Shown: positions 1-64,000 of the stretch, one piece after another | Layout: each line of letters opens with the position of its first letter | Position numbering within the stretch: position 1 is the first letter of the stretch | NCBI GenBank assembly: GCA_021904315.1 | Contig: CM038918.1 | Location: forward strand, 1,379,349-1,443,348 | DNA length: 64,000 nt | Origin: Sphagnum magellanicum | Lineage: Eukaryota > Streptophyta > Sphagnopsida > Sphagnales > Sphagnaceae | Reading direction: 5' to 3' | Position numbers and translations under genes: made by a program | Notes under the pieces: generated by a model | Told to the model about the DNA's origin: nothing | Database searches by the model: none | The model's input: the letters and a program-made list of their open reading frames with translations, nothing else

Positions 1-492
1 AGGAATAACTTGAGTACAAGATTGTTAACACCACCCTCCACACCATCACTCTCTTCATGCTCACAAGGCTTCTCACTAACACAAACATGTCCCACAAAAG
101 CCACAAACACAAACCCAACGAAAGAACAACAGAAGAGCCTACCAACAAACAACACCCGGAAAATACATCGCCACCGCCCCCTCCACAACTCCAAACCAAG
201 CCTAACCCAAAAATCTCACACACAAGTAAAAACAACCTGGAACCCGCCAGCTCTGAACAGGGAAGTTTACAGTAGTAAAATGAAGGAAAGCAAAAGGAGC
301 CCAGATATCGAAAGCATGAATAATACATGTACATAGCAAATTGGAAATAGAAAAAAGCCCCTTTGAAATTCCAACATTGAAAGATAACCAAACAACTCTA
401 GCCAAACATACTTTAATATTCAATTATGTAAATACACGGTCTGCTTTCATATCTCACTACACAGAGTTCGGTAGAATAATAAGATATTTGCT

Positions 493-636
493 TATAAACA
501 GGTCTGGTCGATCAGCTCTACGAGCATCTCTCAAACATCAAGGAAGACACATTTTAATTATAACTATAAGCACGTCTAGCCGATCCGCCCTCCAAGGATG
601 CCATAAACATGAAGAAAGAGACACTCTTATTTACAA
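493..636. repeat. 72-bp tandem duplication within repeat A
   Basis: Two units begin TATAAACAGGTCT and TATAAGCACGTCT, 72 bp apart. Each carries a GATCAGCTCT-like core and a CATAAACATGAAGGAAGA-like end. Both units are present in the A copies at 20503, 25040 and 49210. The copy near 28801-28865 has one hybrid unit. Confidence 0.75.
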
Positions 637-722
637 CAGCAGAAAAGCAGACCTCTAAGAACTGAAAGAACTGAAATTTCAAAGATCATTAATTACTGGA
701 GGTCGTTTAGCTGGAATCATTC

Positions 723-905
723 ATGGCAATGGAAACCGCATCCTGTAACGCGGTATTTGCTGCGGACAAAGTAGACGCCGCAACAGCACCAGTCAAAGAA
801 GAAGGTCCTTCAGCTGAATGCAAATCGTTCATCTCGATCTCTTCTAGTGGCTCTTCTCCTGTGGGGCCTGCAGTTCCGACCCATCAACAGGCAAAGGGTA
901 TTTAA
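723..905 (+). CDS. Hypothetical 60-aa ORF inside repeat A (copy A1)
   Basis: The ORF starts MAMETAS and continues into VFAADKVDAATAPVKEEGPS and PTHQQAK. The same reading frame is kept at 21181-21402 and 49913-50095, and with indels near 25545 and 28961. It is acidic and Ala/Ser-rich, with no membrane segment or known motif. Just after the HQQAK codons several copies read AAAGGTTATT, which could be a splice donor, so this may be a first exon. I do not recognise it. Conservation may reflect only recent duplication of the repeat. Confidence 0.25.
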   Translation: MAMETASCNAVFAADKVDAATAPVKEEGPSAECKSFISISSSGSSPVGPAVPTHQQAKGI

Positions 906-1410
906 ACACAGTCAGTTACATCTGGTATCAATACACAGAACTAGGATGCGTACGCAAGTGTCGTCGACAATGAATAGCTGGCAAAATATTAAGTCGGATT
1001 CAAGATTAGCCCAGTTACAAACGCTAGCTTGCTTTGCTCTCATGGGACTAGTTTTGCATTTAGTAACATACCATCATTGCTTGTTGATGACCGCTTCCGC
1101 ATGCGGAGATGCAGGCCACAGGCAGGGATGGTGATGAAAATGAAAAGAAGGAGCAGCCTTAATATCAGCGTCGCAGAATCCGAAGCGAAGCTTGACGCTA
1201 GTGCCTGCCATTCGCTGGTTGGTGGTGTTGCAACGTCTGCACTCATGGAACTGATTCCTGCACCCATCTCGCTCTGATGCTAATTCAAAGGACCCTCACG
1301 AAACTGTTTTGGCAGTAAAGCAATTGTTTTGAATCTAAACCGTATCGATCTCCCCACACAATCATGTCAAGTTCTTATACACATTCTTCTCTTCGTAAAC
1401 GGGGCTTAAA

Positions 1411-2050
1411 TGGGCATTGGGAAATTGTCCATGGGAAATTGTCCAATTGGGAATTGGCATTGCCCATGACAATTGGTACCTAATCTCTCCGTGCGTTGCA
1501 CCATTGGGTATGTGCCGCGTTCGCATTGGGTGGGTCGGTATGTGGCGTTCGCATTGGGTGGGTCGGTGGGTATTGGTACCTAACTGGAAGGAAGGGAAAA
1601 GCAATCAATTCTGCACCACAATGGTCAATCTCTCCATGCGTTGGGGAATGCAATTGCGAATGGTCGATCTCTCAATTCGATCTTTATTTGTTGTTCACTA
1701 TTTGCATTGGGGAATGCATCGAGCAGGTGGATATTGGTACCTAACTGGAAGGAAGGGAAAAGCAATCAATTTTGGTTGCATCGGTCACCAGGGGCCTAAC
1801 TGTGTTTTGAGAAAGGTGGGGAGGAAGAAAGAGAAAAACAATCTGGGTGGAGGGGAAAAACAATTAGGGTGCAGGGGGCGTGGGTGGGTGGGTATTGGGA
1901 GGAAGAAAGGAAAAATCAGGGTCAGCAGAGGGACGTGGGTGGGGTGGGAGGACGAAAGGAAAAATTCAGGGTGCAGGGGCCGGGTATTGGGTGGGTTTAG
2001 GGTGGGTGTGGTTTAGGGTTGGGAAGGAAGAAAAATCAGGATGAAAGGAA
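1411..2050 (+). repeat. G-rich, internally repetitive tail after A1
   Basis: This stretch is built from short GGGAAATTGTCC, GCATTGGGTGGGTCGG and GGAAGGAAGGGAAAA motifs. It includes an exact 40-bp direct repeat (1571-1610 and 1732-1771, starting TATTGGTACCTAACTGG) spaced 161 bp apart. The plus strand becomes strongly G-rich and T/C-poor from about 1780. It occupies the place where other A copies carry GGATGAAA minisatellites. An ORF (1417-2016) runs through it but follows the repeats and is unlikely to be a gene. Confidence 0.7.
1867..1899 (+). other. Potential G-quadruplex motif
   Basis: Six G-tracts of at least three lie within 33 bases, separated by loops of one to five bases (core GTGGGTGGGTGGG). 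This fits the usual G3+N1-7 rule for intramolecular quadruplexes. Function is not implied. Confidence 0.6.
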
Positions 2051-3849
2051 AGGAAGGAAGAAAAATCTGTTATAAAAAGCTCTATTGATTTGTTTGAACA
2101 CCATATTCACCAATTAATTTCAAATGTACTTCTTACTTGTTTATTATTATATTAAAATTCCTCAAGTTTAATTTGTCATAAATTCAAATGGAGGGATTTT
2201 ATAATGAAACTTTTTTAAAAATTGAGTCTATTTATGTGTTCATGTTCTAAATTATCTAATTTTTTAATTGGATTTTGATATGCCACCTATATGTTACCAT
2301 GTGTTTACTTGCCTAGTATTAATATTTCAATTTTTTGCATTCATGTCAGGTGTGTATGAGCATGATATGATGTTGGAGGTTGATTCATACAATTGAAATG
2401 CATAAAACAAAAAATAATATGTCATGCACAAAATGCACAACCAATGCAATCAATAATATTTTTTTTGCAAATAGTGAACAATGAATAAACTACGAATACT
2501 TAATCTTTTGCCATACTCCTATCTCGCTTTGAACATTGGCACCTACAACCTTGAAGAATGATATTGTTAGCAATACCACAATTGTTAAAAACCAAACCCA
2601 TTTTGGTATTAAAGCCCTAAACTAACTTAGAATGAATATTGTTGAATAGACAAGTGAGTTCATACTTGACATATATCTTTTTTTTCATACATATATTCTA
2701 TACCTAGCTTGAAGTAGGTGCATTGACACAATAATGGTCCCCAATCAACTACATGAACCAAATAAAACAAAAATTAATGATAACAACAACTTGGGTTTCA
2801 TATTATAAATGCAACCAAATTGACATAAAGTCAAAATTCTAATATATTAGCATTTGTTCCTTGAAGTCTATGATACAAAAACAATATTTCATAACCATAT
2901 AAATTTTTCATGAAATCATTTTCACTTCCATTAGTTTTGTTACATAGAATTTGAATCTTCACCTATTGAAAACATTAAAAAAATGTTGTGTATTGATTAT
3001 GTCAAGAAATTCATAAGATCATATGAATATGAAGAGAAGATTTAAAGAGAATTAATCTTTTATTCAATGTGATGTGACCTAAATTGAATCGCATTTTGTG
3101 TTGGTGTTATTCGAGTGAGCAAAAATATTCAATTTTGACATGTGACAATAGAAAGGTGATGATATGAGAAAGCAAATATGAAAAAGTTTTGTAGTGAAAT
3201 TGTCTTTTCAAACTATCATTCAAAAGGATGACCATTAATGGAACTAAAGTTGCTCTCAGTAAACAAGTTCTGATATATCATCATGACTACAATTAACGAT
3301 AACAAAATGATAATTGATAATTATTCTAAAATAATATTTGGGGGGAATTGCCGACTGCAATCTTATGTTAAGTGAGAAATTAATAATTAGTGGTTACTTT
3401 GCATTGAACAAGGGAGAAGATGGAAAAAGTCACAAATGGGTAAATGGGTAAAAGCTAACAAAAAGGGGAAGAGAGTGCAAAATACCAACTTTTAATTATA
3501 TAGACAAGTCATTGAATATGTAATACTTTGTAGAGAAGAAAAGAACACAAAACAATGGGTACTGAATGATAATAAACTGTGGATACTTTATTAGAAAGAT
3601 AGCACTAGAGTATGAAAAAGTTAAAAATAAATCTAAATTTCAACCTTTTCCAGTATACTACAAGGAAGGAAGAAGTGCAAATGACCAAGAAAGCCTACAA
3701 GTTTTATTAGTGAAGGTAAGCTTGAAGGCTCAAAATGCAATCTAAATTTTCAGTGCGCCACGTGGCATCCTTTTTAACACCTTCGAAGTAGTGATTTTTT
3801 TTCACAGTTCATAATTATATGCAAGCTCGATTGCAATCGTTTCCATGTT
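2051..3849. other. AT-rich stretch without recognisable gene
   Basis: This is low-GC sequence with no ORF resembling a known protein. The one thing found is an 85-bp block at 2914-2998 that recurs at 56284-56367. Confidence 0.6.
2914..2998 (+). repeat. Dispersed repeat fragment (partner at 56284-56367)
   Basis: Both blocks share TTCACTTCCATTA, ACCTATTGAAAACATTAAAA and GTATTGATT in the same order and spacing. This identifies a dispersed AT-rich repeat of unknown type. Confidence 0.6.
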
Positions 3850-5141
3850 ATCGCAACGGCGGTGGCAGAAGCAAAAGATTTAGTCCTAGGGTTTAGTTTT
3901 TCTTGCTGCAATAAGTTGCGCAAGCCCTTGCTAAATGGATGCGTCATGACATATATGTACCCGACTTATACCCCATTCTCGACTCCTGCCGATACTGCCT
4001 CCTCCTCCAAAGAGAAATATGGTCTTTATCTCTATCATGAGGGTTAGAAGAAGATCGACTTCTAATTGCATCTCGTCAAGCTCTTGGGTGTCCCTGTCCT
4101 CTTCATTCCAAGCAATGGAGGCTCCTACAAACAAGTAAGCCCATTGATATCAGTTTCTGCATAAATTCAAACTGAAAGAGGAATGTTTCTCAGCTTGGTG
4201 ATTGGTTGCGAATTTTTTTTCTTCTTGCTGTTTCTAACAGGATATTTGATTGGCATTAGGATTGTTCCTGTGCTGCATGAATTTGTGCATGGCATGGCAA
4301 GGCCAGCCTTTTTTTTTTACTCCTATTCATTCAGATGATCAGTGTTCATTGTGATGTGTGTTCTAATCTAGAACCCTAAAAATCTATGTTGAATTTTTAC
4401 TCAGAAACTGAAGCATGAAAAAAAGAAGAAAAAACCAGATTTCTTCGCCTTCTTCAATCTTCATCATGATGTGTGTTCTGATCTAGAACCCTAAAATCTT
4501 TGTGGAGTTCTTGCAGCACATGATCAATCCTGATGCCAATCAAATGTTAAAACAATAGCATAATTTAAAAAAAAAAAGAAACCAACTTGCTCCTCCTTCC
4601 TCAGTTTCTGGTCACATTAGAAAGTGAGCTTGATGTTCACCATGAGAGCTTTACAGTGCTGAAGTAGGTTTTCCAAGAAACAGGGACATATGGTTTTGAC
4701 ATCTTTCTGCAAAAGATACGAGTTTGTTTCTGAAGCAGAACTCCATTGTTGTTGCTAATGGCAGTAGCCAGGCTAATCAATTTGAGAAACAGATAGAAGA
4801 AAATTCTCAAATGCTCATCTCAGGAGCTAGGAATGACTTAGCCATGCACAGGGTCTTAAACCCTAGAAGATGCCGATCTTAGGAGCTAGGAATGGCTTAG
4901 CCATATACAGGGTCCTAAACCTTAGAAGATGCTTATTGCATGATTAGATCAGGAATGTTTGTTAGTGTATTTCTGTCATCCTCAGTTGGTCTGGTTTGCT
5001 TTCATATGTTTGCTTTGGGTTTTGTCCCCTAATTTGTTTTGGGAAAGCCTTCTAACATGACTTTGTGCTCTGCAGATGCGCTTGATAGCTGCAGAGTCAG
5101 TCAAGGCCTACAATGGAGGGTTCTAAGGTTCTCCATTAACG
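3850..5141 (+). pseudogene. PGAP1-like GPI inositol-deacylase fragment, exons 1-2
   Basis: Exon 1 (about 3850-4134) reads GCVMTYMYPTYTPFS, then KYGLYLYHEG, then GVPVLFIPSNGGSYKQ. These are the N-terminal signatures of eukaryotic PGAP1/Bst1, an ER membrane enzyme that removes the inositol acyl chain from GPI anchors. A canonical donor (CAA|GTAAGC) follows. After an intron (4135-5075) with a TGCAG acceptor, exon 2 (5076 on) reads RLIAAESVKAYNGG, matching the family's RSLAAES..AYQGG, and then soon fails. Stops lie inside exon 1 (after YHEG and after KIDF), and everything after exon 2, including the lipase GHSMGG region, is absent. It is a non-functional host gene fragment that kept its intron, so it is a DNA-level copy and not a retrocopy. 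The donor gene assignment is confident from motifs, and the decay is clear. Confidence 0.8.
4813..4930. repeat. 59-bp tandem duplication in the PGAP1-like intron
   Basis: Two adjacent copies both contain AGGAGCTAGGAATG, TTAGCCAT and CAGGGTC..AAAC..TAGAAGATG. Within the same intron, GATGTGTGTTCT.ATCTAGAA also occurs twice (about 4353 and 4470). Confidence 0.75.
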
Positions 5142-5393
5142 GTATGATTAGTGACCCCTCCCCCGCCTCCCTCCCCACCTCTCTTTTATGTCCTCTTTAT
5201 TCAGCCTCATTGAAATTAGAGATAAAGACTTGTTCAAATCTGATCTTTTGAGAAGAAAAATAGTGGGTGTTCAGTGTGCTTAGTGCAAGTAATGATATGA
5301 ATTAATCTGTGGGAGTTTGTGAAATGCCACCCAGGTTGATTCTGGTGTGAACAGTGGTGCAACTAACTTTGCTGTCAAGTGGTGTGGTTCAAG

Positions 5394-6045
5394 CTTGGGA
5401 GCAAGTGAAATGTTGCAGAATCATTGAAATTGTTGAAGCTAGGGGTCTAGTGATGATTTCCAAAGTGTCCAAGGTAGCGAGCTAGGGATAAAGTGTTCGA
5501 GCTAGACACGTGTTCAGTGTTGCAGAATCATCGAAATTGTCAAAGCTAGGGGTGTAGTGATGATTTCCAAAGTGTCAATGATAGGGGAGCCAGGGACAAA
5601 CTGTTCAGGCTAGAGAGGTGTTCAAGCTAGGGATCAAGTGACATGTTGCGGAAGCATCGAAATTGTTGAAGCTAGGGATCTAGTGATGATTTCCAAAGTG
5701 TCCACGGCAGGGGAGCTAGGGATAAAGTGTTCGAGCTAGACAGGTGTTCAAGCTAGGGAGCAAACGACATATTGCAGAAGCATCGATATTGTTGAAGCTA
5801 GGGGTATAGTGCTGATTTCCAAAATGTTCAAGCTAAAGGGGTAGGATAAAGTGTTCAAGCTAGGCAGGTGTTCAAGCTGGGGAGCAAGCAAAGTGTTGTG
5901 GAATCACTGAAATTGTTGAAGCTAGGGGTCTAGTGATGATTTCCATAGTGTTCGAGAGAGGGAGCTAGGGATACAGTGTTCAAGCTAGGCAGGTGTTCAA
6001 GCTAGGGAGAAAGTGAAGTGTTGCAGAATCACCGAAACACAGTTT
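5394..6045. repeat. Tandem array, about 125-bp period, five-plus copies
   Basis: The landmark TGTTGCAGAATCAT-like motif recurs at 5411, 5519, 5644, 5770, 5894 and 6019, giving spacings of 108, 125, 126, 124 and 125. Units also share GAAATTGTTGAAGCTAGGG, TGATGATTTCCAAAGTGT and GTTCAAGCTAGG. It lies between the two host gene fragments. Confidence 0.9.
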
Positions 6046-6129
6046 TATTTCGAAAGAATCGAAGTGTTGATGATACATGTATGAAATATCAAGCCTCCTG
6101 TATGTTGGTTGACTTCACAACTGGTGGAT

Positions 6130-6788
6130 GCAAGTCTTCAAGGGTGAGAAGATGGCAGGGCACATGGGGGCATTGAGGAGGACCGTCAACAATGTGTGGA
6201 TTCACAAAACTGAGCCTGAAAGGGACCTTGTCTGGGTCAGGGGCCAGGTGTATCTTCAGTAAACCCTGAACCCTAAACCCTTTGACAGTATTCATTTTTC
6301 AAAAATATGGTCTAGAGCAGCTTCTTTTAGGTTGCCTTCTATGCAGCAGACAATTTTGAGGATTTCTTCCCTGTACATACAAAGTTGTTGTCACAAGGAT
6401 AAACTTGGTTTGTAGGTCTTCAACAGGAGTTGTACCCTATTCATGGATAATTCTGAGTAGATGTCAGTTGATGTGTATATACGATGCTGTGGTTTTCATT
6501 AGTTTTGGTGCCCAATTCACATCTGTGGGCATCCAGCAAACTCATATCAGGTGTTTGGTCGCATGAATTGTGTAGGTGTGCACAGTGCCAGGTCACAAGG
6601 GCAATTTTGTCTACATCAAAGATGCATTTTACAAGAAACCCAATTTATCAATGTTGCCTTTCCCAACATACTTTGCATTGCTGGATGATAGCATGTCCCC
6701 TCTTCTTGTAGAACTGTCTGAAACTGACCTGGTCCTCCAGAAAGTACTTATGTCCATTTTTTTTAGACAGGAGTCCCCCAACATTTGA
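6130..6788 (+). pseudogene. Organellar ribosomal protein uL3 (RPL3)-like 3' exons
   Basis: The first exon (about 6130-6247) reads FKGEKMAGHMGALRRTVNNV, then a WVRGQ motif, then a GT donor. The second (6586-6788) reads PGHKGNFVYIKDAFYKK, LPFPTYFA and an acidic tail, then stops. This is the order and spacing of the C-terminal third of plant mitochondrial/bacterial-type uL3 (WVRGQVPG.GNFVFIKDA, LPFPTYFAPE). uL3 is an early-assembling large-subunit protein near the peptidyl-transferase centre. The upstream two-thirds are missing. The codon spanning the exon junction (Q-V-P) does not join cleanly, because one G appears to be lost at the acceptor. I therefore call it a gene fragment. It sits in the same orientation as the PGAP1-like fragment upstream, which suggests that host pieces were gathered or duplicated together. 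Confidence 0.75.
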
Positions 6789-7954
6789 AGTCTTGGCTTC
6801 TCCAGAATTGCTATTTTCTTCAACATGACATTAGGTTGTTCCACTATCTCCAAGAGCAAGGCACTTAAATTGACTGTACCAAGTGGCTCCCAGCTGGATA
6901 GAAAAGAAAATGTAGGACAAAATTTGGATAGGGACATGTGCAACATAAGCATTTCCTTCTGTGATTTCATGCAGAAAGACTCTATTTTTCCTATTGTCTG
7001 CGAGTGAGAGACAGGCAGGTTGCACTACTGCTAATGTGCAATGGAGTAGATTTTCCTCGCCAGCTCTTATTGAGTGTTATTGTGGAGATCAATTCCATAG
7101 ATGGATACCTGATGCTGCAGACATCAGTCTGTTCAAGGAAGCCCTTAGATTTCTAAACTTTACAGGATTCAAGCATCTGCAGTGCATCCATGGCTAGTGG
7201 CCATGGTTGTATGTAGGCTGCAGGTTTCTCTGATTAATAGCAACTAACATCAGTAGCATCACTAATGTGAAGTAATAAAGACAGTGCAATGCAACAACCA
7301 CAAATACCATGACTTCAAAACCCTGATCAAGTGAGCCCAGCAGTTGTTACTGACCCAGTGATCAAAGACTGCAACCAACACTTTTGCAGCTCTTTTCTTG
7401 ATGCACTGACATTCACTGTAAGTTGCCACCTATCCAAACATGAACAGCAATTTAAGCTTAAGAAATCATCATATGTTGAATGGCCAGACTCCAGTTTCTG
7501 CAGCTGGAAAGCCAGGATCAATCCCAATCTAGAGCAATCACAAATCCACTGGATTCATGACCCGCAACCTTCTGTGGGCTGATAAGAGAACAGATGCAAG
7601 TGACTGATTCCAATGCATCCAATTTGGCAAGCCAAAACTAACTACTAACCATTGTAAAAATTAAAATCAAGGTATGCATGGATGGTCTGATTTCAGATTA
7701 AATAGTTCATTTGGATCACAGTAGGAAAATTCCCAAAATTTTGTGTCAGGTCACAGGGAGATCTCAACAGTACATCTTCTGTTATATGCTTGACCTTAAA
7801 ATGGAGAATTTAGGGTGTCCAAGTACTTCTAGAACAAAATGTGGTACATAAGATGGGGAGGGGGAAGAGCTCATTGCACACATACTAAGGCTAGGTCAGC
7901 ATTTAATGAGATCTAACACTCATGGTGCTTCAACTCACAGCTACAAGAAGAATG
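6789..7954. other. No gene recognised
   Basis: ORFs of 60-110 codons occur on both strands (for example 6961-7197 and 7331-7582 on plus), but none shows a family signature. The sequence is less AT-biased than its surroundings, so it could be non-coding or intronic DNA carried with the uL3-like fragment. Confidence 0.4.
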
Positions 7955-8960
7955 AAGAAACAAACTTGTAAGTTGTTTGCAAGTCTTGCAGCAAACACTA
8001 CATTCACCATTTCAAGGGAAAAAGGAAAACCAAAAAGGAACTCATTGAGATAACTATAATCTGAAAAAGAATTCAGATTGTGAGTGGCTTGCAAGGTCTT
8101 ACAACATTCTGTTGTACATTTCATGGGGAAAAAAATGGCCCAAAATTAACTCATTGAAATAACTATAATCTCAAAATGAAACCACTAAAATTTTTGGAGT
8201 TTCACAAAATCAAATTTCAATTTAATAAACAAACAATGGATTGTAAGTGGCTTGCAGGTCTTCCAACATTATATTGATGATTTCAGGAGAAATAAAAAAA
8301 CCCAAAAACCGACTTGTTCAAATAACTACAATTTCAAAACAGAACTACTAAAATTTCTGATTTTCACAAAATGAAATTCCAATTTAAGGAAACATTGAAG
8401 ATTTTAGAAAAAGAAAAAGAGAAAGCCACAAAACTCATTGAAACAGTTTAAAACTCACAATAAAACCAAACAAACACTACATTGACAATTTCACAAAAAA
8501 GAAGAAAAAAAGCCAAATAACCAACACACTGGAATTTAACTGTAACCTCAAATGTTCTCAACCTGAATACCAAATCAAAACTATATTGCAATTTCAATCA
8601 ACATGCAAACATTTGAATATATCCAACAGACATTCAATGTAATCAATTTCAAATTGACCATAAAAAAGTTACAACTTCTGAACTTCGGGAAAAAAAATCC
8701 AAAATAAAATAATACTGTAATCTCACATCACACAAACTCTTAAAATCCTTCCCAGAAAAACATACAATGTAGCACTGCAAAACAAAAGCTAAAATTTTGT
8801 CCACATTTAAATTCACATAACACAAATATGATAAAATACCAAATGGCTTGCAACTTTTGCATCATACACAACATCAGCCATTTCAGAAAAAGGAGAGAAT
8901 GTTCAAAAAACAGTAACACCTCAAAATCACTATGAAATTGAGTTTCCCAATATAAAACTC
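7955..8960. repeat. Degenerate long-period repeat zone
   Basis: The phrases GTAAGTGGCTTGCAGGTCTT, CACTACATTCACCATTTCA-like and ACTCATTGAAATAACTATAA-like recur near 7968, 8080, 8243, 8460 and 8845 at irregular spacings of roughly 110-220 bp or more. The plus strand is A-rich. No coding signal is recognised. It ends at the left edge of repeat B. Confidence 0.55.
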
Positions 8961-9969
8961 CAAATTGAAACAATGTGGCAAAACATGAACATTTCCAACT
9001 TAAGAGGCCAGTGCCAGTGAGCTCATATCATGAGAACTATGACAGCACTTCCATAAAGACACTACCACGAAAAAATAAATAAAACCCTACTGAAAGCACA
9101 ACAGATCTTAATAACTTTTTAAAAAAAACATCCATAGAGACACATATAAACCAATATGTGGTTGATTTCACCACAGAAAAGGTTTGTCATTTTGTTTGAG
9201 GGAGAATCCAACCACCAGCTTTTTCCGCACAGGATAAACAAGACTTACAGAGCCTCCAATTCTGAATTTGAACTTCATGCAATGCAGCATAAGAGACCAC
9301 ACGTGTTATGCAAGCATCAATAATACAATATTGGAATTGTGAATTTGTGATGCTGTAGGAAACCTGTTCAAAATCAGATATCCTCAAGAGGCAGGATGAA
9401 CCCTTAGGTTAGCAGTGCCAAAAAGGAGGAACAAAAATAGGCAACTTGACTTCAAGAAATTTGAGAGGACAAGACTGAGATTTTCCATTGCGAACCTAAG
9501 CAGACACTAACAAAGCAACAAAAAGCATGTGCTGACAAGATGACACCTCAGAACATAGAATGGAAGCACTGAATTCTGTGTAGCTATGACACATGTATCA
9601 GACAACATGGAATTGGTGGAATGACACATGCAAACTGAAGATAAAGGTACAGGAACAAGTTGATTGACCCCATAAAAAGACCTTAACAGATCAATAGTAA
9701 TATGCAGAGAGGGGAAAACATGATCAAAGAGAGGCATCAGTGCATCACTGCTATATTCCAGATGATGGTTCAGAAAATTCACGGCTCACAACAGGTGAGA
9801 CTTGCAGCACAAGGATCTGCGTCATACAACTGCATAAATATCACGTTGTCTGGTGTTTCAGCTTTAGCGAACGAAAACAAAACATATAACTCGACAGGCT
9901 CGAAGCACACAGGGTGGGATAAGGAAGATTCGAAACCTCTCTACAGCACAACAACAGAAACAAGCCAAG

Positions 9970-10430
9970 ATACTTATCCTCCACAGCTTGGCTCCGCTCC
10001 CAGCTACAAAAATGCCTGCAAACAACACCAAACACGACCGCACTTCCATTCACAGCCAACAAAAGGGGGAAAAAAAAAGAGAAAATGTCGACGCACTTGG
10101 AAAAGTTTCGCTTTCCCTCCACCCGACCTTCTGAAAGCACGCACACACAACAGCACCAAAAAGAAAGAAGAAAAACCAACAAAAACATTAAAAAATAACG
10201 CACCTGCAAAGGTTTGCTCCGCTGTCCAGCAACAAACAACGCCCGCAATGAACACCAAACATCACCGCATCTCCTTCGCAACAAAAAAATGACGCAAAGA
10301 AGAGACAAGCATGCATGCACCTGGAAAAGCTTCGCTTTTCATCAATCCGACTTGCCAGAAAGCATGCAATTGCAACGAAACAACAGTAAAAGAAAAAGAA
10401 ACAAAACGAAAGCCTCTCTCTTTCTCCATC
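9970..10430. repeat. 225-bp tandem repeat inside B1
   Basis: Two units start CTCCGCTCCCAGC (9992) and CTCCGCTGTCCAGC (10217). In each, a GACCGCACTTCC or CACCGCATCTCC motif is followed by a CACTTGGAAAAGTTTCGCTT or CACCTGGAAAAGCTTCGCTT motif and by CTTCTGAAAGCACGC or TTGCCAGAAAGCATGC. The same arrangement is present in the other two B copies. Confidence 0.8.
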
Positions 10431-10527
10431 CAACCTCCTCCCTCTCCCTATGTCTGTCGCCCGTCCCCTCTTTGCATCAAGCCTTCCATCAATTTACCTT
10501 CTGCTGCTACATAAAAAAAATCAAAAA

Positions 10528-10806
10528 ATGAGCGCACCTGCAGAAGCTCCACCGCGAGTCCCACACACCACACGTCCTTCCTCCGAAATCAAAACCGTCA
10601 CCACGCTCCACACCATCACCCTCTTCTTGCTCACAACCCTCCCCACCAACACCAACAACTCCCACAAAACGCAAAAACACAAACCCAACGAAAGAACAAC
10701 AGAGCCTACCAACAAACACGACACGGAAAATACATCACCACCATCCCCTCCACAACTTCAAACCAAGCCTAAACCAAGAATATCACACACAACCCGCAAA
10801 ATGTGA
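10528..10806 (+). CDS. Hypothetical 92-aa Pro/Thr-rich ORF in B1
   Basis: The ORF starts MSAPAEAPP, has a hydrophobic run LHTITLFLLTTL near residues 26-37, then a Lys/Thr/Pro-rich tail. ORFs of the same length lie at 24752-25030 and 28248-28526 with a handful of substitutions and no frame loss. Upstream is a CT-rich stretch (about 10410-10500, CTCTCTCTTTCTCC) resembling a plant 5' leader, and an A-rich run precedes the ATG. Nothing downstream resembles a known domain. It may be the first exon of a captured gene or a chance ORF in A/C-rich DNA. Three near-identical copies alone do not show selection. Confidence 0.3.
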   Translation: MSAPAEAPPRVPHTTRPSSEIKTVTTLHTITLFLLTTLPTNTNNSHKTQKHKPNERTTEPTNKHDTENTSPPSPPQLQTKPKPRISHTTRKM

Positions 10807-10859
10807 ACACAAGCAAAAAAATCTTGGAACCTGCCCTGTCTGAAAGTGATCATGAAAGT

Positions 10860-11610
10860 GATCAATTTTAATGAAATTTCACAATATGGATGAAATATTT
10901 TCCACATAGCCAATATCCTTTGCATGGTTAATTTCATATACGAACCTGATTTTATTTCAATGTCATCAAATTTTTATCAACATATATATTGATTATTTTA
11001 TCTTTGTGGTCAATTTAAACCATGTGCACATCATGGATATATAATGTTGTCAATTTTGGTCATGTGCTCAATATCATCCATCTTGTCAACTTCATCCATA
11101 TTTTCATGTAAAATCATGACAAGGGTTGAATGTTTTAAAATGTAATGTGTGTAATCACACAATGGAAGGAACATATCAACAAAATATTGCATATATAGAA
11201 GGCCTCCAATTGTATATTTAAAATTGTTATAATTTTTCATAGGTGGCTAAATGTGGGTTGTTGATAGGCACTTGTGGCACCTAGAATGTATAAAAAAACC
11301 ATTAATGGTAGAATATAACACATATTTAATTAATTTTGGACTTAAATGTTATTTTTGGACTTAATTCACCTTGTTTAGAGGCCCAAAACCATAGAATTTT
11401 CATACAATGCACAGAAAATTGCTTTTTATTTCCATTCTTTCTAAATTTAATATTCTCAAATTTGATGTTAATGAACAAAATTTGACCACAATAGACATCT
11501 TACAATAAATTTCCATCAAAACACCTAGAATTTAATTTTTAAGAAAAATGGTACACCTAAGTCATCAAATTATAAAACTTGTAGCATATAATGGCCATTA
11601 GATGTTAAAT

Positions 11611-11650
<40 letters not shown>

Positions 11651-12077
11651 TTATTTTCTCAAACTTATTGAAATGTTTAATTTAGTTTTAAATAAAAAGG
11701 AAAATTATGGTACCTAATTCATCAAATTATGACACTTGAAATATCTATTGGCCACCATATGCTAATATTATAATAATATTTCTACAAAGAGATTGAAACA
11801 TTAAACTACATTAGTATTATTATTATTAAAATTTCATTTTTTATAATATTGTAACTTAATATGTAATCATTACTAATTAAATTAGAATTGTGTGGCCATT
11901 AAATGTTACTATTACATAAATGTATTCAAAATTATTAAAAATCATTTATTAACTTAATAGTAACATATTGATTTCAACAATATATTCCACAGTGAGCTCA
12001 CATAATAAATTTTTTGAGAAATCAATAATTATTTTAATCATCATGATGATAGAAACTATTACATTTCATTTGGTTAC
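10860..12077. other. Non-coding AT-rich left part of D1, with an (AT)n tract
   Basis: There is no ORF of note apart from a spurious minus-strand frame near 11031-11240. A perfect (AT)n run lies at 11616-11644 where the D2 copy has only a short ATATATA. A near-duplicate sentence (GGTACACCTAAGTCATCAAA and GGTACCTAATTCATCAAA) occurs twice, so part of this stretch is an old internal duplication. Confidence 0.6.
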
Positions 12078-15000
12078 ATATAATTCACTTCATTCACCAC
12101 ATCAATGTTTGCTTTAGCTCAACTAACATGCACATCACTAATTGTTATGATGTTATTCATGGTTATATTTTTCCTAGTAGGAAATGAAAAGGCAATAGAA
12201 TAAATGTCCACCCATTGCATTGGGTCCGATAAGTTGCATTTCCACTTTCCTTCCCAACAACCTCAATACAACTCTACATCATTGTGTGCTCCTTTCTTGA
12301 AGGGCACCCACCACTCAACATGCACCATTCGATAATGCTCATCATTCACATCCTTGACCACATCAATATACACTCTTCCCATCCATACTAGATACATTTC
12401 AAGTTCAAATGGACGTGCAAGAAGAAAATCCCCTTCATGTAAATCCTTAAAAGGAGTGTAAGTTGCTATACTCAAGGATGACTTCATGTTTTTAGGACCA
12501 CAATATGGAGGAATAGTTGGATCTTCCATATCATCAAAGATAGGAACTGATGGAATAGAAAATCTCACATGATTAACTTTCCAATTATTAGTTGGCCAAA
12601 AGCCCTTTAACAATATAAGACTTTGTTGAGAAATTGGTTTTGACAAGCATTTTAAATACCTTCCTAATATTCAATATATGGCTTCATGACTCAAGCATAC
12701 ATCTCATCTTTCAAAATATTGAATTTCCAAAACTCTAAATTCTTTAAAATTCCACTATTGATAAATCTTTCTTTCTCTACTGACTTTGAAACATCATTCC
12801 CCCAAATAAAACGGAAATGAACATGCTTTGGAATTCCACTAAGCAACTTGGGATGACCTTGATCATCCGACTTCCACAATTGAATTACAGGGCCATCATT
12901 GGGGCTCCATTTTGAATCTATTAGAGACACCTTGTATTACATCACTGGCCACCCAAAAGAATCCACTTAAAATTGAAAGAGATTCATGTTTATGTGTCCA
13001 ACCAATACTTCAAGTCCATCTTTCAAATAACCTTGAACCCAAGATTTGAAATCTAAGAATTTTTTAATCAATTGGGGAATGAGTGGCATTTCTTATGAAA
13101 CCATAAATGCTTTCATCAAATCTACTAACACATAGTCATTTTTTAGTGAACATGATTGACATTTGACCGAGCCCAACAACCATTTTGTTTTTCACTTGTA
13201 ACCTTGGTAAAGTAGTATTTGTATGATCCATCTTCTTGTGAATGATACACAAAAACTCTTCTTTTGATTGAATGGACTCTACTTTCTAACTATGGTAAAG
13301 ATGTCTACACAATTCTTAATGCTTGTTATGGATTTTCAATTTCAATTCATGCTCCTTCGCACTAACATTATTTTTTCCAACTTTGGATATGAAGTCTTTC
13401 AAATATTCACATATAGTCATTTTGCAAAGGTTGAACCTCTTTTTCATACATCAACATTGAAATGATATTTTTTCCTCAATTGGCTCATAACAGATTGAAA
13501 TATTTCATCAATATTTAACTCTTTGCTAATCTGTAATATCACACCAAAACAAAACAAAAACGTTTAAATGAAAAATTCCACAAAACTTTGTTTGCATTAA
13601 CAAGAACAAGCAAAAGAAAACGACACAAATAATTTTACAAACATTATAACAAATATGCAAAATTTGACCCCACTTCATTGCTCCTTTTCTCAAATACTTT
13701 TCCAAGTGTCAAGAATTAGAAGGTAAACATTTTGTCTACCATTATCAATTCCCTTCATTTGGTGTTGCATTACATCAGCACACTGATCAATCAATGATTA
13801 AACATTACATTCAACTTGCCTAGTTATTATTTGTTGTTTCTTCATTCCAACATTTCCATGCGTCCTTTGAATTGTCCCACATTTGCTATTTTGTTTATAA
13901 AATAGTTATGAATACTACAAAATCCCAACAATCTTATACCATGTTACTTTACAAATTTCAACATTCTATATTGTAACAAACCTCTGCTTCTTTATTCCAA
14001 CTCTTTGGTGCAATCTTCTAGAAATATCCAAAATATGCATTTTATTATCAATGAACTACAAGTTCCAAAACTCTTGTCGCATAAGAGACATTTTCTCACG
14101 AGTGAAATACTGACAACAATTGATAGAACAACAACTATTTGAACTCATAACACAAATTGATTCATTGCTTAAAAGTTGGTCAATCCTTGAAATGGAAGCG
14201 TCATGTTTTGATTCCCTTCGTTTTTTTTTATAAAAAATGTAACTTTTTTTCTTCACACACATAACTATTTCTTCTTCATATTCCGACACATGATGTTCAT
14301 CATATGCAACAAGCAATGACAATAAACAATGACCATCAAGAATTTTTCATGACAAAAGCCACCTCCATATTGTCATTCTCTATGATGTATCATTTGGACA
14401 ACTCAAAATTCTGACCCCAACTTCAATTTCACCAAGATCGTCATCCAAAACAAGCTCCCTTGGGTCATAGGCAACAGTCCTCCTTCCAACAATAATATTT
14501 CCTACATGATTCATCAATTCACATTTTTTCCCATGTCATTCTATTTTTTTCATACAAGGAACATTTTTCATTCCTTCTTCCATTTCTTCATCACCTCTAA
14601 TAGTTGTTGATGGATTTTCATTCCTTCTCCTTTGAAATGTTAGAAATTCTAGTGTTTTCCTCTTAACTAGCCTCTTGATCCTCCTCCATTGGAACTACAT
14701 TTATACAAGGAAAAATTATAGTGTTCTCCTTTGACCATACTTCTCGAGCCTTGTTCATCACTATTACATTTGTAGATTTTTCCTCCCCGAGCAACACCAT
14801 TTGATCTTCCACAAGAAAAATCAATTACTAATGACCACCCAACCGTGACACATCTTTCACTAACCAAAAACAATTTGATCCCAAACAATCTCCAACAAAT
14901 CTTCCACAAGGATTTGGAAACAATAACCTTAGATTCTAAAATCGTTGGAAAATAAATTCCGCAATCACCACAATACAATTCTTAAGTCTATTAAAACTAT

Positions 15001-15170
15001 GTAAAATAATCAAATCAACTTGTCTTCATCTCCCACGATGAACACAAATTTGGTCCCCTTCATTTTTCAAACACCAAAGATCAATTAGATCATCGCCCTT
15101 CAAAAGTAAAGTTGCCATCCTTAAACATTCACATCTCACATTAAGGTGAAGTAGAACACATCATCCAGTT
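12078..15170 (-). pseudogene. DUF7869-type protein gene (DDE/RNase H-like candidate), D1 copy
   Basis: Read on minus from about 15170, the sequence gives a Cys/aromatic N-terminal part (14667-14978), then a region ending FTREKMSLMRQEFWNL (14056-14322). An apparent intron lies near 13500. Next comes the MDSTF segment (about 13268), then WKSDDQGHPKLLSGIPKHVH (12691-12930), and a C-terminal part with LVWMGRV and WWVPFKKG (12263-12646). This is the domain order of the plant multicopy DUF7869 family, whose core motifs (D.MD..KT, DN...DNKN, GHTHEDID) suggest an RNase H/transposase-like fold. D1 is shorter than D2 and lacks most of the central core between the GLGQ-like segment and the VLV(D)LMKAFM-like segment. 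The frame is also broken elsewhere. Neighbouring FCP1-like genes run divergently on plus. Confidence 0.6.
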
Positions 15171-15218
15171 CAAAAACTCCAACAACCTTCACTATTTTAT
15201 AATGTAAAAACATCCTAA

Positions 15219-15445
15219 ATTGAGCGGTCGCCTGATTCTATTCCCCTTTTGTTCCTATTAGTTGGTATTTTTTTGGTTTGTTACAATTGTTCATCCCACG
15301 CCTTTTAAGCATGTGATTTCATTGTTTTCTGTTTTTTTTTATTAATGGTAAATATTTGGCGGTTATTCGATTCTATAGTCTTGCTTTCTTAGGTGGCCAC
15401 CTGATTCTATAACCATTTTCTTCTTGGGTGGCCACCTAATTCAAA
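15219..15445 (+). repeat. Palindrome array 1 of D1
   Basis: Sites at 15224-15240, about 15358-15375, 15391-15410 and 15426-15442 share GGTGGCCACCTGATTCTA or close variants. The array lies between the divergent DUF7869-type and FCP1-like coding regions, where a shared promoter would be expected. The same motif recurs at the right edge of the element and in D2. Confidence 0.7.
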
Positions 15446-15715
15446 CATGTTTATTTAATTTTCTCCAAAATATTTTTTTAATGGTTTTATAATCAAGCAA
15501 TGGATGTTTTTGAATTTTTTTTTAATGTTTGTTGTTCTATTGTTGGCATTTTCATTTTGTATTATATTTCGTGGTCCTTTTTTCCATTCTTTGACCTAGT
15601 AAATTCGGTGCAATTAATAGATTTTTAAAGTATTAATGAAGTTGTTGGGAAGGGTTTTGAAAATTTTGATTTATGAAGTTTGTTTTTTTTTGGTCCATAT
15701 CACAATGTCTAAAAC

Positions 15716-16145
15716 TTGGTTTCTTCCTTTTTAAAAGGTGGGTTGAAATTTGGTTTGCCAGGTGAAAAGATTGATCAAAAAACCCAGATTGAACGTCTTA
15801 TTGATGACGAATCTATTGATTTTGTCAAGGGCATTGATGTCGCATTAGCAAGGTGCAATTTGAAATGCAGTCCTTTAGCGGGGATGTTTGTCCAAGGTCT
15901 CATAGAGGTGTTGAAGATGATTATGTTAGGTCTAAATCCAATTTGTGTTTTGAAAGATTTTGTGAAACGGAGAAGATTTGTGTGTAAGTTATGTTCATTG
16001 TGAGAATGGTCTAGTTCCCAAGTTCCTTGTCAAAAAAGGGTGTTCCATTCCATTGGAGAGCCCATGTTCAACTTCAACATGTGTAGAGTCACCTTTGGTG
16101 TTTTCTTCCTCTCCACCATGTCCAACAGCAAGTGTTGAATGTAAA
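15716..16145 (+). pseudogene. Unknown coding region upstream of FCP1-like domains, D1
   Basis: A 95-codon ORF (15716-16003) reads GLKFGLPGEKIDQ, DFVKGIDVALARCNLKCSP and FVKRRRFVCKLCSL. The following sequence continues in another frame with Cys-containing text ending near VFSSSPPCPT. D2 carries the homologous region at 44385-44790, with the same order but more decayed. The cluster of cysteines (NLKCSP, CVLKDF, CKLCSL) hints at a zinc-binding module. I recognise no family. Its constant place before the HAD domains suggests it is the N-terminal part of the same gene. Confidence 0.4.
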
Positions 16146-16544
16146 ATATTTTAGAATTGGGGCATTAGAGTGTACAGGATAAAGAATTACTAGATCAGGA
16201 AATTGGTACCTCACCAAGTTTTGGTGGTGTTCAATCAATAATGGAGGCTAGGGTATGTTATTGAAATCAAAATATGTGACAATTGATTTTGTTAATTTTG
16301 GAAAATAATTCTTGGTGATGTTTACATCTAATGACATATAAATTGGATATATAATTAGTGTTCTATTTGCACAAGTTATTCAAATTATGCCTATTTTGCA
16401 TGACAAAAAATTGTTTAACATTCCCCCTCTTAGTTGGGTTACTAAGGATGTTGATACTTCACAAATATTGCAATGCACTTAGGGGAAAGTAGGGTTGGGT
16501 TCATCTTTTGGTTTAATGGTTGGTTCTCGAATTCCTAAGGTGAG

Positions 16545-17215
16545 TCATATTAATGTTATATTCGACCTAAGTCAAGTTTTGGTTGTTACAAAGTTCCAGG
16601 CATATTAGAAGATGGGCTTTATAAGCCAATACAAGAAACCCTTTGTTCCAAATTAAATTGTTGTTTTGAGGCTTGGATTGAAAGAATTCCTTGAAAGGTG
16701 TATGTTGCAATTTACTGTGTACATATGCTTTGTAACCAACACCACAACATCAATAATTATGTGGATCAAATCAAACGTGAAACCAACATCGTTATTGATC
16801 CATCCAAGAGATTTAAGTAGGAATCTTACATAAAAAATGTTCATTTTTTGTCCTCAAATCTTGAAAAGCTTGTTTTTCACAAGAATTTGGGTGTTTTTAA
16901 AAAAAATTCAGATGTGCATGTCGGGAATACCTTGCTTGTTCATGATACCTCATATAAGAGTCTTTCCAATGGGTCATATAATGTTATTTTTGTCAAGACA
17001 TTTGATAGCTCTATTGGAGATAACAATAATTATTTGTTGGGAGCTATTCTGCCTTACTTAAAGGCTCTTCAATCTTCAAGATTAGTGTCCCCACATTTGT
17101 CGAAAACAACCCTTTCAGTAGCATTAAACATATTAGTTAAAATGATCCCAAATACAAGATGTTATTTGAAGATTGTGGTAATAAGTGTGATGTTTCATAT
17201 TATATGAAGGCGAAA
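16545..17215 (+). pseudogene. FCP1/NIF-like HAD phosphatase domain 1, D1 copy
   Basis: The translation, spread over more than one frame, begins INVIFDLSQVLVVTKFQAY. This resembles HAD motif I of plant FCP1-like proteins (DLNGVL type). It continues with LGLKEFLERCMLQFTVYIC (the R-P-G-hydrophobic helix and strand preceding the catalytic Ser/Thr). Next come NNYVDQIKRETNIVIDPSK, LEKLVFHKNLGVFKKN, then NTLLVHDTSYKSL (the family's LLVDDTPYKS motif) and YLLGAILPYLKAL. FCP1/NIF-type HAD enzymes dephosphorylate serines, for example on the RNA polymerase II C-terminal domain. The general acid position in motif I (usually D or N-G) reads S-Q here, and the first Asp of the DDTPYKS motif reads His, so catalysis would be doubtful even before the later stops and frame losses. 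Confidence 0.6.
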
Positions 17216-17834
17216 ATGAAAATGAAGAATAAGATGTAATTGGTTTTTTAATATCATTTTAGAGCTCTAGTAGTTTTATAGAAATGGATTGAAAAATTGA
17301 GAACATTGCAGGTTGTTATGTTGAGTATTGGTTTCATAGGAGAGGAAATATGAATATTGTATTGGGTGCCCACCCAATTCCTAAATTCAAGTATTTTGTT
17401 ACACATGTTTATATGATACACAAAGTTATAATTTTCAAAAAGATAGGATGTTGGGATTTTTTTATTTATGTAAAAATAAATAAATAAGAATGCAATTGAT
17501 TGAATCTTCTTGGTGTTGAAATATGGATTACCCTACACTTACAGTATTTAGTCTAATTGCTACCCTACATTCTCATTAGGTGTAGTTAATGTTGATGGAG
17601 ATTAAGATTGTTTAATTGTATTTAAATTCAGTTCTTTAGCCCTACTCTTAATTTGTTGGATAATATAGAGGACAATGTATTATAATATTATTTGAAAAAA
17701 TCTGATTTCATTATTATTTATATGTTTGGTTATGTTAATTTTTGTTGGTTATGTAGGTCATTCCTCTTTGTCCATCTACATCAATTACACAAATATGTTG
17801 GCAATTTGGTTCACATCCTTCTTCTTCAAAAAAA

Positions 17835-18595
17835 TTACTCATTCTTAACATGAATGGTGTTTCATGCTATTTTTCGTGGAGTGTTATTTTACAAGGGAAG
17901 CAATGTGTGAAGGGAGAAATATTGATGGCACTAAAGTGGAAGCAAGAGCTAGAATTCAACATTTTTTTATTCATGTATTCAAGAAGTTTTATATTGGAAT
18001 TTGGTCTTGTATGTTGATTGAGGATGTTATGGAAGTTCTTAATTTGTTATTGCCGCAAGACTTTATTGACCAATTTGTTTTCATTTGGGGGCATGAACAA
18101 TGTTTAATGACATCAAGTCAATTCACAATTGGAAATTATTATTGTCTCAAGGATTTAAATCATATGTATTCTGCTTGTCAAGGATTACCCTATGGGAGAG
18201 TAGACCAAACCCTATTCATTAATGATGAGTTGAGCAAAGCTCTTTGAAATTCCAAGAGCAGTGTTTTAAAAAAAAATGTTATAAAAAATATAAGTTGTCC
18301 AAAAATAAGGTGCAATGGTTGGACCTCGCTTCACGGTTGTGGCCAATGTTGATTGGATTACTTTTTGCAAGTACGGTTCAAATGCATTTTTAGACTATCA
18401 TCCAGTTTTTTAAGCCACATTTGAGTTCTGTTCCCCTCATTATTCTTGGTTCATGCAATACATGAAAAACAATAAGGGGGATTGCATAATTTCTCAAATT
18501 CCTTTAGGTATAGTCTATTTTCAATATTCTCATTTTTAAAAGACTTTTCAAATTTTACTTTGACACTTTATGTAGATAAAGAGTTCAACTATTGA
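17835..18595 (+). pseudogene. FCP1/NIF-like HAD phosphatase domain 2, D1 copy
   Basis: The region starts with ILNMNGVSCYFS, a degenerate motif I with Asn for the nucleophile Asp. After a frame shift it continues FKKFYIGIWSCMLIEDVMEV, FIDQFVFIWGHEQC, YYCLKDLNHMYSAC, then DQTLFINDELSKAL. The order F.IGIWS, F.W....C, LKDL, TLL.DDS..KAL is that of plant FCP1-like/NIF proteins such as nuclear and Tim50-like phosphatases. The D2 copy (46495-47253) keeps the C-terminal half open for 144 codons. In both copies motif I reads LN.NGV, so the altered Asp predates the D1/D2 duplication. Position right after domain 1 suggests one two-domain protein or a tandem pair. Confidence 0.65.
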
Positions 18596-18889
18596 GTTTT
18601 GTTTGTAGGGGGACAAGCAAAAAGCAATGTTATCATAATGGATCCTATTTTTGAGATGGCAATGATATTATTTTGTATTTTATTGCTCTACATTGATAAA
18701 ATTTCTTGAAGGCTTGGAATTTAGTCTTTTAGAAGTTGGTTTTTTGGAAATCAAATGACACTTTGAACACATGACAATATCTATGTTTGGGTTTATGTAT
18801 ATGTAATAAATTTTCTGAAGCTTGAATATTTCATATTCAATGTTGGATAATCTGATAAATATTGCAAATTGTTAAAACTTAGTTTGCAA

Positions 18890-19152
18890 AGAACCGGCTC
18901 ACCCGGTTATAATGTGGGCATTTGTTCTTTGTTAATTGGATTCAAAGGACCAAGTGGTCACCTGATTCTAATTGAAACATTAGTGCCTTAAATAATGTTG
19001 TCATAATGGATCAGGTTGTCACCCGATTCTAATCATTCATTGGCCTTTATTAAGTAGGTTGGTAAAGAACATATGATCACCCGGGTTTAAACCAAACATT
19101 TATTTGATTAGTAATTGCATTGGAAAGGATCGGGTGACCACCCAGTTCTAGT
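18890..19152 (+). repeat. Palindrome array 2 of D1
   Basis: Five sites lie near 18891, 18951-18970, 19012-19030, 19071 and 19130-19150, with core GTGGTCACCTGATTCTA or GTCACCCGATTCTA, all in the same orientation as array 1. Spacers share CATTTGTTCTTTG, CATTAGTGCCTTAA and CATTTATTTGATTAG-like text. The homologous array in D2 is at 47585-47870. Confidence 0.75.
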
Positions 19153-19249
19153 GGAAACCATTTCAAATAGTTTTTTTATGTGCTGAAACTGTTTATGGTT
19201 ATTTTTGGACAGTTGTAAAGTTCAAAATTAATTAAATACTAATTATATC

Positions 19250-19409
19250 TTACAAGTCACTTTTTAAAATTTTGTGTATGGTAATGCCCAAGGCTGTGGG
19301 CATTACTTGAATAAGGGCTCAATTTCAGAAATGCCTACTACCCACTGTTCTAGTAATGCATGTGGCCTTAGGCATTACCCCACACAAAATTTTAAAGGAT
19401 GACTTGTAA
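19250..19409. repeat. Foldback (MITE-like) inverted repeat, D1
   Basis: The left arm TTACAAGTCACTTTTTAAAA then TTTTGTGTATGGTAATGCCC is matched inverted by the right arm ending GACTTGTAA, with arms of about 60 bp and a short loop. The homologous hairpin in D2 is at 47951-48112. A clear target duplication is not visible, so the superfamily is undetermined. Confidence 0.75.
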
Positions 19410-19419
19410 AAATCAAATA

Positions 19420-20502
19420 TTCTACAACTAATGTTGCGTGGCATTTGATTTTCCCCAGTTTCAGTTTTTGAAAATGTTAAAACCTAAGAATTGCCAGTTG
19501 AATTTTTTGAAAAAAAATTCAGAATCAAAGAACTTGAGATTTTGGTTATTTCCAAAACTCAAAGAAACTGCAGATTCCGTGAAAGAACCAGCAAAGAATA
19601 GTAGGTTCTTGACAGTTCTTCGATTATTTTTTATTTTCAAAAATAAAAATAGTGGTTATATATCAGAACTGGTCCTCTAATTTTTTGAGCAGCTAGTTGT
19701 GAGATCCAAGCAAGTGCTGTCCTGATAACCACCAGGGTTTTGGTTCCATTTCTGAAACCCACACATCTGCTGGTTAGAACTTACATGGTTTTTCATATTT
19801 ATAGTACACATCATTTGCTAGATTTTATGTGATTGTGACATGGGGTGTGATGATCCTTCCTTTTGGTTTTTATGGCTTTAATATGGAGGTGAAATTCTTC
19901 TTCTTTACTTTCAACAATTTGGTGTAAGAAAATGGCAACCATAAGTAGATAGTGAAATTTTGTTACAAGTAATGTACACAACTAGTGGGGCCATGGCATC
20001 AGTGTGTCCAATCTTACAGCAAACATGGTGTACAGGTCACTGTTTTTAAAGGAATTCCTTCTGTTTGTTGCAAAAGTGGCAATCATCCCAAGGAAGATTT
20101 AGCCAAATCTGACTATAAACCATAAATTTTAAATAAATAAATAAATTGATCCTTCTTTTTTATGTTTGGGTACACAATAATAAGCACATATTGGAATCTG
20201 GAAACTTTATTTATTTATTTATTTCAATTCTGGCTACTGAAAACATTCAAAATCAATTTTTTTCTTCTTTTTTTATTTCACATTTTGGTGATAGATTGCC
20301 AATATTTTAAAAGGCTTCTTAAGGTATGACCTAGTTAAGCATATATGCACATGTAATTTTGACATTTTTATTGAAAGCAATTCAAGAATTGTGTGGTCAA
20401 GTGGAGAATTGAGTGGTCATCCATGGTTCTTGTATTCAGAAGATGATAATGAGTCTTGATTCCAAGAAATTTGGTTCAAGGAATAACTTTAGTATAGGAT
20501 TG
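19420..20502 (+). repeat. Unit E, copy 1
   Basis: This unit is homologous to 48122-49209 and 53765-54871. Shared landmarks are CATTTGATTTTC, GGTTTCAGTTTTTGAAAAT-like text, CTGATAACCACCAGGG, GACATGGGGTGTGATGA and AATGAGTCTTGATTC. It carries (TTTA)n-like runs near 20120 and 20210. The end AGTATAGGATTG at 20502 is directly followed by repeat A. A 3' untranslated region or an element end are both possible. No protein is recognised (the 80-codon ORF at 19438-19680 is not conserved). Confidence 0.7.
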
Positions 20503-21720
20503 TTAACACCACACTCCACACCATCACTCTCTTCATGCTCACAAGGCTCCTCACTAACACCAACAACTCCCACAAAAGCCACAAACACAAACCCAACGAA
20601 AGTACAACTGAAGAGCCTACCAACCAACAACACCCGGAAAGTACATCACCACCGTCCCCTCCACAACTCCAAACCAAGCCTAACCCAAAAATCTTGCACA
20701 CAAGTAAAAACAACCTGGAAATTCACAGTAGTAAAATAAAGGAAAGCAAAAGGAGCCCAGATATCGAAAGAATGAATAATACATATACATAGCAAATTGG
20801 AAATAGAAAAAAAGCCTCTTTGAAATTCCAACATCAAAAGATAACCAAACAACTCTAGCCAAACATACTTTAATATTCAATTATGTAAATACACGGTCTG
20901 CTTTCATATCTCACTACACAGAGTTCGGTAGACTAATAAGATATTTGCTTATAAATAGGTCTAGTCGATCAGCTCTGCGAGCATGTCTGAAACATCAAGG
21001 AAGACACATTTTAATTTATAACTATAAGCAGGTCTAGCCGATCAGCTCTCCAAGCATGCCATAAACATGAAGGAAGAGACACTCTTATTGACAACACCAG
21101 AAAAGCAGACCTCTAATAAGTGAAAGCACTGAAATTTCAAAGATCGTTAATTAGCGGAGGTGGTTTAGCTGGAAGCATTCATGGCAATGGAAACCGCATC
21201 CAGTAACACGGTATTTGCTGCGGACAAAGTAGACGCCACAACAGCACCAGTCAAAGAAGAAGGTCCTTCAGCTGAATGCAAATCGTTCATCTCGATCACT
21301 TCCGGTGGCTCTTCTCCTGTGGGGCCTGCAGTTCCGACCCATCAACAGGCAAAGGTTATTAAAACACAGTCAGTTACATCTGGTATCAATACACAGAATT
21401 AGTACGCAAGTGTCGTCGACAATGAATAGGTTTGCATTTAGTAACATACCATCATCGCGTACTGATAACCGCTGCCGCATGTGGAGATGCAGGCCACAGG
21501 CAGCGATGGTGATGAAAATGAAGAGAAGGAGCAGCCTTGAAATCAGCGTCGAAGAATCCGAAGCAAAGCTCGACGCTAGTGCCTGCCATTCGCTGGTTGG
21601 TGGTGTTGCAACGTCTGCATTCATGAAACTGATTCGTGCACCCATCTCTGATGCTAATTCAAAGGACTCTCGCGAAACTGTGAGACAGTAAAGTATTTGT
21701 TCTCAATCAGAACCATATTC
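20503..21720 (+). repeat. Repeat family A, copy A2
   Basis: This is the same arrangement as A1: 72-bp duplication near 20950-21085, the MAMETAS ORF at 21181-21402, and the block open on both strands near 21490-21690. It lacks a segment near 21425-21435 that A1 has (the part reading SWQNI..SDSRLAQ). It ends at a GGATGAAA minisatellite. The E/A junction is base-identical to A1 and to the copy at 49210. Confidence 0.8.
21181..21402 (+). CDS. Hypothetical 73-aa ORF inside repeat A (copy A2)
   Basis: This is the same ORF as at 723-905, here extended by VIKTQSVTSGINTQN because of a base difference after HQQAK. No family is recognised. Confidence 0.25.
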   Translation: MAMETASSNTVFAADKVDATTAPVKEEGPSAECKSFISITSGGSSPVGPAVPTHQQAKVIKTQSVTSGINTQN

Positions 21721-21754
21721 ACCTCCACACACAAACATTTCAGCTGTTTATACT

Positions 21755-22560
21755 GATGCAAGTAACGCAAAGAGAGGCGCAACTGAGCCACCGGGATGGA
21801 AAGCAAGGATGGAATGCACTAAGTCACTGACGCCAGAGTTCCAGACTTCCACGAGAAAAGTCAGTGACGCTAGACTTCCACGGGCTTGCACGGGCTCCTC
21901 CGGGATGAAAAGCAAGGATGGATGGAGGGATGCACTAAGTCACTGACACCAGACTTCCACGGGCTCCTCCGGGATGAAAACAGGATGGATGGAGGGATGC
22001 AGTCACTGACGCCAGACTTCCACGGGCGTGCACGGGCTCCTCTGGGATGAAAAGAAAGGATGGATGAAGGGATGAAAAGTCACTGACGCCAGACTTCTAC
22101 GGGCTCCTCCGGGATGAATAGCAAGGATGGATGGGGGGATGCACTAAGTCACTGACGCCAGACTTCCACGGGCTCCTCCGGGATGAAAAGAAAGGATGAA
22201 TGGAGGGATGCACTAAGTCACTGACGCCAGACTTCCAGACTTCCACGGCTTGCACGGGCTCCGTCGGGATGAAAAGCAAGGATGCATGGAGGGATGCAGT
22301 AAGTCACTGACGCCAGACTTCCAGACTTCCACGGCTTGCACAGGCTCCTCCGAGATGAAAAGCAAGGATGGATGGATGGATGCACTGCACTGACGCTGAA
22401 TGGATGGAGGGATGCACTGACGCGAGACTTCCACGCTCTCCTCCGGGATGAAAAGGGCCTGCGTACAGGGGCTCCGGGATGGAAACCCTGGATGGATGAA
22501 AAGAGGCAACTTACGGGGGTTCCGGGATGAAAAGCATGGATGGACAACTAAACCAGCTGG
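21755..22560. repeat. Minisatellite 1 after A2 (GGATGAAAAGCAAGG type)
   Basis: Units of about 67-88 bp consist of GGGATGAAAAGCAAGGATGG, then ATGCACTAAGTCACTGACGC, then CAGACTTCCACGGGCTCCTC. Clear starts occur at about 21901, 21968, 22043, 22110, 22179, 22267 and 22349. The minus-strand ORFs that cross it (for example 22213-22509) are repeat artefacts. Confidence 0.9.
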
Positions 22561-23215
22561 ATATATGAAAAGAAAATATTTCGGGTTCCGGGATGGATGG
22601 ATGGATGAATGAAAAGCACCTGGATGTAACGCAAAACCCGATTACACCCACCACCAGGATGGATGTAACGTGAAACTGATTTCAAAGAGAGGCGCAACTG
22701 AACCACTGGGATGGATGGATGAAAAGAAAATTACACGGGTTCCGGGATGAAAAGCACCTGGATGTAACACAGAACCCGATGGATGGATGGATGAAAAACC
22801 CCTGGATGAACGTAGAACCCGATGGATGGACGGATGAAAGCACCTGGATGTAAGGCAAGGAGAGCCGCATCTGAACCACGTGGATGGATGAAAAACACCT
22901 GGATGTAACGCAAAGAGATGTGCAACTGAAACCACCTGGATGGTTGAAAAGCACCTTGATGTAACGCAAAGAGAGGTGCAACTGAACCACCTGGATGGAT
23001 GAAAAGCACCTTGATGTACCGCAAAGAGAGCTGCAACTGAACCACCTGGATGGATGAAAAGCACCTTGATGTAACGCATAACCCACCACCTGGATGGATG
23101 AAAAAAAGATGAATAAAACGCAAAAAAAGTGCAACTGAACCACCTGGATGAAACGTAAAACCCACCACCTAGATGCATGAAAAGCACCTGGATGTAACAT
23201 ACAAAGAGGTGGCGA
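22561..23215. repeat. Minisatellite 2 after A2 (GGATGAAAAGCACCTGG type)
   Basis: Units of about 55-60 bp consist of TGGATGTAACGCAAAGAGAG, GTGCAACTGAACCACC and TGGATGGATGAAAAGCACC. It abuts minisatellite 1 and ends just before repeat B at 23224. It shares the GGATGAAAAGCAC core with the array at 50585-53285. Confidence 0.9.
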
Positions 23216-23223
23216 ATGCTTCT

Positions 23224-26200
23224 ATGAGAAGTCTGAGAGCACTTCCATAAAGACATTATACAACAAAAAACTTAAATAAAAACCTACTGAAAGCACAACA
23301 GATCTTAATAACTTTTTTAAAAAAAACATCCATAGAGACACCCATATATATATACCAATTTGTGATTGATTTCACCACAAAAATGGTTTGTCACTTTGTT
23401 TGAGGGAGAATCCAACCACCAGCATTTTCTGCACAGCATAAACAAGACTTACGGAGCCTCCAATTCTGAATTTGAACGTTATGCAATGCAGCATAAGAGA
23501 CCACCCCTCTTATGCAAGCATCAATAATACAATATTGGAATTGTGAATTTTTGATGCTGTATTAAACCTGTTCAAAATCAGGTATCTTCAAGAGGCAGGA
23601 TGAACCCTTAGGTTACCAGTGCAAAAAAGAAGGAAAAAAAATAGGCAACTTGATTTCAAGAAATTTGAGAGGACAAGACTGAGATGTTCCATTTTGAACC
23701 TAACAAGACACTAACAAAGCAACAAAAAGCATGTGCAGACAAGATGACACCTCAGAACATAGAATGGAAGCACTGAATTCTGTGTAGTTATGACACATAT
23801 ATGAGATAACATGGAATTGGTAAACTGATAACAACCTGCAATGACACATGCAAACTGAAGATAAAGGTACAGGAACAAGTTGATTGACCCCATAGAAACA
23901 CCTTAACAGATGAATAGTAGTAATATGCAGAGAGGGAAAAAAATGATCAAAGAGAGGCATCAGTGTATAACTGCTATATTCCAGATAATGTTTCAGAAAA
24001 TTCATGGCTCACAAGAGGTGAGACTTGCACAGCAGCATCTGCCTCATACAACTGCATAAATATCACGTTGTCTGGTGTTTCAGCTTTAGCGAACGAAAAC
24101 AAAACATATAACCCGACAGGCTCCAAGCACACAGGGTCGGATAAGGAAGATTTGAAACCTCTCTAGAGCACAACAACAGAAACAAGCCAAGATACTTATC
24201 CTCCACAGCTTGGCTCCGCTCCCAGCTACAAAAAATGCCTGCAAGCAACACCACACACGATCGCACTTCCATTCACAACCAACAAAAGGAAAAAAAACAG
24301 AGAGAATGTCGACGCACTTGGAAAAGTTTCGCTTTCCCTCCACCCGACCTTCTGAAAGCACGCACACACAACAGCACCAAAAAGAAAGAAGAAAAACCAA
24401 CAAAAACATTAAAAATAACGCACCTGCAAAGGTTTGCTCCGCTGTCCAGCAACAAACAACGCCCGCGATGAACGCCAAACATCACCGCATCTCCTTCGCA
24501 ACAAAAAAATGACGCAAAGAAGAGACAAGCATGCATGCACCTGGAAAAGCTTCGCTTTTCATCAATCCGACTTGCCAGAAAGCATGCAATTGCAACGAAA
24601 CAACAGTAAAAGAAAAAGAAACAAAACGAAAGCCTCTCTCTTTCTCCATCCAACCTCCTCCCTCTCCCTATCTCTGTCGCCCGTCCCCTCTTTGCATAAA
24701 GCCTTCCATCAATTTACCTTCCTTCTGCTGCTACATAAAAAAAATCAAAAAATGAGCGCACCTGCAGAAGCTCCAGCGCCAGTCCCACACACCACACGTC
24801 CTTCCTCCGAAATCAAAACCGTCACCACGCTCCACACCATCACCCTCTTCTTGCTCACAACCCTCCCCACCAACACCAACAACTCCCACAAAACGCAAAA
24901 ACACAAACCCAACGAAAGAACAACAGAGCCTACCAACAAACACGACACGGAAAATACATCACCACCATCCCCTCCACAACTTCAAACCAAGCCTAAACCA
25001 AGAATATCACACACAACCCGCAAAATGTGAACACAAGCAAAAAAATCTTGGAACCTGTCCTGTCTGAACAGGGAAATTTACTGTATTAAAATGAAAGAAA
25101 GCAAAAGCAACCCTGTTACAGAGAGCATGAATAATACATATTCATTGCCAATTGGAAATAGAAAAAAGTCCCTTTGAAATTCCAACATTAAAACATAACC
25201 AAACAACTCTAGCCAAACATACCTTTATTTTCAAATATGTTAATACACAGTTTGCTTTCATATCTTACTACACAGAGTTCAGTGGAAATTTCGAAATAGA
25301 CTAATAACACATATGCTTATAAACAGGTCTAGTCGATCAGGTCCACGAGCATGCCTCAATCATCAAGAGAGATTTTGAGTTATATCTATAAGCAGGTCTA
25401 GCCGATCAGCTCTCCGAGCATGCCATAAACATGAAGGAAGAGATGCTCTTATTTACAACAGCAGATAATCAGACCTCTAATAAGTCCAAGTACTGAAATT
25501 TCAAAGATCATTAATTGCGGGAGGTGGTTTAGTTGGAATCATTAATGGCAATGGAAACCGCATCCCGTAACACGGTATTTGCTGCTGACAAAGTAGACGC
25601 CGCAACGGCACCAGTAAAAGACGGTCCTTCGCGGAATGCAAATCCTTCATCTGCATCCGTTCCTGTGGCTCTTCTCCTGTGCCTGCAGTTCCTACCCATC
25701 AACACGCAAAGGTTATTAAAACACAGTCACTTATATATGGTATCAATACACAGAACTAGGATGCGTACGCAAGTCTCGTCGACAATGAGTAGCTGGGAAA
25801 ATAACTCAGATTCAAGATTAGCCCAGTTAGAAACGCGAGCTTGCTCTGCCCTCATGAGACAAGTTTTTGCACATAGTAACATACCATCGCTCGCGATTGT
25901 TGGCGGAATTCTTGCTGATGCAGAAGTAGGGGCAGCTCCTGATGACTGGTTTCGCATGCTGAGATGCCAGCGATGGTGATGAAAATGAAGAGAAGGAGCA
26001 GCCTTGACATTAGCGTCACAGAATCCGAAGCGAGACTTGACGCTAGTGCCTGCCATTCGCTCGTTGGTGGTGTTGCAACGTCTGCACTCATGGAACTGAT
26101 TCCTGCACCCATCTCGCTCTGATGCTAATTCAAAGGACCCTCACGAAACTGTTTTGGCAGTAAAGCAAATTGTGTTCAACCTAAACCATATTGATCCACC

Positions 26201-26256
26201 CACACAATCATGTCAAGTTCTTATACACACTCTTCTCTTCGTAAACGGGGCTTAAA
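23224..26256 (+). repeat. Joined B+A repeat, copy BA2 (fullest copy)
   Basis: This copy shows B (from 23224) running without a break into A (from about 25035) and ending at GGGGCTTAAA (26256), the same end as A1. So B and A form a single unit of about 3 kb, and the E-linked A copies are 5'-truncated versions. It has the 225-bp repeat, the CT-rich leader (about 24635-24715), the 92-codon ORF and the 72-bp duplication (about 25318-25450). The MAMETAS frame at about 25545 carries an indel after VKDGPS. Confidence 0.85.
24752..25030 (+). CDS. Hypothetical 92-aa ORF in BA2
   Basis: This is the second copy of the MSAPAEAP ORF. It differs from 10528-10806 in only two residues (PPR to PAP near the start). 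The same leader and stop position are kept. Confidence 0.3.
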   Translation: MSAPAEAPAPVPHTTRPSSEIKTVTTLHTITLFLLTTLPTNTNNSHKTQKHKPNERTTEPTNKHDTENTSPPSPPQLQTKPKPRISHTTRKM

Positions 26257-26574
26257 TTTGTTTTGCAACAGGTGGGTGGGTGCCTGTCTATGGTGGCCTT
26301 GGGTACAAGTGGAGAGATCCATAAATGGAAAAAGAAGCAAGTACATAGAGAAGCAAAACCAGGGAGGGCCCCTCCCTGGTCAACCAGAAACACAAGCTCA
26401 AAGATAACCCATATCAAGTGGAATGATAATGTAAACACTATATCATTCCTCCCTACCCAAATACACCAAAGGGTGACACTGCAAATAACTCACAACTTAC
26501 AACAATAAAAACATTACTTAATAGGAAGTATAACATTTCCAATTTGTTAGGTGTATAAGCCTCCCCCCTAGTGT
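26257..26574. other. No gene recognised
   Basis: The sequence starts with a single GGTGGGTGCCTGTCTATGG unit related to the minisatellite at 26575. It contains a short GC palindrome (GGGAGGGCCCCTCCC near 26364). Confidence 0.5.
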
Positions 26575-26712
26575 CCTGGGTACCTGTCTATGGTGGCCGG
26601 CCTTGGGTATGTGTCTATGGTAGCCTTGGGTGCCTGTCTATGGTGGCCTTGGGTATGTGTCTATGGTTTCCCTGGGTGCCTGTCTATGGTGGCCTTGGGT
26701 ATGTGTCTTACA
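26575..26712. repeat. Minisatellite, about 20-21 bp units in 40-bp pairs
   Basis: TGCCTGTCTATGGTGGCCT alternates with TGGGTATGTGTCTATGGT, three to four pairs in all. Confidence 0.85.
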
Positions 26713-27050
26713 TGGACCAGATGCGTCGCTGAAGGTGCGAAGTTCCGTCGCAATGCATGTGTACCAGGTTTGAAGAGCGCGAGTCTCCCAACATGCGCAC
26801 AGAGCTCGGCATGAAATGACCAAATGCTGCAAATAAACAAATCTCAACAAGCTTGCCCATATGGTTGGCTGAGAGAAGTGCATAACATGAAAACTACATT
26901 CATAAATACTGCATGTCACAAATCTCTCTCAGCCGACCACATGATCAAAACTGCAGAGAAACATCAAATACTCTCCATTTTTAAAAAAAAGAGCATCACT
27001 GCTTCCAAACAAAAGACATTGGCACATACACCAAGAAACTATAACCCCAT
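26713..27050. other. Single-copy spacer between BA2 and BA3
   Basis: No family is recognised. A 93-codon minus-strand ORF (26638-26919) overlaps the minisatellite and has no known motif. Confidence 0.4.
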
Positions 27051-29640
27051 GGAATTGTGAATTTGTGATGCTGTATGAAACCTGTTCAAAATCAGATATC
27101 CTCAAGAGGCAGGATGAACCCTTAGGTTAGCAGTGCCAAAAAGGAGGAACAAAAATAGGCAACTTGATTTCAAGAAATTTAAGAGGACAAGACTGAGATT
27201 TTCCATTGCGAACCTAAGCAGACACTAACAAAGCAACAAAAAGCATGTGCTGACAAGATGACACCTCAGAACATAGAATGGAAGCACTGAATTCTGTGTA
27301 GCTATGACACATGTATCAGACAACATGGAATTAGTGCAATGACACATGCAAACTGAAGATAAAGGTACAGGAACAAGTTGATTGACCTCATAAAAAGACC
27401 TTAACAGATCAATAGTAATATGCAGAGAGGGGAAAAAATGATCAAAGAGACGCATCAGTGCATCACTGCTATATTCCAGATGATGGTTCAGAAAATTCAC
27501 GGCTCACAACAGGTGAGACTTGCAGCACAAGGATCTGCGTCATACAACTGCATAAATATCACGTTGTCTGGTGTTTCAGCTTTAGCGAACGAAAACAAAA
27601 CATATAACCCGACAGGCTCGAAGCACACAGGGTGGGATAAGGAAGATTCGAAACCTCTCTACAGCACAACAACAGAAACAAGCCAAGATACTTATCCTCC
27701 ACAGCTTGGCTCCGCTCCCAGCTACAAAAATGCCTGCAAACAACACCAAACACGACCGCACTTCCATTCACAGGCAACAAAAGGGGAAAAAAAAAAGAGA
27801 AAATGTCGACGCACTTGGAAAAGTTTCACTTTCCCTCCACCCGACCTTCTGAAAGCACGCACACACAACAGCACCAAAAAGAAAGAAGAAAAACCAACAA
27901 AAACATTAAAAAATAACGCACCTGCAAAGGTTTGCTCCGCTGTCCAGCAACAAACAACGCCCGCAATGAACACCAAACATCACCGCAACTCCTTCGCAAC
28001 AAAAAAATAACGCCAAAAAAAAACAAACATGCATGCACCTGGAAAAGCTTTGCTCGTCATCAATCCGACCTGCCAGAAAGCATGCAATTGCAACGAAACA
28101 ACAGCAAAAGAAAAATAAACAAAACAAAAGCTCTCACTCTTTCTCCATCCAACCTCCTCCCTCTCCCTATCTCTGTCTCCACTCCCCTCTTTGGATCAAG
28201 CCTTCCATCAATTTACCTTCTGCTGCTACATAAAAAAAGACCAAAAAATGAGCGCACCTGCAGAAGCTCCACCGTCAGTCCCACACACTACACGTCCTTC
28301 CTCCGAAATCAAAACCGTCACCACGCTCCACACCATCACCCTCTTCTTGCTCACAACCCTCCCCACCAACACCAACAACTCCCACAAAACACAGAAACAC
28401 AAACCCAACAAAAGAACAACAGAGCCTACCAACAAACAACACACGGAAAATACATTACCACCGTCCCCTCCACAACTCCAAACCACGCCTAATCCAAGAA
28501 TCTCACACACGACCCGCGGAATGTGAACACAAGCAAAAAAACAAACCTGGAACCCGCCCCATCTTAACAGTGAAATTTGCAGTATTAAAATGAAGGAAAG
28601 CAAAAGCAACCCAGAAACCGAAAGCATGAATAATACATATTCATTGCAATTTTGGAAATAGAAAAAAATCTCTTTGAAATTCCAACATTAAAAGACAACC
28701 AAACAACTCTAGCCAAACATACTTTGATTTTCAAATATGTAATTACACTGTCTGCTTTCATATCTCACTACACAGAGTTCAGTAGACTAATAAGATATTT
28801 GCTTATAAACAGGTCTAGTCGATCAGCTCTACCATGCCATAAACATGAAGGAAGAGACACTCTTATTTACAACACCAGAAAAGCAGACCTCTAATAAGTG
28901 AAAGCACTGAAATTCAAAGATCATTAATTGCGGAGATGCTTTAGCTGGAAACATTAAAGGCAATGGAAGCCGCATTCAGTAAAACTGTATTTCCTGCGAA
29001 CAAAGTAGACGCTGCAACAGCACCAGTAAAAGGTCCTTCAGCGGAATGCAAATCGTTCATCTGGATCCCTTCCTGTGGCTCTTCTCCTGTGCCTGCAGTT
29101 CCGACCCATCAACAGGCAAAGGTTATTTGAACACAGTCAGTTACATCTGGAAGCAATACACAGAACTACGATGCGTACGCAAGTCTTGTCGGCAAAGAGT
29201 AGCTGGCAAGATAACTCAGATTCGAGATTAGCCCAGTTAGAAACGTGAGCTTGCTCTGCCCTCATTAGACTAGTTTTGCACTTACTAATATACCATCGCT
29301 CGCGATTGTTGGCGGAATTCTTGATGATGCAGAAGTAGGGGCAGCTACTGATGACTGGTTTCGCATGCTGAGATGCAGGCCATAGCCATTTATGGTGATG
29401 AAAATGAAGGGAAGGAGCAGCCTTGATATCAGCGACGCAGAATCCGAGGCGAAGTTTGACGTTAGTGCCTGCCATTCGCTCGTTGGTGGTGTTGCAACGT
29501 CTGCACTCATGAAAACTAATTCGTCCGCTTATCTCTTCTTCTAATTTAAGAACTTTCATAAAATCTGCCACCCCTCAAGGATTTGTTTCAATATAAACCA
29601 TACTGATCTACAAACACAATCCTCTAAGGTCTTATACTCA
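27051..29640 (+). repeat. Joined B+A repeat, copy BA3
   Basis: It starts at the position equivalent to 9333 of B1 and is nearly identical to B1 over the B part. The A part (from about 28530) is more diverged. Its 72-bp duplication is collapsed to one hybrid unit (28801-28865), and the MAMETAS equivalent (about 28961) begins MAMEAA-like but lost codons. The end differs from A1 and BA2 and runs into AAGCACCTGCA repeats at 29640. Confidence 0.8.
28248..28526 (+). CDS. Hypothetical 92-aa ORF in BA3
   Basis: This is the third copy of the MSAPAEAP ORF, with about eight substitutions, no frame change and the same length. The preceding CT-rich leader is at about 28130-28195. Confidence 0.3.
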   Translation: MSAPAEAPPSVPHTTRPSSEIKTVTTLHTITLFLLTTLPTNTNNSHKTQKHKPNKRTTEPTNKQHTENTLPPSPPQLQTTPNPRISHTTRGM

Positions 29641-29879
29641 TCCAAGCACCTGCAACCCACCCGAAGTACCCAAGCACCTGCACCCCAAGCAGCACCTTTG
29701 GGACCCACCCCCAAGTCTTTGCATACGGAATACAAAGACAACAAAACTGGTCTCATTTGTCCTAAAGTAATCCATGTGTCCTAGGGTCAAACCTCAAGAC
29801 AAATAGATTATAGTGTTTTGGTCGAAGGCAAGGACCTAGTCCTTGGGACACAAGCTTGCACACCATAAGATTTGGTGTC

Positions 29880-30450
29880 CTAGGACAGAATGTCTTTAAA
29901 AACTTAGGACCATAAGCTTTGAGGGCCTAGGACAGGAGGATTTCAAGCCAAATGTCTTAAGCCTTAAGTCAGATATTCTAGGCCCTAAGTCAAATGTCTT
30001 AGGCATTAAGCTATAAGTTTCAGGCCTTAAGTCAAATATTCTAGGCCCTAAGTCAAATGTCTTTGGCATTAAGCCACAAGTTTTAGGCATTAAGTCAAAT
30101 GTTTGAAGCTTTAAACCTCATGTCCTAAGCCCTAAGCCACAAGTCCTAGGCCTTATGCCAAATCTTCTAGGCCCCTAGCCAAATTTCCTTGGCCATTCAC
30201 GAAAAGTCCACAATAACCTAAAGCCAAATTTCTTTTGTAAAGACATTAAGCCAAAACTCCCATGAGTGCCTTAAGCCATATGTGTTGTAAAAATGGTAGG
30301 CTAAAAGTCCCATGAGCACTGTAAACCAAAAATGTTATGAGCACCCTGAGCAAAGAACCTTAGGCCATAGGCCCAAAGTCCTATCAACATCTTAAGACAA
30401 ATATCTTGCAAACATGGTTAGCCCAATGTCCTTGGGACCAATATGAAATA
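29880..30450. repeat. 21-bp tandem array
   Basis: At 29950-30200 the sequence is a run of 21-mers such as AGTCAAATGTCTTAGGCATTA and AGCCACAAGTCCTAGGCCTT, with fading copies on both sides. Because 21 is a multiple of 3, the minus strand keeps an ORF (29896-30090) of 7-residue repeats like PKTFDLG. Confidence 0.9.
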
Positions 30451-30489
30451 ACCTTATGCCAAATTTCAAAAATGGGTCGTATGAAATTT

Positions 30490-31160
30490 TGCGCAGAACC
30501 ATCTTCTTCGCAGATTGTCCAGTTTTCTTGCACCGATTTGTCTGTCGCCTTTATCTCTGTCTCTGTCTCTCTCAGATGTGTGTATGTGTGTGTGTGTGTG
30601 TGTGTTTTACACCAAAATCTTTGTCCACCTGCCAGTATCCTAACTTCTCGGACTGTGGAAGCTTAAATTTCTGCTCTCTCTGGAATCTCTGCAGGCTTTC
30701 AATACGCTGCTTTCTCGGATTGATTGAATGCGAAACTACATTTGTGCTTTGATTCTTCTCTCTCTCTCTTCTCTCAAACCCAATCTCTGTGCGGCTTTCA
30801 GTATCCTGCTTTGAAGCAAGCTTTGTTTCGATTGTTCTCTTTCTTACACCATTGAATCTCTCTGCTGTAGTATCTCAGATTGTTCTCTCTCTCTCTCTTA
30901 CAACATTGTATCTCTCTGTGTACCTTCTAGTGTTTCAGATCATTCTCTCTTTTACACCATTGAATCTCTGTGAAACGTGGTCTGTTCTCTCTCTCTCCCT
31001 CTCTCACCAAATCTCTGTGCTGAATTGTCTGCTTTGATTCAAACTCTCGCAACTGCAAATGGATCGAAATTTGAAATAATTTCTTCAACATTCTTCCATT
31101 CTCTGCAACACCCATTTCTTCTGCCCTCAAGTCTTTTGTGTGTAGGGTTTAGATTCATGA
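30490..31160 (+). other. CT-rich leader-like stretch with (GT)n
   Basis: Repeated TTCTCTCTCTCTC and TTACACCATTGAATCTCTCTG phrases occur at about 30759, 30835, 30883, 30942 and 30985. A (GT)n tract lies at 30576-30605. Such pyrimidine-rich DNA is common in plant 5' leaders, but no following coding region is recognised. Confidence 0.6.
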
Positions 31161-32779
31161 TCACAAATTGGGTATTACATTTTTCTCCATTTCTTTTTAA
31201 GAACCCCTAAGTTGGCACTTTCAAACATTTCCTTTGTAATTATTCTGCAGAAATAGGTACCCAAAATTCAAATATTTTGTTCAAGTGGCTAGACTCGTTT
31301 TTATCAATACTAATGGTAATTGAGAATGTATTTATGGTACTGGACATGAGACGCATTTAACAATAAATCTATATGTTAAGTTATTATGCGTTTGTTTGTT
31401 GGCCTTCCCTACCAAGGCAAGGATATTGTGTTTAGATTCATTATAAAGTATAGTAGCTTAAGGGAATTTGGACCCTAGGTAGTAGGTCTATTTTTGAATG
31501 AGGTTTTTTGAAAGATGATATTTTGGCTTGAGTTGAAACTTGAGATTACTTATAGATTTATAATATCTTGAAGGATTTTGGTTTCTTTTAGAGGATGTTT
31601 TGAAGATTATATTTTTGCATGGTGAAATATTTGAGTTTCCATAATTCTTCTTTTTAAATGTAAATGGCAAGGCCACGGTGTGACACACCCCTTCTTTGGA
31701 TGTGACCATGCCATACCCTTTGAAACCATGGGTTTTTGTATCATCAAAATGCTTCAATAAGGTGATATGCACATTTGTTGTTTTGCCCATTTTTGAATCA
31801 ATAGAGCAAAAGTTATCGAATTTAGAGTGTTTTTTTTTCTTTGAAATTTCAATTAAAATTAATCTCCCAGTTTCATGAGAGCTCTCGAGTTAAAGCCCAC
31901 TTCAAGTGACTAGTATGGGGATGAGGGACTGGACAAAAGGTTTAATATACTTGGGCCAACAGCGCAGTGGCCCTTGAATCAATGTTAATCTTCAAAAGCC
32001 AAAAGAGGTTATGCAATCACTTCCATTAACTCTTTTCTTTCAATAATATGCCCTAATATTCTATTCTGGTATTAAAACACCATGTCAGTTGCAAGAGCTT
32101 TTTTTTTAGTGAATTTTTGTCAAAATAAAAAAACATAAAAATCAAAAGGGAATATTTTGTCTGAATATTCCTGATTTTTCTGAAAAATTCACCAAAGTTG
32201 GAAAAAAAAAATTGAAAACTATTTCACCACATTGTGACTCTGAATGTAGTTTGGTAGAATTTTTTAAACTATTATTTTCACTATTTAGATAGATTCTAAA
32301 AACCTGTTGCCAATTTAATGCTAAATCCTTGTTGAATGCTAGTAGACAATGATGCAACATTAATAAATTGAAGAAAATATCACTGGTTGATTGGTTAGTT
32401 TATTGACAATTTTATTTTTTTAAATTGTTGTTTCTATGATTTTTTTTTATGGTTTCAATATGGCAATTGGATTTTTATTGTTTGTCCAAAGTTGTGATTT
32501 CAGTTTGTGTACCATTTAAGTTATTTCTTGCTTGGTGTATCCCATTATTTTCCACATAATAAGGTTATGTACAAAGAGAGTAAAACCCAAGAGAAGAATC
32601 CTAAGTTTCCATGTCTCCTGAAACTAAGGAGGCCAGTCAAAATGCAAGAGGGGACTCTACTGAAAGAAAATACCAAAGGAAGAAACTCAAATTTCTTTCT
32701 CAACCAAGGATGGTTCGAATTTTCTCAATTTCTTTCTCAATTGAATGATTTGAGTTTTCTCCTGCATTTACATGTCTAC
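31161..32779. other. No gene recognised
   Basis: AT-rich sequence. Minus-strand 31488-31790 and plus-strand 32507-32791 ORFs have no family signature. Confidence 0.5.
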
Positions 32780-33310
32780 CTGGGGGCCTAGGTCTGTTAG
32801 GAGATGCCTAAGCAAGACTTAGGGGATTACACAAAGCTTATTAAAAAAGTTAACTAAAGATTATGTTAAGTTAAGAGATATTTAGGGATTATTTAGGTAC
32901 TATATAATATCTATTTAAGGCTATTGAAAGAAACACCTAAGGATCTATTTAAGTTATGGGATATCTAAGGATTAGATGATTATTTAAGACCTATGCCTAA
33001 AAAATACAAGGAAACAACTAAAGACATACCTAAGATATTAGATCTAAGGGCCACTTAAGAGATTACATAGAACTTACTAGAAGGTTATCTAGGGGTTATC
33101 AAAAGTTTACATAGGAAATTACATAAGACTTGCTTAGAGAATTAGTTAAGGAAATACACAAGAGCATACTTAGGTTATGGGGTACCTAAAAACCACTTGG
33201 GGGACAGCATACAACCTACTTGTGTGATTAAAAATTTCCCTAAGGTAGGGGATATCTAAGAGTTATTTAGAGAGTTACTTAAGGTTGATTCATGGTTCAA
33301 AAGGGGTTAC
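32780..33310. repeat. Very degenerate short-period repeat
   Basis: Words like GATTACATAAGACTTACTTA, TTAAGAGATA and GGTTATC.AGGGGTTA recur at about 20-30 bp spacing without a clean unit. It is an old decayed tandem array. Confidence 0.45.
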
Positions 33311-33479
33311 ATAGGTCAAAATCAAAAGATTTGTTGCACTTACAAAAATAAAGGAAATCCTCCAAAAAAATTTAGATACTTTCACAAATTAGTGAAAAAT
33401 TGTCACCAAATCACGACATAAAATATAAAATGGAAATAGGTGAAGTACAGGAGAGGGGGAAAAGGAAAAAGGTGAGAGA

Positions 33480-33962
33480 AAAGGAAGGGTGTGAAAATTC
33501 AAGAATAGTTTTCGAACAAGTGAAATTTGACAACATGGATAAAACAAAATTTCAAATAAATATTAACAACGAATATTGAATAAATGAAAATTCTATTTGT
33601 GGATGATAGTGATTATAAAAATGCAATTCTGTATGCATAGATGAATGTGATCACATCAATGAATTTAAAGATTTGGGTGAAATTTTAAATACAAATGAAT
33701 TTCGTGTTTCATGAATGGAATTTATCACACATGTAATTTGTTGTTCGATAGGACTTGATGATGCATGGGACTATATTCATGAATGAAGTTGACTACATGA
33801 AATTAACTAACCACACCTAATTAGATTTATATATGAACAAGCTTTGACAACTTGGATGAAATTGAATTTGGTAGTAAAATTAACACATATGGATGAAAAT
33901 GAATGAAAGGACAATATAGATGAATCTGACATCAACTTTTTGAAAGCTATGGTACCACATGG
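33480..33962. repeat. Degenerate GGATGAAA-type repeat at left edge of D2
   Basis: Phrases such as GACAACATGGATGAAATTGA, CACATATGGATGAAAATGA and ACATGGATGAAAGTCATC recur and run straight into the first bases of element D2 (33963). The core resembles that of the minisatellites after the A copies. Confidence 0.5.
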
Positions 33963-33969
33963 ATGAAAG

Positions 33970-35290
33970 TCATCAATTTTAATGAAATTTCACAATGTGG
34001 ATGAATATTTTCCACGTAGCCAATATCCTTTGTATGGTTAATTTCATCCAGGAACCCAATTTCATTTCAATGTCATCAAATTTTTATCAACAAATATATT
34101 GATTATTTTATCTTTATGGTCAATTTAAACCATGTGCATATCACACATATATAATGTTGTCAATTTTGGTCATGTGTTTAGTATCATCCACATTGTCAAC
34201 TTCATCCATATTTTCATGTAAAATCGTGACAAGGGTTGAATGTCTTCACATGTAATGCACGTAATCATGCAATGGAAGGAACATATCAACAAAATGTTGC
34301 ATATATAGAAGGCTTCCAATTGTATATTTAAAATTGTTACAATTTTTCATAAGTGGCTGAAATGTGGGTTGTTGATAGGCACTTGTGGACCTATACTATA
34401 TAAAAAAACCATTAATGGTAGAATATAACACATATTTGACTAATTTTGGACTTAAATGTTATTTGGACTTAATTCACCTTGTTTAGTGGTCCAAAACAAT
34501 TTAATTTTCATATGATGGACACAAAATTGCTTTTTATTTCCATTTTTCCTGAATTTAATATTCTCAAATTTGATGTTAATGAACAAAATTTGACCATAAT
34601 AAATGTCTTACGATAAATTTCCATCAAAACACCTAGAACTTAGGTTTTAAGAAAAATGGTACACCTAAGTCATCAAATTATAAAACTTGTAGCATCTAAT
34701 GGCCACCAAATGTTAAATTTATAATATATATAATTTTATTTTTTTCAAACTTATTGAAATGTTTAATAACTTATTTTTAAATAAAGAGAAAATGGTACCT
34801 ACATCATCAAATTATAAAACTTGGAGCATCTAATGGCCACCAATTGTTAAATTTATCATATAATATATAACATTATTTTCTCAAACATATTGAAATGTTT
34901 AATTTAGTTTTAAATAAAAAAGAAAATTATGATATCTAAGTCATCAAATTATAACACTCAAAGTATCTATTAGCCACTAGATGCTAATATTATAATAATA
35001 TTTCTACAAAGAGATTGAAACATCTAACTACATTAGTATTATTATTATTAAACTTTCATTTTTTATAATATTGTAACTTAATATGTAATCATTATTAATG
35101 ATTTTAGAATTTTGTGGCCATTAAATGTTATTATTACATAAATGTATTCAAAAAATATTTTTAAATCATCTATTAACTTAATAATAACATATTAATTTCA
35201 ATAATATATTTCACAATGAACTCACATAACAAATTTCTTGAAAAATCAATAATTATTTTAATCATCATGATGATAGAAACTATTACATTT
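33970..35290. other. Non-coding AT-rich left part of D2
   Basis: Homologous to 10860-12077. It has three tandem-like versions of the GGTACACCTAAGTCATCAAA block (about 34660, 34790, 34930) against two in D1, so a unit of about 130 bp changed in number. Confidence 0.6.
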
Positions 35291-35297
35291 CATTTGG

Positions 35298-38200
35298 TTA
35301 CATATAGTTCACTTTATTCGCCACATCAATGTTTGCTCTAGCTTGACTAGCATGCACATCACTAATCATTACGACGTTATTCATTGTTGTATTTTTCCTA
35401 GTAGGAAATGAAAAGGCAATAGAATCAATGTCCACCCATTGCATTGGGTCCGATAAGTTGCATTTCCACTTTCCTTCCCAATAACCTTGATACAACTCTA
35501 CATCATTGCGTGCTCATTTCTTGAAGGGCACCCACCATTGAACATGCACCATTTGATAATACTCATCATTCACATCCTTGACCACATCACTATGCACTCT
35601 TCCCATCCATACTAGATACATTTCAAGTTCAAATGGACATGCAAGAAGAAAATCCCCTTCATGTAAATCCCTAAAAGGAGTGTAAGTTGCTATACTCAAG
35701 GACGATCGCATGTTTTTAGGACCACAATATGGAGGAATAGCTGGATCTTCCATATCATCAAAGATAGGAATTGATGGAATAGAAAATTTCACATGATTAA
35801 CTTTCCAATTACTAGTCGGCCAAAAGCCCTCTAACAATATAAGACTTTGTTGAGGAATTGATTTTGACAAACAATTTAAAATACCTTCCCAATATTCAAT
35901 ATATGGCTTCATGACTCTAGCACACATATCATCTTTCAAAATATTGGACAAGGTGTTTTACTTCACCTTAATGTGATATGTGAATGTTGTAAGGATGACA
36001 AGTCTACTTTTGAAGGGTGATGATCCAATTGATCTTTGGTACTCAAGAAGTGAGGGGGACCATATTTGTGTTGGTCGTGGGAGATGCAAACGGGTTGATT
36101 TGATTACTTTACATAGTTCCAATGGACTTAACAATTGTATTGTGGTGGTTCCGGAATTTATTTTCCAACAGTTTTAGAATCTAAAGTAATTATTTCCAAA
36201 TTTTTGTGGAAGATTTGTTGGAGGTTTTTTGGGATTAGCTAGTGAAAGATGTGTCATGGTTGGGTGGTCATTGGCAATCGGATTTTCTTGTGGAAGATCA
36301 AACGGTGTTGTTTGGGGAGGAATGATTTACAAATGTAGTAGTGATGGACAAGGCTTGAGAGGTACGGTCAAAGGAGAACATTATATTTTCCTTAAATAAA
36401 TGTAGCTCCAATGGAGAAGGATCGGGAGGTTAATTTAGAGGAAAACATTAGAATTTTTGACAGTTCGGAGGAAGGTGCCCCATCAACAACTATTAGAGGT
36501 GATGAAAAGATGGAAGAAGGAATGAAAAATGTTCCTTGTATGAAAAGAATGGAATGGTGTGGGAGAAAGTGTGAATTGGTGAATCATGTAGGAGGGATTA
36601 TTGTTGAAAGGAGGATTGTTGCTTGTGACCTAAGGGAGTTTGTTTTGGATGACAATTTGGTGAAATTGAGGTTGGGGTCACAATTTTGAATTATCCAAAG
36701 GATACTTCATAGATAATGACAATATGGAGGTTGCCTTTGTCATGAACAATTCTTGATGGTCATTGTTTAGTGTCATTGCTTGCTACATATGATGAACATC
36801 ATGTGTCGAAAGATGAAGAAGAAAGATTTGTGGGGGTGAAGAAAAAAAGTGACATTTTTTTGAAAAGAAAACAAAGGGAATCAAAACATGAGGCTTACAT
36901 TTCAAGGATTGATTAACTTTTAAGCAATGAATCAATTTGTGTTATGAATTCAAATAGTTGTTGCTCTTTCAATTGTTGTTAATATTTCGCTCATGAGAAT
37001 ACATTTAATGTGTGACAAGAGTTTTGGAACTTATCATTCACTAATAGTAGAACGCATATTTTAGATATTCCTAGAAGATTGCATTAAAAAGTTGGAGTAA
37101 AGAAACAGAGGTTTGTTATAATATAGAATGTTGAGATTTGTAAAATAACATGGTATAAGATTGTTGGGATTTTGCAATTTTCACAACTATTTAATAAACA
37201 AAATAATGAATGTGGGACAATGCAAAGGACGCATGGAAATGTTGGAATGAAAAAGCAATAAGTAATAACTAGGCAAGTTGAATGTAACGTTTAATCGTTG
37301 ATTGATTAATGAGTTGATGTAATGCCACACCGAATGAAAGGAATTGGGAATGGTAGACAAGATATTTACCTTCTAATTCTTGACATTTGGAAAAGTATTC
37401 AAGAAAGGAGCAATGAGGTGGGGTCAAATTTTGCATATTTGTAATAATGTTTGTTTCGTTTTCTTTTGCTTGTTCTTGTTAATGTAGATAGAGTTTTGTG
37501 GATTTTTCATCTAAACACTTTTGTTTTGTTTTGGTGTGATATTGCAGATTAGCAAGGAGTTAAATATTGATGAGGTATCTCAATTTGCTGTGAACCAGTT
37601 GAGGAAAAAATATCATCTCAATGTTGATGTATGAAAAAGAGGTTTAACCTTTGCAAAATGTATTGTATGCAAATATTTGAAAGACTTGATATCCAAAGTT
37701 GGAAAAAATAGTGTTCATGCCAAGGAGCATGAATTGAAATTGAAAAGACATAACAAGCATCAAAAGTCGTGTGGACGTATTTACCATAGTTAGAAAGCAG
37801 AGTCCATTCAATCAAAGAAAGAGTTTGTGTGTATCATTCATGATAAGATGGATCATACAAAGACAATTTTACCAAGGTTACAATTGAAAAACAAAATGGT
37901 TGCTGGGCTTGGTCAATTGCCAATCACATTAATTGAAACGATTATTCATGGGCATGGTGATGAGGTGTTTATTTTATACTCAAATGAATTATGGCCCAAT
38001 GACCTTAATTTCACAATTGGATATCTTTTGTGTTTATTACAAATTTTGGAGAAGGAATTTATTTGTGAGTTGCAAAGGTTGTTTGATCATGAGTTACAAA
38101 ATGAATTCTTTGAGCAACTAATGTGAGGGAGTTTGTGCTAAGTGAAGGCATTGAAGGCGCGTGAACAAGTTGTTGGTGCAAAACCTTTACCTAAGAAATT

Positions 38201-38795
38201 ATTACTTTAAATGGATAATTTTGTGAAGGATAATAAGAATTGACATTTTTTTGTTTTTTGTAATTATTAATATCAAAGGAGGTCCTTGAAGAAGTCTAGT
38301 TGGGATTTCTTGTTGTTGGTCATACGCATGAAGATATTGATGGAAATTTTGGTTACTTGTCAAAGAAATTGAAAGAACAAAATAACTATGTGTTAACAAA
38401 TTTGATGAAAGCATTTATGGTTTCACAAGAATGGCCATTCATTCTTCAATTGATTCAAGAAATCCTAGATTTCAAATCTTTTGTTCAAGGTTATTTGAAA
38501 GATGGACTTGAAGTATTGGTTGGACACACAAGCATGCATCTCTTTCGATTTTTTGTGGATTCTTTTGGGTGGCCAATGATGGAGTACAAGGTGTTTTCAA
38601 TAGATTCAATATGAATCCCCAAAGATGGCCTTGCAATTCGATTGTGGAAGTTGGATGATCAAGGTCACCCAAATTGTTTAGTGGAATTCCAAAGCATGTT
38701 CCTTTCTGTCCTTTTGGGGGGATTTGACGTTTGAAAGTCAATAGAAAAAGAAAGATTTATCAGTAGTGGAATTTGAAATTATTTAGAGTTTTAGA
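35298..38795 (+). pseudogene. DUF7869-type protein gene, D2 copy (internally inverted)
   Basis: The plus-strand part (35946-38795) runs from an N-terminal Cys-rich region through a CC...F region (about 36960) and HGNVGM-like text. An intron ends TATTGCAG at about 37546. The core then reads CIIHDKMDHTKTILPRL (37827 on), DNFVKDNKN (about 38213), VGHTHEDIDGNFGYLSKKL (about 38316 on) and MHLFRFFVDSFGWPMMEYK (about 38540). The final 200 or so codons (LVWMGRV, WWVPFKK, then KCNLSDPMQWVDIDSIAFSF) are on minus at 35298-35945. In D1 the whole gene is on one strand, so an inversion with breakpoints near 35945/35946 and 38795 split it. Acidic residues in the three core motifs fit a DDE/RNase H-like fold. 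Transposase activity is an inference. Several stops and frame losses make it non-functional. Confidence 0.65.
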
Positions 38796-38797
38796 AG

Positions 38798-39618
38798 TGA
38801 CGCACTCCCAAGTCCCTTGTTGAATCCACTTGAGGGTCCAACTATGTGTAGTTGCGGAAAGTTAGGACTTGAGGGGCGCTCCCGACTTCTAGCACTAAAA
38901 GGGGGTAGAGAGGCATGCTAGAATTCCCGGGATTAAACTAGGAAGATGGACTAGAAGATCAAGCTTGAATCTGCATCCAAAACCAACCACAAGAGGGTTA
39001 GTTAGCATTTGGAAACACCCTTGGGTGTTTGGACAAGCCACGGGCACTTTTACACACAAGACTCACCACGGCCCGGACTCAAGGGGAAGCCACCACCTTC
39101 CCCCATATAGAATACTCTGCAGCTCTCCACCGAAGCTACATCCAAATGGCTTTTTTTCCCGGGACTCCCAAGTGGGAGTCTCAAAACTGTCCCGGGTTAG
39201 AGTCCCAGGACTTTGGACGGCCATAGCTCCTCGCCCTGAACTCGGATCGGGACAAGCTTTAAACCAAAGTTGTAGCTCTCGTTGAGAGCTTTCCAACGTT
39301 GTGTTGCACTCCTTGAGGCGACGTTGGGAAGAGGTCGATTCCCGAATTTTAGTGGTCGGGAGTCAAATTGGTAGTTTGACTCCCGACCCTTCTTTTGCCC
39401 ATAACTTGGGCTGCAAATGTCCAAATGAGCAATGCGAGCCCATTTTGGACATCTACGCTTCAAGATCTTTCCATTGATTTAAAGAATGTATCAAGGCCAG
39501 GAGATTTGACCCCTCAAATCGTCTTCTAAGTTTTCGGGAGTCCCACAGGACTCCATTTTCCCACTTTTGGGAATGTGAGTAGCATTCTCACACTTAGCCC
39601 CAAAGTGGGGTTGTGACA
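38798..39618. mobile_element. LTR-like segment (possible solo LTR)
   Basis: About 820 bp of GC-richer sequence begins TGACGCACTCCC and ends GGGGTTGTGACA, so either strand reads TG...CA with short imperfect inverted ends. The minus strand begins TGTCACAACCCC, a form common for plant Ty3-type LTRs. No flanking target duplication, primer-binding site or internal region is seen. If correct it is a solo LTR fossil. Its left end falls at the inversion breakpoint of D2. It occurs once in the window. Confidence 0.4.
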
Positions 39619-39639
39619 CATAGGGGGAAAATGGGGTAG

Positions 39640-40110
39640 TCAACCAATTTTCCCTTTAGAAATTCAAAGGGGAGAATTGAGTGGTTGCTTGATGCTCCCT
39701 TCAAAAGAAAATTAATGCTCCCCATCCAAAAATCAAAGGTGGATAATCGAGAGGCCAGTCGATTTTCAACTTCAAAAATTTGAAGGGGGATAATCGAAAG
39801 GTCGCCCAATTTTACCATTTGAAAATTTCAGAATATTATAATTAGGTGGCCACTCGATTGTCGCCTAAAAAACCCATAAAAGGAGTATCATGCGGCCACC
39901 TAATTCTCCCTTTTGGAGAGTCTCCAAAGGGGGGAACTAGGAATCAACCTAATGTTCCCCCTTCCAAAACTCAAGTGGGAAAATCGAGCAGCCGTTTGAT
40001 TCTCCATTTCAAAAATTTGAATGGGGAACATCCTGCGACAACCTAATTTTCCCACCAAAACAATTGTAGAGGAAAATTGAACGCCCACCCGATTTTACAT
40101 CAATGTCCAT
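39640..40110 (+). repeat. Palindrome array in D2, between DUF7869-type gene and module X
   Basis: This is the most regular array, with spacing often about 46-48 bp (39741, 39789; 39977, 40023, 40069). Units read GGATAATCGAGAGGCCAGTC then GATTTTC, and many have matching outer arms (GGGAGAAT...ATTCTCCC). Each unit is therefore an imperfect hairpin of about 30 nt around GTGGCCAC. Confidence 0.75.
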
Positions 40111-40149
40111 AATAAATGTCCTTTTTAGTAATTTTGTTCATTTTGTGTT

Positions 40150-43100
40150 GAAATTTTTCAAGAAAAAACTCTTAACTACCTACACTCTTGGATTGATGTG
40201 AAAAGTCCTCAGGCCCTTTCTAGGAATCAATGAAGACTACAACAAAGCTTTTTTGGAAATTTGGGAGCTCCACAACAAAATATCGTCTTGGGGTGTATCA
40301 TTGAAGGAGGAGACCAAGGATGAAGACCCAAAGTTCATGTTCTGTCATATGAAGTTGTGGACAAATGACTATGTCAAAAATGTTGGGTAGGAAATCCTTT
40401 AGTTTGATGACGATGAGTTTTTTGTGTTTTTGTTCTTTGAGAATCCAAATAGCGATCCTTGCAGTTGTGCAAGGTTACTTTGCAATGAAGAAAAGTTGAG
40501 TGAAAAGTTGAATTTCCTTGCAAGCATTGAAGCAAGACTCAATGTTCGAGCATTGGTGCATTAAATGGGGTGAACATTTGCATGTATGTTATTATGCAAA
40601 ACAAACTAAAGCTAAAGGTGAAAAATGAAAAGATGGTGTAGCCACAATTGACATTGGTTATGAACGTTGAGAGCCCTGCAATGCAAAAGAAGTTGAAGAA
40701 GCCAAAGAAAGAGAAGATTGAGAATGAAAAAAAAGATAAAAATGTTAATGATGTTGTGAAACATAAAAAACCCAAGGATTTCAATGAGGCATAATGCAAA
40801 AAATCGACCATGCTATGTTTGCAGAGTTTGATGATTGTTTTCCATTAGATTTTGAAGCGATTCTTGATGTTGAAATAGATGTTCAACATTTTGTTGAAGC
40901 CCCATCATAGATTCGTTGTTGCCCATTGTGCGTGAAACACAAGAATGAAATAAAGATTAAGTTTATGACCCTACACAAGACTTAATGGAAGATGTCGATG
41001 TATTTATGTTCGGCAAGTCTAATGGATCCAAAGGAAATCTTTCCAATTAAGCCCACTAGTTGGAATGAAATCTCAAAATGCATGTTTTTTGTTCTGAAGG
41101 TGCTATCATATAGCTTTGGCGCTACATGTATCCCATTTTCTCATATCCATGACAATCCTATTTATTTTTGTAAACTAAATAACTATTTTAATTGAATTTA
41201 TTTTTTGTAGGAAATTCTTGCATTGGACAATGTCTATTCAAAATTGCGGGAAATATTTTCAAGTTTACAGCTCATCATTGTTTGGCATCTAGAGACTCTT
41301 TGGATGTAGAAGCTTTCATCAACATTTAAGAACCCTAACCACATGCAGAAGTGTTTGCTAATGTATAAAGAGAACCTTTCTCACGTTCGATGCATCTAAA
41401 TAGAACTTGGAAGTCCAACCATGACATTAAGTTCAAATAGGCATTCCGAGGACTTCAACATATTTTATCGAGATTTCTAGTCATTCGTTACAATGCTTTA
41501 CTATTTACAAAGTATCAAAATCTAATTGTTTCATAAATGATGTAGATTTTTGAAGGTTCATTCTTGGTTGTTTTCGGAGTGAAATCAATGAAAGAAGGTA
41601 TTAATATTCTTTTGGCATCAAATCGAGTATTTGACCTACAGTCAAATATTTTCCTTGCATGGGAGGAAGGAAGAATCCTTGATGGTATTGATTGTTTATC
41701 GTCCAATCTTCCTCCTTTAGGGAAATTTACATTATTTCCATTCATCAGACTAAGTGAGTCCTCTTATTGATCTCACAAATGAACTTTTGGCTCAAAGGGT
41801 GGCATTGTGGAATTAGCTAGTGGGAAGAGGTGATCCTCACATTTAAACAATGCTAGAATTGTCCCTTGCTCAAAAGCATAAAAAGGTGATCAATCATGAA
41901 ATCATGGTGCACCATGGTTTTTTGAGATTAATTTTGTTCAAAAGCACCTACACCATGAAGGAATGGAAGGAGGTGGAGGCTATGAATGATTATAACAATC
42001 AATTGTTCAAGATCTTGGAATGACAATAGACAAAGAAAATTTTCACTAAAAAATTAAAGTTGAATCCATCCAAGGATCCTCCCCCATTATCATTCGTTGA
42101 TACCTTAAGAAGGTGCAAATCAAGTAGGAATCATGAGGGCGTGTTAGTGAATGCACTTGTCTTCGAGAATTCCTACAGGTGCCAAAAGATCATAGACATG
42201 TTTACATTGAAAGAGATTCTTGATTTTCAAAGAACTATTGATTTCCTTTAACAAGGTGCTAATGGTACCATTATTGTGATTTGCACCACTAATAACTCAA
42301 AAAAGTTCATTGTTTGGAAAGGGGACAAATGGGAGAACATTCTTGGCAGACTAAAAGACTACACTATGCACATAAATGTGTGGGTGTGTATATGTGAAAA
42401 GCAATCCTTTAAGTATTTAATGTCTATAGTTCATAAAATTGTAATTAGTCCATACATAGAATGTGAGATTGGGACTTATTCTCCATAGTCAAAGGAACCC
42501 ACTAGCGAGCGTAATACAATTGTCAAGAGCCCTTTTCTTTTCTTTGTTTATTTGTTTAGAAGGAATGTTGGAGAGGATGTTGTTAAGAAGGCCCTAGGAA
42601 ACAACTGGCTTTCATGAGTGATCAAAAGGAAGGATTCCACACACCTGGATGTATGCCAAATTTATAAGCAAGAGGTTTGCCCAAAGGCTCTCTGTGTTAT
42701 TCTTCTTCCATTGTTCTCAAACATGGTTTCCATCATTAGTATTTATGGTGATGGTGCACTCTCCTTTTTTGCATTAATCAGTTAAATCCTTTACTTTATG
42801 TGCAAATTTCTATTCTCGTTATCTTTCTTGAAAGTTTTTTGATTTCTATTTTGTGTTGTTATTACTTTGCAAGAGTTAAAATGTAAAGTCTTTGAACTAT
42901 TGCCTTTTGGATTTGCTCCAAAAAGTGGGGAAACAACTTTTATTTGTTTGCAAATGGTGCCTGGGGTTCTAATTCACTTAAACGATGAGAGCAATCTAGA
43001 GGACACAAATATCGAATATAACATAGATGACTAGAAAGATGATGTTGAATAGGTGGATTGTGAAGAGGAGGACACCATGAAAAATAATGATTTTGGGGAT

Positions 43101-43640
43101 ATTATGAAATCATCAAAGAAATCCTAGTTGGGTGGTGAAGTAGGGACATCAAGGAGTTTAGGTTATACTCATAAAAAAGATTAGCTCGATCATGTACGGG
43201 CACAAGAAGTGACAATCCCTATAGTTATTAAAAGACTACAAAATAAGCAAGGTGTGCACCAAAAGAATGTTGAGGATGATTTTGATCTTGAAGATTACAT
43301 TGTGAATCCTATAGAAGAGTAAGCTGGAATTCCTATTTCTAATTTTGATGTTAATAGGGATAGCTCAATCAAAGAACAATCGAAGAGAAAATCCTTGCAT
43401 TGAATGTTGGTGAGCAAACGTTTGACCTTCCACACCTAAAGGAAATGAGTCTAGTAAAGAAGAATATGTCAAATATTTTCATTTTTTTATTCATGTACCA
43501 ATTGTAATTATTGAAGATAATTTTGTTATGATGGATTCCACATTACAAGAGTTTGTGTTACCACATTCTCCCACTAATAGAAGTTTAGTAAATGTAGGAT
43601 CAAATTTTTTCTTGTTGTTAAATGAAATCTATTAGATTAC
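40150..43640 (+). pseudogene. Module X: decayed multi-exon gene of unknown family
   Basis: This module is present only in D2. Recognisable coding stretches on plus include FLGINEDYNKAFLEIWELH and FDDDEFFVFLFFENPNSDPC (40210-40560), a Lys-rich basic run (about 40680-40790), FKFTAHHCLASRDSLDVEAF (about 41260) and VFGVKSMKEGINILLASNRV (41564-41770). Further on are ILDFQRTIDFL, GTIIVICTTNNSKKFIVWKG (42060-42488) and PKALCVILLPLFSN, ISIYGDGALSFFAL (about 42690-42780). A likely intron follows (to about 42870), then an acidic C-terminal tail. The GTIIV...W and PLFS...I.GDGALSFFAL pattern vaguely recalls a Rossmann-fold methyltransferase, but the catalytic motif is not visible, so this is weak. I do not recognise the family. 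Many stops break the frame. Confidence 0.4.
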
Positions 43641-43739
43641 ATGATGATATTTCTTCAAAATGAAAATTGGGTATATGGTTCTTAAATGCAATTGTTTTTC
43701 TATTTGTAAATTGGGATAATTAATGCAAATTTCATGCTC

Positions 43740-44165
43740 TAGGATTGAGTAGCCACCTAGTAAACCTATGCTTTCATTTTTTCACATTTATTTTTGTTGG
43801 TGGATGGATTTGGGTGGCCACCTGATTATATCACTTTGGTGTTCCTTTTGCTGTATTTGTTATTACCTAGAATTGAGCAACCGTTTCATTCTATTCCCCT
43901 TTTGTTCCTATTAATTGGTGATTTTTTGGTTTGTTATGATTGTTCATCCCACGCCCTTTAAACATGTGATTTCATTGTTTTTTGTTTTTTTTATTAGTGA
44001 TTAATATTTGGTGGCTGCTCGATTTTATAACCATTGTTTTCTTGGGTGGCCACTTGATCTATGCCGTTGTTTTTATGGATGGTCACATGTTTCAAACATG
44101 ATTGTTTAATTTTTTCCAAAAGATTTTTTTAATGGTTTTACAATTAGGTGACCAATTTTTTTGAA
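43740..44165 (+). repeat. Palindrome array in D2, between module X and FCP1-like genes
   Basis: Sites occur near 43745, 43806 (GGGTGGCCACCTGATTATAT), 43875, 44020, 44046 and 44080. From about 43870 on this stretch is homologous to 15219-15520 of D1. The portion to its left is not in D1. Confidence 0.7.
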
Positions 44166-44384
44166 TTTTTAAAAAATATTTTTTGTTTTATTGTTGGCGA
44201 TTTCATTTTGTATTATATTTCATGGTTTTTTTTCCCATTGTTTGACTTGGTAGGTTTGGTGCAATGAGTAGATTTTTTGAGTATTAATGAAGTTGTTGCG
44301 AATGGTTTTGAAAATTTTGATTTATGAGTTTTTTTTTTTTTGGTCTGTATCGCAATGTTTAAAACTTGGTTTTCCCAATTCTGA

Positions 44385-44790
44385 AAGGTGGGTTGAAATT
44401 TGTTTTGTTAGGTGAAAAGATTGACCGAGAACTAGATTGAATGTCTTATTGATGACAAACTTATTGACTTTGTCGAAGGCATTGAATGTCACATTAGCAA
44501 GGTGCAATCTAAAATGTAGTCCCTTGGTGGGGATGCTTGTCCAAGGTTTCACAAAGGTGTTGAAGATGATTACAATAGGTATGAATCTAATTTGTGTTTG
44601 AAAGATTGTGTGAAATGGAAAAGATTTGTGTATAAATTATGCTCATTGTGAGAATGGTCAAGTTGCTAAGTTCCGTGTCGAAGAAGGGTGTTCCACTCCA
44701 TTGGAGTGCCTATGCTCAACTTCAACAGCGTAGAATCGGCTTTAGTGTTTTCTTCCTCTCCACCACATCCAACAAGTCTTGAATGTTTGA
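44385..44790 (+). pseudogene. Unknown region upstream of FCP1-like domains, D2
   Basis: Homologous to 15716-16145. In the plus frames one can still read GGLKFVLLGEKID-like text, the Cys-rich CENGQVAKF and EEGCSTPLECLCSTST. It is more decayed than D1 in the first half but keeps the Cys-rich second half better. Confidence 0.4.
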
Positions 44791-45195
44791 GAAATATTTC
44801 AAAATTGGGGCATTGGAATGTATAGGATAAAGAATTATTAGATCGGGAAATTGGTACCTCACCAAGTTTTGGTGGTGTTCAATCAATAATGAAGGTTGGG
44901 GTAAGTTAATGAAATTGAAATTTGTGATTTGTGATTTTATTATTTTTGGGGAATAATTCTTGATGATGTTTACATCAAATGACATGTAAGTTGGATATAT
45001 AATTAGTGTTTTATTTGCATATGTTATTCAAATTGCGCCTATTTTGCATGAGAAAATATTGCTTAACATTCCCCTTCTCAATGGGTTTACCAAGGATGTT
45101 GATACTTCACAAATATTGTAGTGTACTAAAAGGAAAGTAGGGTTGGGTTCATCTTTTGGTCTAGTGGTCGATTTTCGAATTCCTAAGGTGAGTTG

Positions 45196-45885
45196 TATTA
45201 ACATTATATTTGACTTGAATCAAATTATGGTTGCTACAAAGTTCCAGGCATATTAGAAGATGGGCCTTGTAAGTTGATATAGGAAACCCTTTGTTCTAGG
45301 TTGAACTATTGTTTTGAGGCTTGGATTGAAAGAATTCCTTGAAAGGTGTATTTCGCACTTTATTATGTACATATGGTTTGCAACCTAACACCACAACATC
45401 AATAATTATGTGGATCAAATCAAATGTGAAACTGACATCATTATTGATCCATCCAAGATACTTGGGTAAGAATCTTGCACAAAAAATGTTCATTTTTTGT
45501 CCTCAAATCTTGAGAAGCTTGTTTTTCGCAAGAATTTGGATATTTTTCTTTTTTAAATATTTAGATGTGTGTGTTGGGAATACCTTGTTTGTTCACGATA
45601 CCCCGTATAAAATTCTTGTCAATGGGCCATATAATGTTATTTTTGTTGAGACATTTGATAGCTTTATTAGAGATAACCATAATTATTTGCTGGGAGTTGT
45701 TTTGCCTTGATTGGAGGCTCTTCAGTCTTCAAGAGTCAATGTCCCCACATTTGTAGAAAATAACCCTTTCAGTAACATTGAACATATTAATTAGAATGAT
45801 CCCAAATACAAGACGTTATTTGAAGATTATGGTGATAATTGTGATGCTTCATATTATAAAAAGGTGAGAATGAAAATGAAGAATA
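45196..45885 (+). pseudogene. FCP1/NIF-like HAD phosphatase domain 1, D2 copy
   Basis: It begins INIIFDLNQIMVATKFQAY, the same variant of HAD motif I as in D1 (DLNQ instead of DLNG). LGLKEFLERCISHFIMYIW, NNYVDQIKCETDIIIDPSK and LEKLVFRKNLDIF follow. The LLVDDTPYKS region reads VHDTPYKILVNGPYNVIFVE (about 45592 on), again with His for the first Asp. Shared variants in both copies show that the departures from the canonical motif predate the split of D1 and D2. The reading frame is interrupted. Confidence 0.6.
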
Positions 45886-46494
45886 AGTGTAATTGGTTTT
45901 TTAATATCATTTCAAAGCTCTAGTAGTTTTGTAGAATTGGATTGAAAAATTGAAAACATTGCACATTGTTAGTTTGAGTATTGGTTTCATAGGAGAGGAA
46001 ATATGAATATAGTATTGGGTGCCCACCCAATTCTTAAATTCAAGTGTTTTGTTAGGCATGTTTACTAGAGATGATACACAAAGTTCTAATTTTCAAAATA
46101 TAGGACATTGGGATTTTTTTTTAATGTAAACATAAATAAACAAGAATGATAGTTGATTGAATTTTCTTGGTGTCGAAATAGGGATTACCCTACACTTGTA
46201 GTATGTAGTTTAATTGCTACCTAACATTTTCATCAGGTGTAGTTGATGTTGATGGAGATTGAGATTGTTTAATTGTACTTAAATTGAGTTCTTGAACTTG
46301 CTTTTAATTTGTTGGATGATACAGGGGACAATGTATTATAATATTATTTGAAAAAAATTTGATTTCATTATTATTTATATGTTTGGTTATGCTAACTTCT
46401 ATTGGTTATGTAGGTCATTCCTTTTTGTCCATTTGCATTAGTTACACAAATATGTTGGTGATTTTGTTCATGTCCTTTCTTGAAAAAGTTGTTT

Positions 46495-47253
46495 GATTCT
46501 TAACGTGAATGGTGTTTGTCCTATTTTTCGCAGAGTGTTGTTTTACAAGGGAAGTAACATGTGAGGGGGAAAAATATTACTAGCACTAAAATGGAAGCAA
46601 GAGTTGGAGTTCAACATTTTCTTACTCATGCATTCAAGAAGTTTCATATTGGAATTTGGTCTTATATGTTGATTGAGGATATTGTGGAAGTTCTTACTTT
46701 ATTATTGCCATAAAATTTTATCGACCAATTTTTTTTCATTTGGGGGCGTGAATAATGTTCAATGACATGAGGTCAACTTGGAGTTGGAAATTATTATTAT
46801 TTCAAGGATTTAAGTCATGTGTATTCTACTTGTAGAGGACTACCCTATGGGAAAGAAGACCAAACCCTATTCACTGATGATGAGCTGAGCAAAGCTTTTC
46901 AAAATTCCAAGCACATTAATTTTTTTTTGGAGTCTTTTAGAAGACATAAGCTATTCAATAATAAGGTGAAATGGTTGGACCTCGCTTTGTGGTTGTGGTT
47001 AGCGTTGATTGGATTACCTTTTACAAGTACAATTCAAATGCATTTTCAGACCATCATCAAGTTTTTAAAGCCACGTTTGAATTCCTATTCCTCTCATTAT
47101 TCTTGGTTCGTGCAATACATGAAAAGTGATAAAGTGGATTGCAGAATTTTTCAAATTCCTTTAGGTATGTTCTATTTTCAATATTTTCATTCAAAAAAGA
47201 CTTTTCAAATTTTACTTTCGACACTTCATGTAGATAAAAAGTTCAACTACTGA
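46495..47253 (+). pseudogene. FCP1/NIF-like HAD phosphatase domain 2, D2 copy
   Basis: Motif I reads LILNVNGV. The N-terminal half is broken, but 46819-47253 stays open for 144 codons. It gives STCRGLPYGKEDQTLFTDDE (family TLL.DDS), LSKAFQNSKHINFFLESF and VKWLDLALWLWLALIGLPF, to YMKSDKVDCRIFQIPL. The last part extends beyond the D1 equivalent and matches the C-terminal helices of plant FCP1-like proteins. The phosphatase motif here keeps DD, unlike domain 1. Confidence 0.65.
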
Positions 47254-47584
47254 GTTTTGTTTGTAGTGGGTTCGGAGTATTGTTTACAGACCGCATGACA
47301 ATGTTTGTAGCTTTGATAGGCCGAAAGCAGTGTTATCCAAATGGATCTTATTTTCAAGATGACGATGATGTTATTTTGTATCTTATTGCTTTACAATGAT
47401 CAAATTTCTTAGTGTTTGAAAGCTTGAAATTTAATCTTTTAGAAGTTGGTTTTCAGGAAATCAAATGTCACATGACATTATCTATGTTTGGTTTATGTAT
47501 ATGTAATAATTTTTTGGGAGCTTGAATGTTTCATATTCAATGTTGGATAATGTAATAAATATTGTAAATTTGTTAAAACTTACT

Positions 47585-47870
47585 CTGCAAAGGACCAAAC
47601 CACCTAGTTATAATGTGGGCATTTGTTCTTTGTTAATTGGATTTCAAAGGACCAAGTGGCCACTTGATCCTAATTGAAACATTTGGGCCTTAAATAATGT
47701 TGTCATAATGGATCAGGTTGCCACCCAGTTTTAATCATTCATTGGCCTTTATTAAGTAGGTTGCTAAAGAGCATATGACCACTTGGGTTTAAACCAAACG
47801 TTTGTTTGATTAGTAATTACATTGGAAAGGATCAAGTGGCCACCTAGTTCTAGTGAAAACCATTTCAAAT
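47585..47870 (+). repeat. Palindrome array at right edge of D2
   Basis: Homologous to 18890-19152. Sites include CAAGTGGCCACTTGATCCTA (47654 on), CAGGTTGCCACCCAGTTTTA and CAAGTGGCCACCTAGTTCTA (about 47833). Three are closer to perfect palindromes than the D1 versions. Confidence 0.75.
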
Positions 47871-47950
47871 AATTTTTTTATATGCTGAAACTGTTTATGG
47901 TTATTTTGGACAGTTGTAAAGTTCAAAATTAATTAGATACTAGTTATATC

Positions 47951-48112
47951 TTACAAGTTACTCTTTAAAATTTTGTGTATGGTTAATGCCCAAGGCTGTG
48001 GGCATTACTTGAGTAAGGGCTCAATTTCAGGAATGCCCACTGCCCAGTGTTCTAGTAATGCCCATGGTCTCAGGTATTACCCCCACACAAAATTTTGAAG
48101 TTTAACTTATAA
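47951..48112. repeat. Foldback (MITE-like) inverted repeat, D2
   Basis: Homologous to 19250-19409. The arms TTTTGTGTATGGTTAATGCC and ATTACCCCCACACAAAA still pair, with more mismatches. It was therefore already inside the element before D1 and D2 separated. Confidence 0.75.
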
Positions 48113-48121
48113 AAATCAAAT

Positions 48122-49209
48122 ATTCTACAACTAATGTTGTGTGGCATTTGATTTTCCCTGGTTTCAGTTTTTGAAAATGTTAAAACCAAAGAATTGCTGG
48201 TTGAATTTTTTGAAAAAAAATCAGAATCAAAGAACTTGGGATTTTGGTTATTTCCAAAACTCAAAGAAACTACAGATTCCGTGAAAGAACCAGCAAAGAA
48301 TAGTAGGTTCTTGACAGTTCTTTGATTATTTTTATTTTAAAAAATACAAATGTTGGTTATATATCAAAACTAGTTCGCTGATTTATTGAGCAGCAAGTTG
48401 TGAGATCCAGGCAAGTGCGGCCCTGATAATCACGGGGGTTCTGGTTCCATTTCTAATACCAGCACATCTGCTGGTTAAAACTTACATGGTTTTTCATGTT
48501 TACAGCACATCTTTTGCTAGATTTTATGTGATTGTGACATGGGGTGTGATGACCCTTCCTTTGGGTTTTAGGGCTTTAATATGGAGGTGGAATTCTCTAT
48601 ATTTTCAAAAATTTGGTGTGAGAAAATGGCAACCATAAGTAGATAGTGAAATTTTGTTACAAGCAAGGTACACGACTAGGGGGGCCATGGCATCCATGTG
48701 TCCAATCTTATAGCGAACATACTGTACAGGTCACTGTTTTTAAATGAATTCCTTCTGTTTGTTGCGAAAGTGGTGATCATTCATGGAAGATGTAGAAAAA
48801 GTGGCAATCTCAAGGAAGATTTAGCCAAATCTGACTATAAACCATAAATAAAATAAAAATATTTAATCCTTCTTTTTTATGTTTGGGTACAGAATAATAA
48901 ACACATATAAGAATCTCGAAACTTTATTTATTTATTTCAATTCTGGCTACTGAAAACATTCAAAATTAATTTTTTTCTTCTTTTCTTATTTCGCATTTTG
49001 GCGATAGATTGTCAATTTTTTAACAGGCTTGTTAAGGTATGACCTAGTTCAGCATATATGCACATGTAATTTTGACATTTTTATTGACAGCAATTCAAGA
49101 ATTGTGTGGTCAAGTGGAGATAATCATCCATGATTCTTGTATTCAGAAGATTATAATGAGTCTTGATTCCAAGAAATTTGGTTCAAGGAATAACTTTAGT
49201 ACAGGATTG
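48122..49209 (+). repeat. Unit E, copy 2
   Basis: Homologous to 19420-20502 and 53765-54871. It ends AGTACAGGATTG at 49209, directly followed by repeat A. It has a small local duplication near 48770-48810 (GAAAGTGGTGATCAT, AAAAAGTGGCAATC) absent from copy 1. No coding region is recognised. Confidence 0.7.
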
Positions 49210-50580
49210 TTAACACCACCCTCCACACCATCACTCTCTGCGTGCTCACAAGGCTCCTCACTAACACCAACATCTCCCACAAAAGCCACAAACACAAACC
49301 CAACGAAAGAACAGCAGAAGAGACTACCATCCAACAACACCCGGAAAATACATCACCACCGTCCCCTCCACAACTCCAAACCAAGCCTAACCCAAAAATC
49401 TCACACACAAGTAAAAAAAACCTGGAACCCGCCACGTCTGATCAGGGAAATTTACAGCAGTAAAATGAAGGCAAGCAAAAGCAGCTCAGATATCGAAAGC
49501 ATGAATAATAAATATGCATAGCAAATTGGAAATAGAAAAAAGCCCCTTTGAAATTCCAACATTAGAAGACAACCGAACAACTCTAGCCAAACGTACATAC
49601 TTTAATGTTCAAATATGTAAATACACGGTCTGCTTTCGTATCTCACTACACAGAGTTCGGTAGACTAATAAGATATTTGCTTATAAACAGGTCTAGTCGA
49701 TCAGCTCTACGAGCATGTCTCAAACATCAAGGAAGACGCATTATTTTTCATAACTATAAGCACGTCTAGCCGATCCGCTCTCCGAGGATGCCATAAACAT
49801 GAAGGAAGAGACACTCTTATTTACAACAGCAGAAAAGCAGACCTCTAATAAGTGAAAGCACTGAAATTTCAAAGATCGTTAATTACCGGAGGTGGTTTAG
49901 CTGGAAGCATTCATGGCAATGGAAACCTCATCCAGTAACACGGTATTTGCTGCGGACAAAGTAGACGCCGCAACAGCATCAGTGAAAGAAGAAGGTCCTT
50001 CAGCTGGATGCAAATCGTTCATCTCGATCTCTTCCGGTCGCTCTTCTCCTGTGGGGCCTGCAGTTCCGACCCATCAACAGGCAAAGGTTATTTAAACACA
50101 GTCAGTTACATCTGGGATCAATACACAGAACTAGGATGCGTACGCAAGTGCCGTCGACAATGAATAGCCGGCAAAATATTAAGTCAGATTGAAGATTAGC
50201 CCAGTTACAAACGCTAGCTTGCTTTGCTCTCATGGGACTGGTTTTTCATTTAGAAACATACCATCATCGCTTACTGATGACCGCTTCCGCATGTGGAGAT
50301 GCAGGCGACAGGCAGCGATGGTGATGAAAATGAAGAGAAGGAGCAGCCTTGACATCAGCGTCGCAGAATCCGAAGCGAAGCTTGACGCTAGTGCCTGCCA
50401 TTCGCTGGTTGGTGGTGTTGCAACGTCTGCACTCATGAAACTGATTCGTGCACCCATCTCTGATGCTAATTCAAAGGACTCTCGCGAAACTATGAGCAAG
50501 TAAAGTATTTGTTTTCAATGAACATCATATTGATTTCCACACACAATCATCTCAGTTCTTATACTCATCCTGCTCTTCTG
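49210..50580 (+). repeat. Repeat family A, copy A5
   Basis: It has the same content as A1: 72-bp duplication (about 49680-49815), MAMETSS ORF (49913-50095) and a block near 50189-50503 reading MKMKRRSSLDISVAESEAKL and CHSLVGGVATSALMKL on plus. A minus-strand ORF (50230-50499) is open across the same bases. It runs into the 190-bp-period minisatellite. Confidence 0.8.
49913..50095 (+). CDS. Hypothetical 60-aa ORF inside repeat A (copy A5)
   Basis: This is the MAMET ORF with the same length as at 723-905. Differences are few (T-S near residue 5, SVKEEG, SAGCKS). No family is recognised. Confidence 0.25.
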   Translation: MAMETSSSNTVFAADKVDAATASVKEEGPSAGCKSFISISSGRSSPVGPAVPTHQQAKVI

Positions 50581-50584
50581 GACA

Positions 50585-52105
50585 GACGCCCTCAAGGGAG
50601 GCACTCGGGAAGTGGCCGAAACTGGGTGGAATGGGGATGAAAAGCACTTGACTTGGATGAAATGGGGGGCACTCGAGTTGTGGATGGAACAAAAAGTGGA
50701 TGAAAAGCAGCTGTCAGAGACTTGTGGAATCATGCCTCAGGGGGGGACTCGGGAAGTGGCCGAAACTGGGATGAAAAGCACTTGACTTGTTGAACTTGTG
50801 GAAGGGGATGAAAAGCACTTGACTTGGATGAAATGGGGCACTCGAGTTGTGGATGGAACAAAACGTGGATGAAAAGCAGTTGTCAGAGATTTGTGGAATC
50901 ATGCCTCAAGGGGGGACTTGGGAAGTGGCCGAAACTGGGATGGAAAGCACTTGACTTGTGGAACTTGTGGAAGTGCAGGAACTTGGGTGCAATGAGGATG
51001 AAAAGCACTTGACGTGGATGAAACGGGGCACTCGAGTTGTGGATGGAACAAAACGTGGATGAAAAGCAGTTGTCAGAGATTTGTGGAATCATGACCCAAG
51101 GGAGGGACTCGGGAAGTGGCCGAAACTGGGATGGTAAGCACTTGAGTTGTGGAACTTGTGGACGTGCAGGAACTTGGGTGGAATCGGGATGAAAAGCACT
51201 TGACTTGGATGAAGTGGGGCACTCGAGTTGTGGATGGAACAAAACGTGGATGAAAAGCAGTTGTCAGAGATTTGTGGAATCATGCCTCAAGGGGGGACTT
51301 GGGAAGTGGCCGAAACTGGGATGGAAAGCACTTGAGTTGTGGAACTTGTGGAAGTGCAGGAACTTGGGTGCGATGAGGATGAAAAGCACTTGACGTGGAT
51401 GAAACGGGGCACTCGAGTTGTGGATGGAACAAAACGTGGATGAAAAGCAGTTGTCAGAGACTTGTGGAATCATGCCCCAAGGGGGGGACTCGGGAAGTGG
51501 CCGAAACTGGGATGGTAAGCACTTGAGTTGTGGAACTTGTGGAAGTGGAGGAACTTGGGTGGAATGAGGATGAAAAGCACTTGACTTGGATGAAATGGGG
51601 CGCTCGAGTTGTGGATGGAACAAAACGTGGATGAAAAGCAGTTGTCAGAGATTTGTGGAATCATGCCTCAAGGGGGGACTCGGGAAGTGGCCGAGACTGG
51701 GATGGAAAGCACTTGAGTTGTGGAACTTGTGGAAGTGCAGGAACTTGGGTGGAAGGGGATGAAAAGCACTTGACTTGGATGAAATGGGGCGCTCGAGTTG
51801 TGGATGGAACAAAACGTGGATGCAAAGCAGTTGTCAGAGACTTGTGGAATCATGCCTCAAGGGGGGCAGTCGGGAAGCGGCCGAAACTGGGATGAAAAGC
51901 ACTTGAGTTATGGAACTTGTGGAAGTGGAGGAACTTGGGTGGAATGGGGATGAAAAGCACTTGACTTGGATGAAACGGGGCACTCGAGTTGTGGAATCAA
52001 CAAAACGTGGATGAAAAGCAGTTGTCAGAGACTTGTGGAATCATGCCTCAAGGGGGGCAGTCGGGAAGTGGCCGAAACTGGGATGGTAAGCACTTGACTT
52101 GTGGA
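50585..52105. repeat. Minisatellite with about 190-bp higher-order period
   Basis: The landmark TTGTCAGAGATTTGTGG recurs near 50712, 50881, 51071, 51262, 51452, 51643, 51832 and 52023, giving spacings of 169, then 190 or 191 each. Each unit is made of sub-repeats with GGATGAAAAGCACTTGACTT, GGGGCACTCGAGTTGTGGAT and GGGAAGTGGCCGAAACTGGG. Units are about 95% alike by eye. Confidence 0.92.
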
Positions 52106-52390
52106 ACTTGTGGAAGTGCAGGAACTTGGGTGGAATGGGGATGAAAAGCACTGGACTTGGATGGAATGGCAGAACTTGGGTGGAATGGGGAGGAAAAACA
52201 CTTGACTTGGATGGAATGGCAGAACTTGGATGGAATGGGGATGAAAAGCACTGGACGTGGATGGAATAGCAGAATTTGGGTGGAATGGGGATGAAAAGCA
52301 CTTGACTTGGATGGAATGGCAGAACTTGGGTGGTGGAATGGGGATGAAAAGCACTTGACTTGGATGAAATGGGGATGAAAAGTACTTGAC
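52106..52390. repeat. Minisatellite, 50-bp units
   Basis: About five units consist of TGAAAAGCACTTGACTTGGA, TGGAATGGCAGAACTTGGGT and GGAATGGGGA. This is a simpler relative of the 190-bp units on the left. Confidence 0.9.
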
Positions 52391-53285
52391 TTGGATGAAA
52401 TGCCAGTGAGAGAGTCCCTTGGATGGAGGGGCACTCCGGTTGTGGATGAAGATAACGTAGTAGAAATGTGGATGAAAAGCAGTTGTAAGAGACTTGTGGA
52501 AGTGACGGCCTCAAGGGGGGCACTGGGGAAGTGGCCGAAACTGGGTGGAATGGGGATGAAAAGCACTGGACTTGGATGAAATGCAAAAGCTTGGGTGGAA
52601 TGGGGATGAAAAGCACTGGATTTGGATGAAATGCAGAAACTTGGATGAAATGGCGATGAAAAACAGTTGAGTTGAGTGAAATGCAGAAACTTGGATGAAA
52701 TGGCGATGAAAAGTACTTGACTTGGATGAAATGCCAGGGAGAGTGTCCCTTGGATGGAGGGGCACTCGGGTTGTGGATGAAGATAATGTGGTAGAAACTT
52801 GGATGAAAAGCACTCGGGTTGTGGAAGTGGCCGAAATGGATGGAGGGCACACGGGTTGTGGAGGTGGCAGAAACTTGGATGAAAAGCACTTGGACGACAG
52901 ACCCTCCCTTGGATGGAGGGCACTCAGGCTGTTGGATGAAAGATCACCCTTGGATGAAGGGGCACTCGGGGAGCGGATAAAGTGGCCGAAATTTGGATGA
53001 AAAGCACCTGGATGAAGTGGCATAAAGTCGATGAAAAGCACTTGGATGAAAGATCACCCTTGAATGAAGGGGCACTCAGGGAGTGGATGAAGTGGCCAAA
53101 ACTTGGATGAAAGCACTTGACATCGATGAAATGCCAGAAACTTGGATGGAATGGGGATGAAAAGCGCTTGACTTGGATGAAATGCCAGAAACTTGGATGA
53201 AATTGGAATGAAAAGCACTTAATTTGGATGAAATGCCAGGGAGAGAGTCATGTGGATGAAATGGAGCACTTGGATGAAATGTCAT
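52391..53285. repeat. Irregular GGATGAAA minisatellite tail
   Basis: Mixed units use the same vocabulary (CTTGGATGAAATGCCAG, GGATGGAGGGGCACTCGGG, GGATGAAAAGCACTTGG) without a fixed period. Some larger blocks occur twice (for example ATGCCAG.GAGAG.GTCCCTTGG near 52400 and 52730). Minus-strand ORFs up to 291 codons cross it (52048-52923) but only reflect the lack of stops in the repeat. Confidence 0.85.
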
Positions 53286-53434
53286 AACATGTCATGCTTG
53301 TGCCCAGAATGCATGGTGGGTTATTTTCCACTCTATAAGTGTGTGTCCAGATACCCTACAATTCTAAGCGGAGGTTTTTAAATTTCGTGAAGGGCTGCTC
53401 AATTGAGGTAGTCCTTGTTGAGAATGGGGACCAT

Positions 53435-53721
53435 CAGAGTCCTGCATTGGGCTTGACAACTGTACCCATACCCGACCCACAGCTGCGCGTCGGTCAACTG
53501 TACCCACCCATTACCCACCCATGGCACCTTGTCCATACCCATTACCCACCCAACTCAAACCCATCAGTCCATCACCAAAATAAAGCTACTTAAGAGTACT
53601 TTGAAGTGTTTTTAAAAGGAGGGACGTGCCACCTCGTACCCACCCATTACCCACCCATTTACCCATGGGTATGGGTGGGTATTGGGTACCCATGGGTATG
53701 GGTACCCATTGCAGGACTCTG
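53435..53721. mobile_element. hAT-type MITE, 287 bp
   Basis: The left end CAGAGTCCTGCATTGGG and the inverted right end CAGAGTCCTGCAATGGG form terminal inverted repeats with the CAG.G start typical of hAT elements. The flanks GGGACCAT (53427-53434) and GTGACCAT (53722-53729) are an 8-bp target duplication with one mismatch, the length expected for hAT. The interior is made of TACCCACCCATTACCCACCC-like repeats and near-palindromic GGGTACCCATGGGTATGGG. It has no coding capacity. Confidence 0.85.
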
Positions 53722-53764
53722 GTGACCATGCCAAATTTCATGGCATTGTTGAGGTGTAGAACTT

Positions 53765-54871
53765 TACAACTAGTTGTTCTTTTGGGTGTGTTGTGTTGGG
53801 CATTTGATTTTCATAATAAACCCTGGTTTCAGTTTTTGAAAATATTGGAACTGAAGATCTGCCAATTGCACTTTTTGAAAAATAGAAATCAGAATAAAAA
53901 AGACTTGTGATATTGGTTATTTCAATCAAACTGCAAATTCCGTGAAAGAACAAGCATAGAATCATAGGTCTTTGACGGTCCATTGATTTTATTATATTTT
54001 CAAAATGGTGGTTATATATCAGAACTGGTTCTCTGATTTTCTGAGGAGCAGTTGTGAGATCCAAGAACTGCCCTGATAACCACCAGGGATTTGGTTCCAT
54101 TTTTGCTACCCGTACATCCCTGGTTAGAAACTTGCCTGGTTTCCATCTGTATAGTACATCTTTTGCTAGACTTTACATGATTGTGACCAGGGGTGTGATG
54201 ATCCTTCCTTTGTTTTTTATGGCTTTAATATCGAGGTGGAATTATTCTTCTTTGCTCCCAACAATTAGGTGTGAGAAAATGGCAGTGAATCTCCTGAAAA
54301 TTTGTTATATGCTATGTAACACACTAGTCAAACTAGTGGGGCCATGGCATCCATGTGTCCAATCTTATAGCAAACATAGTTTACAGGTCAATATTTTATT
54401 TTAGGAATTTCTGTTTGTAGCAAACGTGGTGATTATTTATTGAAGATGTAAAAAAAGTGTCAATCATCCCTTGGAAGATTTAGCCAAATCTGACTATAAA
54501 CCGTACATAAAGTAAAAACATTTAATCATCCTTCCATCTGTTTGGCTACACAATGATAAGCACATATATGAGTCTGGGGATTCTTATTTCACTTTTATTT
54601 CTTCTCACTTCTGGCTACTGAAAACATTCAAAACCACTTATTTTATTTTATTTAAAATTCTTCATTCTGGTGATATATTGCCAGCTTAAAATAGGCTGCT
54701 ACAGGTATGACCTAGTTAAGCATATGCACATGTAATTTTGACATTTTTATTGGAAACAATTTAAGAATTGTGTGATCAAGTGGAGATTATCCTCCATGGT
54801 TCTTGTGTTGAAAAGATGGTAATGAGTCTTGATTCTAAGATTGGTTTAAGGAATACTTTAGTACATGATTG
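53765..54871 (+). repeat. Unit E, copy 3 (no A attached)
   Basis: Homologous to 19420-20502 and 48122-49209 from the TACAACTA.TTGTT words to AGTACATGATTG at 54871. There homology stops at exactly the base where the other copies enter repeat A. Here the sequence continues ATGCCAATGTTGTGC. No palindrome array or foldback precedes it, so unit E exists independently of element D. Confidence 0.7.
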
Positions 54872-56768
54872 ATGCCAATGTTGTGCTGTTTAATTTATTA
54901 CCATTTTATGATATTAGATCGAGCTCCTACTAAGAGGAGGTCAAGTATTGATTTCATTTTAATCACAAAGTGTTTAATTAGTCTTACTTTTACTAGCTGA
55001 GAAGTGTTTCTTTGAAGAGTCCCATGTATTGTGTATACATGAATTTTAATATATACATTATTTGTGAATGTAGTACTTATGTTAGCACATAAATCAAGTT
55101 GAACATATCATGATGTAATGAATGAGAGTATATCCATTTAGACACATGCTCATGCTTTTGTGGTAACACTAATTGCATGTTATAATGTTTAGTTCCATTC
55201 CACAAGACTGGAGAGGGGATAAAAGGAATGGCGTCTGTTATGCAAGTTTTGTGTTTCCAAATTTTCAAGCCTAGTCAAAAATCTAGAGTCTCAACAAGTT
55301 TCTAGTCCAGAATACTGTACCAACTGGTATGTCTAATTTTCAGTGCCCAACTGGTCTTGGTAGAAAGATCCCACTTGTTTTTCATAGTAGGTTGATGGGA
55401 GTGTGTCTACAAATATGAGGTGGTGAAGTGTGAACTTGATATGAGTATTTATTATTTGGAATGCATTTGTGTAAGTGAGATAAAGTAGATAATTGGATTA
55501 CCTTGTTGGTTCCAATAAAACTAAGACAAAAATAAATGTAAGAATATCAACACATCTCACTATAAACTTGTTGTATGTTGAATTTTTGTAGTTTAATGTT
55601 AAAAATAAGATAATTCTTCACTAATATTCCCTAATTTTTACAATTTTCATTTTAAAAATTTAATTAATGAAAATATTTGTGAAATTTATTTTTCATGATG
55701 TGAGCTTTTGTTTTAAGTAATATGTGTCAAGTAAGTTTTAACAAATAAAAAATAAAATATTCATTTGATGACACCTTTTGAATATATGATCATCTCTATA
55801 TCTAAACTTAGTACATATTTATTTCATTAAATCTTCCAATGTAAAAGTAGATTTAAACTAATGTTGGGTGATTTTAATTTTTTTTAAAAACCTATTGGTT
55901 TGGTTTTTTAAAAAGGTTTGAAAATTGTTTCAATTCTTTAAATAAAATTTTTCCAAGTTTTAGAGAACTAGCTGGGTTTCAAGTTTTTTCTTTTTTCACA
56001 GAGTTGATTCTTAAGGGTTTCAATTCTCATCAATTTTGAAACATTTAGTTTTTTAAGGTGGTTGTCACAACTTGATTAGCACAAGATAAAAAATTGTAAA
56101 AAATGAAAAAAAATTGTGTTAAATTTCAAAAAGAAATAGTACTTTTAATTTTTCTATGGAGCCTTTTTATTATGTGGAGGTTGTGGCCCACAAAATTAAC
56201 GTTGCAAGTCTTTTTGGATACCTTAGTGACCACACTTTGAAACCCTAGCTAAAAAAAATTACACTACATTTTGAGAAAATGACAAATCATTTCCACTTCC
56301 ATTAACTTTGTAACATGAAATTGAGTTGTCACCTATTGAAAACATTAAAAAAATGATGCGTATTGATTTGGATTCTACACAACTACACACTACCAATGAT
56401 AATGACTAAATGATTACAATTACAAGTTACAATTACAATTTCAAATCATTTTTAATAATATGCTAGTTTTAATTTTGAATTTTCTCTACATTCAATATTT
56501 TATTTGTATTTTTTAAAAAATAAGGGTGTGCAAATTTCACTATGTGTCATACTTTTCCAGTTATATTATTTAAAAATTTATCTGTTAACCAAAATGTTGA
56601 CCTTAACATATGCCTTAATTTGAACTGGGATTTTTGCACGATTAGGATTCTAAAAATGGGCGTTGGAGTTATTGACTTTGTATGTGTACATCCAAAGTAA
56701 ATATGCATCTAACATTTAGGAGATCTTTCTCATTTTAACATTGTTTTTCTTTGCATTCTACACACAAG
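54872..56768. other. AT-rich stretch without recognisable gene
   Basis: Only short chance ORFs are present. It contains the 56284-56367 partner of the 2914-2998 repeat. Confidence 0.55.
56284..56367 (+). repeat. Dispersed repeat fragment (partner at 2914-2998)
   Basis: Shares TTCCACTTCCATTA, ACCTATTGAAAACATTAAAA and GTATTGATT in order with the partner. Confidence 0.6.
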
Positions 56769-57446
56769 AAATGGATGGAACATTATGGAATCTTTCTATT
56801 GATGACAAAAATCATGAAGCTATTATAAGTGGGGTTGAAGCAATTGTGAGCTTTTATGGTTGATTCATATTGTTGGGTTTTCCTCCAAACAAACAAATTA
56901 GTTGTTTTGTGTTTCCAAGAAGTGTGTATTAAATGTATATGTGTTGAGATTGTAGCCACAACAATCAATGCATCTTAGGCATTATGGTCTAAGTTCAATT
57001 GACACCCATTACACAAATGGGATGAAGTAGCTCCCATTTTAATGTTTCATTCATTATGTTTCATATCTTTTTCAATATTTAAATTGTTAGATGACATTAT
57101 TCCAAAGTTGTAATATAGATCGCAAGGTCTACAAAAAAAGGGCTAAAGGTGCTCTATGGGGCCTTTTTATATTGGAAGTAAATAGGTATTTACTGTTATG
57201 ATCACTTTTTAGAAGAATCTTTACTAGACTATAGATACTTGTAATGAAATGTTTCTTTATATGTTTGGAAAAGGTTATAGTAATGACGTGATATTCATTC
57301 TATAAGGACATTAATTTAAATCGGGAAGCATTTTTATGAAGCACTTGTAGAATCATGTTTGATATTTGATTTGGTTGTCCAACATTACAATTGGTCTTGG
57401 AGGTGGAATTGCCCCTTTAATAACATTGGTAAGGTTTGAGTTTGAG
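56769..57446 (+). pseudogene. ARABIDILLO-like ARM-repeat gene fragment, three exons
   Basis: Exon a (about 56769-56863) reads GTLWNLSIDDKNHEAI then SGVEAIVSF, after an ACAAG acceptor-like site. Exon b (about 57129-57185) reads KKRAKGALWGLFILEVN. Exon c (about 57379-57446) reads NITIGLGGGIAPLITLVRFE then FE|GTAAGT, a perfect donor. In order these match consecutive ARM repeats of plant ARABIDILLO F-box proteins (AAGALWNLSFDD.N...I, ERAAGALWGLSVSE.N, IAIG..GGIAPLIALVRS). Those proteins act in nuclear ubiquitin ligase pathways that promote lateral root branching. The frame fails after each exon, and the F-box/LRR part and later ARM repeats are not seen. It is a host gene fragment or heavily decayed copy. 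Another ARM-repeat donor cannot be excluded. Confidence 0.55.
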
Positions 57447-60082
57447 GTAAGTCAATCAATATTACCAATGTTGGAGAATTGTATTCCATTATATTGTTAA
57501 ATTTTCTAGGAGCACATTTAATAAATAAAATTCAAATTGCAAGAAAAAGAATAACAATTTTTTTTAGTATGTTTATGCAGTTTTAAAACATGCATGAATG
57601 TCACCCTATTGTCCTTTGCTTTCTATATGCAATGTGGGGTATGTAACTTGTCAGTTACCTTCATGAGCTTCACTGAGGAGGAGGAGGACAAGACTAGCAA
57701 TCTTGGGACTATTTGTATAGTATATTTGAAAATTTTGATAAAGATGATAAAAGTTCCATTATACTTGGTTGATTATACCATTATTTTTCTCAATGTTATG
57801 ATAGGTGTAAATTCTACTTAGATTTGTTATTTACCCTACTAACAAACTTTACAACTTGTACACAAAATAACATTCAAATCACATATAATCTATTACTCTA
57901 CACCATTCAAGTTATTATATTCTAGATTATAGTCACACATTGATCTCATTAATGTTAAATTGTTCCATTGTTTCCCAGATTCTAAATTAACTTTGATAAT
58001 CAAAATCTATGATCAAATTTTAATGATTTAGTTAGAAAATGCAATAGAAGCAGCATTAGCATATAGTTATTGTTTCTTCATCAATATGCTACTTCTTTTT
58101 TTAATCATAATTGACCATATCAAACATCTATAATTTAAAAGTGTAGAAATCAGAAATGAAAAACAAGAAAACATGTGGTTCATAGCCCAATAGAATTTTT
58201 AACTACATATTGTGTTTTTACTGTATTCTCTAGAAATTTTTTAAATTTGTTTATGTGTGTAAAACATAAACCTTCATCACAAGCAAGATCTAAATTCTAA
58301 GTCCTTTCCTTCCAAAAGTAATTTGAAAATTAAAACTAAGCAAATGTTTTAATCATGTTTTGTTAAATTTCTGCCATTCATTTGGTAACATGTTACTTAG
58401 TATGGGTTTTTTGCACTTCTACAATTTTTACTTTCCTATTGGATTGAAAAAATGTGTAAAATTTTACCCATGATGCATAAGGCTTGAATTCAAACATTAA
58501 ATTGGGGGCATGCATTCTAATTGCTAGGTTAATCAAAAGCACATTTGTTACCAAAAACTAAGATCCTCCTTAAGCAATTAGTAATGAAAATTCCACCAAC
58601 CCTAGAATCAACAAAGGATTTCAGGTACTAAGTAAGACATAACATCAAGGTCTAAATTTTTTTACGTGTACCAAAATCACCCTTTTCTATATTTTTATCT
58701 AGTCTTTTTTTACCATATAAAGACACGAATTCATCGATGATTATGATGGAATTTAAAATTGTAATGGTCTAAAATATGATCCTTCTAAAATATTTCATAA
58801 TTTTTGACTTATTATTTATTATTGGGATCAAAATATAAAGTAAAAAATGATTGCAATAAGGATTAGGTCCTTTTCATCCTATGTGGTACACCTTATTAAA
58901 CGATTTTCACCCACCAAACATTGTTAGAATTTCATATACCTACATGTTGAAAATGAGAATATGTTATCATTATAAGTTGCAATAAAACAACATAATTAGA
59001 TGTAATGATTGAAATAGGGTTTGTTACTTTGGTAATGACAATAATTTTTTCACTTCCCACACTTTTGATCCTTGGTTTTAATTAATGTCATTATATGTAT
59101 TATCATCATTATGGTTCCTTCTTCCTCCTACTTTACACCCCTACTCCTTGCTTTATACAACCATTATAGAATGTGTTTTAACTAAAAAGATTGTTTTTGT
59201 TGTTATTGGTGTGGTTATACCTAATGGTCTATGGGAAGTGTAACTAGGGTAAGAATTGGTGTATTTCCTTTCTAGTTCTCTTGGCGCAATCATTACATAA
59301 ATGTGCTTAGCAACATCATGACATAAAGAGAGCAAAAAAAAGCCTAAGTTGATCTAATGGTGTGTTGGGAGTAAGGATGAAATAAGTGATAAGGTGCAAA
59401 CACATTAAAATGACATACATTGGTTATGGAGGATGTTAAAAGGCCTAAGGACTTTTTGGCTTCAAAAAACTTCTTTCTTGGCATTGTTATACATGTTTTG
59501 ATTTGGATTTTTACCAATTTCCAACATCTAAATATGCTAACTCATGTTGTTATGAAGTGCACAAAAATTTTGTTTTACATTCAAACGATATCTTCACTAT
59601 AACATAATTGTTAGTGTAATTAGATATCATTACACTTGTGTAAGCTTTCTTATATTGTCCCTCCCTATTTACTATGATTCGTTTGCCCATAATTATTTCC
59701 TTGATGGTTTTTCTTATGTCTTTTAAAGCAAATGAAAAAACACAATATATGCAATACCTTGTCGTGGTTTCTTTACGATCAAAATACATCATTTGATAGG
59801 ATTTTTTTCTATAGTTCATGCATGTTGGGAAATTTGAGAAATTGTGTCAAACATTAGTATGAGAAGTCGTGTCCATGACAATTGGATTACGTTACAATTA
59901 GAACTTCGAAATACCTAATATACAACTATTTTACAATTGTTTCATGGAAATATAGGAAATTCATTTTAAAATGCCACATTAAAAAACTAAAATTAGGGAT
60001 AATTATATTGTAGTTGCAAATTAGTTGCAAAACAAACATTTATATAGTACAGTGTACACACCCTAGATATGGTTGTAGTTAA
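57447..60082. other. AT-rich stretch without recognisable gene
   Basis: A 75-codon ORF (57594-57821) contains a run of Glu codons but matches nothing I know and does not fit the expected next ARM exon. The remainder shows no repeats of note except TAGTTGCAA words near 60010 that recur after 62400. Confidence 0.5.
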
Positions 60083-60879
60083 CACTACTAGGAAATGCAT
60101 TCAAATTCACTTTGGGTTTCACTAGATTTTTGAATGAATTTGGACATTTTCACCTAGTGAAATTGTTTAACCCCTTATTGAACAAGGACTAGTTGCTACG
60201 GACAATGACTTGTTTCACTAGTACCTAGGTGAAATAAGGTTATTTTCAAATGAAATAAAAATTTACCAAACCATTCACTTGCTAGTTAATTAATTAACAA
60301 GTATGGAAATTAATTAAATTTTAATTATTTAATATAGAATATTATTGATAATTTCATGATTTTTAAAGCCTATTATTTATTGACACGTGTCATTACCTAC
60401 ACTAGGTTAAAAACCTAGCCTAGGTAGGGTAGGTAGGCTATGTAATCAACCTAAGCACTTAGCCTACAAATTGATAAGAGAATATTCGATCAACATACCA
60501 TTGTACACATAACACCACCCATGAAGTTTGATCCCCTAACCTTTGGAATTGGGGCAATCACCCTTACCATCAAGCCACCACATTTGTTATGATATGTAAC
60601 ATTACATTTTATTTATCACATACTTCATTTTAAACATTACAAAAACATAAACTTTGAAAATTCATATCTTTTTAAAATTTTGTTCAAATGAAATGATTTG
60701 AGTTTACTTTTTTTAAAAATTCAATAATGTACATAATTACATTTATTTCCTTTTGAAAGTTTAAAATCATTTGAACAAAAAAAAAGTTGAATGTCATTAT
60801 TCAATAACATTTCAACGACCATTTTGTTTTTAAAAAAAGTTTAATAACTGGATTTTTTTTGTTAATATAATAATACGAC

Positions 60880-61380
60880 TTATGTTAAGCTACTTTCAAT
60901 TATTATATGATTATTTTTCATTAATTTAAATTATTTCACCCTACATTATTTATGGCTATTTTTAATTACTTTTGGTTATTTTTGGCTATTTCACCCTAAG
61001 CTACTTTTGGTTAGTTTTTACTATTTTAATTTATTTCAATTTAGGTTATTTTCAGCTATTGTAAGTTGTTTTTGATTATTTTATGTTATTTTTGGCTATT
61101 ATAAATTATTTCAATTTAAATTATTTGCAGTTATTATAAATTACTTTTGGTTATTTTAACTTATTTCACCTTAGGCTATTTTCAGTTATTGTAAGTTTTT
61201 TTTTCCTATTCTATGTTATTTTTGGCTATTGTAAATTATTTCAATTTAGACTACTTGTAACTATTATAAGTTACTTTTGACTATTGAAAGTTATTTCACC
61301 TTAAGTTATTTTTGTTTATTATAAATTATTTCACCTTAAATTATTTTTGGCAATCCTAAGCAATTATAATATATGGCTAT
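60880..61380. repeat. Degenerate array 1 inside the CACTA element
   Basis: Words TTATTTTTGGCTATTATAAA, TTATTTCAATTTAGGCTA and TTATTTCACCTTAAGTTA alternate. It is strongly T-rich on plus with no fixed period. Confidence 0.7.
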
Positions 61381-61389
61381 TGGTTGTTG

Positions 61390-61850
61390 TTTTATTAGTG
61401 TTATTGGTGGTTATTAATGGGTATTGATACCTATTCTATTTGGGGCTATCAATGTTTTTTAGTGGTTATTCTATTAATGACCATTAGTAGTTATTCTATT
61501 GGTGGCTATTGGTGGTTATTTTATTAATGGCTACTGGTGGCTATTAAATTAATGGCTATTAATGGCTATTCTATTATTGACTATTAGTGGCTATTCTATT
61601 AATGGCTACTAGTGGCTATTCTATTATTGGATATTATGGGTTATTCTATTAATGGTTACTAGTGGCTATTCTATTAATGGTTATTCGTGATTAATCTATT
61701 AATGGCTATTCGTGATTAATGGCTATTGGTGGCTATTTTATTAATGGCTTATTGGTGGCTATTCTATTAATGGCTATTGGTGGCTATTCTATTAATGGTT
61801 GTTGGTGGCTATTTTATAAATGGTTATTGTATTATAAATTATTGGTGGTT
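61390..61850. repeat. Array 2 inside the CACTA element, about 25-bp units
   Basis: Units read GGTGGCTATTCTATTAATGG then CTATT, a 25-bp period visibly built from five 5-mers (GGTGG, CTATT, CTATT, AATGG, CTATT), with many variants. The ORF at 61719-61952 is a by-product. Confidence 0.85.
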
Positions 61851-62377
61851 ATTATATGTTATATTACAACTATTGGTGATTATTGTATTATAAATTATTG
61901 TTTGATATTTTATTTTATATATCACAGGCTATTGGTAATTATTATGTTGTAGGGTATTTAAAATTATTTTTCATAGGTTATTATTTTCTATTTTAAGTTA
62001 TTTTTACCTTAGGTCATTATATTTTATTTTAGATAATTTTAAAGTTATTATGCTTAAGATAAAATAATTTATAATAACATATAATAACATAAAATATAAG
62101 TTAGAATAACTAAAGTAATTAAAAATAATATAGGGTATATCATAAACTACTATAAATAGAATATTTTAAAAAAACATATAAATAAACCTATTTCCTATAA
62201 TAAATTGTAATAGTGAATTATGTTAACTAGTAATGAAACATGATGTCTACATAGTGATATTATAGTGAAATAACTTTCACTATGTAAAATTAGTAAAATG
62301 CAATGAAATTATTTCACTTTTAAGGTCTCATAATGATTTAAGCTAATAAATTACACCCCACTTTGGTAGTAGTGTAA

Positions 62378-64000
62378 CCATGTTTGATTTTGTTGGCAAG
62401 TTGCAATTTAGTAACATGTGACAATTTCATTACAACTAAAGTAAATGTAGCACTTGATCAATCATTATTTTGCAACTAATGTATGGCCTTGACAAATATG
62501 ATCATGCCATGTGTATGCATTTTCACAAATATGATTTCGCCATGTGTATACATATGGCACTTTCAACTTGTTTGCAACTAGTTGTCAACTATGATTTTAA
62601 TTATGTCACTAAGTTGCCATTATATAAGAATTAATTTTCCAATATTTTACAACTATCAAGTTCAATTTTTTTATTACTAGTTTTGTATTACATTACAACT
62701 CACAACATCATGTTGCCCTATAAACCTATTATACCATATAATTAATTGAAGGTGAAAACCTATGTACTTTTGAAGTGAAGTAAAAGCAATGTGTATATTT
62801 GAATTTGGTTTTATATACCTTGATGTTTTGTACCTTAAACTTTTAGTTGCTTCATTACACTATAGGGAATCCTATCCATTCGGACCCATGCGTTTGTAAC
62901 TTTTGTCAAATCAACCATTTTTGCAACTTTAAATATAACAATACTTCGTGACACTTGGTAAAAATGACTTGTAGTCACATAAATGATTACAAAGTGGTTT
63001 GTAGTTGCATATGCAACTTATATTTGCAACTAATGTTGATTTGGATGAAAATGAAAAATACATTTATTTCATCCATTTTAATGGCATCTGAAAATAGATG
63101 AAAATGTAATTATTGCTGCAACTTGAAAAATGGTTCATAGGCCATTGGACACCATGTGACATCTTTTCAACATGATTTGTGACTATAAATCCTAGTCACA
63201 AATGCATATGTAATTAAATGTGAAACAATTGAATTAACCAATCAAATTGTTGGATTTAATGGTCTAATTGGTTTTCCCTTTATTTTTTCAATGAACTAAC
63301 CATTTAAAAATGTGTAGTAAGGTTTGGTGGGTTTATGAAGATTTCAAAGAAACCATGGCAATTATTGGTAAAAATAAAGCTATGAAATAAATAATATGTA
63401 TGTGGTTTATAAGAAGTAAATATTTTTTCATGTTGATACGTCATAATGTTATGTTTAATTAATTAATTAGGTTAGGTAATTACTCAATTGTTAAATTGTA
63501 GATTGTAAAGTAATGAGTAGTAAGCAATATGTATGTGGGCTAAGTAGGAGGTATTTTATAATGGTGATATGTGATTATATTTTTGTATTAATTGATTAAT
63601 TAATTAGCCTATGTAATTTATTGAACATGGTAGGTAGTAGGCGTAATTTATGACTCAATTATAAACATTATATAGTGAATAAGTTATATATCATACATCT
63701 AAAGTACATTTTGTTGATATAGTTATGATTTATTACAAGCAAAATTGTATAATAAAATTTCATAAATCAAATAGAGGTTTGAAATGTGAAAAAACATAAT
63801 TTATCATAATTTTAAGTAAAACTTAAAATGTTATATGTGTAGATGTAATAAAATTTATAGTTCCATAAAATCAATTAATAACATGGCATTACATAATATT
63901 TTGAAATTAAAATTGATTATCTAGATCAATCTTTTATATTAAAAATAATATAGTTGATAAAAGAGCTTTTATTATATTTATATTATAATTTATTTATGGT
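62378..64000. other. AT-rich stretch without recognisable gene
   Basis: TTGCAACTA and TAGTTGCAA words recur at 62400-63120, suggesting remains of another repeat around the CACTA insertion. TTAATTAATTAG-like runs recur near 63455 and 63590. No coding signal is seen. Confidence 0.5.

Follow-up and report, generated by a model that had tools for sequence, protein, structure and literature searches.

A decayed block with DUF7869-type and FCP1-like gene remnants, probably duplicated locally together with its neighbors

The two homologous stretches that we call D1 and D2, within a window of 64,000 nucleotides (the whole stretch of DNA that was analysed), are best understood as one dead block that was copied locally, as a segmental duplication, in a part of a plant-like genome that is rich in repeats and heavily methylated, a reading to which we assign a probability of about 65%. 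Because the flanking units C and B are common to both copies, we favor segmental duplication over two insertions. The first-pass annotation had left the choice between an undescribed multi-gene mobile element and a gene cluster copied as a block, and the latter fits best, since 2.3 kb of right flank (C and B) is present in both copies and homology does not stop where the block had been thought to end. If the block is only a duplicated dead stretch, it is an example of how repeated neighbors can pass for a composite transposon.

Extent, flanks and rearrangement of the two copies

When the adjoining C and B are included, D1 spans 10852-21757 and D2 spans 33963-50568, and homology between them runs through the element and on into the flank, as segmental duplication would have it (blastn against the window, identity profile). 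It is unbroken between 15214-21429 in D1 and 43866-50167 in D2 and resumes between 21431-21757 and 50243-50568 (blastn). The right ends proposed earlier, 19430 and 48120, thus had to be given up: homology continues 2.3 kb further, to 21757 and 50568, and the identity between D1 and D2 is 0.919 for unit C and 0.933 for unit B (identity profile). The left flanks differ, left homology outside the inverted pair described below amounts to only about 456 bp, and near 10850 D1 directly abuts an A-B repeat that is itself broken. Since the left end of D1 is a junction with this repeat and homology extends past the right end, the proposed block ends were rejected as termini of an element.

The units on the right also occur on their own. 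In D2, unit C (48135-49209) is followed by unit B (49186-50578). The D1 counterpart of C lies at 19432-20502, and a third copy stands alone at 53789-54871, so that C is separable from D (blastn, window). B recurs at 1-1394, 20479-21757, 24823-26257 and 28319-29646, the last two without D or C (blastn, window), and over window bases 1-1394 the identity to the end of C and the whole of B in D2 is 0.928, which is what a third copy should show. Within the window there is no independent insertion of the block and no copy in unrelated flanks, D1 and D2 both carrying C and B on the right.

Module order, earlier described as common to both copies, is not simply so: D2 is inverted relative to D1 across 12725-15167 and has an extra stretch, 38797-43865, that adjoins the gene split by the inversion (blastn). 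This 5 kb stretch, confined to D2, has no Pfam match, and its longest stop-free runs are 78 aa on the plus strand and 101 aa on the minus strand. It has no second copy in the window, and a piece of it found no confirmed relative in viral_contigs, in a scan that detects close relatives only. Scans for tRNA genes and Rfam families returned 0 matches each.

Gene remnants in the block

In the inverted part of D2, a DUF7869 remnant on the plus strand (37533-38797) matches PF25273 in two frames, at 38151-38246 (E 6e-6) and 38255-38599 (E 3.7e-21), with one frame shift near 38250 and a score of 76.0 bits against a curated cut-off of 26 (Pfam). The C-terminal part of this gene, severed by the inversion, lies on the minus strand at 35400-35957. 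The likeness to DUF7869 extends over profile positions 48-76 and 80-190 of 192, although the D2 gene is dead and split over two frames and D1 lacks the core. Searches of D1 with the D2 pieces (tblastn) recovered the remnant as collinear pieces on the minus strand (13545 to 12176) that span the position of the D2 breakpoint and bear stops and frame shifts; none of the D1 stretches tested matches DUF7869 at the curated cut-off (Pfam). A DN/HEDID core had been claimed for both copies, but the roughly 450 bp of D2 in which the DN and GHTHEDID motifs lie (37927-38378) are absent from D1, where the gap falls between 13154 and 13143.

Judged by its motifs, the protein encoded by the DUF7869 gene was probably a nuclease resembling transposases. 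A link between DUF7869 and any transposon superfamily, among which we considered Sola, would be tentative at best, and no paper on DUF7869 turned up in the literature library searched. With regard to an RNase H-like transposase fold, the predicted structure of the N-terminal part alone (D2 37533-38249) has a mean pLDDT of 35.6 and was left out of the interpretation. By sequence, neither the DUF7869 core nor NIF2 found anything in the PDB below E 0.45. Scans that detect close relatives only gave no confirmed relative of the core in viral_contigs or genome_contigs, nor of the C-terminal part in viral_contigs.

Two further modules resemble the NIF / FCP1-SCP phosphatases (PF03031), whose profile they match with the motif region present. 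In D2, the NIF1 remnant, an FCP1-like HAD domain with an internal frame shift, lies at 45203-45857 and the NIF2 remnant at 46582-47253, both on the plus strand; their matches at 45203-45523 (E 1.2e-7, 32.0 bits) and 46597-46911 (E 1.2e-5, 25.5 bits) exceed the curated cut-off of 21.8 bits. Homology to D2 also identifies the D1 remnants, again on the plus strand: NIF1 (16555-17203) barely passes that cut-off at 16555-16824 (22.2 bits, E 1.2e-4), and NIF2 (17927-18430) falls under it at 17936-18256 (14.5 bits, E 0.029). The two modules had been described as tandem phosphatases, but as duplicates of each other they do not stand up, the best alignment of NIF1 with NIF2 covering only 20 residues at 35% identity (E 0.057). 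The canonical NIF/FCP1 catalytic motif is DxDxT/V, and the block differs from it in that the two catalytic Asp are not both present, the motif reading DLN/DLS in NIF1 and NVN/NMN in NIF2. In the present copies the HAD domains lack acidic motif residues, and they need not have been active.

Stops within the modules bear out the earlier view that those of both copies are decayed. The gene set described for both copies exists, though less fully than claimed: they are homologous and D2 has a DUF7869 gene and two NIF modules, while D1 has decayed homologues without the DUF7869 core.

Palindrome arrays, a weak inverted pair and competing readings

A palindrome of about 20 bp, RATYRRGTGGCCACYYRATYY, has 25 matches at up to four mismatches, all 25 inside D1 (8) or D2 (17), which together make up 35.5% of the window; matches in the two copies are homologues and not independent counts. 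Five shuffles gave 1, 0, 1, 0 and 0 matches, a shorter form has 18 matches against 0.73 expected, and the 20-mer has 26 against a maximum of 18 and a median of 1 for 200 scrambled palindromes. The sites flank and separate the NIF modules and flank the 5 kb stretch, and the palindrome core is kept while spacing varies from array to array. In D2, arrays lie at 39630-40096 (spacing mostly 45-48 bp), between the 5 kb stretch and NIF1 (43742-44162) and after NIF2 (47650-47850), with a single palindrome between NIF1 and NIF2 (46013-46033). In D1, arrays precede NIF1 (15218-15442) and follow NIF2 (18948-19148), and a single palindrome again lies between the two (17360-17380). Palindrome pairs numbered 0 in viral_contigs. 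In genome_contigs the single palindrome was found in at least 119 stretches; the 80 listed have one match each and come from bacterial and archaeal records, and these were set aside as chance.

All gene remains are enclosed by a weak 36-nt inverted pair, with a left arm on the plus strand (11308-11343 in D1, 34418-34453 in D2) and a right arm on the minus strand (19218-19253 and 47919-47954). In D1 the arms match at 29 of 36 positions; none of 200 dinucleotide shuffles does as well, and of 400 AT-rich segment pairs taken from real sequence 3 do. In D2 they match at 27 of 36, and at least as many matches occur in 24 of the 400 real pairs and in 6 of the 200 shuffles. Beside the pair there is no target duplication (AATG precedes the left arm and AAGT follows the right arm in both copies), nor is there one at the left ends, 10852 and 33963. 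The window holds no further copies of the arms. Against a local duplication it counts that chance neighbors account neither for the palindrome found throughout the block nor for the weakly matching arms.

Given a palindrome private to the block and an inverted pair around the gene remains, a dead multi-gene element is possible. The block would then be the wreck of one DNA transposon with a DUF7869 transposase, HAD cargo and palindromes as putative binding sites, both subterminal and intergenic, an alternative we hold to be doubtful; its ends would, just as tentatively, be the 36-nt pair (11308 and 19253 in D1, 34418 and 47954 in D2), and the present pair of copies would still derive from segmental duplication. 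The confinement of all 25 palindrome matches and the rarity of the D1 pair argue for it, as do palindrome sites near the arms: inward from the arms of D1, the distance is about 70 bp to the end of the right array and about 430-580 bp to weak sites on the left. Against it, the palindrome pattern and the inverted pair were both selected after inspection of the sequence, the matches of D1 and D2 are homologous, the D2 pair is at a level common among real pairs, and the sites toward the DUF7869 gene are weak, with PWM scores of 8.8-15.8, four of six lying in or beside a local tandem repeat. Likewise, no target duplication lies beside the pair, the window has no other arm copies and no independent insertion, and both copies are dead. 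En/Spm-type plant DNA transposons have subterminal repeats, which the short sites of the block recall by clustering near its presumed ends, although in the block they also lie between genes, and its inverted ends match weakly and lack a target duplication. It seems unlikely that D preserves an undescribed DNA transposon of plants, at least about 8 kb long and bounded by 36-nt inverted ends, in which palindromic arrays were putative binding sites and a DUF7869-type transposase was accompanied by two HAD pseudophosphatases, either as passengers or as its partners; the literature entries listed describe no such multi-gene element. Should the arrays and the inverted pair belong to one element, a transposase function accompanied by phosphatase-like cargo would become a testable proposal for DUF7869.

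Palindrome sites in the gaps between modules could also be regulatory sites for a family of host genes that lie in a cluster, the block being a dead host gene cluster, and NIF domains do occur in host proteins. We find this distinctly unlikely, as the DUF7869, NIF1 and NIF2 proteins show little or no relationship to one another and the window has no intact gene bearing palindrome sites. Several genes with a common intergenic motif might also recall an integrated large DNA virus, but Pfam scans of D1 and D2 gave no viral match and viral_contigs, where only close relatives are detectable, yielded none for the DUF7869 core, its C-terminal part or the 5 kb piece, making a viral remnant highly improbable.

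Decay and history of the duplicated block

Local segmental duplication of a dead block, the reading we prefer, has parallels in plant segmental duplications of pseudogene clusters, which D1 and D2 resemble in their common flanks, CG/CHG-type decay and rearranged copies, and from which they differ in their private palindrome array. In the ancestral block, two different FCP1-like HAD genes would have stood on the strand opposite to that of the DUF7869 gene, and unequal recombination or repair may have copied this block along with its neighbors C and B. C-to-T differences between the copies peak at CG (90 of 239) and CHG (77 of 225), compared with 590 of 4837 at CHH, a pattern that decay mainly at methylated CG and CHG sites would produce. 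D1, which lacks the DUF7869 core, would have lost it, a direction suggested by the domain. D2 is inverted inside the DUF7869 gene, beside the 5 kb stretch absent from D1, which may represent a gain or a loss.

Divergence is uneven, with 154 differences at 1845 sites in 10852-12721 and 864 at 6553 sites elsewhere, and it steps at the inversion breakpoint; one simple duplication may therefore not tell the whole story. Pooled dN/dS between D1 and D2 is 0.84 (bootstrap 0.65-1.08) and 8 of 59 gap events are multiples of three in length, a pattern that fits neutral decay. In reading frames, dN/dS ranges from 0.46 to 1.52 (10 pieces, some overlapping), and since four of the 10 have values of 0.46-0.62, some constraint before or after the duplication is possible.

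Arrangement and origin of the duplicated block

Comparison of the window with itself places the two homologous copies of the gene-remnant block, D, at 10852-21757 (D1) and 33963-50568 (D2). Segments 10852-12721 and 15214-21757 of D1 pair in the same direction with 33963-35946 and 43866-50568 of D2, and segments 13153-15167 and 12725-13142 pair in inverted orientation with 37926-35945 and 38796-38379, respectively. A 5 kb stretch of D2 (38797-43865) is absent from D1 and has no further match anywhere in the window. Its start (38797-39620) is GC-richer and by eye resembles part of a retroelement end.

The identity profile follows the homology past D into the neighboring repeat units C (identity 0.919) and B (0.933), thus ruling out D as a unit bounded on the right. 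Because two independent insertions would not both carry C and B, we infer that the pair reflects duplication of a larger segment. The first-pass annotation had proposed either a multi-gene mobile element or a gene cluster copied as a block. We favor local duplication of a dead block, with a probability of roughly 0.65. That the block is what remains of a multi-gene transposon seems rather unlikely. The two readings are compatible, one describing how the pair arose and the other the former nature of the block.

Self-comparison also locates one copy of C standing alone (53789-54871) and two copies of B that lack an adjoining D (24823-26257 and 28319-29646). In both the self-comparison and the identity profile, the window opens with sequence matching the last part of C together with B, which is what the tail of a third copy would look like. 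Left of D1 lies a broken A-B repeat with its junction near 10850; D2 is bordered by different DNA on that side. The A-B units (9030-10849, 23224-26257 and 27050-29646) share 90-96% identity, the first being broken at ~10850, where D1 starts. Satellite-like tandem arrays with units of ~50 to 191 bp follow B at 21788-23221 (D1) and 50608-53281 (D2).

Decay of the gene remnants

Stops or frame shifts are present in every gene module. In D2, the putatively transposase-like DUF7869 remnant gives PF25273 hits in two different frames (38151-38246, E 6e-6; 38255-38599, E 3.7e-21), and the profile matched none of the D1 stretches tested. D1 lacks the part bearing MDN and GHTHEDID, with a gap between 13154 and 13143. 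Its gene pieces run consecutively on the minus strand from 13545 to 12176, and because the C-terminal part comes directly next there, D1 probably retains the older order and D2 the inverted one. The D, DN and HED/ID residues may represent a putative DDE-type site; a single-sequence fold had a mean pLDDT of 35.6, too low for use.

The two FCP1/NIF-like HAD (phosphatase-like) remnants match PF03031 in D2 (NIF1, E 1.2e-7; NIF2, E 1.2e-5); in D1, NIF1 is narrowly above the cut-off and NIF2 below it. They align with each other over short stretches only (best E 0.057). The canonical motif of NIF/FCP1 phosphatases has two Asp residues; since NIF1 carries DLN or DLS in this region and NIF2 carries NVN or NMN, neither has the full pair. 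Elsewhere, a short sub-cut-off PGAP1 match at 4084-4173 (E 0.0017, 18.6 vs 24.3 bits) is perhaps a host exon.

Within D proper, the copies differ at 1018 of 8398 aligned sites, 757 of the differences being transitions. Divergence is 8.3% (154/1845) in 10852-12721 versus 13.2% (864/6553) in 12725-19431, a step that coincides with the inversion breakpoint. Window GC is 0.359 and CpG observed/expected 0.40. C-to-T differences are most frequent at CG (90/239) and CHG (77/225) sites, with 590/4837 at CHH, and the marked CHG decay is consistent with a plant origin. Gap events are multiples of three in 8 of 59 cases. Ten partly overlapping pieces gave dN/dS values in their reading frames of 0.46, 0.58, 1.52, 0.86, 1.03, 1.47, 0.62, 0.87, 1.08 and 0.55 (pooled, 0.84; bootstrap 0.65-1.08). 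Improper frames mostly gave lower values, so no constraint is visible on the proper ones.

Inverted pairs and a recurrent palindrome

Inverted pairs were examined in 9000-21800 (24 pairs) and in 33000-50700 (41 pairs, of which the longest 25 were considered). In either region, the top one by length is a local hairpin on the right side of D, with 89-nt arms that are 72-74% complementary (19223-19436 in D1, 47924-48139 in D2). One weak 36-nt pair encloses the gene remains (D1, 11308-11343 with 19218-19253, 29/36; D2 counterpart, 27/36). The D1 pair beats all 40 mononucleotide and all 200 dinucleotide shuffles; among 400 real AT-rich segment pairs, 3 reach 29 and 24 reach 27. D1/D2 homology extends beyond both arms, no target duplication was seen beside the pair, and the arms do not recur in the window at up to three mismatches.

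The palindrome RATYRRGTGGCCACYYRATYY, a pattern picked after the sites were seen and with homologous D1/D2 sites counted twice, has 25 matches at up to four mismatches, 8 in D1, 17 in D2 and none elsewhere in the window; five block shuffles gave 1, 0, 1, 0 and 0. Its 16-base form has 18 matches versus 0.73 expected, one of them (53085) outside D, and 200 scrambled palindromes had a median of 1, a 95% level of 4 and a maximum of 18 versus 26 for the actual 20-mer. With a weight matrix derived from 24 of the sites, 40 sites score at least 8, 35 in D and five outside (20406, 28544, 53969, 55965 and 56319); at 12 or more there are 57 positions versus a null mean of 1.6, a comparison that is circular for the matrix's own sites. 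Sites lie on both sides of and between NIF1 and NIF2 and border the D2-only stretch on both sides, and weak ones (8.8-15.8) lie on the 3' side of the DUF7869 gene.
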